Part shown: piece by piece, positions 1-51,539 of the stretch | How positions within the stretch are numbered: the first letter of the stretch is position 1 | How the letters are laid out: each line of letters opens with the position of its first letter | NCBI GenBank assembly: GCA_003210695.1 | Contig: QCUW01000003.1 | Span: 1-51,539, forward strand | DNA: 51,539 nucleotides | Source: Prochlorococcus sp. AG-679-P15 | Lineage (GTDB): Bacteria > Cyanobacteriota > Cyanobacteriia > PCC-6307 > Cyanobiaceae | Reading direction: 5' to 3' | The notes under the pieces: generated by a model | Told to the model about the DNA's origin: nothing | Databases searched by the model: none | What the model saw: only the letters and a program-made list of their open reading frames with translations | Program-made: the position numbers and the translations under genes

Positions 1-564
1 TTTATTGTTGTATTAAATAAATGGGATTTAGTGAATTTGGAATTCAAGAATCTGCGTCTAGAACAATATAAAAAATTTTTTGGAACTAGTAAAAGTTTTC
101 AAATTGTAAGTGCGACTGAAGGTATTGGATGTTCTGAATTAATTAATATAATATTAAATTTTCTTCCAAAAGGACCAATGCTTTATGAGGAAGATACAAT
201 ATGCGATCAACCAATGGATAATTTGTTATCGGATTTAGTAAGGGAGCAGGTATTAATAAATACAAGGGAAGAAGTCCCTCATAGTGTTGCTGTAAAAATT
301 GAAAAAATCAAAGAAATTAAAAGGAATAATGGTAAAAAATTTACCGCTATATTAGCGACTATTATTGTTGAAAGAACAAGTCAAAAGGGCATTTTAATTG
401 GCAAGAAAGGTTCGATGTTAAAGACTATTGGTCAGGCAGCAAGATCTAATATGAAGAAATTGATTAATGACCCTGTGCATCTTGAATTATTTGTCAAAGT
501 TATACCAAATTGGAGAAAAAAAGAAACTAAGTTAATAGAGCTTGGTTATGAGGTTGATTTTTAA
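1..564 (+). CDS. era: GTPase Era, C-terminal part (runs off left edge)
   Basis: Era is a membrane-associated GTPase that binds 16S rRNA and helps mature the 30S ribosomal subunit. The frame is open from base 1, so the GTG at 31 is internal and the true start lies outside the window. The fragment opens with the G4 guanine-specificity motif NKWD (fragment residues 6-9), followed by a G5-like SATEG. The C-terminal KH RNA-binding domain is complete, with its GxxG loop in ILIGKKGSMLKTIGQAAR. The TAA stop abuts the ATG of trmD with no spacer, so the two genes are probably co-transcribed. What is seen is diagnostic; only the N-terminal G1-G3 region is missing. Confidence 0.95.
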   Translation, partial: FIVVLNKWDLVNLEFKNLRLEQYKKFFGTSKSFQIVSATEGIGCSELINIILNFLPKGPMLYEEDTICDQPMDNLLSDLVREQVLINTREEVPHSVAVKIEKIKEIKRNNGKKFTAILATIIVERTSQKGILIGKKGSMLKTIGQAARSNMKKLINDPVHLELFVKVIPNWRKKETKLIELGYEVDF

Positions 565-1347
565 ATGACTAATATGAATTTTGATATAATTACTTTATAT
601 CCCAAAGCTTTTGAATTAATAAATAATTTAGGCGTCATAACAAGGGCTTTAGAGAAAAATCTTATTAATGTAAATTTATTTGATTTAAGAAAATATGGAA
701 AAGGTCCTTACAGGCAAGTAGATGACAAGCCTTATGGTGGAGGTTCAGGGATGGTTTTAAAACCAGAGCCGATCTATAAGGCTCATGATGAAATAAATAA
801 ATTACCAAAAAGTAAAACTCTTTTAATGACTCCACAAGGTAAAGTCTTGAAGCAGAGGGATCTTTTAAGATGGACTTCTTTGGATCAATTGATAATAATT
901 TGTGGTCAATATGAAGGCTTTGATGAAAGGGTTAGATACTTGGCTGATGAAGAGATCTCTATGGGTGATTATGTACTTTCAGGGGGTGAAATTCCTGCAA
1001 TATCAATAATTAATGGCTTGACAAGATTATTACCAGGAACTCTTGGAGACCCAGGTTCTTTAAAAGATGAAAGTCATAATTCTTCTTTGTTGGAATATCC
1101 TCATTACACAAGACCTTTGATTTTTAAAGAAATGAAAGTACCAGATATTCTGGTTAGTGGTAATCATGAAGAGATTAAATTTTGGCGAAAGCAAAAAATG
1201 TTAGAAAGAACATTGGATAGGAGAAATGACTTGATTTCTAATGCAGACTACAAAAAAGTACCAAAAAGTAAGAGAATAAATAATTACTCAAATGAAATGA
1301 TGAAATCGCTTAAAGATAATGAATACGAATTTTACCCTAACTGGTAA
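565..1347 (+). CDS. trmD: tRNA (guanine-N1-)-methyltransferase TrmD
   Basis: TrmD methylates N1 of G37 in tRNAs using S-adenosylmethionine, which prevents +1 frameshifting. The 260-residue length is normal for the family. Signature segments of the SPOUT knot are visible: [15 protein letters not shown] near residues 52-66, [10 protein letters not shown], and [11 protein letters not shown]. The ATG directly follows the era stop; a second in-frame ATG three codons on could also serve. Downstream, the backbone order is interrupted by two accessory genes before ispF. Confidence 0.97.
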
Positions 1348-1571
1348 TCTCGACTAGGTTCTCGTTTTAATGTAAGAATTACAGATGGGATTAAAAAGAG
1401 GTGAAACCAAATATACTAGAAATTGAATTTCATAAATAAATTAAAGATAATTTTGTAATTCAAAATAAATTTGATTCACTATTAACTTCTGATGTTTTTA
1501 GTGTGATAAATTAAATATTTCATTAAATCCATTTAAAATGTAAGAAATTTGATCAATTAGTCCAAAATTTA

Positions 1572-2123
1572 ATGGAAACAAAAACCTTAAAGAAAAAAAA
1601 TTTAACACTAAAAGTAGATAAAAATATTACTCTAAAAACACTTTCTATCGAAGAAACTTCGGAAGCATATGTAAGTTGGTTGAATGATTATGAAGTAACA
1701 AAATTTACTGAGCAAAAACATTGCAAAAGCACACTAAAAACCGTACAGGATTTTGTAAATCAATTATATTTTTCGGAAAATGATATTTTATTCGGTGTTT
1801 ACCATAAAGCACTTCATATAGGAAATATGAGATTAGGTCCAATCAATTTTGAGCATCTTAATGCCGGTGTCGGTTATATTATCGGAGAGAAAAATTATTG
1901 GGCTAAAGGTATAACTTCAAAATGCTTAAAAACTTTAATTCAATACGCTGTAAAAGATTTAGGTTTAAAAAAAATTAACGCTGCTTATTATGAAAATAAC
2001 CTTGGTTCAGCAAAGGTTTTAAAGAAATGTGGTTTTGTTATTGAAGGGGTGAAACAAAGTAATATAATTTTTGAGAAAGAACGTATTAACAGCATAATTG
2101 TTGGATATGTTTCAAAAAAATAA
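1572..2123 (+). CDS. GNAT family N-acetyltransferase (RimJ/RimL-like)
   Basis: A 183-residue acetyltransferase of the GNAT fold, RimJ/RimL-like branch. The acetyl-CoA binding region is recognisable as GYIIGEKNYWAKGITSK followed by a helix, and the family's late N-S-A-K-V-L-K-K-C-G-F motif appears as LGSAKVLKKCGF. The substrate cannot be told; relatives acetylate protein N-termini or amino sugars. It sits alone, with about 220 bases before it and 379 after it, between trmD and ispF. This looks like a flexible insertion into core backbone. An amino-sugar or antibiotic-like substrate is as likely as a ribosomal protein. Confidence 0.8.
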   Translation: METKTLKKKNLTLKVDKNITLKTLSIEETSEAYVSWLNDYEVTKFTEQKHCKSTLKTVQDFVNQLYFSENDILFGVYHKALHIGNMRLGPINFEHLNAGVGYIIGEKNYWAKGITSKCLKTLIQYAVKDLGLKKINAAYYENNLGSAKVLKKCGFVIEGVKQSNIIFEKERINSIIVGYVSKK

Positions 2124-2502
2124 TGACTTTTTAAAGTTATATGATTTAATACCTACGAATTAAAGTAGACGTGACTAATTTAAAAGATACTATTCAAAAA
2201 CTATATTTATTATGTATTGTTAAATTAGAAATTTTTTAATTTCATTATCCCTATCTATAATCCAAAGTTCCGAATTGGTAATTAAAACTGCATTTAACCT
2301 TATTGATTATTATAACTAGGTTTTTGCGTTAAAATTTTTGATACAAAACAAGTAAAACTAAATGATCTAAAAACTTTCAAATCAAAATCAGGTTACTGAT
2401 AATTCTTAATTAAAATTTTTGATTTTTATAAAAAGTAAATAACTAAATTATGTTAAAAAATATTCTATATATTGAAGTTATTAAATAATTTAGTAAATCC
2501 AA
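2124..2502. other. Non-coding gap, no recognisable feature
   Basis: This 379-base, strongly AT-rich stretch lies between the GNAT gene and the methyltransferase. I find no open frame of convincing length, no RNA gene and no clear hairpin terminator. A promoter for the methyltransferase gene must lie here, but I cannot pick one out with confidence. Confidence 0.4.
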
Positions 2503-3486
2503 GTGAAAAAATTCATTTCAAGGTTTTTTTTATGGTTCTTTTTAAGGTTCACTAAAGTTATTGATCTTTTTTTATTTTTCATATTAATATTTGCTATTCC
2601 AGGAATGTATATATTTACTAGACTTGGTAGTAGAAAGTTAAAATTTAGTAGAGAACTTCTTAAAAATATTGGAATTTATCCAATCAGAGATCATTATTAT
2701 TACCCATTATTTAAAGATTCGAAATTAAAAAAATCTTTAAGAGAACCTAGATATTTACCAGGTATAGATTTTTGTGAGGAAAAACAATTACATTTACTAG
2801 AAAATTTTACTTTTGGGAAAGAGTTAGAAAATATGAAACTAAATGAAAAGAAATATGAAATAAAAGAATTTTATTTAAATAACGGCGGGTTTGAATCAGG
2901 TGATGCTGAATTTCTTTATCAATTTATAAGATTTTTCAAACCAAAAAAAGTAATTGAGATTGGGAGTGGCAATTCTACAAAAATTGCAAATAAGGCGTTG
3001 TTGAGAAATGAATCGGAAGATAAAAAAGATTTTTTTCATACTTGTATAGAACCTTACGAAATGCCTTGGTTGGAAACTCTTGATTTAAAGGTAGTAAGAA
3101 ATATTCTTGAAGATTGTGATATGGAAATGTTTGATAAATTAGAAGCAAATGACCTTTTATTTATAGATTCTTCACATATAATTAGACCACAAGGCGACGT
3201 TTTAAAAGAATATTTGGAAATTATCCCCCGTTTGAAAAGTGGTGTAATGATTCATGTGCATGACATATTTACCCCAAGAGATTATTTAGATGAGTGGATT
3301 AGAGAAGATGTAAAATTCTGGAACGAACAGTACCTACTAGAATGTTTGCTATCAAATAATCATAGATATGAAATTGTAGCAGCATTAAATTTTCTTAAGC
3401 ATACAAATTATTTGAAACTTAAAAAAGTTTGCCCATATCTTGATAAAAATCGTGAACCAGGTTCTATCTATTTTAAAGTAAAGTAA
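2503..3486 (+). CDS. membrane-anchored class I SAM-dependent methyltransferase-like protein
   Basis: A 327-residue protein with an N-terminal hydrophobic anchor (about residues 7-38, rich in Phe and Leu) and a class I methyltransferase domain. Motif I is VIEIGSGNSTKIA near residues 150-162. Later comes LLFIDSSHIIRPQGDV and an acidic/histidine stretch, MIHVHDIFTPRDY. This pattern resembles the Methyltransf_24 group often seen with surface glycans. The start is GTG at 2503, directly upstream of MKKFISRFF. The substrate is unknown. It is the second accessory gene between trmD and ispF and may modify an envelope sugar; that is inference. Confidence 0.7.
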   Translation: MKKFISRFFLWFFLRFTKVIDLFLFFILIFAIPGMYIFTRLGSRKLKFSRELLKNIGIYPIRDHYYYPLFKDSKLKKSLREPRYLPGIDFCEEKQLHLLENFTFGKELENMKLNEKKYEIKEFYLNNGGFESGDAEFLYQFIRFFKPKKVIEIGSGNSTKIANKALLRNESEDKKDFFHTCIEPYEMPWLETLDLKVVRNILEDCDMEMFDKLEANDLLFIDSSHIIRPQGDVLKEYLEIIPRLKSGVMIHVHDIFTPRDYLDEWIREDVKFWNEQYLLECLLSNNHRYEIVAALNFLKHTNYLKLKKVCPYLDKNREPGSIYFKVK

Positions 3487-3545
3487 TTAAATTATAGAAT
3501 TTATATGATAAGTTTCTTTTTCAAAACTATACCGGGAAATTAGTT

Positions 3546-4046
3546 ATGAACAAATCTCTAAGGTTTCGTATTGGTAATGGATATGATATTCATAGATTAG
3601 TTGAGGGTAGGAACTTAATAATTGGAGGAGTTAAGTTGAATCATCCTGATAATTTAGGACTTGATGGCCACAGTGACGCTGACGTTCTTAGTCATTCAAT
3701 AATGGATGCTTTATTAGGAGCTCTATCTCTTGGAGATATTGGAAAATATTTTCCTCCATCTGAAAAGAAATGGAAAAATGCTGATAGCTTATTATTGTTA
3801 TCTAAAGTTATTGAATTAATTAGAAAGCAAGGTTGGGAAGTAAATAATATTGATAGTGTTATCGTGGCTGAAAGACCAAAAATTAACCCCCATGTTGAAG
3901 TAATGAAAAATAATATTTCAAATATCTTAAAAATCGATGATAGTTTTATAGGAATAAAAGCGACTACAAACGAGAGATTGGGACCTGAGGGCAGAGAGGA
4001 AGGTATAAGTTGTCATTCTGTAGTATTGCTTGAGAAAAAAGAATGA
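3546..4046 (+). CDS. ispF: 2-C-methyl-D-erythritol 2,4-cyclodiphosphate synthase
   Basis: IspF closes the cyclic diphosphate in the MEP pathway of isoprenoid synthesis, supplying carotenoid, phytol and quinone precursors. The 166 residues match the family. The metal ligands are visible as Asp14 and His16 in GYDIHR and His50 in [17 protein letters not shown], followed by the typical [12 protein letters not shown]. The substrate loop [16 protein letters not shown] is present near the C-terminus. The stop overlaps the ATG of the next gene (ATGA), so translational coupling is likely. Confidence 0.97.
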
Positions 4047-4489
4047 AAATAAACTTTAAGACTAAAAAAAAAATACAAAGCTTTTTTTTCTTATCAATTT
4101 GTTTATTCGTGTTGTTTTTTCAAAGTAATTCTCTCGTTCTAAACGCTCTTACAATGGATAAAAATCAAAGTGAAATTGTTACAGAAGAATTAAGACTTGA
4201 AATTCCTTCTAAGTTTAAAGAAATATGGCTAAAGGCTGAGAAAGAAGTTTGGGAACCTTGGTTATCTCTACAGGATGGTTACTTGGGAAGAAAAATATTT
4301 TGGGATAGAGAAAAAGAAGAAGCCTTGATTTTGGTAAATTGGAAAAATAGAAGATTATGGAAAAGCATATCAGTTAGAGAAGTTAATGAAATTCAAGAAA
4401 AATTTGAAGAAAATGTCAAAAGTTCTTTAAATTCAAATATAAATCCTTTTAAACTGATTCATGAAGGGGAGTTATTTGAACAAGTATGA
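4043..4489 (+). CDS. TIGR03792 family protein, membrane-anchored or secreted
   Basis: A 148-residue protein found in cyanobacteria and of unknown function. The N-terminus has a basic stretch, then a hydrophobic segment (about residues 13-35) that could be a signal peptide or anchor. The remainder is a single small domain with the W-rich pattern [25 protein letters not shown], which fits a ferredoxin-like alpha/beta monooxygenase-type fold. It overlaps ispF by four bases upstream and larB by four bases downstream, so the three form a tightly coupled operon. No catalytic residue can be named. Confidence 0.75.
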
Positions 4490-5142
4490 ATTTAGATATT
4501 AGATTTGATTTCGAAAGACGGGATAGAATTGGACTAATTGAAGCCATTTGGGGAGAAGATAAAAGCATCGATCAATTAAAAAGAGTTTCTAAAGCTGTTT
4601 TAGATAAAAAAGAAGTAGTTTTCATAACGCGAATTAAAAAAGGTAAAGCCAAGAATTTATTAGATATATATCCAGAGGCAAGATTCTATGAAGATGCTAA
4701 TTGTCTAATAATTGGAGAAAATCTAAAAAAAATTGCTACTAAAAAAAAAGTCGCAATAATAGCAGGAGGGTCTAGTGACTTATCTGCGACTCTTGAAGCA
4801 AAATTAGCTCTAGAAATTTATGGGATTAGTTGTCAAACTTTTATAGACGTGGGCGTAGCAGGACTTCATCGTTTATTAAGCGAGATAAAAGAAATTAACA
4901 AATATGATGTTCTTATAGTATGTGCGGGAATGGAAGGAGCTCTTGCAACTGTTATTGGAGGATTACTATCTCAACCTATTATTGCAGTACCTGTATCAGT
5001 AGGTTATGGAGTTAGTAAGAATGGAGAAACTGCTTTAAATAGTATGTTATCAAGTTGTGCTCCTGGAATAGCTGTTATGAATATAGATAATGGTTATGGA
5101 GCCGCAATGGCTGCGTTGAGAATTATAAAAAGGATTTCTTAA
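4486..5142 (+). CDS. larB: nickel-pincer cofactor biosynthesis protein LarB (PurE-like)
   Basis: LarB carboxylates and hydrolyses nicotinate adenine dinucleotide, the first step of nickel-pincer nucleotide synthesis. It belongs to the AIR-carboxylase (PurE) superfamily. At 218 residues it is slightly short compared with typical LarB. Visible motifs include the PurE-like VAIIAGGSSDL, then DVGVAGLHR, and CAGMEGALATVIGGL, followed by PIIAVPVSVGYG. No larC or larE partner is present in this window, so the role in this organism is uncertain. It overlaps the TIGR03792 gene. Confidence 0.88.
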   Translation: MNLDIRFDFERRDRIGLIEAIWGEDKSIDQLKRVSKAVLDKKEVVFITRIKKGKAKNLLDIYPEARFYEDANCLIIGENLKKIATKKKVAIIAGGSSDLSATLEAKLALEIYGISCQTFIDVGVAGLHRLLSEIKEINKYDVLIVCAGMEGALATVIGGLLSQPIIAVPVSVGYGVSKNGETALNSMLSSCAPGIAVMNIDNGYGAAMAALRIIKRIS

Positions 5143-5150
5143 AAGATTAA

Positions 5151-5282
5151 TTATTTTTTTTCGATTTCTAATAGATTTTCTATCCATAAATTGAGTTGTT
5201 TAGAAAGGGTTCCCTCTTCACGCATTTTTATAGCTTTTACAACAACTTCAGTATTAACCCATTCTGGAAATCTTCTAAGCAT
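5151..5282 (-). CDS. small conserved-looking hypothetical protein (43 aa)
   Basis: A 43-residue open frame starting MLRRFPEWVNTEVVVKAIK and ending in a lysine-rich tail. It is amphipathic and predicted helical, with no cysteine motif. It ends eight bases from the convergent larB stop. Codon choice is normal for the neighbourhood and there is no overlap with another gene, which supports it as a real small gene. I do not recognise a family. Confidence 0.5.
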   Translation of the reverse strand: MLRRFPEWVNTEVVVKAIKMREEGTLSKQLNLWIENLLEIEKK

Positions 5283-5349
5283 TTATTTTTATATGTAGTA
5301 ACTATAATTTGGTATAAAATTTTCTAAAAACAAGCTCTAAGTAACAAAT

Positions 5350-5517
5350 TTAATTTATTGTGTTCAATTTAGTACCTAATCTAGACAATTCTGAAGAAGT
5401 ATCTTCACTTTCAACATTTTTTAGCTTTTCAATTAGTTCGGATAAATCTTTTTGAGCCAATTCACCATTTGAATCCCATTTCAAAGATCTTGAATTTTGA
5501 TTTTGTTTTTCTTTCAT
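5350..5517 (-). CDS. small hydrophilic hypothetical protein (55 aa)
   Basis: A 55-residue open frame beginning MKEKQNQNSRSLKWDSNGE, followed by a predicted coiled or helical stretch, DLSELIEKLKNVE. It is very polar, with no membrane segment. It is read in the same direction as the 43-residue ORF at 5151-5282 and sits between thiS and that ORF. Function is unknown; clean boundaries and lack of overlap favour a real gene. Confidence 0.5.
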   Translation of the reverse strand: MKEKQNQNSRSLKWDSNGELAQKDLSELIEKLKNVESEDTSSELSRLGTKLNTIN

Positions 5518-5629
5518 TTTCTAGTTGAAGTATTAAGAATATAAAATGAAAAAGATAAAAATCAGGTTATTGTTTCATAGTTAAAGTTAAAAAATTATGA
5601 AGATTTTTAAATTTCTAATACTTATTTAA

Positions 5630-5839
5630 TTATCCCCCTCCAACGATAGAGACAATTTCTAATCTATCTCCCTCTTTTAGTGTTATATTTCCCCATTTTA
5701 ATGAATTTATAATTAAGTCGTTTAATTCAACAACTATAGTATTTGGCCCATAACCCAATAATTTTAAAGTGCTTGAAAGTAAAGCCTTTTCATTTTCTAA
5801 TTCTATATTTTTTTCCTTACCATTAACTTTAATTCTCAT
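5630..5839 (-). CDS. thiS: sulfur carrier protein ThiS
   Basis: ThiS is a ubiquitin-like carrier that delivers sulfur as a C-terminal thiocarboxylate for the thiazole ring of thiamine. The 69-residue length is typical. The essential C-terminal Gly-Gly is present in SIVGGG. Its start lies inside the 3' end of thiE (11-base overlap), so the two are translationally coupled in the order ribF, thiE, thiS. Confidence 0.93.
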   Translation of the reverse strand: MRIKVNGKEKNIELENEKALLSSTLKLLGYGPNTIVVELNDLIINSLKWGNITLKEGDRLEIVSIVGGG

Positions 5840-6884
5840 GGGATAATTCTTTTAAAATAATAATAGCTTCTTCTTTTGGATCTTCAGAATTTAATAAACC
5901 AGAAACTACTGCAACCTTGCAAATCCCATGATTTTTGAGAGAGGAAATATTTGCTTTGTTAATACCTCCAATCGCAAACCAAGGGATTTTTATATCTTTT
6001 GTTAAATCCTTAATCTTCTTTACCCCTAAAGTTTCTTTATTTTTCTTTATTGAGGTTTGAAAAACTGGGCCTACTCCAATGTAATCGCATCCATTTTTTA
6101 TAGCTTTAGTAATATCATTTGAGTTATTTGCTGAAACTCCTATAATTTTTGAGCTACCTAGTAATTTTCTTGCAGTTATGATATCAACGTCATCTTGCCC
6201 AAGATGAACACCATCTGCATTTGATGCCAGTGCAATGTCTACTCTGTCATTAACGATGAATAAAGAATTATATTTTTTACATAGATAATTTATTTGTATA
6301 GCCTTTTTGAGATTATCTTTATCTTTCCCATTTTTAAATCTATGCTGAATAATTTTTACTCCTCCTAACAATATTTTTTCAATTATTTCTAATAAGTTTT
6401 CTCTATTATCAGTTATAAAATATAAATTATTTTCACTAATTATTGATTGTGATCTTTCATGAGTATTGAAATTTAGTAATTCAATTTCCAAATTATAAAC
6501 TTCATATCTGATCTCTGAAGCTATTCTGGAGAGTTTATTATCATAATTCCTTGAGAATTCTTCAATAACTCTAAGAGCTTCTTGAACCCTTGCAGAATTA
6601 GAACTTATTATTTTAGAAGGGCTTTTTCTGTTAGTTTGCTCAACATGAGATAATCCTTTACATTGATCCTCAATATGATTTCTTGAGATTTTATAAATTT
6701 CTAAATGATTTTTGCCTAATATTTGCCTGAAGTTTTTTATTCTTATTACTAAATCTTCTTTGCCAAGTCCAAACCTGGCCCAGTCCTCTAAGACTCTTAA
6801 ACCTTCTCTTGCTCTATCTAAATTAGCATCAATAATTTGAGATATCCTTAAATCTTCAGTGTGTGTTATTTTTGAGTTTTCCAT
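5829..6884 (-). CDS. thiE: thiamine-phosphate synthase, long cyanobacterial type
   Basis: ThiE joins the pyrimidine and thiazole moieties to make thiamine phosphate. At 351 residues it is the long cyanobacterial form. An extra helical N-terminal domain of about 140 residues, with RAREGLRVLEDWARFGL and ARVQEALRVIEEFSR, precedes a TIM-barrel synthase. Barrel motifs seen are IIQHRFKNG, NDRVDIALASNADGVHLGQ, GVSANN, and the phosphate loops GVGPVFQTS and AIGGIN. It lies eight bases downstream of ribF and overlaps thiS, forming a small cofactor operon. The N-terminal domain's function is not established from this sequence. Confidence 0.95.
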   Translation of the reverse strand: MENSKITHTEDLRISQIIDANLDRAREGLRVLEDWARFGLGKEDLVIRIKNFRQILGKNHLEIYKISRNHIEDQCKGLSHVEQTNRKSPSKIISSNSARVQEALRVIEEFSRNYDNKLSRIASEIRYEVYNLEIELLNFNTHERSQSIISENNLYFITDNRENLLEIIEKILLGGVKIIQHRFKNGKDKDNLKKAIQINYLCKKYNSLFIVNDRVDIALASNADGVHLGQDDVDIITARKLLGSSKIIGVSANNSNDITKAIKNGCDYIGVGPVFQTSIKKNKETLGVKKIKDLTKDIKIPWFAIGGINKANISSLKNHGICKVAVVSGLLNSEDPKEEAIIILKELSHEN

Positions 6885-6892
6885 CTTTTAAA

Positions 6893-7816
6893 TTATTTAT
6901 TGAGGGTGCTAATAATTTTTAAAGCAATTTCCATATCTTTTCTAATTTGATTAGAAAGTTCATCAATATTCTGAAATTTGATTTGAGATCTTAGCTTTTT
7001 AATAGGTTCTACTGAAAGATTTAAACCATATAGATTCATATTTTTATTAATTAAATGAACTTCGACGGCTGATGGCAAGAGAGGATCAATAGTTGGTTGG
7101 TAACCAATGTTCATAATAGAGGCGATTTTATTCGGAGAATTATTTATGGTAGTCCATGCGGCATAGACTCCCTCACCAGGCAAAATTTTTCTTCCATCTA
7201 TTTCAAGATTTGCTGTAGGAAATCCTAGGCTTCTTCCTATTCCTTTCCCTTCAACAACTTTTCCAGTAAAGTTAAATGGCCTATTAAGTAATTTGAAAGC
7301 ATTCTTCAGATCACTTTTTTGTAATAAATCTCTAACTCTGCTGCTGCTAATTCTTCCTTCTTTATCTTCTAGAATTGAAATAATTTTTAGTTTTATATCC
7401 ATATCTTTTGTAGCAAATTTTATTGTATTAATATCTCCTTTTCTTTTAAAACCAAATCTAAAATTAGCACCTACAGAAATGCATTTTGCTTTTAATTGAT
7501 TGATCAAAATATCTTTTATAAAGTTCTCGGCACTTAATTTAGAGAGTTCTTTATTGAAGGGAATTAGTACTAATTGTTCAATCCCAAGATCTTCAAGGAT
7601 AGGAAGTTTTTCTTTTGGGAGATCAAGCCTAAGACGGGTTTCTCCATATAGTATCTCTCTAGGATGTGGCCAGAAGCTTGCAATTGTGGGTGTGTAGACA
7701 TTTTCTTTAACAACACTTTCAATTAATTTTCTATGGCCAGCATGCAGACCATCAAAGCTACCAATAGCAATTGAGGTAGGATTCTTAACTTCAGATGGTG
7801 ATATTAAAGAGATCAC
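6893..7816 (-). CDS. ribF: bifunctional riboflavin kinase / FAD synthetase
   Basis: RibF phosphorylates riboflavin to FMN and adenylates FMN to FAD. The N-terminal nucleotidyltransferase domain shows the motif SFDGLHAGHRKLI near residues 19-31 and the late SSSRVRDLL. The C-terminal flavokinase domain begins with RPFNFTGKVVEGKGIGR and includes LGFPTANLE. The 307-residue length is standard. It is first in the ribF-thiE-thiS transcription unit and is divergent from the DUF3611 gene across 68 bases. Confidence 0.96.
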   Translation of the reverse strand: MISLISPSEVKNPTSIAIGSFDGLHAGHRKLIESVVKENVYTPTIASFWPHPREILYGETRLRLDLPKEKLPILEDLGIEQLVLIPFNKELSKLSAENFIKDILINQLKAKCISVGANFRFGFKRKGDINTIKFATKDMDIKLKIISILEDKEGRISSSRVRDLLQKSDLKNAFKLLNRPFNFTGKVVEGKGIGRSLGFPTANLEIDGRKILPGEGVYAAWTTINNSPNKIASIMNIGYQPTIDPLLPSAVEVHLINKNMNLYGLNLSVEPIKKLRSQIKFQNIDELSNQIRKDMEIALKIISTLNK

Positions 7817-7884
7817 AATATAACGTGCAATTTTATGATTTAGGTGGCAAATTTGAATAGGTTATAGTTTATTCAATCAAATGA

Positions 7885-8418
7885 ATGTCTGACAAAATTG
7901 ATTTTAAGTCGCTTTCATTTGGAATGCGGCGAATTGGCTGGATACGCTTTTGGATTCAATCCATTTTAGGTGTTGTAGTGACAGCTGTTTTACTTTTTTC
8001 AAATGTTGTAAACAATAATGAAGGACAGCTAAGTTTGAATCCAGGATTATCACTGACAACAATAGCGTTAATTTTATTGCTTTTTAGTCTATGGCAAAGT
8101 TGGTTAATAGTAAGAAATGGCAGAGCGATTGCAAGTAATGCTCGACCTTCCAGAGGGCAAACAAGCAAATTAATAAAGAGAGGCTTAATAAATGATTTGT
8201 TAGGAATATTATTTGGTTTAATTGGATATCAAGCACTTATGGGTGCACTTTTTATTCAGGCATCCTCTCAAACTACTGGTCAACTCATTACAGCGTCATC
8301 TGATATTCCTATTACTGGTCTTGAAATTTTATCAGTACTAAGTAATACGCAAGTTATCGCAGCTCATTTCTTTGGTCTTTGTATTTCTTTATGGTTGTTA
8401 AGAAGCATTTATAAATGA
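7885..8418 (+). CDS. DUF3611 family integral membrane protein
   Basis: A 177-residue membrane protein of the DUF3611 family, typical of cyanobacteria and chloroplast lineages. Hydrophobic segments appear near residues 20-43, 57-76, 106-125 and 152-172, giving about four membrane spans. A basic loop, [17 protein letters not shown], lies between the second and third spans. No enzymatic motif is visible. Its 3' end overlaps the end of convergent surE by 21 bases. Function is unknown. Confidence 0.8.
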
Positions 8419-9207
8419 AGTATTTATCTTTGGTAATACCTCTAAACTACCTCTCCAAAATAAGTCTGGTTCTACAGGTGTAAGAGAAATTCTATTTTTT
8501 TGTATTTGAGAAACGTCACTAGGCCAATTCTTGGGCCCGTATCCTTTTGATTTTAGATCTAAAACAGCCTCGCCAGCCAACCAATAATAATCATCACCTC
8601 TTGGATCTTCCCTTTTAGAAAATTGGTTTTTATATTTTCTTATTGATAATCTTGTCCAGGATAGTTCTTTTATTTTATTCTTCTCACACGGTGGTATATT
8701 CAAGTTCAAAAGAAGTGACTTTGGCCAACTATCTTTTAATGACTGTTCTGCAATATGCATTGCAATTTCACTAGCGAATTCAAAATTTTTCCATTTAAAA
8801 CTTGCAACACTAATTGCCATAGATGGAACATTTTCTAAAGTGCCTTCCATCGCTGCAGCTACTGTTCCTGAACAAAAAATATCCGTACCTAAATTTGGAC
8901 CATGATTTACTCCTGAAAGAACCAAATCAGGCTTTTTATCTAATAATTCTGATAGTGCTAATTTTACACAATCAGCAGGAGTTCCTGAACAACCCCAAGC
9001 TTTAATACCTGGTTCGAATAATTCATCTGCTCTCTCAACTCTTAAAGGTGATTGTAAAGTAAGACCATGACCAGTAGCAGATCTCTCTTGATCAGGACAT
9101 ACTACGGTTACTTTATGCCCTTTTTTAAATGCGGATCTGGCTAATGATCTTATCCCCTCAGCAAAAACTCCGTCATCATTACTTATTAAAATATTTAACG
9201 ATTCCAT
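8398..9207 (-). CDS. surE: 5'/3'-nucleotidase SurE
   Basis: SurE is a metal-dependent nucleoside-monophosphate phosphatase linked to stationary-phase survival. The family signature is clear: the metal-binding SNDDG (residues 9-13) at the N-terminus, then [11 protein letters not shown] and [19 protein letters not shown]. The 269 residues fit the family. Its last seven codons overlap the convergent DUF3611 gene. Confidence 0.96.
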
Positions 9208-9274
9208 TAATCAATACATTTTATTATGGACGATATTTAAGTAAGATAAATCTATACTTATTTTTACTATATCA

Positions 9275-10282
9275 GTGAGTCAAATTGAATCATTAAGCCA
9301 AATAGAGGAAAAACTAAAAAATCTTTCTCTCTTGGCGAATGAAAATATCAAAAATGCTAAAAGTGATGATGAATTGGACAAATTAAGAGTCTCTTTATTA
9401 GGAAAGAAAGGAGAATTATCAATAATATTAAAAACTATGGGTAAATTATCCTCTTTTGATAGACCTATTGTTGGTCAGAAGGCAAACTTGATTAAGATAA
9501 AATTGAAAGATTTAATAACTGAACGAAAAGATCAACTTATTAGTGAGGCTATAGATAAAAGGATTGAAGATGAAAAAATTGATGTAACTATACCTTCCAC
9601 AGGAACCCGCTCAGGGAATAAACATCCACTAATTTCAACTCAAGATGAGATTATAGATATTTTTTGTGGACTAGGATACTCAGTTGAAAATGGTCCTGAA
9701 ATAGAGACTGATTTTTATAATTTCGAGTCTCTTAACATACCTAAAAATCATCCAGCAAGAGATATGCAGGATACTTTTTACTTAGATGAAAATCGTCTGC
9801 TGAGAACTCACACATCGCCTGTTCAGATTAGATATCTTGAAAAAAGTCCTCCTCCAGTAAGAATTATTGCACCAGGAAGAGTTTATAGGAGGGACGCTGT
9901 AGATGCCACTCACTCGCCTGTTTTTAATCAAGTAGAGGTCTTGTGTATCGATCAAGATATAAATTTTAGTCATTTAAGAGGAACTGTACTTACTTTTTTA
10001 AAAACTTTCTTTGGAGATATTCCTGTAAGATTTAGAGCTAGTTATTTTCCGTTTACCGAACCCTCGGCAGAAGTTGACGTTCAATGGAAAGGTAAATGGT
10101 TAGAAGTAATGGGTTGTGGAATGGTAGATCCAAAGGTTCTAGAAAAATTAGGAATTGATTCTGAGAAATGGACTGGATTTGCAGCTGGGTTAGGTGTAGA
10201 AAGGTTTTGTATGGTTAGACATCAGATTGATGATATAAGAAGGTTCTATACTAATGATCTAAGATTTTTAGAACAGTTTTAA
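9275..10282 (+). CDS. pheS: phenylalanyl-tRNA synthetase alpha subunit
   Basis: PheS is the catalytic class II subunit of the alpha2beta2 phenylalanyl-tRNA synthetase. An N-terminal coiled coil of about 85 residues precedes the class II core. Motif 2 is in [20 protein letters not shown], and motif 3 is in [14 protein letters not shown], near the C-terminus. The 335-residue length is normal. The start is GTG at 9275. A possible -10 box, TATACT at 9253-9258, fits a short leader. The beta subunit gene is not in this window. Confidence 0.96.
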
Positions 10283-10355
10283 TGATAATTAAGTATTTTA
10301 AATTAGGTTTCTTTATCAATTTAGTTTAGAGTATTAATAGCATTAAATTTATCGA

Positions 10356-11264
10356 TTGGTACGTAAAGCTGGACTAATCGTCAATGATGGTAAAGAACTA
10401 GCTGTTCAGACCGCAATTTCTGTTCAAAAAAAATTGGAAAAATCCAATTATGAAGTTGTAAGAGTCAGTAGTTCTGGAGGTATGGTTGGGTTTGCCAATC
10501 CTGATCAACACGTTCGTCTTTTGGGATATTCGAATTGTGTGCCAGATGGTTTCGATTCATCTATGGAGTTTGCGATTGTTCTTGGAGGAGATGGGACAGT
10601 TCTTTCTGCTGCGCGACAAACAGCACCCGCAAAAATTCCAATCCTTACAATAAATACTGGCCATTTAGGTTTTCTTGCAGAAGCATATCTTTCTAATTTA
10701 GAAGAAGCAATTGATAAACTTATTACCGGTAATTGGGATATAGAAGAAAGAAAGAGCTTAATTATTAGTGTAATGAGAGATGAGCAAAGAAGATGGGAAT
10801 CTCTTTGTTTAAATGAAATGGCTCTTCATAGAGAACCTTTGACAAGTATGTGTCATTTTGAGATTTCCATAGGTAGACATGCTCCAGTGGATATATCTGC
10901 TGATGGTGTCATCCTTTCTACCCCAACAGGCTCCACTGCTTATTCTCTAAGCGCAGGTGGCCCTGTTATTACACCCGATTGTCCAGTAGTTCAGTTAACT
11001 CCAATTGCTCCTCATTCTTTAGCTTCAAGAGCTTTAGTTTTTAATGATTCAGAACCCGTTACAGTATTTCCTGCAACGCCTGAACGATTAGTTATGGTCG
11101 TTGATGGAAATGCAGGTTGTTATGTTTGGCCTGAAGATAGAGTTTTAATCAGAAAAAGTAAACATTCGGTAAAGTTTATAAGACTTGAGGATCATGAGTT
11201 TTTTCAAGTCTTAAGAAATAAATTAGGTTGGGGCTTGCCTCATGTTGGTAAACCTAATAAGTAA
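10356..11264 (+). CDS. nadK: NAD kinase
   Basis: NadK phosphorylates NAD to NADP, a key cofactor for photosynthetic electron transport. The GGDG motif is at residues 77-80 ([13 protein letters not shown]), followed by [10 protein letters not shown], and the second conserved block is [23 protein letters not shown]. The start is TTG at 10356; no ATG or GTG lies nearby in frame. The 302 residues fit the family. Its stop is eight bases from the convergent cobL end. Confidence 0.95.
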
Positions 11265-11272
11265 TCTTTTTA

Positions 11273-12553
11273 TTAAATCAGTTTTTTCCCTCTCAGCAAA
11301 AATACGGGATTATTTGGCTCCAATCTCATGCCCTCTGAAATACTTAAAGATTTGTAAGTCTGTATTAAATTCAAGCTTACTGAGAAATTATTTTCTATCA
11401 GGGCCACTTTTAAATCTTTAATTGTTTGAATATCAATTAAAGGAATAGAAATAATATCTCCAGAATTCATTTTTTTAGATAATTTATCAATAACATTAAG
11501 CTTAGTATTTTTATCACAACCTCCTATAACAATTCTATTAGGTTTTCTTAAAGAATTAATTTGATTTGAAATCAATAAATTGTTTATATCCTCCTCAAAA
11601 ATATCAAATGGACTAACTCCTAATTTTTTTGCGTTTTCTGCGATTAATTCTTTAGATCCAATTCTTTTATCGATACTTAATAAATTTAAATTAGGTCTTA
11701 ATTTCAATGCCTCTAAACCAATTGAGCCACAACCTGCTCCAATATCCCAAATTATTCCTTTCTCAGGTAATTCTAAATCAGCTAATATTTGAATTCTTAT
11801 TTCCCTCTTGGTTAATAAATTTGGTCTGTCTTCAAATGTTTTAAATGTATTGTCTTTTAAACCAAAAAGCGGGATATCTTTTTCTCTTGTAGGATCTTCC
11901 TTTCTTAAAAGAATAACAATATTTAATTCGGAAATATCTGAAGGAAATTTATCTTTTAAATTTAATTTTCTTATTTTTTCATTTTTAAAGCCTAATTCCT
12001 CACAAAGCCAAAATTCATACGAATCATTCAGATTTAACTCAAATAAATTTTTCTGAATTATTTCTAAATCTTTATTTTTTGTATCTGTAAGGATTGCTAA
12101 TATTGACGGCTTTGATTTTAGGGTCTCGATTAATTTTGTTGAATCTCTTCCATGAATACTTACATAACAAGCATTTTGCCAAGGTATTTTTAATTTACTA
12201 AATGCTAGTTGAAAACAAGTATTTGATGGATAAAAACGTAATTCTTCTTTGAGAAAATTTTCTAGAAGAATTCTCCCAATACCAAACCAAAGAGGATCAC
12301 CCCTCGAAATTAAAATCACATCAGTTTTTTGTGATTTAAGCCAATTAATCAAATTTTTGTCACTTTTACTAGAAAACAATAATTTTTTCTGTTTTGGATT
12401 TCTCTCAGCCCATAATTTAATATCTTCAAAATATGAATCTGGTATAGCAATATTTATTGTTTCTATAAATAAATTTTGCAGATTACTTGGTAATTCTTTA
12501 AATTCAAAAGAATTAATTCCTATCACGTGTATTTTTCTTTTTATCTCAGTCAT
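11273..12553 (-). CDS. cobL: precorrin-6Y C5,15-methyltransferase (CbiE-CbiT fusion, CobL)
   Basis: CobL methylates precorrin-6Y or its cobalt form at C5 and C15 and decarboxylates it, in pseudocobalamin synthesis. Residues 1 to about 210 form the CbiE tetrapyrrole methylase domain, with the motif ISRGDPLWFGIGR. Residues from about 225 on form the CbiT Rossmann methyltransferase, with KREIRIQILADLELPEKG and WDIGAGCGSIGLEA. The 426 residues match the fused form. Confidence 0.93.
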   Translation of the reverse strand: MTEIKRKIHVIGINSFEFKELPSNLQNLFIETINIAIPDSYFEDIKLWAERNPKQKKLLFSSKSDKNLINWLKSQKTDVILISRGDPLWFGIGRILLENFLKEELRFYPSNTCFQLAFSKLKIPWQNACYVSIHGRDSTKLIETLKSKPSILAILTDTKNKDLEIIQKNLFELNLNDSYEFWLCEELGFKNEKIRKLNLKDKFPSDISELNIVILLRKEDPTREKDIPLFGLKDNTFKTFEDRPNLLTKREIRIQILADLELPEKGIIWDIGAGCGSIGLEALKLRPNLNLLSIDKRIGSKELIAENAKKLGVSPFDIFEEDINNLLISNQINSLRKPNRIVIGGCDKNTKLNVIDKLSKKMNSGDIISIPLIDIQTIKDLKVALIENNFSVSLNLIQTYKSLSISEGMRLEPNNPVFLLRGKKLI

Positions 12554-12636
12554 AAATTTTTAAGATTAATCTCATAATTTATTTGTACGTTTAATTAAAT
12601 TATCCTATTATTAACGGAGTTATAATAATAAATTAT

Positions 12637-12888
12637 TTGTCCGACAGGAGAAAGCGATTACACGAATTATTGTTAACTCTAATTAATAAAGAAAGTAATT
12701 TTGAGTTAATAGAAGAAGACTCTAGTGATTTATCATCTAGTTATTCAGAAAAAGATACTGCAAATTTATCCCGAGTTATTGAAAAAAACCGTAAAATCAT
12801 AAAAAGATACCAATCTATAGTTAGAACAGCAGTCACTTTAGATGCTCTTATGGATTCTGAAAATGAAGAAAATTACAAAATCAAATAA
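12637..12888 (+). CDS. small acidic hypothetical protein (83 aa)
   Basis: An 83-residue protein rich in Glu, Ser and Lys, predicted mostly helical, with no membrane segment. It opens with SDRRKRLHELLLTLINKES and ends with a helix containing VRTAVTLDALMDSENEE. The apparent start is TTG at 12637. It overlaps the next gene by 26 bases in another frame, which suggests coupling. Conserved position beside the DUF3122 gene and ribD suggests a real backbone gene, but I cannot name a family. Confidence 0.6.
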   Translation: MSDRRKRLHELLLTLINKESNFELIEEDSSDLSSSYSEKDTANLSRVIEKNRKIIKRYQSIVRTAVTLDALMDSENEENYKIK

Positions 12889-13363
12889 AAACAATTTTTT
12901 CAAAGGTTTATTTCCTCTTGTAATAATTATTTCACTAGTTTTTAACCCATTTAAAGTTCATGCAGAAATAGCAGAAACACAGATTAATGGAGAATTAATG
13001 AATGCTAGTAGTGAGTTTCTTAGAGATTTAGATTTTGAAACATGGCAACTAGTTGTATATAAGTCACCTCTTTTTGAAGATAAATTAATCTTAAGGGTAA
13101 TAGGATATCCTGGAAATCTTAGGATTGATCATCCAACAAGTTTACAAGTTGAATCTGGGAGAAAACAGTGGTTACTAACTGATAAAACTTCACTGAATTT
13201 TGAATTAGTTAACGATGGAAGAGAAGCTGCTGCAGAATTTGATCTTAACCAACTCATAAATTCTATTGATAAAAATAGACCACTAAGATTATCTTTATCA
13301 GGTGTTTTTTCAGAATTACCTGTCCCTCCTTTTGTAGTTAAAGAATGGAGATCATTGGCTTGA
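12863..13363 (+). CDS. DUF3122 family protein, exported
   Basis: A protein of about 166 residues resembling the cyanobacterial DUF3122 family. I place the start at ATG 12863 (MKKITKSNKNN) because it gives a normal signal peptide: basic start, hydrophobic core FPLVIIISLVFNPF, and an Ala-type cleavage site near VHA. A longer in-frame start at 12842 would add seven residues before it. The mature part has W-Q-L-V-V-Y and a duplicate-looking beta-rich pattern. Function is unknown; periplasmic or lumenal location is inferred from the signal. Confidence 0.75.
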   Translation: MKKITKSNKNNFFKGLFPLVIIISLVFNPFKVHAEIAETQINGELMNASSEFLRDLDFETWQLVVYKSPLFEDKLILRVIGYPGNLRIDHPTSLQVESGRKQWLLTDKTSLNFELVNDGREAAAEFDLNQLINSIDKNRPLRLSLSGVFSELPVPPFVVKEWRSLA

Positions 13364-13373
13364 TTTTTGAAAG

Positions 13374-14465
13374 ATGATTGAAAGCAATATTAGTGACATT
13401 AAATGGATGAAAAGAGCTATTTTTTTAGCTTCATTAGGTAAAGGTACGACAAGCCCTAACCCAATGGTAGGAGCAGTAATTTTAGATAAAGATGGAAATC
13501 TTATCTCAGAAGGATTCCATCACAAAGCAGGAATGCCTCATGCTGAGGCAATGGCTTTCAATAACTTAAAAAAAGATGCCAGAGGTGGTACCATATATGT
13601 AAATCTCGAACCTTGTTGTCATCAAGGAAAAACTCCTCCTTGCGTAGATAAAATAATTTCTTTTGGAATAAAAAAAGTATATATTTCTATTGAAGATCCT
13701 GATAAAAGAGTTTCAGGTAAAAGTATTAAATTGCTTAAAGATGCTGGGATAAAGGTTCATAAAGGTCTTTGTAAGAGAGAATCTTTAGAGCTAAATAAGT
13801 CTTTTATTTATAGGAATACTACAAATAGTGCTTTTGGGGTACTGAAATGGGCAATGAGTATGGATGGAAGGGTTGGACTTAAAAATGGCAAAAGTAAATG
13901 GATTACAAATAAAGATTCAAGATCACTGGTCCATGCTTATAGAGCAGGCTTTGATGCAATAGTTATTGGTGGCAATACATTGAGAAAAGATAATCCTCTT
14001 CTTACTTCGCGAGGTTTAAGAAAGCCAGAGCCTTTAAGAGTTGTTTTCACAAAAACTCTAGATTTACCAGGAATATCAAAATTGTGGGATTGTAATTTGT
14101 CTAGGACACTTGTAGTTTATGATGCCTCTACTGCAAATAAAAAATATCTTAAGAGGATTCCAGAATGTGTAGAGATTGAAGAAATATCCTCTGATAATCC
14201 TACTTTAATTTCAAATTTATTAGCTAAAAAAGGTTGTAATAATGTTTTGTGGGAATGTGGCCCTAAGTTGGCAACTTCAGCTATCAAAGCAGGTTGTATC
14301 CAAGAACTGATGACATTTATTGCTCCAAAGATATTAGGAGGTGTCTGTAACATGAATCCCTTTGCTGACTTTGAATTTACAGATATGAATGAAGTTCTTA
14401 ATTTAAATGCTTCTGAAATTAATTTTATAGGTGATGATATTTTTGTAAAGAGTTCTATTCAATAA
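13374..14465 (+). CDS. ribD: bifunctional pyrimidine deaminase/reductase RibD
   Basis: RibD performs the deamination and side-chain reduction steps of riboflavin synthesis. The N-terminal cytidine-deaminase-like domain has the zinc site His56-Ala-Glu58 (PHAEAM) and Cys81 and Cys90 in PCCHQGKTPPC. The C-terminal reductase domain begins near residue 148 with VLKWAMSMDGRVGL and includes DAIVIGGNTLRKDNPLLTSR. The 363 residues match the family. It starts ten bases after the DUF3122 gene and is likely co-transcribed. Confidence 0.96.
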   Translation: MIESNISDIKWMKRAIFLASLGKGTTSPNPMVGAVILDKDGNLISEGFHHKAGMPHAEAMAFNNLKKDARGGTIYVNLEPCCHQGKTPPCVDKIISFGIKKVYISIEDPDKRVSGKSIKLLKDAGIKVHKGLCKRESLELNKSFIYRNTTNSAFGVLKWAMSMDGRVGLKNGKSKWITNKDSRSLVHAYRAGFDAIVIGGNTLRKDNPLLTSRGLRKPEPLRVVFTKTLDLPGISKLWDCNLSRTLVVYDASTANKKYLKRIPECVEIEEISSDNPTLISNLLAKKGCNNVLWECGPKLATSAIKAGCIQELMTFIAPKILGGVCNMNPFADFEFTDMNEVLNLNASEINFIGDDIFVKSSIQ

Positions 14466-14547
14466 GTGGAAATTTTTTTTTGATATAAATACCGTTCGGT
14501 TCTTACCCAAAAAAAGTTTTACAGGTACGGAACTCGTTCGTTTAGTT

Positions 14548-14553
14548 TATAAT
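14548..14553 (+). promoter_or_regulatory. candidate -10 box for ftsH
   Basis: A perfect TATAAT lies 22 bases upstream of the ATG at 14576 and overlaps the alternative ATG at 14552. If this is the ftsH promoter, transcription would start near 14560. The upstream ATG could then not be translated, which supports the 14576 start. No strong -35 element is obvious. The evidence is a consensus match only. Confidence 0.4.
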
Positions 14554-14575
14554 GAATTCACAATCGATATTAATC

Positions 14576-16438
14576 ATGCCAATAAGACAAGATGATAATC
14601 AACCTAATAGAAGATTTGGAATAGTAAATATAATTTTAATTGGTGTTGGAGCACTACTTTTATTTAGTAGCTTATTCCCTAATCAAAATATGCAAATACC
14701 AAGAGTGCCTTACTCTTTATTTATTGATCAGGTTAATGATGGTGAAGTTAAGAGAGCCTATATTACTCAAGAACAAATTAGATACGAATTAAACGGAGCA
14801 GAAGAGGGAGCCCCTTCGGTATTAGCAACCACTCCAATATTTGATATGGATTTGCCACAAAGATTGGAAAGTAAAGGCGTAGAGTTTGCAGCAGCCCCGC
14901 CAAAAAAACCAAATTTCTTTTCAACCATTTTGAGTTGGGTTGTTCCACCTCTGATTTTCATTTTAGTATTGCAATTCTTCGCTAGAAGGAGTATGGGTGG
15001 TGGTGGTGCTCAAGGAGCATTAAGTTTTACAAAAAGTAAAGCTAAAGTTTATGTGCCAGATGATGAATCAAAAATTACTTTTGAAGATGTTGCGGGTGTT
15101 GATGAAGCCAAGGACGAATTAACTGAAATAGTTGACTTTTTAAAAAAACCAGAAAGATATACAGATATTGGTGCAAGAATTCCTAAGGGTGTTCTTTTGG
15201 TAGGACCTCCAGGGACCGGAAAGACCTTGCTTTCTAAAGCAGTTGCTGGAGAGGCAGAAGTCCCTTTCTTTATCATTTCAGGTTCTGAATTCGTAGAGCT
15301 TTTTGTTGGAGCTGGTGCAGCTAGAGTAAGAGATTTGTTTGAACAAGCCAAGAAGAAAGCTCCCTGCATCATTTTTATAGATGAATTAGATGCTATTGGT
15401 AAGAGTCGTTCTGGTTCGATGGGAGTAGTGGGTGGTAATGATGAAAGAGAACAAACTCTAAATCAATTACTTACAGAAATGGATGGATTTGCTTCCGCAG
15501 ATAAACCTGTAATTGTTCTGGCTGCAACAAATCAACCAGAAGTACTTGATGCAGCATTATTAAGACCTGGCAGATTTGATAGGCAAGTGTTGGTTGATAG
15601 GCCAGATTTGTCCGGTAGAAAAACGATTTTAGAAATTTATACCAAAAAAGTAAAATTAGCAGAATCAATTGATTTAGATTCTATTGCCCAAGCTACAAGT
15701 GGATTTGCTGGAGCAGACTTAGCAAATATGGTTAATGAAGCTGCTTTGCTAGCTGCTAGAGCTAAAAGAAAAAGTGTTGAGCAACAAGATTTGAGTGAGG
15801 CAATCGAAAGGGTTGTAGCAGGTCTAGAGAAAAAAAGTAGAGTTCTTCAGGATGATGAGAAAAAGGTTGTTGCTTATCATGAAGTAGGTCACGCTATTGT
15901 TGGACATCTCATGCCAGGAGGTTCAAAAGTTGCAAAGATCTCAATTGTTCCAAGAGGTATGAGTGCTTTAGGATATACTCTCCAACTTCCTACTGAAGAA
16001 AGATTCCTTAATTCAAAAGACGAATTGAAGGGACAAATAGCAACACTTTTAGGAGGTCGCTCAGCGGAAGAAGTTGTTTTTGGAAAAATCACTACTGGTG
16101 CTTCCAATGATCTCCAAAGAGCAACTGATATAGCTGAACAAATGGTAGGCACTTTTGGGATGAGTGAGATCCTTGGACCTCTCGCTTATGATAAGCAAGG
16201 TGGTGGGCAATTTTTAGGTAATGCTAACAACCCAAGAAGGTCTGTTAGTGATGCAACAGCACAAGCAATAGATAAAGAAGTAAGAGATTTAGTAGATGAT
16301 GCTCACGAGACGGCTTTAAATATTTTAAGGAATAACTTACCTTTGCTTGAATCTATATCCCAAAAAATTCTTCAAGAGGAAGTTATTGAAGGAGAAGATC
16401 TAAAAAATCTGCTAGCAGAAACTAAAATGCCTGCATAG
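14576..16438 (+). CDS. ftsH: ATP-dependent zinc metalloprotease FtsH
   Basis: FtsH is a membrane-bound hexameric AAA protease; in cyanobacteria such proteins degrade photodamaged photosystem II D1. With the start at ATG 14576 it has 620 residues. There are two membrane spans (about 16-34 and 117-135), Walker A GPPGTGKT (210-217), Walker B IIFIDE (265-270) and the second region of homology around residues 316-334. The zinc site is HEVGH (435-439), where many family members have HEAGH. I prefer 14576 over ATG 14552 because a TATAAT box overlaps the latter. Confidence 0.96.
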
Positions 16439-16466
16439 TAGAATCTAAACCTTATTAGAAATATTT

Positions 16467-17393
16467 ATGCTTAAATCTAACAAGCTTGGCAATAATAATT
16501 TTTTATCAAGCTTGGACATATCAACCGACGAATTTAATTATATTTTAGAGCTTGCTAAAAAATTAAAAAATAAGGACCTTAATATTGAACTTAAAAATAA
16601 AGTTTTAGGTTTAATTTTTAACAAGTCATCTACTCGCACAAGAGTGAGCTTTCAGGTTGCGATGTCAAGACTCGGAGGAACTACGATTGATCTAAATCCA
16701 AAAACATCGCAAATTGAGAGAGGTGAACCAATTAAAGATACAGCAAGAGTTTTAAGTAGATATTGCGATATCATTGCCATTAGAACTTTTAATCATTCGG
16801 ATTTGGAAGAATATTCAAAGTGGTCTGCTAAACCAGTTATTAATGCTCTTACAGATTTAGAACACCCCTGCCAGGCATTGGCTGATTTTTTAACAATTAA
16901 GGAGGAATTTCTTGATTTTAAAAATGTAGTACTAACTTTTATAGGAGATGGTAATAATGTTGCAAATTCTCTTATTCTTTGTGGAGCATTATTAGGCGTG
17001 GAAGTTAGAATTGCTTGCCCAAAAGGTTATGAACCTAACTCATCTATAATTAAAAAGGCTCTTGAAATATATAAAAATAGGAATTTATTGAAAATTACTA
17101 ATGATCCATATAAGGCTGTTTTAGGAGCAAATGTTTTATACACAGATGTTTGGTCCTCTATGGGTGAGGAAAATCTTAAGAAAAATAAAGATAAAGATTT
17201 TAATGGATTTACTATTGATATGAATTTAGTAAACAAAGCTAATAAAGATGCAATTATTCTTCATTGCCTCCCTGCTTATAGGTCTAAAGAGATAACTGAT
17301 GAAGTAATTGATAGTAGTAAAAGCAGAATCTTTGATCAAGCAGAAAATAGAATGCATGCTCAACAAGCTCTTTTAGCGTGTTTGCTTTCCTAA
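16467..17393 (+). CDS. argF: ornithine carbamoyltransferase
   Basis: ArgF makes citrulline from ornithine and carbamoyl phosphate in arginine synthesis. The carbamoyl-phosphate motif is SSTRTR, followed by HPCQALADF, and the ornithine-binding loop with its catalytic cysteine is HCLPAYRSKEI. The 308-residue length is normal. It lies 28 bases after ftsH and about 58 bases before lexA, all on the same strand. Confidence 0.96.
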   Translation: MLKSNKLGNNNFLSSLDISTDEFNYILELAKKLKNKDLNIELKNKVLGLIFNKSSTRTRVSFQVAMSRLGGTTIDLNPKTSQIERGEPIKDTARVLSRYCDIIAIRTFNHSDLEEYSKWSAKPVINALTDLEHPCQALADFLTIKEEFLDFKNVVLTFIGDGNNVANSLILCGALLGVEVRIACPKGYEPNSSIIKKALEIYKNRNLLKITNDPYKAVLGANVLYTDVWSSMGEENLKKNKDKDFNGFTIDMNLVNKANKDAIILHCLPAYRSKEITDEVIDSSKSRIFDQAENRMHAQQALLACLLS

Positions 17394-17421
17394 AGGTTGC
17401 TTGCATTGGTAATAGAAAAGA

Positions 17422-17435
17422 GGTACAAATGTATT
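17422..17435 (+). promoter_or_regulatory. LexA-type SOS box upstream of lexA
   Basis: GGTACAAATGTATT matches the cyanobacterial LexA box RGTACNNNDGTWCB at every position except one, a T where C is expected. It contains the imperfect palindrome TAC-AAAT-GTA. It sits immediately upstream of the lexA coding region, where an autoregulatory operator would be expected. The functional assignment is inferred from the motif and its position. Confidence 0.6.
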
Positions 17436-17451
17436 AGTGAATATTTGTATT

Positions 17452-18066
17452 GTGGTAAATTCTTCTGAAAATCTTACAGAAGCTCAAAGTGAGCTTTATG
17501 GATGGATAAAAGATTATATGAAAGACTTTCAGCATAGTCCATCAATAAGACAGATGATGCAGGCAATGGGATTGAAATCCCCTGCTCCAATACAAAGCCG
17601 CTTAAAACATTTGCAAGATAAAGGTTATATTTCATGGCAAGAAGGTAAAGCTAGAACACTTCAATTAATTGATGAAGTTATGGAAGGTATTCCTGTTATG
17701 GGATCAGTAGCAGCGGGAGGTTTAATTGAAACTTATTCTGATGTTAATGAAAATTTAGATATTTCTGATGTTTTGAAGAAGAAAGATGTTTTTGCCCTTT
17801 CAGTTAATGGTGATTCAATGATAGATGCCTGTATTGCTGATGGAGATATGGTTTTGATGGAGCCTATAACTGATTCATACTCTTTAAGAAATGGAACAAT
17901 AGTTAGCGCTATGGTTCCAGGATTAGGAACAACTTTAAAATATTTTTTTAAAAGAGGTGAAAAAGTATTTCTTGAGGCAGCAAATCCAGCTTATGAAGCT
18001 ATTGAGTTAAATTTAGATGATGTAGTTTTTCAGGGCAAACTTTTAGCAGTTTGGAGAAAAATTTAA
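17452..18066 (+). CDS. lexA: LexA repressor
   Basis: LexA represses SOS genes until RecA-stimulated self-cleavage; some cyanobacterial LexA proteins regulate other processes. The N-terminal winged helix shows SPSIRQMMQAMGLKSPAPIQSRL. The self-cleavage site is Ala-Gly within SVAAGG, the catalytic serine is in GDSMID, and the catalytic lysine is in GTTLKYF. All key residues are present, so it should be cleavable. I chose GTG 17452 because homology with other LexA proteins begins near LTEAQ; the GTG at 17437 would add five residues and nearly touch the SOS box. Confidence 0.9.
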   Translation: MVNSSENLTEAQSELYGWIKDYMKDFQHSPSIRQMMQAMGLKSPAPIQSRLKHLQDKGYISWQEGKARTLQLIDEVMEGIPVMGSVAAGGLIETYSDVNENLDISDVLKKKDVFALSVNGDSMIDACIADGDMVLMEPITDSYSLRNGTIVSAMVPGLGTTLKYFFKRGEKVFLEAANPAYEAIELNLDDVVFQGKLLAVWRKI

Positions 18067-18098
18067 ACTTTTAAAATCAAAATTCATAAACAAATTTT

Positions 18099-19025
18099 TC
18101 ATAAATTACTTTTAAACCATGTGATTGTTTTTATAAGCCCTTCTTTTAATTCAATTTTAGGTTCCCAATTCAAAACTTTCTTAGCCAAAACAATAGAAGG
18201 CTTTCTTTGTTTAGGGTCATCTTGAGGCAAGTCTTTATATTCAAATTCTAAGTTTGGATTTATTAAATCTCTAACTAAATAGGCTAATTCTTTTATTGAA
18301 AATTCTTTTGGATTGCCAATATTCATTGGCTTCTGATAATTACTTTCCATAAGAAGAATCATACCCTCAATTAAATCATCAACATAACAAAATGATCTTG
18401 TTTGATTACCCTCCCCATAAAGTGTGATTTTTTCATTTTTTAAAGCTTGAATTATAAAGTTGCTTACTACTCTTCCATCATCAAATCTCATATTCGGACC
18501 ATAGGTATTAAATATCCTCATAATTCTCGTATCAACTCCATTTACCCTTTTATAATCTGTGCAAAGAGTTTCTGCGATTCTTTTTCCTTCGTCGTAACAA
18601 CTTCTTATCCCTGTTGTATTTACAGACCCGTTATAAGACTCTGTTTGAGGATGCTCTTCAGGATCTCCATAAATCTCACTTGTACTAGCTAATAGAAACT
18701 TAGCTCCAACTCTTTTTGCTAATCCCAACATGTTATAGGTACCTAAAAAACTTGTTTTAGTTGTTTTAATCGGATTGAATTGATAATGAATTGGTGAAGC
18801 AGGGCAAGCAAGATGCCAAATTTTATCTACTTCAATTTTTATTGGTTCTGTGACATCATGTCTTATAAGTTCAAAACAAGGATGATTCATCAGTGGCTCA
18901 ATATTTTTCTTTGTACCTGTATAAAAATTATCTATACAAATTACTTCTTCTCCTCTCTTTAATAGTTCCTTTGACAAATGCGATCCTAAAAATCCACTAC
19001 CACCTGTAACTAAATTTCTTTTCAT
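18099..19025 (-). CDS. UDP-glucuronate decarboxylase (UDP-xylose synthase)
   Basis: This 308-residue extended short-chain dehydrogenase most resembles UXS enzymes, which convert UDP-glucuronate to UDP-xylose. Visible are the NAD motif [10 protein letters not shown] (residues 8-17), [13 protein letters not shown], and the catalytic Tyr144 and Lys148 in RSCYDEGKR. The segment [21 protein letters not shown] is typical of UXS. It is divergent from a UDP-glucose dehydrogenase across 154 bases, so the pair would make UDP-xylose from UDP-glucose. A UDP-sugar epimerase with other specificity is the alternative, but the motif match is strong. Confidence 0.9.
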
Positions 19026-19102
19026 TAACTTGTAATGTAAGTTCTTTTGACTTAAAACTATAGTAAATTATTTAGGTGAATATTTAATGTTTAATTTGTT
19101 TT

Positions 19103-19108
19103 AAGGAG
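19103..19108 (+). promoter_or_regulatory. strong Shine-Dalgarno of the 22-codon leader ORF
   Basis: AAGGAG lies six bases before the ATG at 19115. Such a strong ribosome-binding site is unusual in this window, where most genes have weak or no Shine-Dalgarno. It is the main argument that the tiny ORF at 19115 is really translated. Confidence 0.5.
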
Positions 19109-19114
19109 TTAAAT

Positions 19115-19183
19115 ATGAAATATTTTTCTTTCCAGATCGCATCTGAAGACTTGTCGAAAAACAAATTAATAAACAATATATGA
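19115..19183 (+). CDS. 22-residue leader ORF coupled to UDP-glucose dehydrogenase
   Basis: A short frame encoding MKYFSFQIASEDLSKNKLIN plus two residues. It follows a strong AAGGAG site and ends with a TGA that overlaps the ATG of the dehydrogenase (ATGA, 19180-19183). This arrangement suggests that ribosomes finishing the leader re-initiate on the dehydrogenase. The peptide has no obvious repeated codon run that would point to classical attenuation. Whether it is a functional peptide, a translational enhancer or chance cannot be settled from sequence. Confidence 0.45.
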   Translation: MKYFSFQIASEDLSKNKLINNI

Positions 19184-20580
19184 AAAATAATTTAAATAAA
19201 ATTATTTGTTGCCTTGGTGCTGGATATGTTGGGGGACCTACTATGTCAGTAATAGCGATGAATTGTCCAGATTGGAAAGTTAACGTAGTAGATTTGAATT
19301 CTGAGAGAATTAATGCTTGGAATAACGAAGATTTATCTAATTTACCAGTATTTGAACCTGGATTAGATAAAATAGTTAAAAAGTGTAGAGGAAAAAACCT
19401 TTTCTTTTCAACAAAAATCGAGGAAAATATTGCTAAAGCAGATGTAATTTTCATCTCTGTAAATACACCAACAAAAAAAAGAGGTATTGGGGCTGGTTAT
19501 GCTAGTGACTTGAAATGGATAGAATCTTCAGCGAGACAAATAGCTAAATTTTCTAAAAATCATACTATTGTCATTGAAAAAAGTACTTTACCTGTAAAAA
19601 CTGCTGAAACTATAAAAACAATTTTAAATTCATCTGAACAAAATAATACTTCAGCTAAAGATCATAAAAGTCAAACTTTTTCAATAATATCTAATCCCGA
19701 ATTTCTTGCTGAAGGTTCTGCTATTAATGATCTCCAAAATCCTGATAGAGTTTTAATTGGAGGAGAAGATGAAGATTCAATTAATTTGATATCTGATATT
19801 TATAAAAATTGGGTTAATCCAGAAAAAATAATAACAACAAATTTATGGAGTTCAGAATTATCAAAATTAGTTGCGAATGCTTTTTTAGCGCAAAGACTTT
19901 CATCCATAAATTCTATTTCGGCACTTTGTGAAGTAACTGGGGCTAATATTAATGAAGTAGCTACTGCAATTGGAACTGATACTAGGATAGGAGGAAAATT
20001 CCTGAAATCAGGTCCTGGTTTTGGAGGAAGTTGTTTTAAAAAAGATATCTTAAATCTTGTATATTTATGTAGATATTATGGATTGAATGAAGTTGCAGAT
20101 TATTGGGAACAAGTAGTTGATATTAATACATGGCAACAAAAAAGAATATCATCTTTGGTAATCACAAATTTATTTGGAACACTAACAAATAAAAAATTAG
20201 CAATTTTTGGATTTTCATTTAAAGCTAATACAAATGATACAAGAGAATCTCCAAGTATATTTATTTCTAAGAATTTACTACAGGAAGGTGCAAAATTAAA
20301 TTTTTATGATCCTAAAGTTAGTGAAAAGGAAATATTAAAAGAATTTAATGAGATTACAAAAGAAAATAATGTTTTGGTAAGTAACTCGGCTTTAAAAGCT
20401 GCTCAACAAGCTGATGCTATTCTTGTCTTAACAGAATGGGAAGAATTTAAAGAGTTAGATTGGAAAAATATTTTCGAAGTAATGAGAAAACCTGCTTGGG
20501 TTTTTGATTCAAGAATTTTTTTAGAAAAAGAAAGATTAAAAGATATTGGTTTCAAGGTTTGGACTTTAGGCACAACATAA
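19180..20580 (+). CDS. UDP-glucose 6-dehydrogenase, long eukaryote-like type
   Basis: This enzyme oxidises UDP-glucose to UDP-glucuronate with two NAD+. At 466 residues, and with the N-terminal motif GAGYVGGPTMSVIA, it resembles the long plant/animal-type group rather than the shorter bacterial Ugd. The catalytic cysteine is about residue 285, in GPGFGGSCFKKD, and the C-terminal domain contains FGFSFKANTNDTRESPS. It starts inside a short leader ORF and faces the UDP-glucuronate decarboxylase gene, giving a UDP-glucuronate/UDP-xylose supply module at the island's edge. Confidence 0.93.
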   Translation: MKNNLNKIICCLGAGYVGGPTMSVIAMNCPDWKVNVVDLNSERINAWNNEDLSNLPVFEPGLDKIVKKCRGKNLFFSTKIEENIAKADVIFISVNTPTKKRGIGAGYASDLKWIESSARQIAKFSKNHTIVIEKSTLPVKTAETIKTILNSSEQNNTSAKDHKSQTFSIISNPEFLAEGSAINDLQNPDRVLIGGEDEDSINLISDIYKNWVNPEKIITTNLWSSELSKLVANAFLAQRLSSINSISALCEVTGANINEVATAIGTDTRIGGKFLKSGPGFGGSCFKKDILNLVYLCRYYGLNEVADYWEQVVDINTWQQKRISSLVITNLFGTLTNKKLAIFGFSFKANTNDTRESPSIFISKNLLQEGAKLNFYDPKVSEKEILKEFNEITKENNVLVSNSALKAAQQADAILVLTEWEEFKELDWKNIFEVMRKPAWVFDSRIFLEKERLKDIGFKVWTLGTT

Positions 20581-20639
20581 TAGCTTAGAAAAGTTACTAA
20601 TAAATTTCTTTTTCAAATTTAAAAGTGAGAAAAATATTA

Positions 20640-21095
20640 ATGAAAAAAAATAATAAATTTGAACAAAAAGTGAAAAATCTTTTTAATGTTATCCCTAATT
20701 CTTCAACAAAAAAACAACTTTTTTTGTTTGTGATAATTGGGATAACCTCAGTATTAATAGACACTTGTTCTTATTTATTTCTGTTTTCTTTGACTGGTTC
20801 AATAAACTTATCGAAGTTTATCAGTTTTATAATGGGAGCATTATTCTCTTATTATGGAAATAAAAATATAACTTTTAATGTAAAAGCGAAACGGTTAACC
20901 CCAATATATTTTTCATTAGTCTATTCAATTTCTTTAGGACTAAATATTTTTTCTAATAGTTTTTCACTATATTTATTTAATAATAAAGAAACATTTAGTA
21001 TTCTAATTTCTTTTTTTATTGCAACTTTAATTTCTGCTTTATTTAATTTTATAATGATTAAGTTTTTTGTTTTTAAAAAAAATAATATATTATGA
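20640..21095 (+). CDS. GtrA-family membrane protein
   Basis: A 151-residue GtrA-type protein; relatives help move lipid-linked sugars across the inner membrane. Four membrane segments are visible, roughly FLFVIIGITSVLIDTCSYLF, FISFIMGALFSYYG, a third after LTPIYFSLVYSISL, and ILISFFIATLISALFNF. A GTG start at 20625 would add five residues; the ATG at 20640 is preferred. Its stop overlaps the next glycosyltransferase start by four bases, which implies a functional pairing. Confidence 0.85.
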   Translation: MKKNNKFEQKVKNLFNVIPNSSTKKQLFLFVIIGITSVLIDTCSYLFLFSLTGSINLSKFISFIMGALFSYYGNKNITFNVKAKRLTPIYFSLVYSISLGLNIFSNSFSLYLFNNKETFSILISFFIATLISALFNFIMIKFFVFKKNNIL

Positions 21096-22225
21096 AAAAA
21101 TTAAATAAAAGATATTTAATTTGTAATGGAGATGCTAATTCATATACTACTCACGGAGGATTACCATATAATTTTTTTAAAACTGCAAAACAATATGGAT
21201 TAATAGATAAAGCGATTAGTCTTGATTATCAAAAATTAAAATATTGGAAATTAATATGGAACTTTATACAATTATTGAAATATGGGAAACCACATGGGTT
21301 TCAATGGAGTGAATTTTATGCGAAAAGGTTAATTAAGCAAATAAAATATCTTGATGATCAAGAATTAAGTATATTAAGCATTTATCCACTTTTGCCAAGT
21401 TATCCATGGCCTGAAAAATGGGATGTAGACTTTTATATTGACGCTACAATTTTACAAATACTTAATGAATATAGATTTTCAAATTTAATAAGTAATTCTT
21501 ATAAAAGTCAGATAATTAATAGAGAGAAATTAAATTATTTAAGAGCTAATAGAATTATTTGCCGCTCAAATTGGGCAATTAAATCTTTAATAAAAGATTA
21601 CCAAATTGATAAATCTAAGATTTCTCTAGTACCTGGAGGTGCAAATTTAGATATAACAAAAATTGATAGAAGCGAATTGCTTTCTTTCCCTCCAAAACCA
21701 TCTGTTAGAAATCCGATAATATTAGGCTTTATAGGTCTAGATTGGGAAAGGAAAGGCGGGGATTTCTTAATAAAATTGGCAGATACTTTTTATGAAAATA
21801 ACATCCCTTTTGAAATCAGGGTAATTGGACCAAAACTGAATACTTTGCCTATCCATCCTTGCTTAAAGTATGTTGGATTTATAGATAAGTTTTTGAACTT
21901 AGATCTTTTTATTAAAGAACTTAAATCTTGGCACTTTGGGACTCTATTTTCAAAGGCTGAGGCTTTTGGAATATCCAATAGAGAATGTTTAATACTTGGA
22001 GTTCCAGTAATTTGCCACAATATAGGAGGTATTTCTTCAACTTTACCAAAATATAATTTTGGTAAGATTTTTGACGCTAATCCAACCCCAATAGTTGTTT
22101 ATAACTGGCTTATGGATATCTTTAATCCCTATGAAAAGTATATAGATTTAAGAAAAAAACTTTTTAAACAATATAAGAGTTTTACTTGGGATAAAACAAT
22201 AATTAATTTAATAAAAGTCTTATAG
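21092..22225 (+). CDS. glycosyltransferase, GT4-like (GT-B fold)
   Basis: A 377-residue GT-B-type glycosyltransferase. The C-terminal half has the GT4 hallmark LGFIGLDWERKGGDFLIKL and a nucleotide-sugar loop with the conserved Glu motif SKAEAFGISNRECLILGVPV. The N-terminal half contains the start of an acceptor domain. The donor and acceptor are unknown; xylose, from the adjacent UDP-xylose module, is one inference. It overlaps the GtrA gene by four bases. Confidence 0.85.
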   Translation: MKKLNKRYLICNGDANSYTTHGGLPYNFFKTAKQYGLIDKAISLDYQKLKYWKLIWNFIQLLKYGKPHGFQWSEFYAKRLIKQIKYLDDQELSILSIYPLLPSYPWPEKWDVDFYIDATILQILNEYRFSNLISNSYKSQIINREKLNYLRANRIICRSNWAIKSLIKDYQIDKSKISLVPGGANLDITKIDRSELLSFPPKPSVRNPIILGFIGLDWERKGGDFLIKLADTFYENNIPFEIRVIGPKLNTLPIHPCLKYVGFIDKFLNLDLFIKELKSWHFGTLFSKAEAFGISNRECLILGVPVICHNIGGISSTLPKYNFGKIFDANPTPIVVYNWLMDIFNPYEKYIDLRKKLFKQYKSFTWDKTIINLIKVL

Positions 22226-22302
22226 AAATTAGAATGTAAGAAAATAATTCTTCTTTATTACAAATAAATATTTATAATATTAATTAATATCTAGAGGTAG
22301 GT

Positions 22303-22322
22303 TCAACTACTTAAGTTGTTGA
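22303..22322. promoter_or_regulatory. 20-bp near-perfect dyad upstream of a glycosyltransferase
   Basis: TCAACTACTTAAGTTGTTGA is a self-complementary dyad with nine of ten base pairs matched and no loop. It lies about 40 bases before the ATG of the glycosyltransferase at 22361. Its symmetry suits a dimeric DNA-binding protein. There is no T-run to make it a terminator. Function is inferred only from symmetry and position. Confidence 0.3.
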
Positions 22323-22360
22323 GGATAGGGTAAGATTGTAGCTATGTTCTAATAACATTG

Positions 22361-23662
22361 ATGTTATCTATAGTTCATTTAAGTAATAATGATTTAATTG
22401 GGGGAGCATCAAGAGCTGCTTATAGAATTCATAGATGTCTTGAAGATAATAAAAGTAATTATTCAGTAAATTCTTCAATGAAGGTTATAGAAAAATATAG
22501 TTCTGATCCAACTGTTACATGTTTAAAAAATAATTCATATTTGCGGAAAAGACTGCAACCAAGAATAGCAAGATTACTAAAAAGTAATTTTAAAACAACT
22601 AATCAATCTGCGCATAATATTGCTTATCCTGGTACTGGATTATTAAAAGAAATAAATAGTTATGAATCCTTGAATAAAATAACTCATCTTCACTGGTTAG
22701 GCGACAATACAATTTCAATAGAGGAAGTGGGAAAATTAAAAGGTCAGATTTTTTGGACACTACATGACCAATGGCCTTTTTGTGGAGCTGAGCACTATAC
22801 TCACCTACCTATTAATAAAAATGGTCTACAAGTTAATGATTTTAGATATAGAGAAAATTATTCGAAAAAAAGTAGAATTTTTGATGAAAAGGGATTTGAT
22901 ATAAATAGATGGACTTGGGAGAGAAAGAAAAGATCCTGGAAAAAACCAATAAATATCGTAGCAACCTCAAGTTGGTTATTTGAGTGCGTAAAAAAAAGCT
23001 CTTTAATGAAAAATTGGCCAATACATTTAATCCCATATCCAATAAATACTAAAATTTGGAAACCTATAGATAAATCATATGCAAAAAAGATACTTGGTAT
23101 CGATCCAAAAAAGAGAGTTGTTTTATTTGGAGCAATTGGAGGTACCAAAGATACTAGAAAAGGCTCCCATCTACTAGTAGAGGCATTAAATATTTTAAAA
23201 GATTCTTATTTTGAAAATATTGAAAATAGTATTCAAATTTTAGTTTTTGGCGAATCAGGTAATAAAGATACTATAAAAAACTTGCCAGTAGATTTTTTAG
23301 GTTCTTTCAGTGACGATTTATCCCTTAGAATAGTTTATTCAGCTGCCGATATAATGGTAGTTCCATCAACACAAGAAGCTTTTGGACAAACCGCTTCTGA
23401 AGCTCATGCATGTGCAACACCTGTAGCGGCATTCAAGATTGGAGGTTTGATTGATATAGTTAGTCATCAAGAAACAGGATATTTGGCTGATCCATATGAT
23501 CCTAAATCTTTGGCATATGGTATAAATTGGATTTTAGAGGATGAAGAAAGAAATAAAAAACTTTCATCCCAAGCAAGATTAAAAGCTGAAAAATATTGGG
23601 ATTCAAGAATTATTGCTAAAAAGTATATGGATGCTTATCATTCGGCATTAAGTATTTATTGA
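22361..23662 (+). CDS. glycosyltransferase family 4 protein
   Basis: A 433-residue GT-B glycosyltransferase. The N-terminus has the glycine-rich acceptor-domain motif NDLIGGASRAAYRIH, which is typical of WcaC-like GT4 enzymes. HWLGDNTISIEEV and WTLHDQWPFCGAEHYT follow, and the C-terminal half contains the nucleotide-sugar motif VPSTQEAFGQTASEAHACATPV. The ATG at 22361 is preferred over the TTG one codon upstream. It has its own 135-base upstream region with a palindromic element. Donor unknown. Confidence 0.88.
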   Translation: MLSIVHLSNNDLIGGASRAAYRIHRCLEDNKSNYSVNSSMKVIEKYSSDPTVTCLKNNSYLRKRLQPRIARLLKSNFKTTNQSAHNIAYPGTGLLKEINSYESLNKITHLHWLGDNTISIEEVGKLKGQIFWTLHDQWPFCGAEHYTHLPINKNGLQVNDFRYRENYSKKSRIFDEKGFDINRWTWERKKRSWKKPINIVATSSWLFECVKKSSLMKNWPIHLIPYPINTKIWKPIDKSYAKKILGIDPKKRVVLFGAIGGTKDTRKGSHLLVEALNILKDSYFENIENSIQILVFGESGNKDTIKNLPVDFLGSFSDDLSLRIVYSAADIMVVPSTQEAFGQTASEAHACATPVAAFKIGGLIDIVSHQETGYLADPYDPKSLAYGINWILEDEERNKKLSSQARLKAEKYWDSRIIAKKYMDAYHSALSIY

Positions 23663-23824
23663 GAGTATTAGATAAATATAAAAATATAAAGTTTATTAAA
23701 AAAAATTTTTAAGATAAATGCCAAAAGAATCTTAAAAAAATCTTAGTTATAGTAAAGATCTGCTTGTTAATTTTAATCAGATAGTAAATTTCTTTAGCAA
23801 ATTTTCTATGAACATCATATTGAA

Positions 23825-24874
23825 CTAACTAATTAAAAAATGATCCCAACTTACTGGCGTTGCATTTTCAATATCTTGATTCACAATTTTACCGATCAAT
23901 AATTCGTAATATTTGGGATCAAGGCCATAACCAGGTCTAACACATCTCAAGGATTCCTTATTAAGTTTTTCTCCTTTTTTAAGATCTTTTGCAAAATAAA
24001 GTGATCTCCTAGTTTTCCTATCATCAATCTCACAAGGTGTACAATCAAAAGTTGGTTTTCCAATTGAACTCCAAGCTTCATTTATATTTCTCAAAAGTAA
24101 TTTGGTATCGTTAAGATTTAATGCGAAAGAGGAATCGATTGATGCTGGACTTTTTGCATCAAAAATATGTTTCTCAATAATATTAGCTCCGAATGCAATT
24201 GCTGCGCAGGATGCTCCTATTCCTAAAGAGTGATCACTAAATCCTATGGGAGAAGAAGAAAATATTTCTCTATAAGTTTTTAAAGTTGAAGTATTTATAT
24301 CCTTAAGAGGAGCAGGATAAGAAGATGTACACTTCAAAATTGCAATATTTTCTTCAGATAAATACTTACGCGCGGCTAAATAAGCATCGTATATTTCTGA
24401 CAAACTTGACATCCCTGAACTTATGATTAGCGGTTTACCCTTAGAAGCAGCATATTCAATTAAAGGAATATCAATATTTTCATAGCTAGCAATTTTATAT
24501 GCAGGACAATTAAGTTCCTCTAAGAAATCAACAGCAGTTTTATCGAAAGGAGAACTAAATGGAATTAAATCTAATTCTCTAGCATAATCAAATATTTCAT
24601 GATGCATTTCCCAAGGTAAAAATGATTTTGAAAAAAGTTTAAATAGTGTATAACCTTTCCCAAGACCAGTATTAATAGAAAAGTCTTTTTTCTGACTATT
24701 TAAAGTCATTGTTTCTGGTTTAAAAGTTTGAAATTTAATAAATTTTCCGCCAATTTCAGAATATTCTTTAATTATATTTTTAACTGTTTTAATCGATTTA
24801 TTATGGTTACCACTAATTTCACCAAATAAAACTGGGGGACAATTTTTACCAATATTTATAGCTGATATTTTCAA
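23825..24874 (-). CDS. pseI: pseudaminic acid synthase PseI
   Basis: PseI condenses the 2,4-diacylamido-2,4,6-trideoxy-altrose sugar with phosphoenolpyruvate to form pseudaminic acid. The NeuB-type TIM barrel shows EISGNHNKSI, FSSPFDKTAVDFLEEL, YKIASYENIDIPLI, ISSGMSSLSEI and GFSDHSLG. The C-terminal SAF (antifreeze-like) domain is near residues 285-349. The phrase SSPFDKTAVDFLEE favours PseI over sialic acid NeuB. The 349 residues match the family. It is last in a minus-strand run with the PseG-GNAT gene just upstream. Confidence 0.93.
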   Translation of the reverse strand: MKISAINIGKNCPPVLFGEISGNHNKSIKTVKNIIKEYSEIGGKFIKFQTFKPETMTLNSQKKDFSINTGLGKGYTLFKLFSKSFLPWEMHHEIFDYARELDLIPFSSPFDKTAVDFLEELNCPAYKIASYENIDIPLIEYAASKGKPLIISSGMSSLSEIYDAYLAARKYLSEENIAILKCTSSYPAPLKDINTSTLKTYREIFSSSPIGFSDHSLGIGASCAAIAFGANIIEKHIFDAKSPASIDSSFALNLNDTKLLLRNINEAWSSIGKPTFDCTPCEIDDRKTRRSLYFAKDLKKGEKLNKESLRCVRPGYGLDPKYYELLIGKIVNQDIENATPVSWDHFLIS

Positions 24875-24902
24875 ATTTTATATATGAGATTTTTTAAATA
24901 TA

Positions 24903-26486
24903 TCACAAACTATTTTTATATATAAGTTTATTAAAAATAGATATATCATTAATTTTAAATGCTTTTTTAAATATCTTTCCATATCGCTCATTTATTTTAG
25001 TATCTATAATTTCAAATCCCAAATTCAAGTTCATTTTTAATACATGTTTATTATCTGTATGAATAATCGCTAACCATGTGTGATTAGGATATTTTAGTTT
25101 GCATTCTTCTAGTTGTTTTTTTACTAATGCATAGGCATCCCAAAAAGACCTTTTATATTTTGATCCAAACCATCCACCAATTAAAAAATATTCATCATCA
25201 ATTTTTTTAGACTCTTCCCAAATTACTATTTTTTGTTGATTATTTCTTACAAAAAGTTTTGATTCTCTTGAGGTTTTTTTTAGCCACCAAGTATAGTGCT
25301 CCAATCTTTTGATGATTTTTGTATTCCCCATTATTTTCCTAGTAGAATGAAAATTTCTCAAATTTAAATATTCGTTCATATACTTAAAATCTCTTTTGAT
25401 TGTATCGATTTTAGGATAATTAAATTCATTTTTTTCTTTCGATTTGTATGAGAAATCATTATTTAAAGAACTACTTTTAATATTTCTTACTATTTCTTCC
25501 TGTCCTGAAAAATTGATATTTTTGGATCCCCATTTATAACTAACTATTCTTTTGTATTTTGAAAATATTTTTTTTACGAAGTAACCTAAAGAACTTTTCA
25601 AAGAAGTTAATTCATTATTGGGAATATAAAACCATAAACCCAATTCGTTATAAAGTTCACTTGAATTAGACTGATTTTTATTCAATTCAATACAAATAGT
25701 TGGTTTAGAGAAATATGAAGCCTCATACATTTGAGTACTACTTGAGGTTATAAATAATTTTGTTTTTTCAATATATGGTAATAAATTTGGAACATTTGTT
25801 TTGAAAATAATATTTCTCTGAAAAGATTTTTTCCACTTTAAATTTTTCAACTTTTCTGAAGATTTTGAAATTACATAAATCTTTTTATTATTTAATCCAT
25901 TAATATTTTCGATAGATGTAAGACAATCTTTGATAATCTTAAATTGTTCAGAATATCCGAGACATATTAATATATCTGAATTCAAATTTAAATTTTCTTT
26001 TGTTTTTTCTTTAAAATTTATGTCGGATATAAAAAATTTCGAACCTAAAAGATATTTTGCAGATTTATTAACGTTATAATTTCGCCATTTATTTAATGCG
26101 AGAGGATTGTAGTCAATAATATAATCAGCCGAGGAATAAGTTGGCTTATCTAAAATTCTTAATACCTTATTTAAATAAGAAAAATCCTTTAAACTTTTTA
26201 CTAAGTCATCACTTATTTTATAGGAATCGATAAGGGCAAAAAATTCAATATCATTCTTTTTAAATTGAGTTAATTGAAAATCTAATTGATCATAGTAGGA
26301 AATTTTTTTAGGCAAATTAAATTGATTAAAAAGATTTATTGTATCGTCATGAGGACTTTCTTCAAAAAATAAAATAATTTCGTCAATATTATATTTTTGT
26401 ATAAAAGAATTAATTAATAAATACGATCTTTTTACATGTCCAAAACCAGATTTAAGAGAATTATCTATTAAAGCAATAAATTTCAT
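24903..26486 (-). CDS. pseG: PseG hydrolase fused to a GNAT (PseH-like) acyltransferase
   Basis: Residues 1 to about 330 form a PseG-type UDP-sugar hydrolase. The nucleotide-binding loop GFGHVKRS includes His17, the residue used as catalytic base in characterised PseG. A GT-B-like half contains ITSSSTQMYEASYFSKPTICIEL. Residues about 360-505 form a GNAT domain, with a cofactor-binding region and the late asparagine/leucine motif IHTDNKHVLKMNLNLGFEII. In model systems PseG and the N-acetyltransferase PseH are separate proteins; here they are one 527-residue chain, in the gene order pseI, pseG-H. The GNAT donor may be acetyl-CoA or another acyl group. Confidence 0.85.
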   Translation of the reverse strand: MKFIALIDNSLKSGFGHVKRSYLLINSFIQKYNIDEIILFFEESPHDDTINLFNQFNLPKKISYYDQLDFQLTQFKKNDIEFFALIDSYKISDDLVKSLKDFSYLNKVLRILDKPTYSSADYIIDYNPLALNKWRNYNVNKSAKYLLGSKFFISDINFKEKTKENLNLNSDILICLGYSEQFKIIKDCLTSIENINGLNNKKIYVISKSSEKLKNLKWKKSFQRNIIFKTNVPNLLPYIEKTKLFITSSSTQMYEASYFSKPTICIELNKNQSNSSELYNELGLWFYIPNNELTSLKSSLGYFVKKIFSKYKRIVSYKWGSKNINFSGQEEIVRNIKSSSLNNDFSYKSKEKNEFNYPKIDTIKRDFKYMNEYLNLRNFHSTRKIMGNTKIIKRLEHYTWWLKKTSRESKLFVRNNQQKIVIWEESKKIDDEYFLIGGWFGSKYKRSFWDAYALVKKQLEECKLKYPNHTWLAIIHTDNKHVLKMNLNLGFEIIDTKINERYGKIFKKAFKINDISIFNKLIYKNSL

Positions 26487-26496
26487 AATTTCATTA

Positions 26497-27891
26497 TTAT
26501 TGACCTAATAATTTTGAAAAATCATTTTTTATAGATTGAACATCTATTTTCCCATTATCTAATAATGGCAAAACCTTGTATTCCTTATATATTACGGGTC
26601 TCATATAAGATTCCAAGTTGGCGATAGCATATTCTCGCAATAAATTAACTATATCTTTAATAGTTGAATTAAATATTGCACAACATATAGCATCTCCTAT
26701 TCTTTGCATTTTTACTGAAGTAATAAATAAATTTATTGATTGATCGATTCTCGATAACCTCTCTTTTATGTCCATACAAGAAACTTTATAACCGCTTACC
26801 TTAATGATGTCATTATTTCTTGAAATAAAGTGCAATATATTTTTATTATCTAAATATCCATAATCATCAGTTTCAAAAAAATTATCTTTCAAAAATTTTT
26901 TCGAATCAACAAATTGCTTATCTATTACGTATCCTAAAAAACACCATTTTGTATAAGCAGCAATTCTTCCAACTTGAAATCCTTCTTTTGTAATCATATT
27001 TTTATCTTTTTCATGAATAATTTTTAATTCGCAGCCTTTTACAGGTTCTCCCATATATGTTTTTGTAATTTGATTATCTAAGCGCGTTAAAGTACAAGTG
27101 CCTAATTCGCTAAGACCGTACATTTCATACGATATTTCACCAAATTTTTCCATAAAACTTTTCCTTGTTTTGTTAGATATGGAGGCACTTGAGGAAATAA
27201 TAATCCTATGATCATTTGTTCTATACAATTTTTCTTGACAAATCTCAAGATGTGTAGATATTGGAATGGATAATGTTACATTATTTTCAACAAAAGCATT
27301 TATAAAATCCTTCTTATTAAATTTATTAATGTATACGATATTAGCGTTTGCATTCATTGCAACATGAATCAATCTTTGACCTAGCGAATGAGTGTAAGGA
27401 GAACTACAAAAAACAGTATCCTTACTATCTACTTTAAACAATTCTATTAATTGTTTTGCTCTTAATTTTTTTGTATCTTCACCGAATATTATTATTTTCG
27501 ATTTCCCTGTGGTACCTGAAGTACTTGAGCATAAGTAAGGTCTTTTTTTTTTAACGTTTAAAATACGAAAGTTCTTCTTTATTGAAAAAGATAATTTTTT
27601 ATCTATATCATATTTTATAACTACAATAGGTTCTATTTCATTAATAAAATTATCAATATTTTTATTCAAGTTACTACCCATTGGTAAATGAATAAAGCCA
27701 AGCTTGTAAAGAATTTTAGTAAATATATAATTATAAATTAGATCATCACAAATTGTTATAACTAGAGTGTTATTTAGTCTATATTTAGATGAAATATTTT
27801 TTAGTTCTCTTAAATTATTTTCTAAATCTATTATTACATTTTGTAATTTAATTTTTTTAACTATTCCACTTTCAATTAATGTAATTTGCAT
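26497..27891 (-). CDS. AMP-dependent acyl-adenylating enzyme (ANL superfamily)
   Basis: A 464-residue ANL-family adenylating enzyme. It is complete by motif: the P-loop STSGTTGKSK (residues 123-132), YEMYGLSELGT, the ATP-binding DDYGYLDNKNILHFISRNND, and the C-terminal catalytic lysine in DNGKID. It activates a carboxylate as acyl-AMP and passes it to a thiol. The immediate neighbour on the other strand is a lone acyl carrier protein, which is the obvious acceptor. It is shorter than many fatty acyl-CoA ligases. Substrate unknown; a small organic acid or amino acid for sugar acylation is my inference. Confidence 0.85.
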   Translation of the reverse strand: MQITLIESGIVKKIKLQNVIIDLENNLRELKNISSKYRLNNTLVITICDDLIYNYIFTKILYKLGFIHLPMGSNLNKNIDNFINEIEPIVVIKYDIDKKLSFSIKKNFRILNVKKKRPYLCSSTSGTTGKSKIIIFGEDTKKLRAKQLIELFKVDSKDTVFCSSPYTHSLGQRLIHVAMNANANIVYINKFNKKDFINAFVENNVTLSIPISTHLEICQEKLYRTNDHRIIISSSASISNKTRKSFMEKFGEISYEMYGLSELGTCTLTRLDNQITKTYMGEPVKGCELKIIHEKDKNMITKEGFQVGRIAAYTKWCFLGYVIDKQFVDSKKFLKDNFFETDDYGYLDNKNILHFISRNNDIIKVSGYKVSCMDIKERLSRIDQSINLFITSVKMQRIGDAICCAIFNSTIKDIVNLLREYAIANLESYMRPVIYKEYKVLPLLDNGKIDVQSIKNDFSKLLGQ

Positions 27892-27920
27892 ATCAATATA
27901 TATAGAATGAAAATTATATC
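27892..27920. promoter_or_regulatory. 29-bp divergent spacer between acyl-adenylating enzyme and ACP
   Basis: Two divergent start codons are separated by only 29 bases. Any bacterial promoter for either gene must therefore overlap the other gene's coding sequence. This arrangement forces coordinated or competing transcription. No clear -10 box can be singled out in this AT-rich DNA. Confidence 0.4.
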
Positions 27921-28157
27921 ATGAGTAACTTTATTAAAGATATAAGGAAACAAATTAGTTCATACGGAAAAATTAATCTGCTTGAAATAGAAAACAATAT
28001 TGATATATTTGAGGCTGGATACTTAGATTCAATTGAAAGCTTGGAATTTTCAATTTATCTTTGTAGTAAATACGAAAATTTAAATCATAATGACTTATCT
28101 AATTTAGAAATAATTAGTATAAACAATATTATTAATCTAATTAATGAGAATCGATAA
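27921..28157 (+). CDS. acyl carrier protein
   Basis: A 78-residue carrier protein with the phosphopantetheine site GYLDSIESLEF, Ser37. It is much more divergent than a housekeeping AcpP and carries an acidic helix typical of dedicated carriers in specialised pathways. It is divergent from the adenylating enzyme across 29 bases. Its 3' end overlaps the convergent Gfo/Idh/MocA gene by 17 bases. Most likely it receives the acyl group from the adenylating enzyme and hands it to a sugar acyltransferase; this is inferred from neighbours. Confidence 0.85.
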   Translation: MSNFIKDIRKQISSYGKINLLEIENNIDIFEAGYLDSIESLEFSIYLCSKYENLNHNDLSNLEIISINNIINLINENR

Positions 28158-29232
28158 CCTCCCATTTGTTACTTCTAATACTTCTATTAGCAGATTCAAA
28201 AAAAGCTAATCCTTTTATAGCTGTCTCAATCCCAAATACATTTTCTTTCTCCTGATTATGTAAGATAAAGTTTTCAATTGAATTATAGTAATTTGCTAAA
28301 GCCTCTATAAAGCCAGATGGATGACCAGGTTTCATCCTTTCGCAATTTATCAAATCATTTGAAAAGAAATCTGAGCGCGTGAGAATTTGTCTTCCCTTTT
28401 CATTAGTTATTTCTAAATCCTCAGGGTAAGATTGTTTCCATGAAATTGTACCTTTTTCTCCTACTACTTCTAAATAGAGACCATTATCCTCTTTTAAATT
28501 AGCTTTCCCATGGATCATGGAGCCGATAGCATCTCTATCGGTACGAAATAAATAATGTGAGGTTTCTTTAACATGAAAATTTTTTGATAATCTTTGATTA
28601 CCAATTACATTTATTAATTTATGCCCAGTCACATATTCAATTAAATTATGTAAATGGGTTCCAAGATCTAGGTCAATATTAGGTATTAAACCTTCGCTCA
28701 ATCGCCAAGATTGAGGACCATTTTTTTCATTTGAAGATAATGATACTCTTTTCAAGAAGCTTCTTTGAGGCATTTTTGCATGTATCTCAGTAATATTTCC
28801 TATCTCATTATTTCCAATTATCTTTTTTGCTATTTTTACGATTGGATAACCAGTATAGTTATAAATAACGAATAAATTTTTTCCTTTTAATTTATCTCTT
28901 AATTCTAATGCCTCATCTAGAGAACAACATAAAGCTTTTTCACAAATAATATTTTTGTATAAATCTTTAGCAACAATAATATTAGAAAAATGATCTGGTG
29001 TCGGTGTAATAATTGATAGGCAATCAATATCTTTTCTAGAGGAAAGTTGTTTCATATCTGAAAAATTATTCATGCATTCTGGTTTCCATTCAATGAAAGA
29101 ATCTAAATTTTTTATTTCATTTCTGCTGAAAATCCCACTATCAATTTGATGTTTTCTATCAATTGATATTGCAGCTCTATGACACATTCCTGCTGGAGAT
29201 CCCTTACCTCCCCCTAAAATTGATATTCTCAT
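28141..29232 (-). CDS. Gfo/Idh/MocA family oxidoreductase
   Basis: A 363-residue NAD(P)-dependent dehydrogenase of the Gfo/Idh/MocA family, which oxidise or reduce sugars. The N-terminal Rossmann domain starts ILGGGKGSPAGMCHRAA, and the lysine/histidine catalytic region includes CEKALCCSLDEA (EKP-type motif with Ala) and DLGTHLHNLIEYVTG. It is convergent with the ACP gene (17-base overlap) and divergent from the radical SAM gene. Substrate unknown; a keto-sugar or hydroxy acid linked to the nonulosonic acid pathway is possible. Confidence 0.82.
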   Translation of the reverse strand: MRISILGGGKGSPAGMCHRAAISIDRKHQIDSGIFSRNEIKNLDSFIEWKPECMNNFSDMKQLSSRKDIDCLSIITPTPDHFSNIIVAKDLYKNIICEKALCCSLDEALELRDKLKGKNLFVIYNYTGYPIVKIAKKIIGNNEIGNITEIHAKMPQRSFLKRVSLSSNEKNGPQSWRLSEGLIPNIDLDLGTHLHNLIEYVTGHKLINVIGNQRLSKNFHVKETSHYLFRTDRDAIGSMIHGKANLKEDNGLYLEVVGEKGTISWKQSYPEDLEITNEKGRQILTRSDFFSNDLINCERMKPGHPSGFIEALANYYNSIENFILHNQEKENVFGIETAIKGLAFFESANRSIRSNKWEVIDSH

Positions 29233-29295
29233 TAACTTAATGTACTATTTCAATAGTATCTCAAATTAGTAAAGATTATCAAAACCTGTTTAAGT

Positions 29296-30591
29296 ATACA
29301 ATCAGCCGTTTACTTAGCACCAAATGAGATTAGAACTTGTTGTCAAAGATTTTTTAGGAATCAAACTTTATGTGGAGACGTAGTTCTCTTAAAGACAAAA
29401 GATATTAACTCTAATGCAATTTTAAAAGGCTTACTTGATGCGAAATCTAAATTAATCGCCAAAATTAATGATCCCAAAGATGATGACCCATGCACAGGTT
29501 GTCACTCTTTAATTGATTCAGACTCTAATTCACCAGAAGAAGAAGTTTTAATAAATCATATATCAATTGAAACCGATACTACATGTAACATGAGATGTGT
29601 ATATTGTAGTCCAACTTATTATGGCGGAGACAAATCTAATTATGATCCTGTTGCTCTAATTGAGGAGATGTACAAAAAAGGTGTTCTAGATAAATCAGTA
29701 GTCATCTATTGGGGTGGAGGGGAGCCTACAATTGGAGAAGACTTTGAAAATAGGCTAGAGAGACTAACTAAAATATTGAATATAAAATCAATTAGATTTT
29801 TTACAAACTCAACTAAAAAAAGTAAAGGAATATCTAAATGGCTTATAGAAGGTAGAGCACAACTAACAACCTCAATTGATGCTGGGATTGAATCAACATT
29901 TAGAAAAGTAAGAGGGCTTAATGGGATGCATAGGGTTTTATCTAATCTTGAGAATTACAAAAATCTCATTGATAACCCTCAGAAAATTACAATTAAATAT
30001 ATTTTTAATAATGATAATGCAAATGAGAATGATATTGATGGTTTTATAGAGAATATAAAAAAATACAATTTAACAGAACTTCCTTTGCAAATAAGCTTAG
30101 ACTTCAAAATTGAAAAGCCATCTATACATATCTATAAAACAGCGCTTTATTTATACGGTAATCACATTAAAGTTTCAAAAACGTTTAATGCTTTTTTTGA
30201 TGATCATTTTTTACATTCTATTTCTAGGATGTTAAAAAAAGGATTAAAAGATAAAACATATGATTCATTATTAGACTTGGATATTATTAAAAAAATTATT
30301 GCATTTGCTGAAAATTATGAATGGGTTATTTGGGGTACAGGATCTTTTGCTAAATATCTTTATTCAGAAAGTTTTATAAGTTCTATTAAAAAACCAATAG
30401 CTTTAATAAGTAGTGAACCTTTGAAAGAAGAAATTAAGGATATTCCGGTAAAAGATCCTTCTTATATTAAAAATAGCAAGAAAAAAATTTTTATATGTCT
30501 TGGATCTGTTAGTTATAGAAAACAAATTATTCAGAAAATAAAAGAATCAGATATTCCAGAAGATCAGATCGCTAATATTCCTTTCCTTTAA
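29296..30591 (+). CDS. radical SAM protein with C-terminal Rossmann-like domain; no orthodox start codon
   Basis: The frame is open from 29257 to 30591. The radical SAM cluster motif Cys-x3-Cys-x2-Cys is in TTCNMRCVYCS at about 29584-29607, upstream of the first in-frame ATG (29590). An N-terminal cysteine-rich part carries VYLAPNEIRTCCQRFF and DDDPCTGCHS. Yet no ATG, GTG or TTG lies in frame before the cluster, and the best position by length is an ATA at 29296. The C-terminal part has EWVIWGTGSFAKYLY, a nucleotide-binding-like loop. It may use a rare start, carry a lost start codon, or contain a sequencing error. Function unknown. Confidence 0.65.
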   Translation: MQSAVYLAPNEIRTCCQRFFRNQTLCGDVVLLKTKDINSNAILKGLLDAKSKLIAKINDPKDDDPCTGCHSLIDSDSNSPEEEVLINHISIETDTTCNMRCVYCSPTYYGGDKSNYDPVALIEEMYKKGVLDKSVVIYWGGGEPTIGEDFENRLERLTKILNIKSIRFFTNSTKKSKGISKWLIEGRAQLTTSIDAGIESTFRKVRGLNGMHRVLSNLENYKNLIDNPQKITIKYIFNNDNANENDIDGFIENIKKYNLTELPLQISLDFKIEKPSIHIYKTALYLYGNHIKVSKTFNAFFDDHFLHSISRMLKKGLKDKTYDSLLDLDIIKKIIAFAENYEWVIWGTGSFAKYLYSESFISSIKKPIALISSEPLKEEIKDIPVKDPSYIKNSKKKIFICLGSVSYRKQIIQKIKESDIPEDQIANIPFL

Positions 30592-30599
30592 TAAGATAT

Positions 30600-31535
30600 T
30601 TAATTTTTCTGTAGTAATTTTTTAATCAAGATTTCCCTTTTTGAAAGATTATATTTTTTTAATCTCAAATAAAAAAGATTCCAGTATGAACAAACTTCCT
30701 CAAAAACAAGAGTCAGTTCTTGATGCGTTTTGATATCGTGTTTGGCATCCAGTATATTTTCTGCAAGCATTCCTCCAAAAGCAATCATCCTATGTTTTAT
30801 TGATATCTGCACTTTTTCATCTCCTAAGAATTGGTTACTTAGGTAAATAATTTGTCGCAAATATTCTTTTAAATTTAAAATATCTTTATTTTTTGAGGTA
30901 ATACTTTTTCCATGTATCCTTTTTTTGTATGCCATAAGATTTACAAAATCTTTTGAACTTGCATATCTCAAGGTCATATATCTAAAAAAAATATCTTCAT
31001 AAATTCCTTCAGGAAATTTAATGCACCTTTCTTTTATCAATTTCTTTTTATAAATCTGAAAAAGAACCTCATCTCTTAATTCACCTTTTAGTAATAAATC
31101 TGAAGGATCTGATAGGTTATAATCTTTAAATTCATTTTGTCGATTCTTAATTGATATTTTTTCCCCAAAAGTCTCATAATCAAACTCTAATAAATCATTA
31201 TTACTGTGAATTAATTTATTAAAAACTTTAAAAAAATTTGATGCAACTATCTGATCATCTGAGTCTAAAAAAGAAATATAATCTCCAAGTGCTTTTTCAA
31301 TCCCTATATTTCTAGAGATACCTGGTCCAGATTTTCCTAAATTATTATTCAAACATTTTACATATCCTAAATTAAAAAACTTTGATTCTACTGCAGTAAC
31401 GCCATTATCTATTATTATTAAAATTTCTAATTCAATTTTATAATCTAATAATTTAATGACGCTCTCTATTGCTTCATCTAAATATTCTTTGCATTTTCCA
31501 ACAGGAATAATGAATGTAATAAGAGGTTTATTCAT
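30600..31535 (-). CDS. glycosyltransferase family 2
   Basis: A 311-residue GT-A fold enzyme. It opens with FIIPVGKCKEYLDEAIESV and has the donor-binding SFLDSDDQIV, with Asp91-Ser-Asp93-Asp94 as the DXD-type metal site. GKSGPGISRNIGIEKA is also standard GT2 sequence. It ends eight bases from the radical SAM stop (convergent) and lies upstream of pseI/pseG on the same strand as pseF. It may transfer pseudaminic acid or another island sugar; the donor is not predictable. Confidence 0.88.
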   Translation of the reverse strand: MNKPLITFIIPVGKCKEYLDEAIESVIKLLDYKIELEILIIIDNGVTAVESKFFNLGYVKCLNNNLGKSGPGISRNIGIEKALGDYISFLDSDDQIVASNFFKVFNKLIHSNNDLLEFDYETFGEKISIKNRQNEFKDYNLSDPSDLLLKGELRDEVLFQIYKKKLIKERCIKFPEGIYEDIFFRYMTLRYASSKDFVNLMAYKKRIHGKSITSKNKDILNLKEYLRQIIYLSNQFLGDEKVQISIKHRMIAFGGMLAENILDAKHDIKTHQELTLVFEEVCSYWNLFYLRLKKYNLSKREILIKKLLQKN

Positions 31536-31571
31536 CTAAAAAAGTCTTCCAAATATCATCAAAAAAATTTT

Positions 31572-32270
31572 TTACTCTTTCAAACTATAAAGTGCTTCAG
31601 CAAAATCCCAATCTTCCTCTGTATCTATATCTATAGCCTTATCTCTTGATAATTGATATCCAATATATCCTTTATCCTTTACTTCTTTATCTGACTCTAA
31701 AATAAATCTACTAGGATAGATAACAAATGTTCCTGAGTCATAATAACTTTTTGGTAAATCTTGAGATCTAATTTTTGTTTTATCTTCAAACCTTGGATGA
31801 ATAAAGTTATTTTTATCTTTCAGAAATGACCACTCAATAGGGACGGGATATTCCGCAATAGCTAAAAGAGGTTTAATCGAATTAATATTCTGTGCACTAT
31901 AAGTTTTTGAAGCAGAAATTAAATCATTCTTATCAATTAATGGAGAACATGCCATTAATAGCCAAACTTCATCGAATTGATATCCCTTTGATTTATAAGT
32001 ATTCAAGACAAATGATAGGACCGGCATCAGAGGGGTAAAGTCATCAGACAAAGTTTGTGGTCTCATAAAATCTATAGATAATCCATTATTCTCAACAACT
32101 TCTTTAATTAAATTACATTCTGTAGAAACGTGGATTTTATTGAATAATTTACTTTCTCTAGCTGTATTGATTATGTAATTAATAATTGGTTCTCCACAAA
32201 AATTTTTTATATTTTTATTTTTAATTCTTTTTGAGCCACCTCTGGCAGGAATAATTGCTAATCTTTTCAT
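31572..32270 (-). CDS. pseF: pseudaminic acid cytidylyltransferase PseF
   Basis: PseF activates pseudaminic acid with CTP to give CMP-pseudaminic acid, the donor for transfer. The CTP-binding motif is IIPARGGSKRIKNKNIKNF (residues 6-24). Downstream motifs FMRPQTLSDDFTPLMPVL and WLLMACSPL match the family. The 232-residue length is typical. Assignment to PseF rather than NeuA rests on the linked pseB/pseC/pseI genes. Confidence 0.9.
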   Translation of the reverse strand: MKRLAIIPARGGSKRIKNKNIKNFCGEPIINYIINTARESKLFNKIHVSTECNLIKEVVENNGLSIDFMRPQTLSDDFTPLMPVLSFVLNTYKSKGYQFDEVWLLMACSPLIDKNDLISASKTYSAQNINSIKPLLAIAEYPVPIEWSFLKDKNNFIHPRFEDKTKIRSQDLPKSYYDSGTFVIYPSRFILESDKEVKDKGYIGYQLSRDKAIDIDTEEDWDFAEALYSLKE

Positions 32271-32294
32271 GCTTAAATTAATTAAATTTAAATA

Positions 32295-33599
32295 TTAATT
32301 GAGCCTTTTAAATTTATTATGGCAAACTTCAGTTTCTAGTAGATTATCTATATTTCTTCCTCGCTCGCACTCTCCAATAATTTTAAAGATGTTTTTAAGT
32401 TTTTCATTATATTCCTCAAAAATTTTTTCATTATGAGCCATTGAAATAAAAACTATATTAGAAGATAAATATCCTTCCTTTAACATCTCTTGTGTGATAA
32501 AAGTTTTATATTTTAAAAAATCTTTTGAATTTATAATGAATTGTGGAATAGGTTTAATTCCTCCAATACTAATTGATAAGTTATTTTCAATAGCAAGATC
32601 CCTCCAAACTGACCTTACTTTATCCCCTAGAGCTGAAACATATTCCCAACTTTTTAACTTTTTCATAACTTCAAGTGTTTTTAGTGCTGCAGTTGGCCCT
32701 ATTCTTTCTGTCCAAAAAGTACTACTTATAAATGTTTTCTGAGCAGCTTGCATAAACTTCTTTTTACCAATTACTGATGTAATTGCATACCCATTACCTA
32801 AAGCTTTTCCGAACATACATATGTCAGGACTTACATTGTGTTTTAAATGTATACCGCCTAAAGTCTCTCTAAAACCAGATGTACACTCATCAAATATAAG
32901 TATGATATTTTTCTTATCGCATAAATCTCTGACTTTTCCTAAAAAATCATTCTCTGGAGGGTTACTTCTTTCTACTTCCATCTTGATTGCAGCAAGATCA
33001 TTATTTTCAACTATTTTTAAAAGTTGTTGAAAATTATTAAATTGAAAAGGAAATGTTGTGCCACTTAAATTTTTCGGAACTCCAATTGGATCTAAACCAG
33101 GTAATAGATGCTCTGATAAATTTGAATCGTTTTGTAGATTTGTAGCTAGATACCAATCATGCCATCCATGATATCCACAAATAGCGATTTTATCTTTACC
33201 AGATGAAGCTCGAGCAATTCTAATTGCAATTGCATTTGCTTCACCTCCAGATCTTGCAAATCTAGCCATTTCTGCCCATGGATGTATTTCTATAAGTTTT
33301 TCAGCAAGGAAAACTTCCTCAGGGCAATTTAATGTACTCATGTTCCCTAAATTTATTGTTCTTCTTACAGCTTCATCAACTTCTTCATTTCCATAACCCA
33401 ATAAATTTGTGCCAATACCCATAATACTCATATCAATTAATTCTCTTCCATCTAAATCCCAAACAGAACATCCTTTTGCCTTGGAAAAATAGGAGGGCCA
33501 TTTGTCTGGAAGAAACATTTCTGGTCTTTTTGAGAGAAGCATGTTCCCACCGGGAATTATTTCCTTTGCTTTATTCCATAATTTTTGGCCAGAACTCAT
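32295..33599 (-). CDS. class III aminotransferase, glutamate-1-semialdehyde aminomutase-like
   Basis: A 434-residue PLP-dependent class III aminotransferase resembling HemL. The PLP lysine is Lys265 in MFGKALGNGYA, and the PLP-pyridine Asp237 is in FDECTSGFRE. It lies 24 bases upstream of pseF on the same strand. HemL-like proteins are frequent in nonulosonic-acid gene clusters, where they probably aminate a sugar or side-chain precursor. It is not the essential housekeeping HemL, judging by context. Substrate unknown. Confidence 0.82.
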   Translation of the reverse strand: MSSGQKLWNKAKEIIPGGNMLLSKRPEMFLPDKWPSYFSKAKGCSVWDLDGRELIDMSIMGIGTNLLGYGNEEVDEAVRRTINLGNMSTLNCPEEVFLAEKLIEIHPWAEMARFARSGGEANAIAIRIARASSGKDKIAICGYHGWHDWYLATNLQNDSNLSEHLLPGLDPIGVPKNLSGTTFPFQFNNFQQLLKIVENNDLAAIKMEVERSNPPENDFLGKVRDLCDKKNIILIFDECTSGFRETLGGIHLKHNVSPDICMFGKALGNGYAITSVIGKKKFMQAAQKTFISSTFWTERIGPTAALKTLEVMKKLKSWEYVSALGDKVRSVWRDLAIENNLSISIGGIKPIPQFIINSKDFLKYKTFITQEMLKEGYLSSNIVFISMAHNEKIFEEYNEKLKNIFKIIGECERGRNIDNLLETEVCHNKFKRLN

Positions 33600-33617
33600 T
33601 AATTTTTGCTAATTCTT

Positions 33618-33623
33618 AATATA
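33618..33623 (-). promoter_or_regulatory. candidate -10 box for the aminotransferase-pseF run
   Basis: TATATT on the minus strand, about 19 bases before the ATG of the class III aminotransferase at 33599. It lies in the 137-base divergent region with the aldo/keto reductase. A consensus match only. Confidence 0.25.
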
Positions 33624-33720
33624 GAATAGTTCTTAATTAATTAAATTTGTAAGCAGTATTTTGAAAACTATAAAATAAAAAGAAATTAAAAATTTTAAAT
33701 AATGAATCCTCAAAAACATT

Positions 33721-33726
33721 TATAAT
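33721..33726 (+). promoter_or_regulatory. candidate -10 box for the aldo/keto reductase-pseB run
   Basis: A perfect TATAAT ends ten bases before the ATG at 33737. That spacing would give a nearly leaderless mRNA. The surrounding DNA is very AT-rich, so chance occurrence is likely enough to keep confidence low. Confidence 0.25.
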
Positions 33727-33736
33727 TTAATTTCAT

Positions 33737-34606
33737 ATGCAATCAGAAAAATTAAAAAAAATTATTATAGGTACTGCACAATTTGGAATGAACTATGGAG
33801 TTTCAAATACAACAGGCATCCCTAATCAAACGGAATTGAAAAATATTATTAATTACTGTCTGGAAAACAATATTAATTATTTAGATACTGCTGCCTCTTA
33901 TGGTAATTCTGAAATAACATTAGGAAAAACAGGAGTAAAAGATTTTAAAATAATAACTAAAATTCAAGTTAATAAAAACTGCGACTTCCAAAGCCTGTTA
34001 TCCACTTTGAAAGATAGTTGTGAAAAATTGAAAGTTAATAAACTAGAGGGATTACTTTTACATTCATATATTTCTTCAAAAAATGACGATCATTTTTTTT
34101 CACTCTTAGAAGAAATTAAGAATACTAAATTAGTAAATAAAATTGGTTTATCAATTTATAATGCTGAAGATATGATTAAAATTCATAAAAAATTCTCAGT
34201 AGATATTTTTCAAATACCGCTAAATATTCTTAACAGAGGTTATTTTTTAGACGAAGTTTTAGATGATGTTAGATCGAGCGGTGCAGAGATTCATATAAGA
34301 TCTATTTTCCTACAAGGTTTATTATTGATGGATAAAAATGTTAGACCTTCATACTTTAAAAAGTGGGAAAAATTATTCCATGAGTGGGATTTATGGTTAG
34401 AGGAGCAGGGACTATCGTCACTTGAAGCATGTTTATCTTTTGCTTTATATTCCAAAAATGTTGATAAGGTTTTAATAGGTATTGATTCATTAAAACAATT
34501 AAAAGAAATAGTTAAAAAATTTAAGAATCTTAAAAAGATTAAGTTCCCAAAAGCATTTATTTCTCAAGATAACAATTTGATCAATCCCGCTAATTGGAAA
34601 TTTTGA
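33737..34606 (+). CDS. aldo/keto reductase
   Basis: A 289-residue member of the aldo/keto reductase superfamily, with the NADPH-dependent barrel fold. The catalytic tetrad appears intact: Asp50 and Tyr55 in YLDTAASYGNSE, Lys75 in IITKIQ, and His109 in GLLLHSY. It is divergent from the aminotransferase and upstream of pseB. Reductases of this family are often linked to pseudaminic or legionaminic acid loci, but the reaction has not been assigned here. Confidence 0.85.
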   Translation: MQSEKLKKIIIGTAQFGMNYGVSNTTGIPNQTELKNIINYCLENNINYLDTAASYGNSEITLGKTGVKDFKIITKIQVNKNCDFQSLLSTLKDSCEKLKVNKLEGLLLHSYISSKNDDHFFSLLEEIKNTKLVNKIGLSIYNAEDMIKIHKKFSVDIFQIPLNILNRGYFLDEVLDDVRSSGAEIHIRSIFLQGLLLMDKNVRPSYFKKWEKLFHEWDLWLEEQGLSSLEACLSFALYSKNVDKVLIGIDSLKQLKEIVKKFKNLKKIKFPKAFISQDNNLINPANWKF

Positions 34607-34809
34607 TTAGATTTTAAAAATCATAAATAAGAAATTTAATTATGTTTTTTAACAAATAACTTTTAGATTGTCTCAAAAATTTAAATTTCTTAATTAATTA
34701 TCTTCTAATAAAGGACATTTTAGAGCAGTTTAGAAAATGTTTAATTTCTCTATGTAGTATCATATCAAGGGTATTAAATATAGGTTTTTTAAAAACATAT
34801 AGTTTATAA

Positions 34810-35832
34810 ATGAATTTAGAAGAAATTACTAATTTATTAATAACTGGTGGTACTGGTAGCTTTGGTAGGGCTTTTGTTCCAGAAGCGTTAAAGCGATTAC
34901 CAAATTTGAAGAGATTAGTAATTTTCAGTAGAGATGAGTTAAAGCAATTCAATTTACAACAAAAATACCCATCTGATAAATATCCACAACTAAGATTTAT
35001 ACTTGGTGATGTAAGGGATCAAAATAGTTTAAGAAGAGCTTTTGAAGGAATCGATTCAGTAATCCATGCGGCAGCGTTTAAACAAGTCCCAGCTGCGGAA
35101 TATAACCCAATAGAATTTATTAAGACTAATATTCTAGGCTCAGAGAATATAGTAGAAGCATCTTTAAGTTCATCTGTTAAGCAAGTCATAGCTCTTAGTA
35201 GTGACAAAGCAAGTTCCCCTATAAATCTTTATGGGGCAACAAAATTATGTTCAGATAAATTATTTATTGCCGCAAATAATATCAAAGGTAAAAAAAACAA
35301 GCATTTTTCAGTTGTAAGATATGGCAACGTTTTGGGCTCAAGAGGTTCAGTAATACCTTTTTTCATAGAAAAGGCAAAAACCGGATTAATTCCCATAACT
35401 TCTAGAGAGATGACTAGGTTTAACATTACATTAAATGATGCAGTTAATATGGTTTTTTGGTGTATGAAGAATTCCTGTGGGGGAGAGTTATTTATTCCTA
35501 AGATACCTAGTTATAGAATAACTGATTTAGCAGAGGCAATAGGACCTTCTTGCAAAAAGGAAATAATAGGAATACGTCCTGGTGAAAAAATTCATGAAGA
35601 GATGATATCAATGGCAGATGCTATTAATACAATAGATTTAGGAAAATACTATGCAATTTTGCCATCTGGATGTACTTTAAATAAGAATACGATAGAGGAA
35701 AATTGGGGTAAATTTAAATTTCTCGAAAAAGATTTTACTTATAACTCACAAAACAATTCCGATTTTCTAGATATTGATCAAATTAGATCATTAATTAAAA
35801 AACATTATTTAAGTTCTTTTGTTCCAAAGTAA
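34810..35832 (+). CDS. pseB: UDP-N-acetylglucosamine 4,6-dehydratase (inverting) PseB
   Basis: PseB converts UDP-GlcNAc to the C5-inverted 4-keto-6-deoxy sugar, the first committed step to pseudaminic acid. The 340-residue protein has the NAD loop ITGGTGSFG and the diagnostic SSDKASSPINLYGATK block, with Asp132, Lys133, Tyr141 and Lys145. These are the same positions used in the Helicobacter enzyme FlaA1. The upstream gap of 203 bases leaves room for its own promoter. It is followed by pseC after 265 bases. Confidence 0.95.
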   Translation: MNLEEITNLLITGGTGSFGRAFVPEALKRLPNLKRLVIFSRDELKQFNLQQKYPSDKYPQLRFILGDVRDQNSLRRAFEGIDSVIHAAAFKQVPAAEYNPIEFIKTNILGSENIVEASLSSSVKQVIALSSDKASSPINLYGATKLCSDKLFIAANNIKGKKNKHFSVVRYGNVLGSRGSVIPFFIEKAKTGLIPITSREMTRFNITLNDAVNMVFWCMKNSCGGELFIPKIPSYRITDLAEAIGPSCKKEIIGIRPGEKIHEEMISMADAINTIDLGKYYAILPSGCTLNKNTIEENWGKFKFLEKDFTYNSQNNSDFLDIDQIRSLIKKHYLSSFVPK

Positions 35833-36097
35833 AATCAACTAATAAATTTTAAGAAATTTAATTATTATTTTTTTCGCTTTGGTAAATTAAAATATTGGTA
35901 TATATGTGTCTAATGGAAGAATTCCGGTTTAATTGCAATAAAAAATTAATTTGAAGAACAATTTTAATTTAATAAACTTTTTACTCTAAAATCTTAATGA
36001 ATGCTATTGAAAATTAATATTTTATATAAATAACTGGCAAATTTTAAAATCAATCATAATTTTATTTTATATAATTAGGTTTATACTTAGAAACGCA

Positions 36098-37282
36098 TTG
36101 GAAAAGAATTTTTTGCCATATAGTAGACAAGATATTAGCGAAGAGGATATTCAAAGTGTCAATAATGTTCTTAGAAGTGAGTTCCTTACCCAAGGTAATG
36201 TACATAAAGAATTTGAAAACGCTATAGCTGCAAAAGTTAAAAGTAAATATTGCGTCTCTTTTAATAGTGCCACAAGTGCTCTTCACATTGCTTGCTTAGC
36301 GTTAGGATTAAGAAAAGGTGATATTCTTTGGACTACCCCTACAACTTTTGTTGCCTCAGCAAATTGTGCAATTTATTGCGGCGCAGAAATTGATTTTGTA
36401 GATATTGACTTAAAAACAGGTCTTATGTCTGTTGAACTTTTAGAGGCAAAACTTTGTGAAGCATCCAAAATTGGTAAATTACCTAAAATAATAATTCCAG
36501 TACATTTAGCTGGATCTAGTTGTGACATGCCAAGTATCAATAATTTATCTAAAAAATATGGTTTCCGAATTATTGAAGATGCAAGTCATGCAATTGGAGG
36601 ATTATGTAATGGGTTTAGTGTTGGATCCTGTGCATATAGTGATATTACTGTTTTCAGTTTGCATCCAGTAAAAATTATAACTAGTGCTGAAGGAGGTCTC
36701 GCTACTACGAATTCAAAATCCATATCTGATTTAATGAGAACTTTATCTAATCATGGAATCATAAAAGATAAAAATAACTTTGTAGGTGATAATTTTGAAT
36801 CTTGGAGATATGAGCAACAATCATTAGGATTTAATTACAGATTGAGTGACGTGCATGCCGCTTTAGGTATTAGTCAGTTAGAAAGATTAGATTTTTTTAT
36901 AAAAAAAAGAAATGAAATTGCGAATACTTATAAAAAAGAACTAAATCATCTTCCACTAAAGTTTTTACAACCTTATGATTTCGTTAAATCTACATATCAT
37001 TTGTTCATAGTTAAATTAGATAAAAGTAATAAAGAAATTCATGAAAATATTTTTAATTATTTGAGATCCAAAGGTATTGGAGTTCAGTTACATTATTTAC
37101 CTGTTCATTTACAACCATTTTATTTAAATATGGGCTTCTCAAAAGGGTTATTTCCAAATTCTGAGAATTATGCAATATCATCTTTTTCTCTTCCTATTTT
37201 TACTTCAATTACGAATGAAGATATTAGAAGAGTAGTTTATGAAATGAGTAATGCTTTAAAGTTCAAAAATAATATTTATTAA
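36098..37282 (+). CDS. pseC: UDP-4-amino-4,6-dideoxy-L-altrosamine transaminase PseC
   Basis: PseC is a PLP-dependent aminotransferase that adds the C4 amino group to the PseB product. The 394-residue DegT/DnrJ/EryC1-type protein has the internal-aldimine lysine Lys192 in SLHPVKIITSAEGG, and TTPTTFVASANCAIYCGA in the cofactor site. The start is TTG at 36098, the only good initiation codon before the conserved MEKNFLPYSRQ. The gap to pseB is unusually long for consecutive pathway genes. Confidence 0.93.
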   Translation: MEKNFLPYSRQDISEEDIQSVNNVLRSEFLTQGNVHKEFENAIAAKVKSKYCVSFNSATSALHIACLALGLRKGDILWTTPTTFVASANCAIYCGAEIDFVDIDLKTGLMSVELLEAKLCEASKIGKLPKIIIPVHLAGSSCDMPSINNLSKKYGFRIIEDASHAIGGLCNGFSVGSCAYSDITVFSLHPVKIITSAEGGLATTNSKSISDLMRTLSNHGIIKDKNNFVGDNFESWRYEQQSLGFNYRLSDVHAALGISQLERLDFFIKKRNEIANTYKKELNHLPLKFLQPYDFVKSTYHLFIVKLDKSNKEIHENIFNYLRSKGIGVQLHYLPVHLQPFYLNMGFSKGLFPNSENYAISSFSLPIFTSITNEDIRRVVYEMSNALKFKNNIY

Positions 37283-37319
37283 ATAAATTAAATATGCAAT
37301 ATAGTTTAAGTAAGAATAT

Positions 37320-37439
37320 ATGTTTATTTTTAGCTATGGCCAGCTTAGAAGATTGAAACGCAGCTTGTTATCTGTACAAGAAAGAATAGCTAAAGAGATA
37401 GAAGCAAAGATTTAATCAGTTCCAGAATTAAGGGCTTAA
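37320..37439 (+). pseudogene. tiny ORF broken by an in-frame stop
   Basis: An ATG at 37320 opens a basic frame reading MFIFSYGQLRRLKRSLLSVQ and on to EAKI, then a TAA at 37413. The same frame continues for seven codons (SVPELRA) to a second stop. A single C-to-T change (CAA to TAA) would explain the first stop, so this looks like a small gene with a nonsense mutation. It could instead be a real 31-residue protein, or chance. No family recognised. Confidence 0.3.
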
Positions 37440-38075
37440 TTAAATATTCTTTATATATTCAATTAATTCTATTATTGAACTTATTTCTCCTCCATACATT
37501 TGATAATAAAGATATTGATATCCATTTTTATAATGTAGATAATGACAATTAGCATTCAAAGCACAATTCATATCTGATTCCATATCTCCAACAAAAATAA
37601 TTTCATTGGTATTTAATTTTAAATTTTTCGCGGCGAATAAAATTGGCTCAGATGATGGTTTACCAAGTTTGGTTAAGTCAGGGGTAACTATTATTTCAAC
37701 ATTTAATTGAAAATATTGAACCAACTCCAAAGTTCTAACTTTATCTTTTGATGTAACAATACCAGTTTTAATAAACTTTCTTTTTAACCAATCCAAAGTG
37801 TAATTTACATATGGATTTAGCTTAATTAATTTTTTATTTTGACTAGAAATTTTACTATAGTGCTCCTTAATCCCTTCATGATATTTTTTATCAATATTTA
37901 ATTTCTTTAAGATTTCTTTAAAAGGCAAGCCAAGATATTTCTTATAATCTACAAAAGTTTTTAAAATTCCATATTTATTTTGAACTGATTCCCATGCAAT
38001 TTCCATGGCAGGAAGTGAATCTATTAACACTCCATCAAAATCAAATAAAATGCAATTTATGACTTGATTTTCCAC
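37440..38075 (-). CDS. HAD superfamily hydrolase
   Basis: A 211-residue HAD-IA phosphatase. Motif I is LFDFDGVLIDS with nucleophile Asp12 and Asp14, motif II lies in TGIVTSKD, and motif IV is FVGDMESDMNCA. It is seven bases downstream of kdsB on the same strand, so it may be the KDO-8-phosphate phosphatase of that pathway, though it is not of the classical KdsC type. That role is an inference from context. Confidence 0.85.
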   Translation of the reverse strand: MENQVINCILFDFDGVLIDSLPAMEIAWESVQNKYGILKTFVDYKKYLGLPFKEILKKLNIDKKYHEGIKEHYSKISSQNKKLIKLNPYVNYTLDWLKRKFIKTGIVTSKDKVRTLELVQYFQLNVEIIVTPDLTKLGKPSSEPILFAAKNLKLNTNEIIFVGDMESDMNCALNANCHYLHYKNGYQYLYYQMYGGEISSIIELIEYIKNI

Positions 38076-38082
38076 GTAGTTA

Positions 38083-38817
38083 TTAATTATTTTCTTTAAT
38101 TTTATTTAATACTTTAACAAGATCACTTGGAGTGTCCACTGAAATTGTTTCTTTAACAATTTGGCAAGGAATCAAGTCATTGCCATTTTCTATCCATCTT
38201 AATAGTTCTATTCTTTCAGCTTTCTCTAATTTTCCTTTTGGCATATTTGTAAATTTTTGGAGATTATTTATAGACATAGCGTATAAACCTAGTTGTTTAA
38301 AATAATTAGGCTTTCCACTTCCTTCTTCAGAATTAAGAAGTGGTTTTCTTGATAAGTACTGGATAGTAGAGGAATTTTCTAAAACTGCACATTTAACATT
38401 ATTAGGGTCAAATGCTTCTTCAGAGCTAATATCTTTTATTGCATTAATAATTGCATTTTCTTTTTTTTCTAATATTGGAAGCATTGAAACAATTAAATTA
38501 ATGGACTCACAATCTATTAATGGTTCATCTCCTTGAAGGTTAATTGCATAACTTAAACCCATATTTTTTGCGGCTATTGCAATTCTGTCAGTACCTGTTT
38601 CACAATGAGGTGTAATTATAGCTTTTATTTTATATAGAGAACAAACAGCCATTATTTCTTCTGAATCTGTACATACGTAAACTTCCAAACCAGTCTTAAT
38701 TGCATTTCTTGCACAATATACAACCATAGGTACTCCATCAATTGGGGCTAATGGTTTGCCAGGGAATCTTATACTTCCCATCCTTGCCGGTATAAAAATT
38801 GCTGTTTTATTCATCAA
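38083..38817 (-). CDS. kdsB: 3-deoxy-manno-octulosonate cytidylyltransferase-like protein
   Basis: KdsB activates KDO as CMP-KDO for lipopolysaccharide or capsule. The 244-residue protein has the nucleotide motif FIPARMGSIRFPGKPLAPI, plus CETGTDRIAIAAK, LQGDEPLI, and YFKQLGLYA. kdsA is not in this window, so whether true KDO or another keto-acid sugar is activated is open. It is transcribed with the HAD gene. Confidence 0.88.
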   Translation of the reverse strand: MMNKTAIFIPARMGSIRFPGKPLAPIDGVPMVVYCARNAIKTGLEVYVCTDSEEIMAVCSLYKIKAIITPHCETGTDRIAIAAKNMGLSYAINLQGDEPLIDCESINLIVSMLPILEKKENAIINAIKDISSEEAFDPNNVKCAVLENSSTIQYLSRKPLLNSEEGSGKPNYFKQLGLYAMSINNLQKFTNMPKGKLEKAERIELLRWIENGNDLIPCQIVKETISVDTPSDLVKVLNKIKENN

Positions 38818-39332
38818 AGCTAAAAAATAAAATTTTGAACAGAGTGATCGTCTTTTTTAAATGAATAAATCCTAAAGTACTTCAATATTACTCAAATTTG
38901 ATAGTTATTGATATGAGGTTGGGGAATCTTGATAAATATCTTTTCTAATAATGCCTAATGATGAAAAGGACTTAAATCTCTCATATGTATTTTCTAACTT
39001 CAACACCTTGCTCTCTATTTTTATTAAATTTCAATTATCTGTGGTTTAAAAATAAGTTTTCTATTTTATTGATTTAGTTTTGATTTCAAATCGGGCAAGA
39101 TTTCTTTCATTATTAAAATTCAATCCAGATTTAATTTTCTTTCTTCTATTTACTTTTTCTTCACTTAATCAATTATTCCATATGAATAGATTATAAGTTA
39201 TTCCGCTTGGTTATTTAAGAATGTGAAATGTTAATTTTTCTAATTTTGTAATTTTGTTGGAAAATGATTTTTGCTGAAAGATATTTAAAGAGTAGATTAT
39301 GATTTTTAGATATTTTTGATAAATTAATAAAA
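38818..39332. other. 515-base non-coding gap
   Basis: This AT-rich spacer separates kdsB from the radical SAM/SPASM gene, both on the minus strand. I see only short chance frames, the longest about 45 codons and Phe/Leu-rich without a start. I see no RNA gene and no convincing hairpin. It could be decayed gene sequence. Confidence 0.4.
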
Positions 39333-40325
39333 TTAATGAGAATTACAATAATCTAATAATTTTTCTTTTATTAAATCTATATTATCTTCGGAAGACTGAT
39401 TTTTAAAATAATCGCAATTTTTGCAAACACTTTCATTAGCAATTTCACCTTTAAGATGATCAAGACGTATTTTATTTAATTCTTCTGAATTCCAAGCATC
39501 CATTAATGAGACATCATTAATATTTCCGTATTTGAGTTGATGCATCCAATCTACACAACAAATAGTTATGTCTCCATTAGCACAAATCGACATTCTACTA
39601 AAAGGCTGTGAACAAATTTGATGAGAATTCTTCTTGGATTCATGATCAATCTTTCCATTAGAAAAGTCATGATTATTTGAGTCAGACCAACCCATTATTC
39701 TATCTAAAGCAATTGAATCTGAAATCCCACAAAAGTCATTTTGGAATTTTTTACGCTCATTTTCTGTTAAGAGATCAGCAAGAACTTTTGAATGTATATG
39801 TAATTGCGAATTAAATTGATTTTTTAATTTATAAAGTAATTCTATATTCTCTTTTACTCGATAATAAGATGTTTTTGTTCTAGTAACATCTTGGTATCCT
39901 TTATCATGAACATGTTCAACTGAAATCCTTACTTCATTTAGGCCACTATTTATAAGTTCAATACATTTACTTTCATTCAATAAGGCTGCGTTGGTGGTAA
40001 GGTAAGTCTTTTCGGTTAAATTATTTTTTGATATTTTCGAAATAAAATAAAAAAGGTTCTTATTCAACAATGGTTCTCCATCTTTATAAAACCCAATTTG
40101 TTTTGGAATTTTCCCAGTTTTTTGTTTCCAAACAATTAAATCGTCTACTATTTTGTTCATTGAATTGATACCCATTATTTTTTCTTCTCTACCTACCGAC
40201 TTTAGTAATTCTTTATCTCCTGTAGGGCAAAAAGAACATTTAAAATTACATCTATTAGAAGGGTCTATAAGTATAGATATTGGCATTTTTAAAGGTAAAA
40301 CCTTATTTAAAGGTATACGAGCCAT
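39333..40325 (-). CDS. radical SAM protein with SPASM domain
   Basis: A 330-residue radical SAM enzyme. The cluster motif is RCNFKCSFCPTGD (Cys26, Cys30, Cys33). The C-terminal SPASM-type region has CSQPFSRMSICANGDITICC and CKNCDYFKNQ, giving extra cysteines for auxiliary iron-sulfur clusters. Such proteins in surface-glycan loci may remodel sugars or peptides. The gene is isolated, with 515 bases downstream and 233 upstream. Substrate unknown. Confidence 0.85.
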   Translation of the reverse strand: MARIPLNKVLPLKMPISILIDPSNRCNFKCSFCPTGDKELLKSVGREEKIMGINSMNKIVDDLIVWKQKTGKIPKQIGFYKDGEPLLNKNLFYFISKISKNNLTEKTYLTTNAALLNESKCIELINSGLNEVRISVEHVHDKGYQDVTRTKTSYYRVKENIELLYKLKNQFNSQLHIHSKVLADLLTENERKKFQNDFCGISDSIALDRIMGWSDSNNHDFSNGKIDHESKKNSHQICSQPFSRMSICANGDITICCVDWMHQLKYGNINDVSLMDAWNSEELNKIRLDHLKGEIANESVCKNCDYFKNQSSEDNIDLIKEKLLDYCNSH

Positions 40326-40558
40326 TCTATTAACTTAATTTCAGCACATTATAACAGGTATTTTTGACTATACTTTAGTAAGTTTTTAACTTAATAATAG
40401 TAAAACTTCTATAAATATTTAAAGGATAATTGTATCCCTGAAAACTGAATATTCATATCTTGCACCATGATGATAAAACAATATAAAATTGTTAAAGATA
40501 AATATAAATTTAAGAATATTATTTCTCTAAATTTTTGACTTAAAAATTTGTTTTTACA

Positions 40559-41344
40559 ATGAATGTCAAGCAATTATCTCACCAATGGCATCAATCAGGA
40601 GTTCAAAATGGAGACTGTATCCTCCTTCATTCTAATGTGAAAAGGTGGTACAGAAAAATTTATAAGACTGGAAATAAAGCACCTCTTGCCACAATCTTGA
40701 ATTCATTTATTGAAGCTTTGGGAGCAAGAGGAACATTAATCATTCCATTATTTAATTTTGATTTCACTTCAGGGAGTACATTTGATATGCGAAATACTCC
40801 ATCACAGATGGGTTCTCTAACTGAATATGCTAGGAAAATTACAAATTCTGTTAGATCAGGACATCCTGTTTATTCTTTTTGCGCATTCGGAAAATATGCA
40901 AGTGAGATCACTAGTATTAACAATTTAAGTGCTTATTCAGAAGAATCTCCTTTTGGTTTTCTTAAGAAAATAGGAGGTAAAATTGCTATCTTGGATCTTG
41001 AGGATCAAGAAAGCATGACTTTTTATCATCATGTTGAAGAAATTTGTGGAGTTAAATATAGAGTTATGAAAAATTTTAAATCTGATTATATTGACCAAAA
41101 AGGTAAGAAAACTCTTCAAAAAAAATACTCAATATATGTAAGAGATATTGAAAAAGGAGTAATAACTCATGTTAATCCTGCTGGAGAAGGAATGTGGGAT
41201 GAAGGCATTTATGAAGGTGATCGTCCTGGTGTAAATTCAGGCCTTAGAACGGCATCAGCAATAGAAGTTTGTAACTATGCCAAAGAAATTATTCAATCAG
41301 GTAAAGCAGAAGGAAAATTATTTAAATATGAAAAAAAGATTTAA
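40559..41344 (+). CDS. AAC(3)-family N-acetyltransferase
   Basis: A 261-residue protein of the aminoglycoside 3-N-acetyltransferase family (Antibiotic_NAT). Visible are GDCILLHSNVK, RGTLIIPLFNFDF, RSGHPVYSFCAFG and YHHVEEICG, including the conserved His-Glu/Asp region. In a polysaccharide island it more probably acetylates an amino sugar than an antibiotic. It is followed by an AT-rich hairpin with a seven-T run, a likely terminator. Confidence 0.85.
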   Translation: MNVKQLSHQWHQSGVQNGDCILLHSNVKRWYRKIYKTGNKAPLATILNSFIEALGARGTLIIPLFNFDFTSGSTFDMRNTPSQMGSLTEYARKITNSVRSGHPVYSFCAFGKYASEITSINNLSAYSEESPFGFLKKIGGKIAILDLEDQESMTFYHHVEEICGVKYRVMKNFKSDYIDQKGKKTLQKKYSIYVRDIEKGVITHVNPAGEGMWDEGIYEGDRPGVNSGLRTASAIEVCNYAKEIIQSGKAEGKLFKYEKKI

Positions 41345-41372
41345 ACTAGAGTTATTAAAAGTTTTTAATAAA

Positions 41373-41399
41373 TATTAAATAAGATTTAATAATTTTTTT
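41373..41399 (+). terminator. AT-rich Rho-independent-like terminator
   Basis: TATTAAAT-AAG-ATTTAATA is a perfect eight-base-pair stem with a three-base loop, followed by A and seven T residues. It lies about 28 bases after the AAC(3)-family stop. The stem is AT-only, so it is weaker than a classical terminator, but position and T-run are right. Another A7-C-T7 element follows near 41420. Confidence 0.45.
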
Positions 41400-41506
41400 A
41401 TTGAGCAAACAGTAAAAAAACTTTTTTTAGTTTTTTTTTAATGCAAGAAACATATACTTTTTTAATATAAATGCTAAAGTTAATTCTATTTTGACAAAAA
41501 ACTCTG

Positions 41507-41713
41507 ATGTTTAGAGTCTCTCACTTGTCTAGCTCTTGTATTTTAATTAAGACAAATTATTCTAACATTTTATGTGATCCAGTTCTTCGTAACCCGGATT
41601 ATGGAGGCGGGCTTTTATATCCAAGATTATCTATTGATTTATTCCAGAAAACTCCCATAAACTATATTTACATAAGTCATATAAATGAGGATCACTATGA
41701 CTCAAAATTATAG
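41507..41713 (+). pseudogene. truncated metallo-beta-lactamase-fold fragment
   Basis: A 68-codon frame matching the N-terminus of metallo-beta-lactamase-fold hydrolases, with FRVSHLSSSCILIKTNYSN and the metal-site region YISHINEDHYDSK. The canonical motif has His in the position where Asn is found here. The protein stops right after the motif, whereas family members run to 200 or more residues. Its last 17 bases are also the start of the COG4310 gene in another frame. It is probably a deletion remnant. Confidence 0.6.
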
Positions 41714-43004
41714 TAATGAGGATTTATCAGCAGGAAAGGAAATGCTTTTATTTGCTAAAGATTTGTTCCCTCTTAATAGGTCATTAATGGGGCCAGATAT
41801 TCGAGAATCATTTAAAAAGTTCAGAGATAAACATGAAGATTTCAAACAAATAGAATTTAATACAGGTGATAAAGTATTTGATTGGACAGTACCAAAGGAA
41901 TGGATTATCAAAGAAGCTTTTATTGAGCACGAAAGCGGTAAAAGATTTGCTCTGTTTTCTGAAAATAATTTACATCTTATGGGTTATTCTGCTCCTGTAG
42001 ATGAAATTTTAACCAAAGATCAGCTTCTTAAAAAGATTCATACGCATCCTTGGGATAAATCAGCTATCCCATATGTTACCTCTTACTACAAGGAAGATTG
42101 GGCATTTTGTATGTCTAGCAATCAAGTTGAAGCTCTACCATCAGGAAATTTTAGAGTATTTATTGATTCACAATTTTTAGATGGAAAACTTTGCCTTCAA
42201 GAAGCCTTAATTAGAGGTTTATCAGATAAAGAAATATTTTTTTCTTCATATTTATGTCATCCATCAATGGCTAATAATGAACTTAGTGGGCCAGTTCTTT
42301 TAAATAAAATAATGGATTATGTAAAATCAATGCCAGACAAATATTATTCATATAGATTTATTCTTTTGCCTGAGACTATTGGCTCCATAGCATATCTTTC
42401 ATTAAGAAAAGATATTTTAAAAAAGAATGTTGTTTGTGGATTTAATTTATCTTGTGTTGGTGACGAGAGAGCTTATTCTCATATTGAATCAAGACTTGGG
42501 AATAATCTTTCAGACCTTGCATTGTCTTCAGCTTTAATTGATCTTGAAAATGTTATTCATTACTCTTATTTAGAAAGAGGATCAGATGAACGTCAATATT
42601 GTGCACCAGGTATAGACTTGCCTTTGAGTACTTTCTGCAGATCAAAATTTGGCGAATATGATGAGTATCATTCCAATAAAGATAATTTTGATTTGGTCAC
42701 AGAAAAAGGATTAGCTGGTTCTTTTAGTGTTATGAAGTCAATTATAAGGAGCTTTGAATTTGGAATTTATCCTAAATTAAATTTATTTTGCGAACCTCAG
42801 TTGGGTAAGCGTGGACTATATCCTAATACTTCGAAACTTTATAAAGATAAACATCCTGCAAAATTAAGAATGGATATTATTTCCTATTGTGATGGCAAAA
42901 TGAGTATTTTTGATATTGCAAAATTGTTAAAAATTAATCTTAGTTTAGTTTTAGATGAGCTTTTAATACTCGCTCGTGAAAATCTAATTATTATTAATAG
43001 ATAA
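41697..43004 (+). CDS. COG4310/DUF4910 aminopeptidase-like protein with C-terminal winged helix
   Basis: A 435-residue protein of the family described as polysaccharide-locus proteins with an M28 aminopeptidase-like domain. Landmarks are FPLNRSLMGPDIRESF at the N-terminus, VFDWTVPKEWII, the metal-region SYLCHPSMANNELSGP, and GSDERQYCAPGIDLPLS. A C-terminal winged-helix-like segment, RMDIISYCDGKMSIFDIAKL, ends the protein. I use ATG 41697 (MTQNYSNED); the ATG at 41685 would add four residues. It overlaps the metallo-beta-lactamase remnant. Peptidase activity in such proteins is unproven. Confidence 0.82.
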   Translation: MTQNYSNEDLSAGKEMLLFAKDLFPLNRSLMGPDIRESFKKFRDKHEDFKQIEFNTGDKVFDWTVPKEWIIKEAFIEHESGKRFALFSENNLHLMGYSAPVDEILTKDQLLKKIHTHPWDKSAIPYVTSYYKEDWAFCMSSNQVEALPSGNFRVFIDSQFLDGKLCLQEALIRGLSDKEIFFSSYLCHPSMANNELSGPVLLNKIMDYVKSMPDKYYSYRFILLPETIGSIAYLSLRKDILKKNVVCGFNLSCVGDERAYSHIESRLGNNLSDLALSSALIDLENVIHYSYLERGSDERQYCAPGIDLPLSTFCRSKFGEYDEYHSNKDNFDLVTEKGLAGSFSVMKSIIRSFEFGIYPKLNLFCEPQLGKRGLYPNTSKLYKDKHPAKLRMDIISYCDGKMSIFDIAKLLKINLSLVLDELLILARENLIIINR

Positions 43005-43152
43005 ATAAAAAATTACCTATAAATTATCCAAGATTCAATATCAATTAATCTTTATATGAAATAGTTTTTCGAGAGACTTGTTTCGAAAAAATTTTATTTA
43101 TTTAAAAAATAAACTTTTATCATACTATAAGTTTTTTCATATAAAAATTTAG

Positions 43153-43347
43153 GCAAAAGCATTCTTTTCCCTGTCCAGGCTCGATGATAGCCGCCTCAAA
43201 CTTTTTGAACTTGCAGTAGTTGTATCGATACCTCTTTTTGGAATTAAATCAGGAGCTGCTTTAGCTACTATAGTTGGGTTTCTAGTAGAAGTTCCTTTGA
43301 TGCTTTATTTAGGAATATTTCTAAGTCTTCCAAAATATTATTTATAA
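43153..43347 (+). pseudogene. C-terminal remnant of an Acr3/ArsB-type arsenite transporter
   Basis: An open frame without a start codon encodes about 64 residues. [20 protein letters not shown], then [14 protein letters not shown], closely resembles the last membrane helices of Acr3-family arsenite efflux proteins. An upstream in-frame TAG (43150) truncates it. The rest of the gene is absent, so this is a decayed relic. Confidence 0.6.
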
Positions 43348-43509
43348 AATAATATTTTCTTCTTCAAGTTTTTTCTTTAGTTCTATTGGCATATAAGAAA
43401 TATCTTTTTTCACTGCATCTATCGCATCTTTAAACTTTTCAGGATCAGATAGAAGAGTTTTGATTATATTGTATTGACTTTCTATTTCTTGAGAGGAAAA
43501 TTTACTCAT
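43342..43509 (-). CDS. small hypothetical protein (55 aa)
   Basis: A clean 55-residue frame beginning [19 protein letters not shown] and containing [19 protein letters not shown]. It is charged and predicted helical, and codon use matches the neighbourhood. It overlaps the end of the arsenite transporter remnant by six bases. No family recognised. Confidence 0.5.
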
Positions 43510-43773
43510 TTAAAAGAAATTTATTACTTTTTTTATTTTAGATCGACTGTCAATATATTTTTCTTAAATATGAGGATATAGGGTTTCTATAAAATGAACC
43601 TACCCTATACCTTTTGAAGTTGGAATATTCTGCAGTGGCTACAAACACGAAGGTACTTATGAGACTTTTAGGACTTGATTAATAAAAAAGTTAATCTATA
43701 TGTAGAAAATTACTGCAAAATATATAAAATTATGGATATTTGGTTTTTTGATAATTTGGTCAGGCATTAAATT
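43510..43773. other. spacer with an 8-bp stem hairpin
   Basis: TATAGGGT at 43577-43584 pairs perfectly with ACCCTATA at 43602-43609 and is followed by CCTTTTG, a weak terminator-like arrangement. Downstream a short frame ends in TKVLMRLLGLD but lacks a clear start. I see no other feature. Confidence 0.3.
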
Positions 43774-43908
43774 ATGCAATTTGAACAAACAAATTTTGGA
43801 TTTCAATCTAGGAAAAATTCAAGTTATATAAAAACTGATAAAGCAGGTGCAAAAATATTTAGAAAACTTTTAGATACTTTATATATTAGAGGGATTGTAA
43901 ATGTCTAG
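43774..43908 (+). CDS. small basic ORF (44 aa)
   Basis: A 44-residue frame beginning MQFEQTNFGFQSRKNSSYIK and ending in YIRGIVNV. It is basic and soluble, with no recognised family. It lies about 110 bases upstream of the tRNA gene. It could be real or a relic; there is no strong ribosome site. Confidence 0.3.
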   Translation: MQFEQTNFGFQSRKNSSYIKTDKAGAKIFRKLLDTLYIRGIVNV

Positions 43909-44021
43909 GTGCATTTTAAGGTGCAGATTTCAATAATCAAACGCTATAAAGTACTATAGGAATTAAGGACGTTAAGAAAGAAATCTTAAGATAGATTGAT
44001 ATTACTGACGTTTCGAGTTTT

Positions 44022-44094
44022 GGGGCCATAGCTCAGCTGGTAGAGCACCTGCATGGCATGCAGGGGGTCAGCGGTTCAAGTCCGCTTGGCTCCA
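44022..44094 (+). tRNA. tRNA-Ala (anticodon GGC)
   Basis: A complete cloverleaf can be drawn by eye. The acceptor stem pairs GGGGCCA with TGGCTCC (one G-T pair). The D arm is GCTCAGCTGGTAGAGC, the anticodon stem CCTGC/GCAGG closes the loop ATGGCAT with anticodon GGC, and the T arm has TTCAAGT. The discriminator base is A and CCA is not encoded. It sits inside the variable region, and a partial copy of its 3' half recurs at 48523. Confidence 0.95.
44049..44094 (+). repeat. candidate attachment-site copy 1 (3' part of tRNA-Ala)
   Basis: The 46 bases from the anticodon stem to the discriminator recur, degenerate but ungapped, at 48523-48568 in the same orientation. Such duplicated tRNA 3' ends are classic left and right attachment sites of integrated elements. 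No integrase gene is visible between them. Confidence 0.5.
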
Positions 44095-44648
44095 TCAGGA
44101 TTTTTACTAGTTTTACCAAATAGTTTGGTTAATTTAACATAACAAAAATGATAGGATAAAATATCCTAAAATATGCTTAATTATGCCCTCTCAGCGAGCT
44201 AGTCTGCGAGCCGCACGCCCTGCAAATATGTAAAAGGGTATATATCGTAGTTTTAACTCTTACAGAGCATGGCGAAGCTGATCTGGGAGAAGAAATTACA
44301 AGAAGCAGTAAAGCTTCAGAGGTGTTTTGTTAGTCTGTGGGTGAAATGAAGGTGCTGTTTTTGTATAGCAATTTAATTTATTTTGATGAACCTAATGCCG
44401 ACAAAATATATGAACGTGTTAGGTAAGACATTGATAATTTAGGACGTCTGAGATTTAGAAAAGGAACTATATTAATTATTGGCTGAGATTTATTAGTATA
44501 GTTTCTAAATAAAAATTTCACTATTCCAATTCCTCTTTGAGCTTCTCAACAATATTGAAATAGTTTATATCAAAATTTTGCAGTCTTAAAAGTTTTATTT
44601 CTCTAAGCGTAAATATCAGTGATGCGACCTAATAAAAACTGTAAATTT
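44095..44648. other. decayed stretch downstream of tRNA-Ala
   Basis: This 554-base stretch has no intact gene of size. It contains two inverted repeats, ACCAAA-TAG-TTTGGT at 44115-44129 and TAGGATA-AAA-TATCCTA at 44152-44168. It also holds a 16-codon, unusually GC-rich frame around 44183, a 26-codon frame around 44269 and the broken ORF at 44346. If the tRNA flank is an integration site, this is the likely place for a lost integrase or element end. Confidence 0.4.
44346..44486 (+). pseudogene. broken ORF remnant with internal stop
   Basis: A 47-codon frame starting MKVLFLYSNLIYFDEPNAD has an in-frame TAA at 44424. It resumes as DIDNLGRLRFRKGTILIIG before a TGA. Continued protein-like composition on both sides of the stop suggests a decayed gene. 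No family recognised. Confidence 0.3.
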
Positions 44649-46040
44649 TTAAAAATCAAAATAAATAAATGCGTTACTACTAGTACTAGAAAATGAAATT
44701 ATAATTAACCAAATAATTATTAAAAAAGGGACAAGAATTTCAATTCTTAAAGATTTCAAAAATTTATCAATTTTTTGATGATCATCATACGGATGAGTTA
44801 AAAAGAAAAATATAATCAAAATAATTTCTAACGAATAATTATTAAAAAAAATAGGTAAACTTGGGTATTGTGATTTAAAAATTGACTCAAATATATGAAG
44901 AGATTCTTTAATTGAACTTGATCTAAAGAAAATCCAAGAAAAAGAAACAAAATTAAAGGTTAAAAATATATTTATATATTTGTGGAAATTCATAACATTT
45001 GGTAAAAATCTTTCTTTTATTTTGAGGAAAGATAATCCTAATCCATGTAATAAACCCCAAAATATAAAACTCCAACTTGCACCATGCCATAATCCTCCAA
45101 GAATCATTGTTGTGCAAATGTTTTTAATTTGATTTATGAGAATTACACGATTTCCCCCAAGTGGAATATATAAATAATCTTTAAGGAAGTTTGATAAAGT
45201 TATATGCCATTTTCTCCAGAAATCTTTTAAAGATTTTGATGTATATGGTTTAAGAAAATTTAGAGGAAGATTTATACCAAGCATTAAACCAAGTCCTACA
45301 GCCATATCACTGTAACCACAGAAATCACAATATATTTGAACTGCGAAACCATATATCCCGATTAAGATTTCTAAAGAGTTTAGATTATCAATATTAGAAT
45401 TAAAAACAGGTTCAACTACCTTAGAAATTGTGTCAGCAAAAATAACTTTTTTTACGATACCAACTGTAAAAATTGAAAAAGCAAAAACTATTTTATTTAA
45501 TTTCACATTTTGAAAAGTTCTTAACTGAGGTATTAATTCATTGGGTCTTAATATGGGTCCAGCAATTAGCTGAGGGAAAAATAAAATATAAGCTAAAAAT
45601 GTCTGTAATGATATTTTTCTATAAAATTTTTCTTTATAAATATCTATAAGATAACTGGTAACTGTAAATGTAATAAAAGAAATTCCTAAAGGTATATTTG
45701 TATAAAATAAATTTTCTTTAAGTCCAAAAATGGGTACGATTAAATCGTTATATATAAAATCTTTATATTTATAAAATAAAAGGGGAAGATATAAAATTAT
45801 TAATGTAAAGATTAATGATAATTTTCTTTTTAGATGGAATTGATTTAGCATCAAATTGCCTCCATAAAAACCAATCATCGCTAGAAAAAAAGGGATCCAT
45901 ATATCTTCAACTCTTTTATAAGAATAAAAGAAAGTGCTCCCAATAATTATCAAATAATTTTTGTAATTCTTTGGAATTAATAAATTTACAATAAAATATA
46001 TACCAAAGAAAATAAAAAAGGTAGGAGAATTAAAAAGCAA
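44649..46040 (-). CDS. MBOAT family O-acyltransferase (AlgI-like)
   Basis: A 463-residue polytopic membrane protein with about ten or more spans. The MBOAT hallmark is LGGLWHGASWSFIFWG with catalytic His319; a second conserved site, DFWRKWHITLSNFLKDYLYI, has His279. Such proteins transfer acyl groups to extracytoplasmic polysaccharides. It ends the run SGNH-MBOAT, with only two bases between the two genes. It is likely to acetylate an island glycan; the donor is not known. Confidence 0.93.
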   Translation of the reverse strand: MLFNSPTFFIFFGIYFIVNLLIPKNYKNYLIIIGSTFFYSYKRVEDIWIPFFLAMIGFYGGNLMLNQFHLKRKLSLIFTLIILYLPLLFYKYKDFIYNDLIVPIFGLKENLFYTNIPLGISFITFTVTSYLIDIYKEKFYRKISLQTFLAYILFFPQLIAGPILRPNELIPQLRTFQNVKLNKIVFAFSIFTVGIVKKVIFADTISKVVEPVFNSNIDNLNSLEILIGIYGFAVQIYCDFCGYSDMAVGLGLMLGINLPLNFLKPYTSKSLKDFWRKWHITLSNFLKDYLYIPLGGNRVILINQIKNICTTMILGGLWHGASWSFIFWGLLHGLGLSFLKIKERFLPNVMNFHKYINIFLTFNFVSFSWIFFRSSSIKESLHIFESIFKSQYPSLPIFFNNYSLEIILIIFFFLTHPYDDHQKIDKFLKSLRIEILVPFLIIIWLIIISFSSTSSNAFIYFDF

Positions 46041-46042
46041 TT

Positions 46043-47029
46043 TTATTCAATAGAAGACTTTAAAATCGGGTAAAGGGAATCTGCTAATAACTTATGACCA
46101 AGTGCATTAGGGTGTCTATCTCCTGGCATTGCATTAAGAGTTTCAAACTTTCTATTTATGAAAAGAGGAAGTGAATCTACATATACATATTTGTATTCTT
46201 TAGCAATATCTTCTATCATTTTATGAATAAAAACGTATTTATAATTTTCTAAATCATAAATATCAGGAGTCATTAAAATGTAAATCTTAATTTTGTTAGA
46301 TCTTGCATATGTGGATAATTCATATAACGATTTTTTCATTTTTTTATAACCCAAACTCTCATTATTGTATAGAGACTCATAGTGCTTAATTAGGCTTTTT
46401 TCTCCTTTTGGTTTAAGGAGGCGATTTCTAGCTGTCCATATTGTTAGAGCTAATTGACTATTCTTTAAAAAAAAGTTGGGTTGAGCAGGTTTTAGATCCT
46501 CAGCATCCCTTATAAAATAATTAACTACTATATCAGTAGGTTTTAAGACATATAAGTTTTTTAAAAACCTTTTAGTATATCTTTCAGCATTATAATTTCC
46601 TATACCTGCATTTAATACCTCAACATTTTCTCCATTTTTCAATAACATTTTCTCAATATTTGAGGATAATGTCTCTTCTTCATTTATCCCCCAGCCTAAA
46701 GTAATTGATCCACCTAAGAATATTATCCTTCGATCTACATTAAGATTTTGAATACTGATATCATCACCTCTTAATCCAAAATTATTTATATTGATATCGA
46801 CATTTTGAAGTTTTGCTTTTTTATTTTTCTTATGTACAAAATCTAATATTTTAATTTCACTTCTTTGCTTTAATTTTTTTGAATACTTCCACATTTCAAC
46901 ATCATAATTTTTCATATTTGAATTTTTTAACCTTATAATTCCCTCAGCGAAAAGAAGGCTAAAAGTTGAAGATAATAAAATGAAAACTATAGAAACTATT
47001 TTTTCAAAAAATTTTTTATTTTTTTTCAT
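46043..47029 (-). CDS. SGNH/GDSL-type hydrolase with N-terminal anchor
   Basis: A 328-residue protein with an N-terminal hydrophobic segment (about residues 9-29) and an SGNH domain. The nucleophile is Ser108 in FLGGSITLGWG, a glycine/asparagine block follows in VLNAGIGNYNAERY, and the Asp304/His306 pair is in GDRHPNALGHKLL. It is translated just ahead of the MBOAT gene. In alginate and peptidoglycan systems, such a partner acts with the MBOAT protein on the periplasmic side. Confidence 0.88.
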   Translation of the reverse strand: MKKNKKFFEKIVSIVFILLSSTFSLLFAEGIIRLKNSNMKNYDVEMWKYSKKLKQRSEIKILDFVHKKNKKAKLQNVDININNFGLRGDDISIQNLNVDRRIIFLGGSITLGWGINEEETLSSNIEKMLLKNGENVEVLNAGIGNYNAERYTKRFLKNLYVLKPTDIVVNYFIRDAEDLKPAQPNFFLKNSQLALTIWTARNRLLKPKGEKSLIKHYESLYNNESLGYKKMKKSLYELSTYARSNKIKIYILMTPDIYDLENYKYVFIHKMIEDIAKEYKYVYVDSLPLFINRKFETLNAMPGDRHPNALGHKLLADSLYPILKSSIE

Positions 47030-47637
47030 AAATGTCTTAGTAAGAAAATAAATTTTAGAAAAAATTAAAACTATAGGTTTTTTAGTTGATTCTTATTTTT
47101 TTGACCAACTAGTGAATATATTATCAAATCGATAATTACTTATCTCTTAAGATATCAGTAAAGTGCTATTTTTTTGTTTTAATGTTTGTCCTATAGTTAA
47201 TAATTAAAAAATATTTTTAATGAAAACTTTTTTAAAAGATTTTACAAATGTAATAGATATTGAATATCTCATATATCCATAATAATAATATTCTGCTTGA
47301 GTAATTATATTTAAAATTCTATTCTCGAATAATAGGTTTGAGCCTCCAGGCGAATAAAAAAAATTTTTTATAGCCGATTCAATTAATATTTTATTTGTTA
47401 ATGCGTTAAAGCAAGCATTAGGCTGACGAAAGGGATATGAAAATAATTGATGAAAGCCACAAATTTTTGATAGAGAATATTTATTTTTTTTCGATTTGTA
47501 TTTTTAAAAATTCTCTTTCAAACTAGCAGAATTATAGTGATCATATAAAAATCACTCCCATTAGTGGCAACGGATTCATATCTAAACCTCAAAAAAAAAT
47601 TTAATTTAGATAAATAATTTTTTGTGAACATTAACTG
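47030..47637. other. 608-base region with a coding relic
   Basis: This spacer between the SGNH gene and the methyltransferase holds the minus-strand relic described at 47204-47503. Elsewhere I see only AT-rich DNA with several T-runs. The promoter for the SGNH-MBOAT pair should lie just upstream of 47029, but I cannot identify it. Confidence 0.4.
47204..47503 (-). pseudogene. start-less C-terminal relic of an unidentified protein
   Basis: A 99-codon minus-strand frame, open from the in-frame TAA at 47504-47506 to its stop at 47204, has no start codon of use. It reads like real protein: GFHQLFSYPFRQPNACFNAL, then SPGGSNLLFENRILNIITQ and EYYYYGYMRYS. Its codon use is similar to neighbouring genes. 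It is probably the C-terminal third of a lost island gene. I do not recognise the family. Confidence 0.4.
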
Positions 47638-48333
47638 ATGTATAATAATAATTTAAGTTTTTTAAATTTGGATTTTTTAAAAATAAAAATTTTATTAAAA
47701 AGGAATATCTATCATTTTTTAAATAAAAGCAAATTTTTGTTTAATAATTACTTTGGTAAATATAAATATACCTATGGTTGTGACTGGTTTTATAAGTCAG
47801 AAATAAATCAAAAAGCTAAATTCTTATTGGGACATAAAAATAAAAAAAATTTTGATATTCTTGAAATTGGTAGTTTTGAAGGATTATCAACAACTTACTT
47901 TATTGATAATTTTTTAAGTAAGTCAGATGGGCAAATAACTATTGTTGACCCTTTTCTTTTATATCCTGAAAAGTTAATCCCAGGCACGCTGTTAAATCAA
48001 GTACAAATTAGAAATTTTTTCTTTAATATTTCTAAATCTTCATATCCTGAAAAAGTTCAATATCTAGGATTAACATCTGACGAATTTTTTGAGGTCAATA
48101 ACAAAAAATATAATTTTATTTACATAGATGGAATGCATACAAAAAAACAAATGACAAAGGATCTTATTAGTTCGTGGGACTCACTTTTAATAGATGGGGT
48201 AGTATGGATGGACGATTATCTTGTTGATCACGGCAGATTAAAGAAAACACTCGATAAAACTATCGAGTCTTTAAAAGGTAAGCATAAAGTTATTCATAGA
48301 GGATATCAGATAGCAATAAAAAAATTGGCTTAA
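47638..48333 (+). CDS. class I SAM-dependent methyltransferase
   Basis: A 231-residue methyltransferase of the Methyltransf_24 type. Motif I is FDILEIGSFEGLSTTYFI, a later acidic motif is TIVDPFLLYPE, and the metal/acidic region is YIDGMHTKKQMTKDLI with WMDDYLVD downstream. This subgroup is often found in glycan clusters as O-methyltransferases. A perfect eight-base-pair inverted repeat lies inside the 3' part of the gene (48249-48268). It is the last gene before the tRNA-like relic. Confidence 0.85.
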   Translation: MYNNNLSFLNLDFLKIKILLKRNIYHFLNKSKFLFNNYFGKYKYTYGCDWFYKSEINQKAKFLLGHKNKKNFDILEIGSFEGLSTTYFIDNFLSKSDGQITIVDPFLLYPEKLIPGTLLNQVQIRNFFFNISKSSYPEKVQYLGLTSDEFFEVNNKKYNFIYIDGMHTKKQMTKDLISSWDSLLIDGVVWMDDYLVDHGRLKKTLDKTIESLKGKHKVIHRGYQIAIKKLA

Positions 48334-48522
48334 TATTACTTTAACTTTTTTAAATTTTGTTTAAATTTAAAATTTTAAAAAGAATTTCCCCTTTAATAAA
48401 TTTTTTGATCTTAAAAAATATAGTTCCTGTAAAATGACCTATAAATATTGCTATCTGTGCTAACATTCCCGCGAGCAAAATAGCGCAAGCACCTGCAAAA
48501 CTTAGTTTTATTTGGGTGATAT

Positions 48523-48568
48523 CTGTATGGCATTTATGGGGTCAGGGGTTAAAATCCCCTTAGCTCCA
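48523..48568 (+). repeat. degenerate tRNA-Ala 3' half, candidate attachment-site copy 2
   Basis: CTGTATGGCATTTATGGGGT and the following 26 bases align without gaps to 44049-44094, with roughly three quarters of positions matching. The T arm has changed compensatorily (AGGGG/CCCCT), keeping a hairpin. Upstream, around 48482-48496, a short stretch containing AGCACCTGCA resembles the tRNA D-arm/anticodon junction but is displaced. Same orientation and boundary at the discriminator position fit a tRNA-type integration site. Confidence 0.5.
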
Positions 48569-48594
48569 TATAAAAAATATACTCATAAAAAAAT

Positions 48595-49467
48595 CTAATT
48601 CTTTATTTTTTTCTTTATTGCTTTTTTAAGTCTTAAAAATTTCAAAGAAGGAATAGAATAAAAAATATAAATTAAGTAATCAATTCCGGATTTTATTTTA
48701 ACTTTTAGTCGCCTTGATGAATAATTACCCTCTGAATATAAATTAACCAGATTATTCCAATAAGATCCACGTTTGCCCAAAAAACTTTTAGGAATTTTCT
48801 CTCTTGAGAGAATTTCATTCCACAAATGACAGAAGTATGAATCTTTCGTAAGCATTTTAAGTCTTTGATATTTTGAAGGATTTAGTAGATCTAAAGTATC
48901 AACATAAGGACATGGATATGCGAACTTACTATTGTAAACTTCATCGATTCTATTAAACTTTTTTATTGCCTCAGTTAAAAGAGCGGGTCCAAACTGCCCC
49001 CACCATACTTTTCCATAATCATAATTATTATCTTTTTCCCATTTTTCTATATATTCAACACAATACTTCATTATCTCATCACCTTTTTTAAACTTTAAAC
49101 AGGCATTATTAATAAATTCTTTATCCTCGAAACACATGAATGATTGATCATCTCTTATATCTATAAATGAACTTAAGCATACAATATCTGCATCCACCCA
49201 CCAGCCACCTTTTTTTAAAAGTAATAGATATCTAAATTTATCAGAAAATACCCCCCAATTTTTAGGAAATTTATTTTTATATTCTACATATTCTTCTCTA
49301 GGTATAATTTCAGATGCGTCCTTAATGATAACTCCCTTTGGGAAATTAAATAAAGTATCATATATATATAATTCGAATCTATGATTATTTTTTATAAATG
49401 AATTTAGACAGACATTTTGTCTTAGGTTTGAGGTCCCACTCCAAAATGTTGAAAAAACAAAAGGCAA
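48595..49467 (-). CDS. glycosyltransferase, GT32-like / capsular polysaccharide synthesis
   Basis: A 290-residue protein. The N-terminus has FVFSTFWSGTSNLRQNVCLNS, and the donor-binding core shows FSDKFRYLLLLKKGGWWVDAD, giving the DXD motif Asp92-x-Asp94 with GGWW before it. This is characteristic of the DXD-type GT32 family. It lies just beyond the tRNA-like relic. The donor sugar is unknown. Confidence 0.83.
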   Translation of the reverse strand: MPFVFSTFWSGTSNLRQNVCLNSFIKNNHRFELYIYDTLFNFPKGVIIKDASEIIPREEYVEYKNKFPKNWGVFSDKFRYLLLLKKGGWWVDADIVCLSSFIDIRDDQSFMCFEDKEFINNACLKFKKGDEIMKYCVEYIEKWEKDNNYDYGKVWWGQFGPALLTEAIKKFNRIDEVYNSKFAYPCPYVDTLDLLNPSKYQRLKMLTKDSYFCHLWNEILSREKIPKSFLGKRGSYWNNLVNLYSEGNYSSRRLKVKIKSGIDYLIYIFYSIPSLKFLRLKKAIKKKIKN

Positions 49468-49787
49468 ATTAAAAAAATTATTTTAATGAATTATATAATT
49501 TTTAGTAATAAGAATACCAACTCTATAAAAAAATTATATTATATTGATATTATATTCAATTTTTAAAATTTAAATTGAATTTTAAAAGTTATATTTTTTA
49601 TCTTTTAAATTTAGATTTTTTGATTATTGATTATTGATTATTGATTATTGATTATTGATATGGTTTTTATTAGCCATATAAATTTAAATTATTGGCATAT
49701 AAAAATAATGGAACTTCTACATTGAGATATTCAAATATTTATCCCAAATATGAAAGTAAATAGATTAATAAAAAATTTTTTCATATC
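49468..49787. promoter_or_regulatory. divergent promoter region containing heptamer repeats
   Basis: This 320-base spacer lies between the divergently transcribed GT32 gene and the ChbG/YdjC gene, so it must hold both promoters. It is almost purely A and T and contains the tandem repeat at 49621-49659. I cannot assign -35/-10 boxes reliably. Confidence 0.4.
49621..49659. repeat. tandem heptanucleotide repeat (TGATTAT, about 5.6 copies)
   Basis: Five exact TGATTAT units are followed by a partial TGAT. It lies about 130 bases upstream of the deacetylase start and 154 bases from the glycosyltransferase start on the other side. Copy number could change by slipped-strand replication and alter promoter spacing. 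That regulatory role is inference; the repeat is directly visible. Confidence 0.9.
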
Positions 49788-50573
49788 ATGAAATTTATTT
49801 TAAACGCTGATGACTTTGGAATTTCCAATGATACTGTTGAAAAAACAATCAGCTTATTTGAGGAGGGGCATTTAACTAGCGCAACTATAATTCTCTCTAT
49901 GCCAGGTACCCAAAAAGCAATAAATTATGCATTAAAAAATCCAAATTTTTCATTTGGGTTACATTTGAATTTTCATGCTGATACATTTGAAAAACCTATA
50001 TTAGATAAAAAATTAGTACCTTCATTAATTAATCAGGAAGGATTTTTTAATACAGGGAAGGTTTTTAGGAATAATTTATTTACAGGGAAAATAAATTTGG
50101 GAGAAATCAAGAAAGAAGCCTTAGCTCAGGTATCCTATTTAAAAGATTTTGGTATTAATATTTCTCATTTTGATTCTCATGGACATTTACATAAATATCC
50201 CCAAATATCTAATAAATTATCAGAGATTAGAAATGAAGTTGATATAAAAAAAATGAGAATTGTACAAAATATATATTTAGATAAATTTATAAGAAAAGTA
50301 ATCAGACCCTCTTTTTGGCTACAAAGTTATTATGGAAATGTAATAAAAAATAAATTCAAGACAACAAAATACTTTTTTAATAATTTAAATTATGAAGATT
50401 TTTCTTGGCCTGAAAAGATTTGTAGTATGAGAAATTCTGATACTATTGAAATTGGTACACACCCAGGCATAAATGAGAGATGGAGAGTTAATGAGTCAGT
50501 AAATATCATCAAATTATCAAATTTAATAAATGCAAGTGAATTTCACTCAAAAATCAATTGGAAAAAGATATAA
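49788..50573 (+). CDS. ChbG/HpnK (YdjC) family carbohydrate deacetylase
   Basis: A 261-residue protein of the YdjC family, which removes N-acetyl groups from amino sugars. It begins with the metal-site motif LNADDFG (Asp8, Asp9), then GLHLNFH with His59, and HFDSHGHLHKYPQ with His130 and His134. EIGTHPG near the C-terminus completes the active-site set. In this island it may deacetylate a glycan or lipid-linked sugar. Confidence 0.88.
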   Translation: MKFILNADDFGISNDTVEKTISLFEEGHLTSATIILSMPGTQKAINYALKNPNFSFGLHLNFHADTFEKPILDKKLVPSLINQEGFFNTGKVFRNNLFTGKINLGEIKKEALAQVSYLKDFGINISHFDSHGHLHKYPQISNKLSEIRNEVDIKKMRIVQNIYLDKFIRKVIRPSFWLQSYYGNVIKNKFKTTKYFFNNLNYEDFSWPEKICSMRNSDTIEIGTHPGINERWRVNESVNIIKLSNLINASEFHSKINWKKI

Positions 50574-50582
50574 AATTTAAAC

Positions 50583-50605
50583 ATACTCAAAGAGTATTAT
50601 TTTTA
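50583..50605 (+). terminator. hairpin plus T-run after the deacetylase gene
   Basis: ATACTC-AAA-GAGTAT forms a perfect six-base-pair stem with a three-base loop, followed by TATTTTTA. It lies nine bases after the stop at 50573, in the gap before a convergent gene. This is a plausible but short Rho-independent terminator. Confidence 0.45.
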
Positions 50606-50671
50606 AATAAAATTATTTATATGACTTACTTAGAGTTTTAAAAAAGTAAAATTTAGTTGTATGATTTTTAA

Positions 50672-51539
50672 TTAATTCTTCAATGCAAATAATATATATG
50701 CCAATATTGATGATATCAATGAGAATCTTCTGTTATTTAGTGAATTCTCTATTGCCTCTTCCACAGCATGCTTAAAGTTATCTAAACTAAATTTATTTAT
50801 TTTTGATTTAATATTTTTTTTAATTTTCCTCAAGTCTATTTGATTGATTTTTTCAACTTTTAAAAATACATTAGAGAGTTCTATTTCATCGTTTGGATCA
50901 AATCCCCAACCAGTCTCCCCTTCTTTAATAAGATCTAAGTAGCAACCACAATTTTTACTTACTATGCATGGAGTACCTGAAGCCATTGATTCATTAATTA
51001 CTAGACCCCATGTTTCCTTAGTGCTTGCTAAAACTGTAGCTTTAGCTTCTTTATAATATTGAGGTAATAAACTAGTTTTTTTCCACGATTCTAAAAAAAT
51101 ATAATTTGAATATTTTGATTTATTTTTAATTTCTTTAATTAATTTTTCTTCTGGTCCAGAACCTATAATCAAAAGATTTAAATTACCACCTTTTTCCTTA
51201 TAAATTTCAAATCCTCTAAGAAGATTTTTATAATTTTTAACCTTTATAAATCTAGCTATGCATAATAAATAATTTGAATAAATATTTTTATTAGTTGTAC
51301 AGGGTTTTAAAAAATAATTATTATCCACAACATTGTAAGGTCTAAAAATAGCACTTTTTTTGAAATTTAACTTGATTAGATAATCAGTACTTTCTTTGCC
51401 TGCAACAATACCACTACTAAAACTTTTAAGTAATATCCTCTTGATAAATTCTTTATAAAAGATTCTTTTATCATCTCTATATCTGCTATCACTTAGTATA
51501 ACTATAGGAATTTTTCTAAAATATGATTTATAGATCAAG
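50672..51539 (-). CDS. glycosyltransferase family 4, N-terminus beyond the window
   Basis: The 288 residues visible are the C-terminal part of a GT-B glycosyltransferase. The nucleotide-sugar region has CIARFIKVKNYKNLLRGF, NLLIIGSGPEEKLIKEI and STKETWGLVINESMASGTPC with its conserved Glu pair. The TTG at the far end is not a convincing start, since about 100 N-terminal residues typical of GT4 are missing. The gene therefore runs off the right edge. It is convergent with the deacetylase gene. Confidence 0.85.
   Translation of the reverse strand, partial: LIYKSYFRKIPIVILSDSRYRDDKRIFYKEFIKRILLKSFSSGIVAGKESTDYLIKLNFKKSAIFRPYNVVDNNYFLKPCTTNKNIYSNYLLCIARFIKVKNYKNLLRGFEIYKEKGGNLNLLIIGSGPEEKLIKEIKNKSKYSNYIFLESWKKTSLLPQYYKEAKATVLASTKETWGLVINESMASGTPCIVSKNCGCYLDLIKEGETGWGFDPNDEIELSNVFLKVEKINQIDLRKIKKNIKSKINKFSLDNFKHAVEEAIENSLNNRRFSLISSILAYILFALKN

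Follow-up and report, generated by a model that had tools for sequence, protein, structure and literature searches.

Why should a pseudaminic acid (Pse) locus place an acyl-activating enzyme and an acyl carrier protein (ACP) beside a gene in which PseG is fused to a GNAT domain? The question is raised by the window, a 51,539-nucleotide stretch of DNA from Prochlorococcus sp. AG-679-P15. Judged from sequence, the block may make pseudaminic acid with a 7-N substituent other than plain acetyl, via a relay from the ANL enzyme to the ACP and on to the GNAT domain, a reading for which we consider the balance of probability to be even. Its fuller form is put forward tentatively: the GNAT domain of the PseH step, fused to PseG, would now draw on a dedicated acyl-ACP in place of acetyl-CoA, yielding in picocyanobacteria a 7-N-acylated nonulosonic acid (NulO), probably one carrying a hydroxy acid.

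In this route PseB and PseC, by family membership, would produce UDP-4-amino-4,6-dideoxy-AltNAc. The predicted substrate of the ANL enzyme is a carboxylic acid, though probably not of the alpha-amino type; the enzyme would adenylate it and load it onto the Ser37-phosphopantetheine of the adjacent ACP. The diverged GNAT domain would then take the acyl group from acyl-ACP, rather than from acetyl-CoA, and transfer it onto the 4-amine of the UDP-sugar, after which its fused PseG domain would remove UDP. PseI and PseF, again judged by family, would complete the CMP-activated NulO. A probable role for the Gfo/Idh oxidoreductase is to make or trim the acid, and weak indications favour a hydroxy acid as the likeliest class.

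Organisation of the locus

An earlier, sequence-only reading had placed the ANL enzyme and the ACP beside pseI and the PseG–GNAT gene. Both are present there (Table 1), but the ACP-like gene is encoded on the plus strand, opposite to the genes for ANL, the PseG fusion and PseI, all of which lie on the minus strand. The ANL and ACP genes (464 and 78 aa) are arranged head-to-head with a gap of 29 bp, while the ACP gene and the Gfo/Idh gene overlap tail-to-tail by 17 bp; the PseG fusion has 527 aa. PseI belongs to its family by profile score. The radical SAM open frame runs upstream to about 29257, and the C-terminal end of this protein has a sub-threshold resemblance to PglD-N.

Table 1. Features of the pse block and neighbouring genes in the window
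Feature	Coordinates	Strand	Basis
PseI, pseudaminic acid synthase	23825..24874	-	TIGR03586, 370 bits (cut-off 340.25)
PseG (about residues 1-340) with diverged PseH-type GNAT domain (about 365-527), putative	24903..26486	-	TIGR03590; hhalign; joint alignments
ANL-superfamily acyl-activating enzyme	26497..27891	-	AMP-binding; motifs and A10 lysine; 4fuq match
Stand-alone ACP-like protein, Ser37	27921..28157	+	GYLDS motif, five-member alignment; sub-threshold PP-binding, DltC
Gfo/Idh/MocA oxidoreductase, constant partner of the ACP/ANL pair	28141..29232	-	Pfam
Radical SAM protein	29590..30591	+	Profile search; neighbours in L034 and L040
PseF-like cytidylyltransferase	31572..32270	-	TIGR03584, 189.4 bits (below cut-off 205.7)
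PseB	34810..35832	+	TIGR03589, 469.9 bits (cut-off 407.75)
PseC	36098..37282	+	TIGR03588, 504 bits (cut-off 423.5)
AAC(3)-family protein	40559-41344		

The PseG fusion and the donor of its GNAT domain

In Campylobacter jejuni, PseG and PseH are separate proteins. The PseG part of the window fusion scores 89.8 bits against TIGR03590, below the cut-off of 153.55, yet the match spans positions 1–278 of the 280 in the profile; its orthologues miss the cut-off likewise (78.8 and 79.0 bits). The GNAT label given earlier to the C-terminal domain stands by profile–profile comparison: hhalign aligns it with PseH-type domains over 126 columns (probability 85.9, E 5e-6), against a best probability of 4.8 in 100 column shuffles. 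Single models do not carry the label, as the Pfam GNAT models gave no match even at E 5 and the PseH model (TIGR03585, cut-off 93.1) was unmatched at E 0.01. By profile comparison only, the domain is thus classed as a diverged PseH-type GNAT. AlphaFold, run from two sequences in each case, gave no confident fold (pLDDT 48 for the whole fusion and 41 for the C-terminal domain). A decaying relic was considered and rejected, because in each pairwise comparison of the trio of fusions conservation of the domain roughly equals or exceeds that of the PseG part (49.1 against 49.7, 43.2 against 36.8 and 46.3 against 35.3% identity).

Canonical PseH and the ordinary cyanobacterial PseG–PseH-type fusions (L063–L067) share with the window type a PseH-type GNAT by profile and the same place in polypeptide and pathway; the window type differs in its lost loop glycines, in the silence of the ordinary PseH and GNAT models and in having ANL and ACP genes adjacent. 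The loop consensus [QR]xxGx[GA] is found in four of five ordinary fusions, the fifth having RGYGYS, and in none of four window-type domains. Around the five ordinary fusion loci, neither the ANL nor the ACP profile found a match within the 16 kb read. The strict consensus is also absent from both of two stand-alone PseH proteins that exceed the family cut-off (L069 and L090), which in the alignment nevertheless retain a glycine where window-type domains have Asp or Thr. Conserved between these two and the window-type domains in the alignment are the WRN-type Arg-Asn, an Arg, the EH-type His, a Trp and a late Asn, the residue numbers of HpPseH having been matched by motif only. HpPseH itself has an atypical P-loop, yet binds acetyl-CoA (PMC4964394). 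Since the loops of true PseH proteins are atypical too, loss of the CoA-loop glycines is suggestive, but only suggestive, of an altered donor such as an ACP.

The same atypical loops, in HpPseH as in L069 and L090, lend themselves to a rather unlikely alternative, in which the GNAT domain works as a normal PseH with acetyl-CoA, while the ligase and carrier serve a different transferase that acylates the same NulO in another way, perhaps through an O-linkage. O-acetyl and di-O-methylglyceric acid groups are among the decorations of Pse described in the accessible part of one report (PMC3068675). This explanation fits poorly with the ANL gene being tightly spaced or overlapping with the PseG–GNAT gene in three of three loci, and with the glycines kept in ordinary fusions; nor was a separate O-acyltransferase common to the loci recognised by eye.

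A separate PseH was also sought elsewhere in the genomes. None was matched at E 1e-6 in G188, G557, G539 and G355, which are exactly the four genomes of 58–77% completeness; the 11 that do match all reach 90% completeness or more, and the majority are far larger, so that absence is confounded by completeness. In the genome from which the window comes, two matches fall short of the cut-off, at 36 bits (E 4e-9) and 35 bits (E 1e-8), and one of them is a GNAT at 1572-2123. Because of this confounding and these two matches, a separate PseH may act in trans in the window's genome. The odds of transfer from acyl-ACP are lowered by the same confounding and by stand-alone PseH proteins that lack the strict loop.

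Recurrence of the cassette in picocyanobacteria

The earlier proposal to check the synteny of ANL, ACP and PseG–GNAT was borne out, the trio being linked in all three complete loci found. These are the window, L032 (identical to L035, from Synechococcaceae SAG AG-439-B13) and L040 (from a genome of the window's genus), and a five-gene order is common to all three. Because L032 and L040 repeat this order, the link between the ANL enzyme, the ACP and the PseG–GNAT fusion is more than chance. The ANL and PseG–GNAT genes are separated by 10 bp in the window and by 2 bp in L040; in L032 the two share a 4-bp overlap. The Gfo/Idh protein of L032 is 51% identical, and the gene is present in L034 and L040 and, distantly, in L041. 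L034 contains a GT, radical SAM, Gfo/Idh, ACP and the start of ANL; it ends inside the ANL gene at the contig end and was excluded from the complete-locus counts.

The block is rare: ANL enzymes of this type occur in 4 of 266 genus genomes, one being a distant variant, and ACPs of this type in only 5 of 300 family genomes; two draws of 300 genomes were taken as one set, the listed handles agreeing. Neighbours were read in 8 of the 15 genomes with matches (the window's own included), G331, G763, G144, G858, G791 and G760 being left out together with the partial matches in G292 and G600. Co-occurrence in three of five is a biased figure, as sequences from the window and G188 went into the ACP profile, leaving G355 as the only independent case; there the chance comparison is 3 in 298. 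G355 has a window-type domain on PseG, with FabZ as the next gene after PseI. Its ACP/ANL cassette lies on a different contig from the fusion, with an ANL that matches the window family weakly, and on the fusion contig (47 kb, of which 34 kb were covered) the ANL and ACP profiles found no match. For L033, the suggestion that FabZ is a housekeeping gene of an lpx locus was unsupported, its neighbour being an FAD-type oxidoreductase frame.

Occurrence of the ACP/ligase pair apart from pse genes had been named beforehand as evidence against the proposal. This was found for the distant ANL/ACP/Gfo-Idh cassette of G496 (L041), where no pse gene was recognised in the 20 kb read and the PseG-fusion profile had no match, whereas close orthologues are pse-linked in the two further loci with readable linkage. 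The G496 cassette has an AAC(3)-type transferase in place of PseG–GNAT, which counts against transfer from acyl-ACP by the GNAT domain. It also raises the alternative, which we consider improbable, that the AAC(3)-family protein of the window is the acyltransferase served by the ACP. The ACP gene overlaps the AAC(3) gene in both G496 and G372, and the window, like G496, has an AAC(3) gene and a DUF4910 gene, DUF4910 being the type of C. jejuni Cj1295. However, the window AAC(3) gene is 12 kb away, and AAC(3) was unmatched at E 0.001 in G188, G557, G539 and G355, all incomplete and two of them carrying the whole module; AAC(3) was therefore dropped as an obligatory partner.

Beyond these genomes, viral, phage and plasmid collections yielded no close relatives of the ANL enzyme or the fusion (one phage record at 23% identity; 96 plasmid records, all below 60%). 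In the two plasmid matches read, from Vibrio (L028) and Rahnella (L029), pse genes were not recognised; the Rahnella ligase adjoins a carrier gene.

The ligase–carrier pair and known systems

The ANL enzyme, complete in the sequence-only reading, has an AMP-binding match (PF00501) of 65.4 bits against a cut-off of 29.9, and what we take to be motifs A3, A5, A7 and A8 and the A10 lysine are readable in the alignment. The stand-alone ACP fared less evenly, with the DIF..GY.DS motif and its Ser37 kept in five of five aligned members, and the PP-binding cut-off (PF00550, 20.8 bits) missed by all five (14.1 bits in the window, 15.4 to 20.6 in the others). The nearest named models of these ACPs include DltC, below cut-off, which fits loading of an amino acid in the manner of DltA/DltC, with an N-aminoacyl sugar as product. 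That reading is very unlikely, since the best matches of the ANL enzyme are acyl- and malonyl-CoA ligases (by sequence, the best solved match is malonyl-CoA synthetase 4fuq, E 2.4e-17) and it shows HSLGQRL at the position where amino-acid adenylation domains carry an FDxS-type motif with the Asp that binds the amino group. A role in lipid anchoring or in making a liposugar, with the pair supplying a fatty-acyl chain, as proposed for Aeromonas islands with fatty-acid-type genes in the accessible text of PMC7874193, is likewise very unlikely here, as neither a ketosynthase nor LuxC/LuxE was recognised by eye among window ORFs of at least 110 aa.

The reading of an undescribed layout is not supported, as an ACP and an AMP-dependent synthetase accompany pse genes in the group II flagellar glycosylation islands of Aeromonas; these differ in also having a 3-oxoacyl-ACP reductase, luxE and luxC, for which the authors suggest a liposugar, and the available portion of the paper does not state a PseG–GNAT link (PMC7874193). 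The accessible portions of other papers describe genes similar to ACP and AMP-dependent synthetase in flagellin islands of Enterobacteriaceae (PMC4875605) and, in the C. jejuni flagellin pse locus, a putative ACP, Cj1308 (PMC6338021), as well as Cj1295, a putative aminopeptidase linked to a Pse derivative with di-O-methylglyceric acid (PMC3068675); these portions assign no role to Cj1307 or Cj1308. In Vibrio cholerae O1, the ligase RfbL/WbeL and the carrier RfbK form a proposed tetronate route for the acylation of perosamine (PMC3441752, PMC12208996). Compared by description, in the text accessible, both systems place an ANL-type ligase (471 aa, against 464 here) and a carrier in a surface-polysaccharide locus, with a proposed hydroxy-acid supply for N-acylation of a 4-amino-4,6-dideoxy sugar. 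They differ in that the proposed V. cholerae route ends on perosamine rather than on a Pse precursor, that either CoA or RfbK may be the one charged there, and that those portions do not mention a PseG fusion. With ligase/carrier pairs in pse islands and the analogous RfbL/RfbK route already in print, as far as these partial sources go, novelty is limited.

In those sources, ACP and ligase genes were noted in pseudaminic acid islands without an assigned step. In the window a single step, that of PseH, is indicated by the fusion partner, by the gene spacing and by the changes in the GNAT domain, and this step is assayable with three small proteins. If transfer from acyl-ACP is true, the arrangement would provide a sequence sign for NulO clusters bearing custom N-acyl groups, and Prochlorococcus and Synechococcus could vary the surface sugars that face phages and grazers.

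Gene order and distribution of the module

The sequence-only reading described a PseG fusion, an ANL ligase and an ACP-like carrier as neighbouring genes; ORF coordinates and profile matches confirm all three as real genes. They lie between PseI and a Gfo/Idh/MocA oxidoreductase gene, with the ANL and ACP-like genes placed head-to-head and the 3' end of the latter overlapping the oxidoreductase gene (see table). The same island encodes PseB (470 bits against a cut-off of 408), PseC (504 against 424) and a PseF-like protein slightly below its cut-off (189 against 206). The genome, G000, is small and AT-rich, with an assembly of 1.08 Mb split over 68 contigs and a completeness of 69%.

Coordinates of features in the window and in loci of other genomes
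Source	Feature	Position	Strand	Remark
Window	GNAT	1572-2123		sub-cut-off PseH match
Window	PseI	23825-24874	minus	
Window	PseG fusion	24903-26486	minus	
Window	ANL	26497-27891	minus	
Window	ACP-like	27921-28157	plus	
Window	Gfo/Idh/MocA	28141-29232	minus	
Window	radical SAM	29257-30591		
Window	class III aminotransferase, aldo/keto reductase	32295-34606		adjoin PseF
Window	AAC(3)-family N-acyltransferase	40559-41344		
Window	DUF4910/DUF2172 protein	41685-43004		
Window	tRNA-Ala(GGC)	44021-44096		possible island edge
L041 (G496)	Gfo/Idh, 548-aa AAC(3) protein, ACP, divergent ANL, phosphopantetheinyl transferase	6524-11960		variant cassette
L084 (G372)	ACP overlapping AAC(3) N-acyltransferase	568-1669		
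L033 (G355)	FabZ, FAD oxidoreductase frame	3-1195		
L079 (G355, second contig)	hexapeptide transferase, ACP, short-chain dehydrogenase, formyltransferase, ANL	5359-9648	one strand	putative sugar-decoration cassette
L085 (G269)	ACP-like gene	9563-9808		overlaps asparagine-synthase-like gene

The trio lies with pse genes in two further loci: the order PseI, PseG-GNAT, ANL, divergent ACP and Gfo/Idh recurs in L032 (genome G188) and L040 (G557). In L034 (G539), which has Gfo/Idh and ACP, the contig stops inside the ANL gene. Identity to the window proteins is 56% (L040), 63% (L034, partial) and 43% (L032) for ANL; 60%, 57% and 35%, respectively, for ACP; 49% (L040) and 39% (L032) for the fusion; and 51% (L032) for Gfo/Idh. 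By ORF coordinates, the ACP and Gfo/Idh tails overlap by 17 bp in the window, 14 in both L040 and L032 and 4 in L034, and ANL/PseG spacing is +10, +2 and -4 bp in the window, L040 and L032. Beyond Gfo/Idh, radical SAM and GT genes are common to the window, L040 and L034.

A close relative of the ANL was found in Prochlorococcus sp. AH-736-N03. Of 266 genomes of the genus, four matched the ANL profile with E-values no higher than 1e-30, namely that of the window, G557, G539 and the distant G496. The fusion protein, searched against 300 family genomes at E 0.001, matched in the window, G188 and G355, and a fusion profile run against 400 family genomes added only partial, weak matches in G292 and G600. 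ACP-profile genes are present in 5 of 300 family genomes. The module is real, rare and conserved.

Several neighbouring features were also recorded. Gene kinds like the aminotransferase and reductase adjoining PseF are reported from Aeromonas group I pse islands (PMC7874193, in excerpt). The radical SAM frame stays open for about 111 codons 5' of its first ATG, and its relatives are given a start at that upstream point, with a TTG or GTG codon; the C-terminal part of the window protein weakly resembles PglD-N. The tRNA gene lies downstream of the sugar genes.

The fused domain and the PseH step

Ordinary PseG-GNAT fusions occur in other cyanobacteria (five examined). The C-terminal domains of the two scanned both exceeded the Acetyltransf_3 cut-off and scored 73 and 25 bits against TIGR03585, under its cut-off of 93. 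Pfam GNAT models found no match in the window-type domain at E 5. Profile alignment with hhalign nevertheless related it to the ordinary domains (probability 85.9, E 5e-6, 126 columns); the highest probability from 100 column-shuffled control profiles was 4.8.

In a joint alignment, four of five ordinary fusions strictly keep the CoA-pyrophosphate consensus, Gln/Arg-x-x-Gly-x-Gly/Ala (PMC4964394, in excerpt), the remaining one having RGYGYS, and none of four window-type domains keeps it. As evidence on the donor this difference is weakened, because L069 and L090, two free-standing PseH proteins that exceed the TIGR03585 cut-off, fail the strict consensus too, although they retain a glycine at the loop position where the window type has Asp (three) or Thr (one). 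The loop of HpPseH is also termed atypical, yet the enzyme binds acetyl-CoA (excerpts of PMC4964394).

Seven columns—Asn, Arg, Ile, His, Trp, a late Asn and Phe—are invariant over true PseH, ordinary fusions and the window type. The WRN-motif Arg is common to the window type and true PseH, and is Ala in both ordinary fusions of that alignment. In HpPseH, as excerpts of PMC4363471 describe it, Arg30 and His49 contact the modelled UDP-sugar, Asn131 the pantetheine, and Gly103 and Lys133 the pyrophosphate, with Tyr138 as general acid. The WRN Arg, EH His and late Asn are taken to be Arg30, His49 and Asn131, equated by motif only, HpPseH lying outside the alignments; on the same footing, the presumed Tyr138 place is Asn in all four window-type domains and Phe or His in the others aligned. 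In each pairwise comparison among the window, L040 and L032, conservation of the GNAT domain is roughly equal to or higher than that of the PseG part, which argues that the domain is functional.

A separate PseH might perform the step instead. In G000, TIGR03585 found none at its cut-off of 93, the two matches scoring 36 and 35 bits (one is the GNAT in the table). At E 1e-6 it matched one of five genomes, the window genome with those two, and none of G188, G557, G539 and G355, while all 11 other genomes searched had matches, two over cut-off. This absence is confounded, since the four are less complete (77%, 58%, 65% and 71%, respectively) than the eleven, which reach at least 90% and are mostly far larger; the chance that incompleteness hid the gene in all four, supposing that every one of them had a single copy, is about 1%, assuming independence. 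AAC(3)-type N-acyltransferases (PF02522) are present in G000, G496 and G372 and were not found in G188, G557, G539 or G355. The fused domain is therefore the leading candidate for the PseH step in this module, though another protein could perform it.

The proposed acyl donor

Amino-acid adenylating domains carry an Asp that holds the amino group. The ANL, whose catalytic motifs and C-terminal lysine are kept in all four complete members aligned, has HSLGQRL at that site, so that an acyl acid would be a likelier substrate than an alpha-amino acid. The GY.DS motif is kept in all five aligned ACPs. N-acylation is the most probable reading, for which we infer donor, acid and acceptor position alike.

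Among known systems, as excerpted, the nearest in mechanism is that of V. cholerae O1: to supply tetronate for the N-acylation of perosamine, RfbL reportedly activates 2,4-dihydroxybutanoate and joins it either to CoA or to RfbK, a carrier (PMC3441752, PMC12208996). Aeromonas group II pse islands contain an ACP and an AMP-dependent synthetase (PMC7874193), and Enterobacteriaceae flagellin islands similar genes (PMC4875605). For C. jejuni, the annotation of Cj1308 reads putative ACP (PMC6338021), and a di-O-methylglyceric acid derivative of Pse has been linked to Cj1295, which is called an aminopeptidase (PMC3068675). Excerpts of the literature on pseudaminic acid with ACP/adenylation and on PseG/PseH fusions, covering few subscription journals, tie no PseG-GNAT fusion to an ANL/ACP pair.

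Carrier genes in related islands

On the G355 contig with the window-type fusion, no ANL or ACP profile match was found in 34 of 47 kb, and the gene directly after PseI is FabZ, a fatty-acid dehydratase within a nonulosonate island, which overlaps the adjoining FAD oxidoreductase frame by one base. The ANL on the second G355 contig matches the window ANL profile weakly (33 bits). The ACP-like gene of L085 is followed, by eye, by PIG-L-like and GNAT-like frames. The 548-aa protein of L041 has its AAC(3) domain at the N-terminal end only, its C-terminal half being without assignment; AAC(3) and DUF4910/DUF2172 gene kinds, which follow one another in the window, both lie by this cassette.

ACP genes overlap AAC(3) N-acyltransferase genes in both G496, which has a phosphopantetheinyl transferase gene nearby, and G372, whose ACP exceeds the PP-binding Pfam cut-off and whose pair is possibly a two-gene carrier-fed acylation unit. 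These overlaps suggest that carrier-fed N-acylation may be a wider habit in picocyanobacterial polysaccharide islands.
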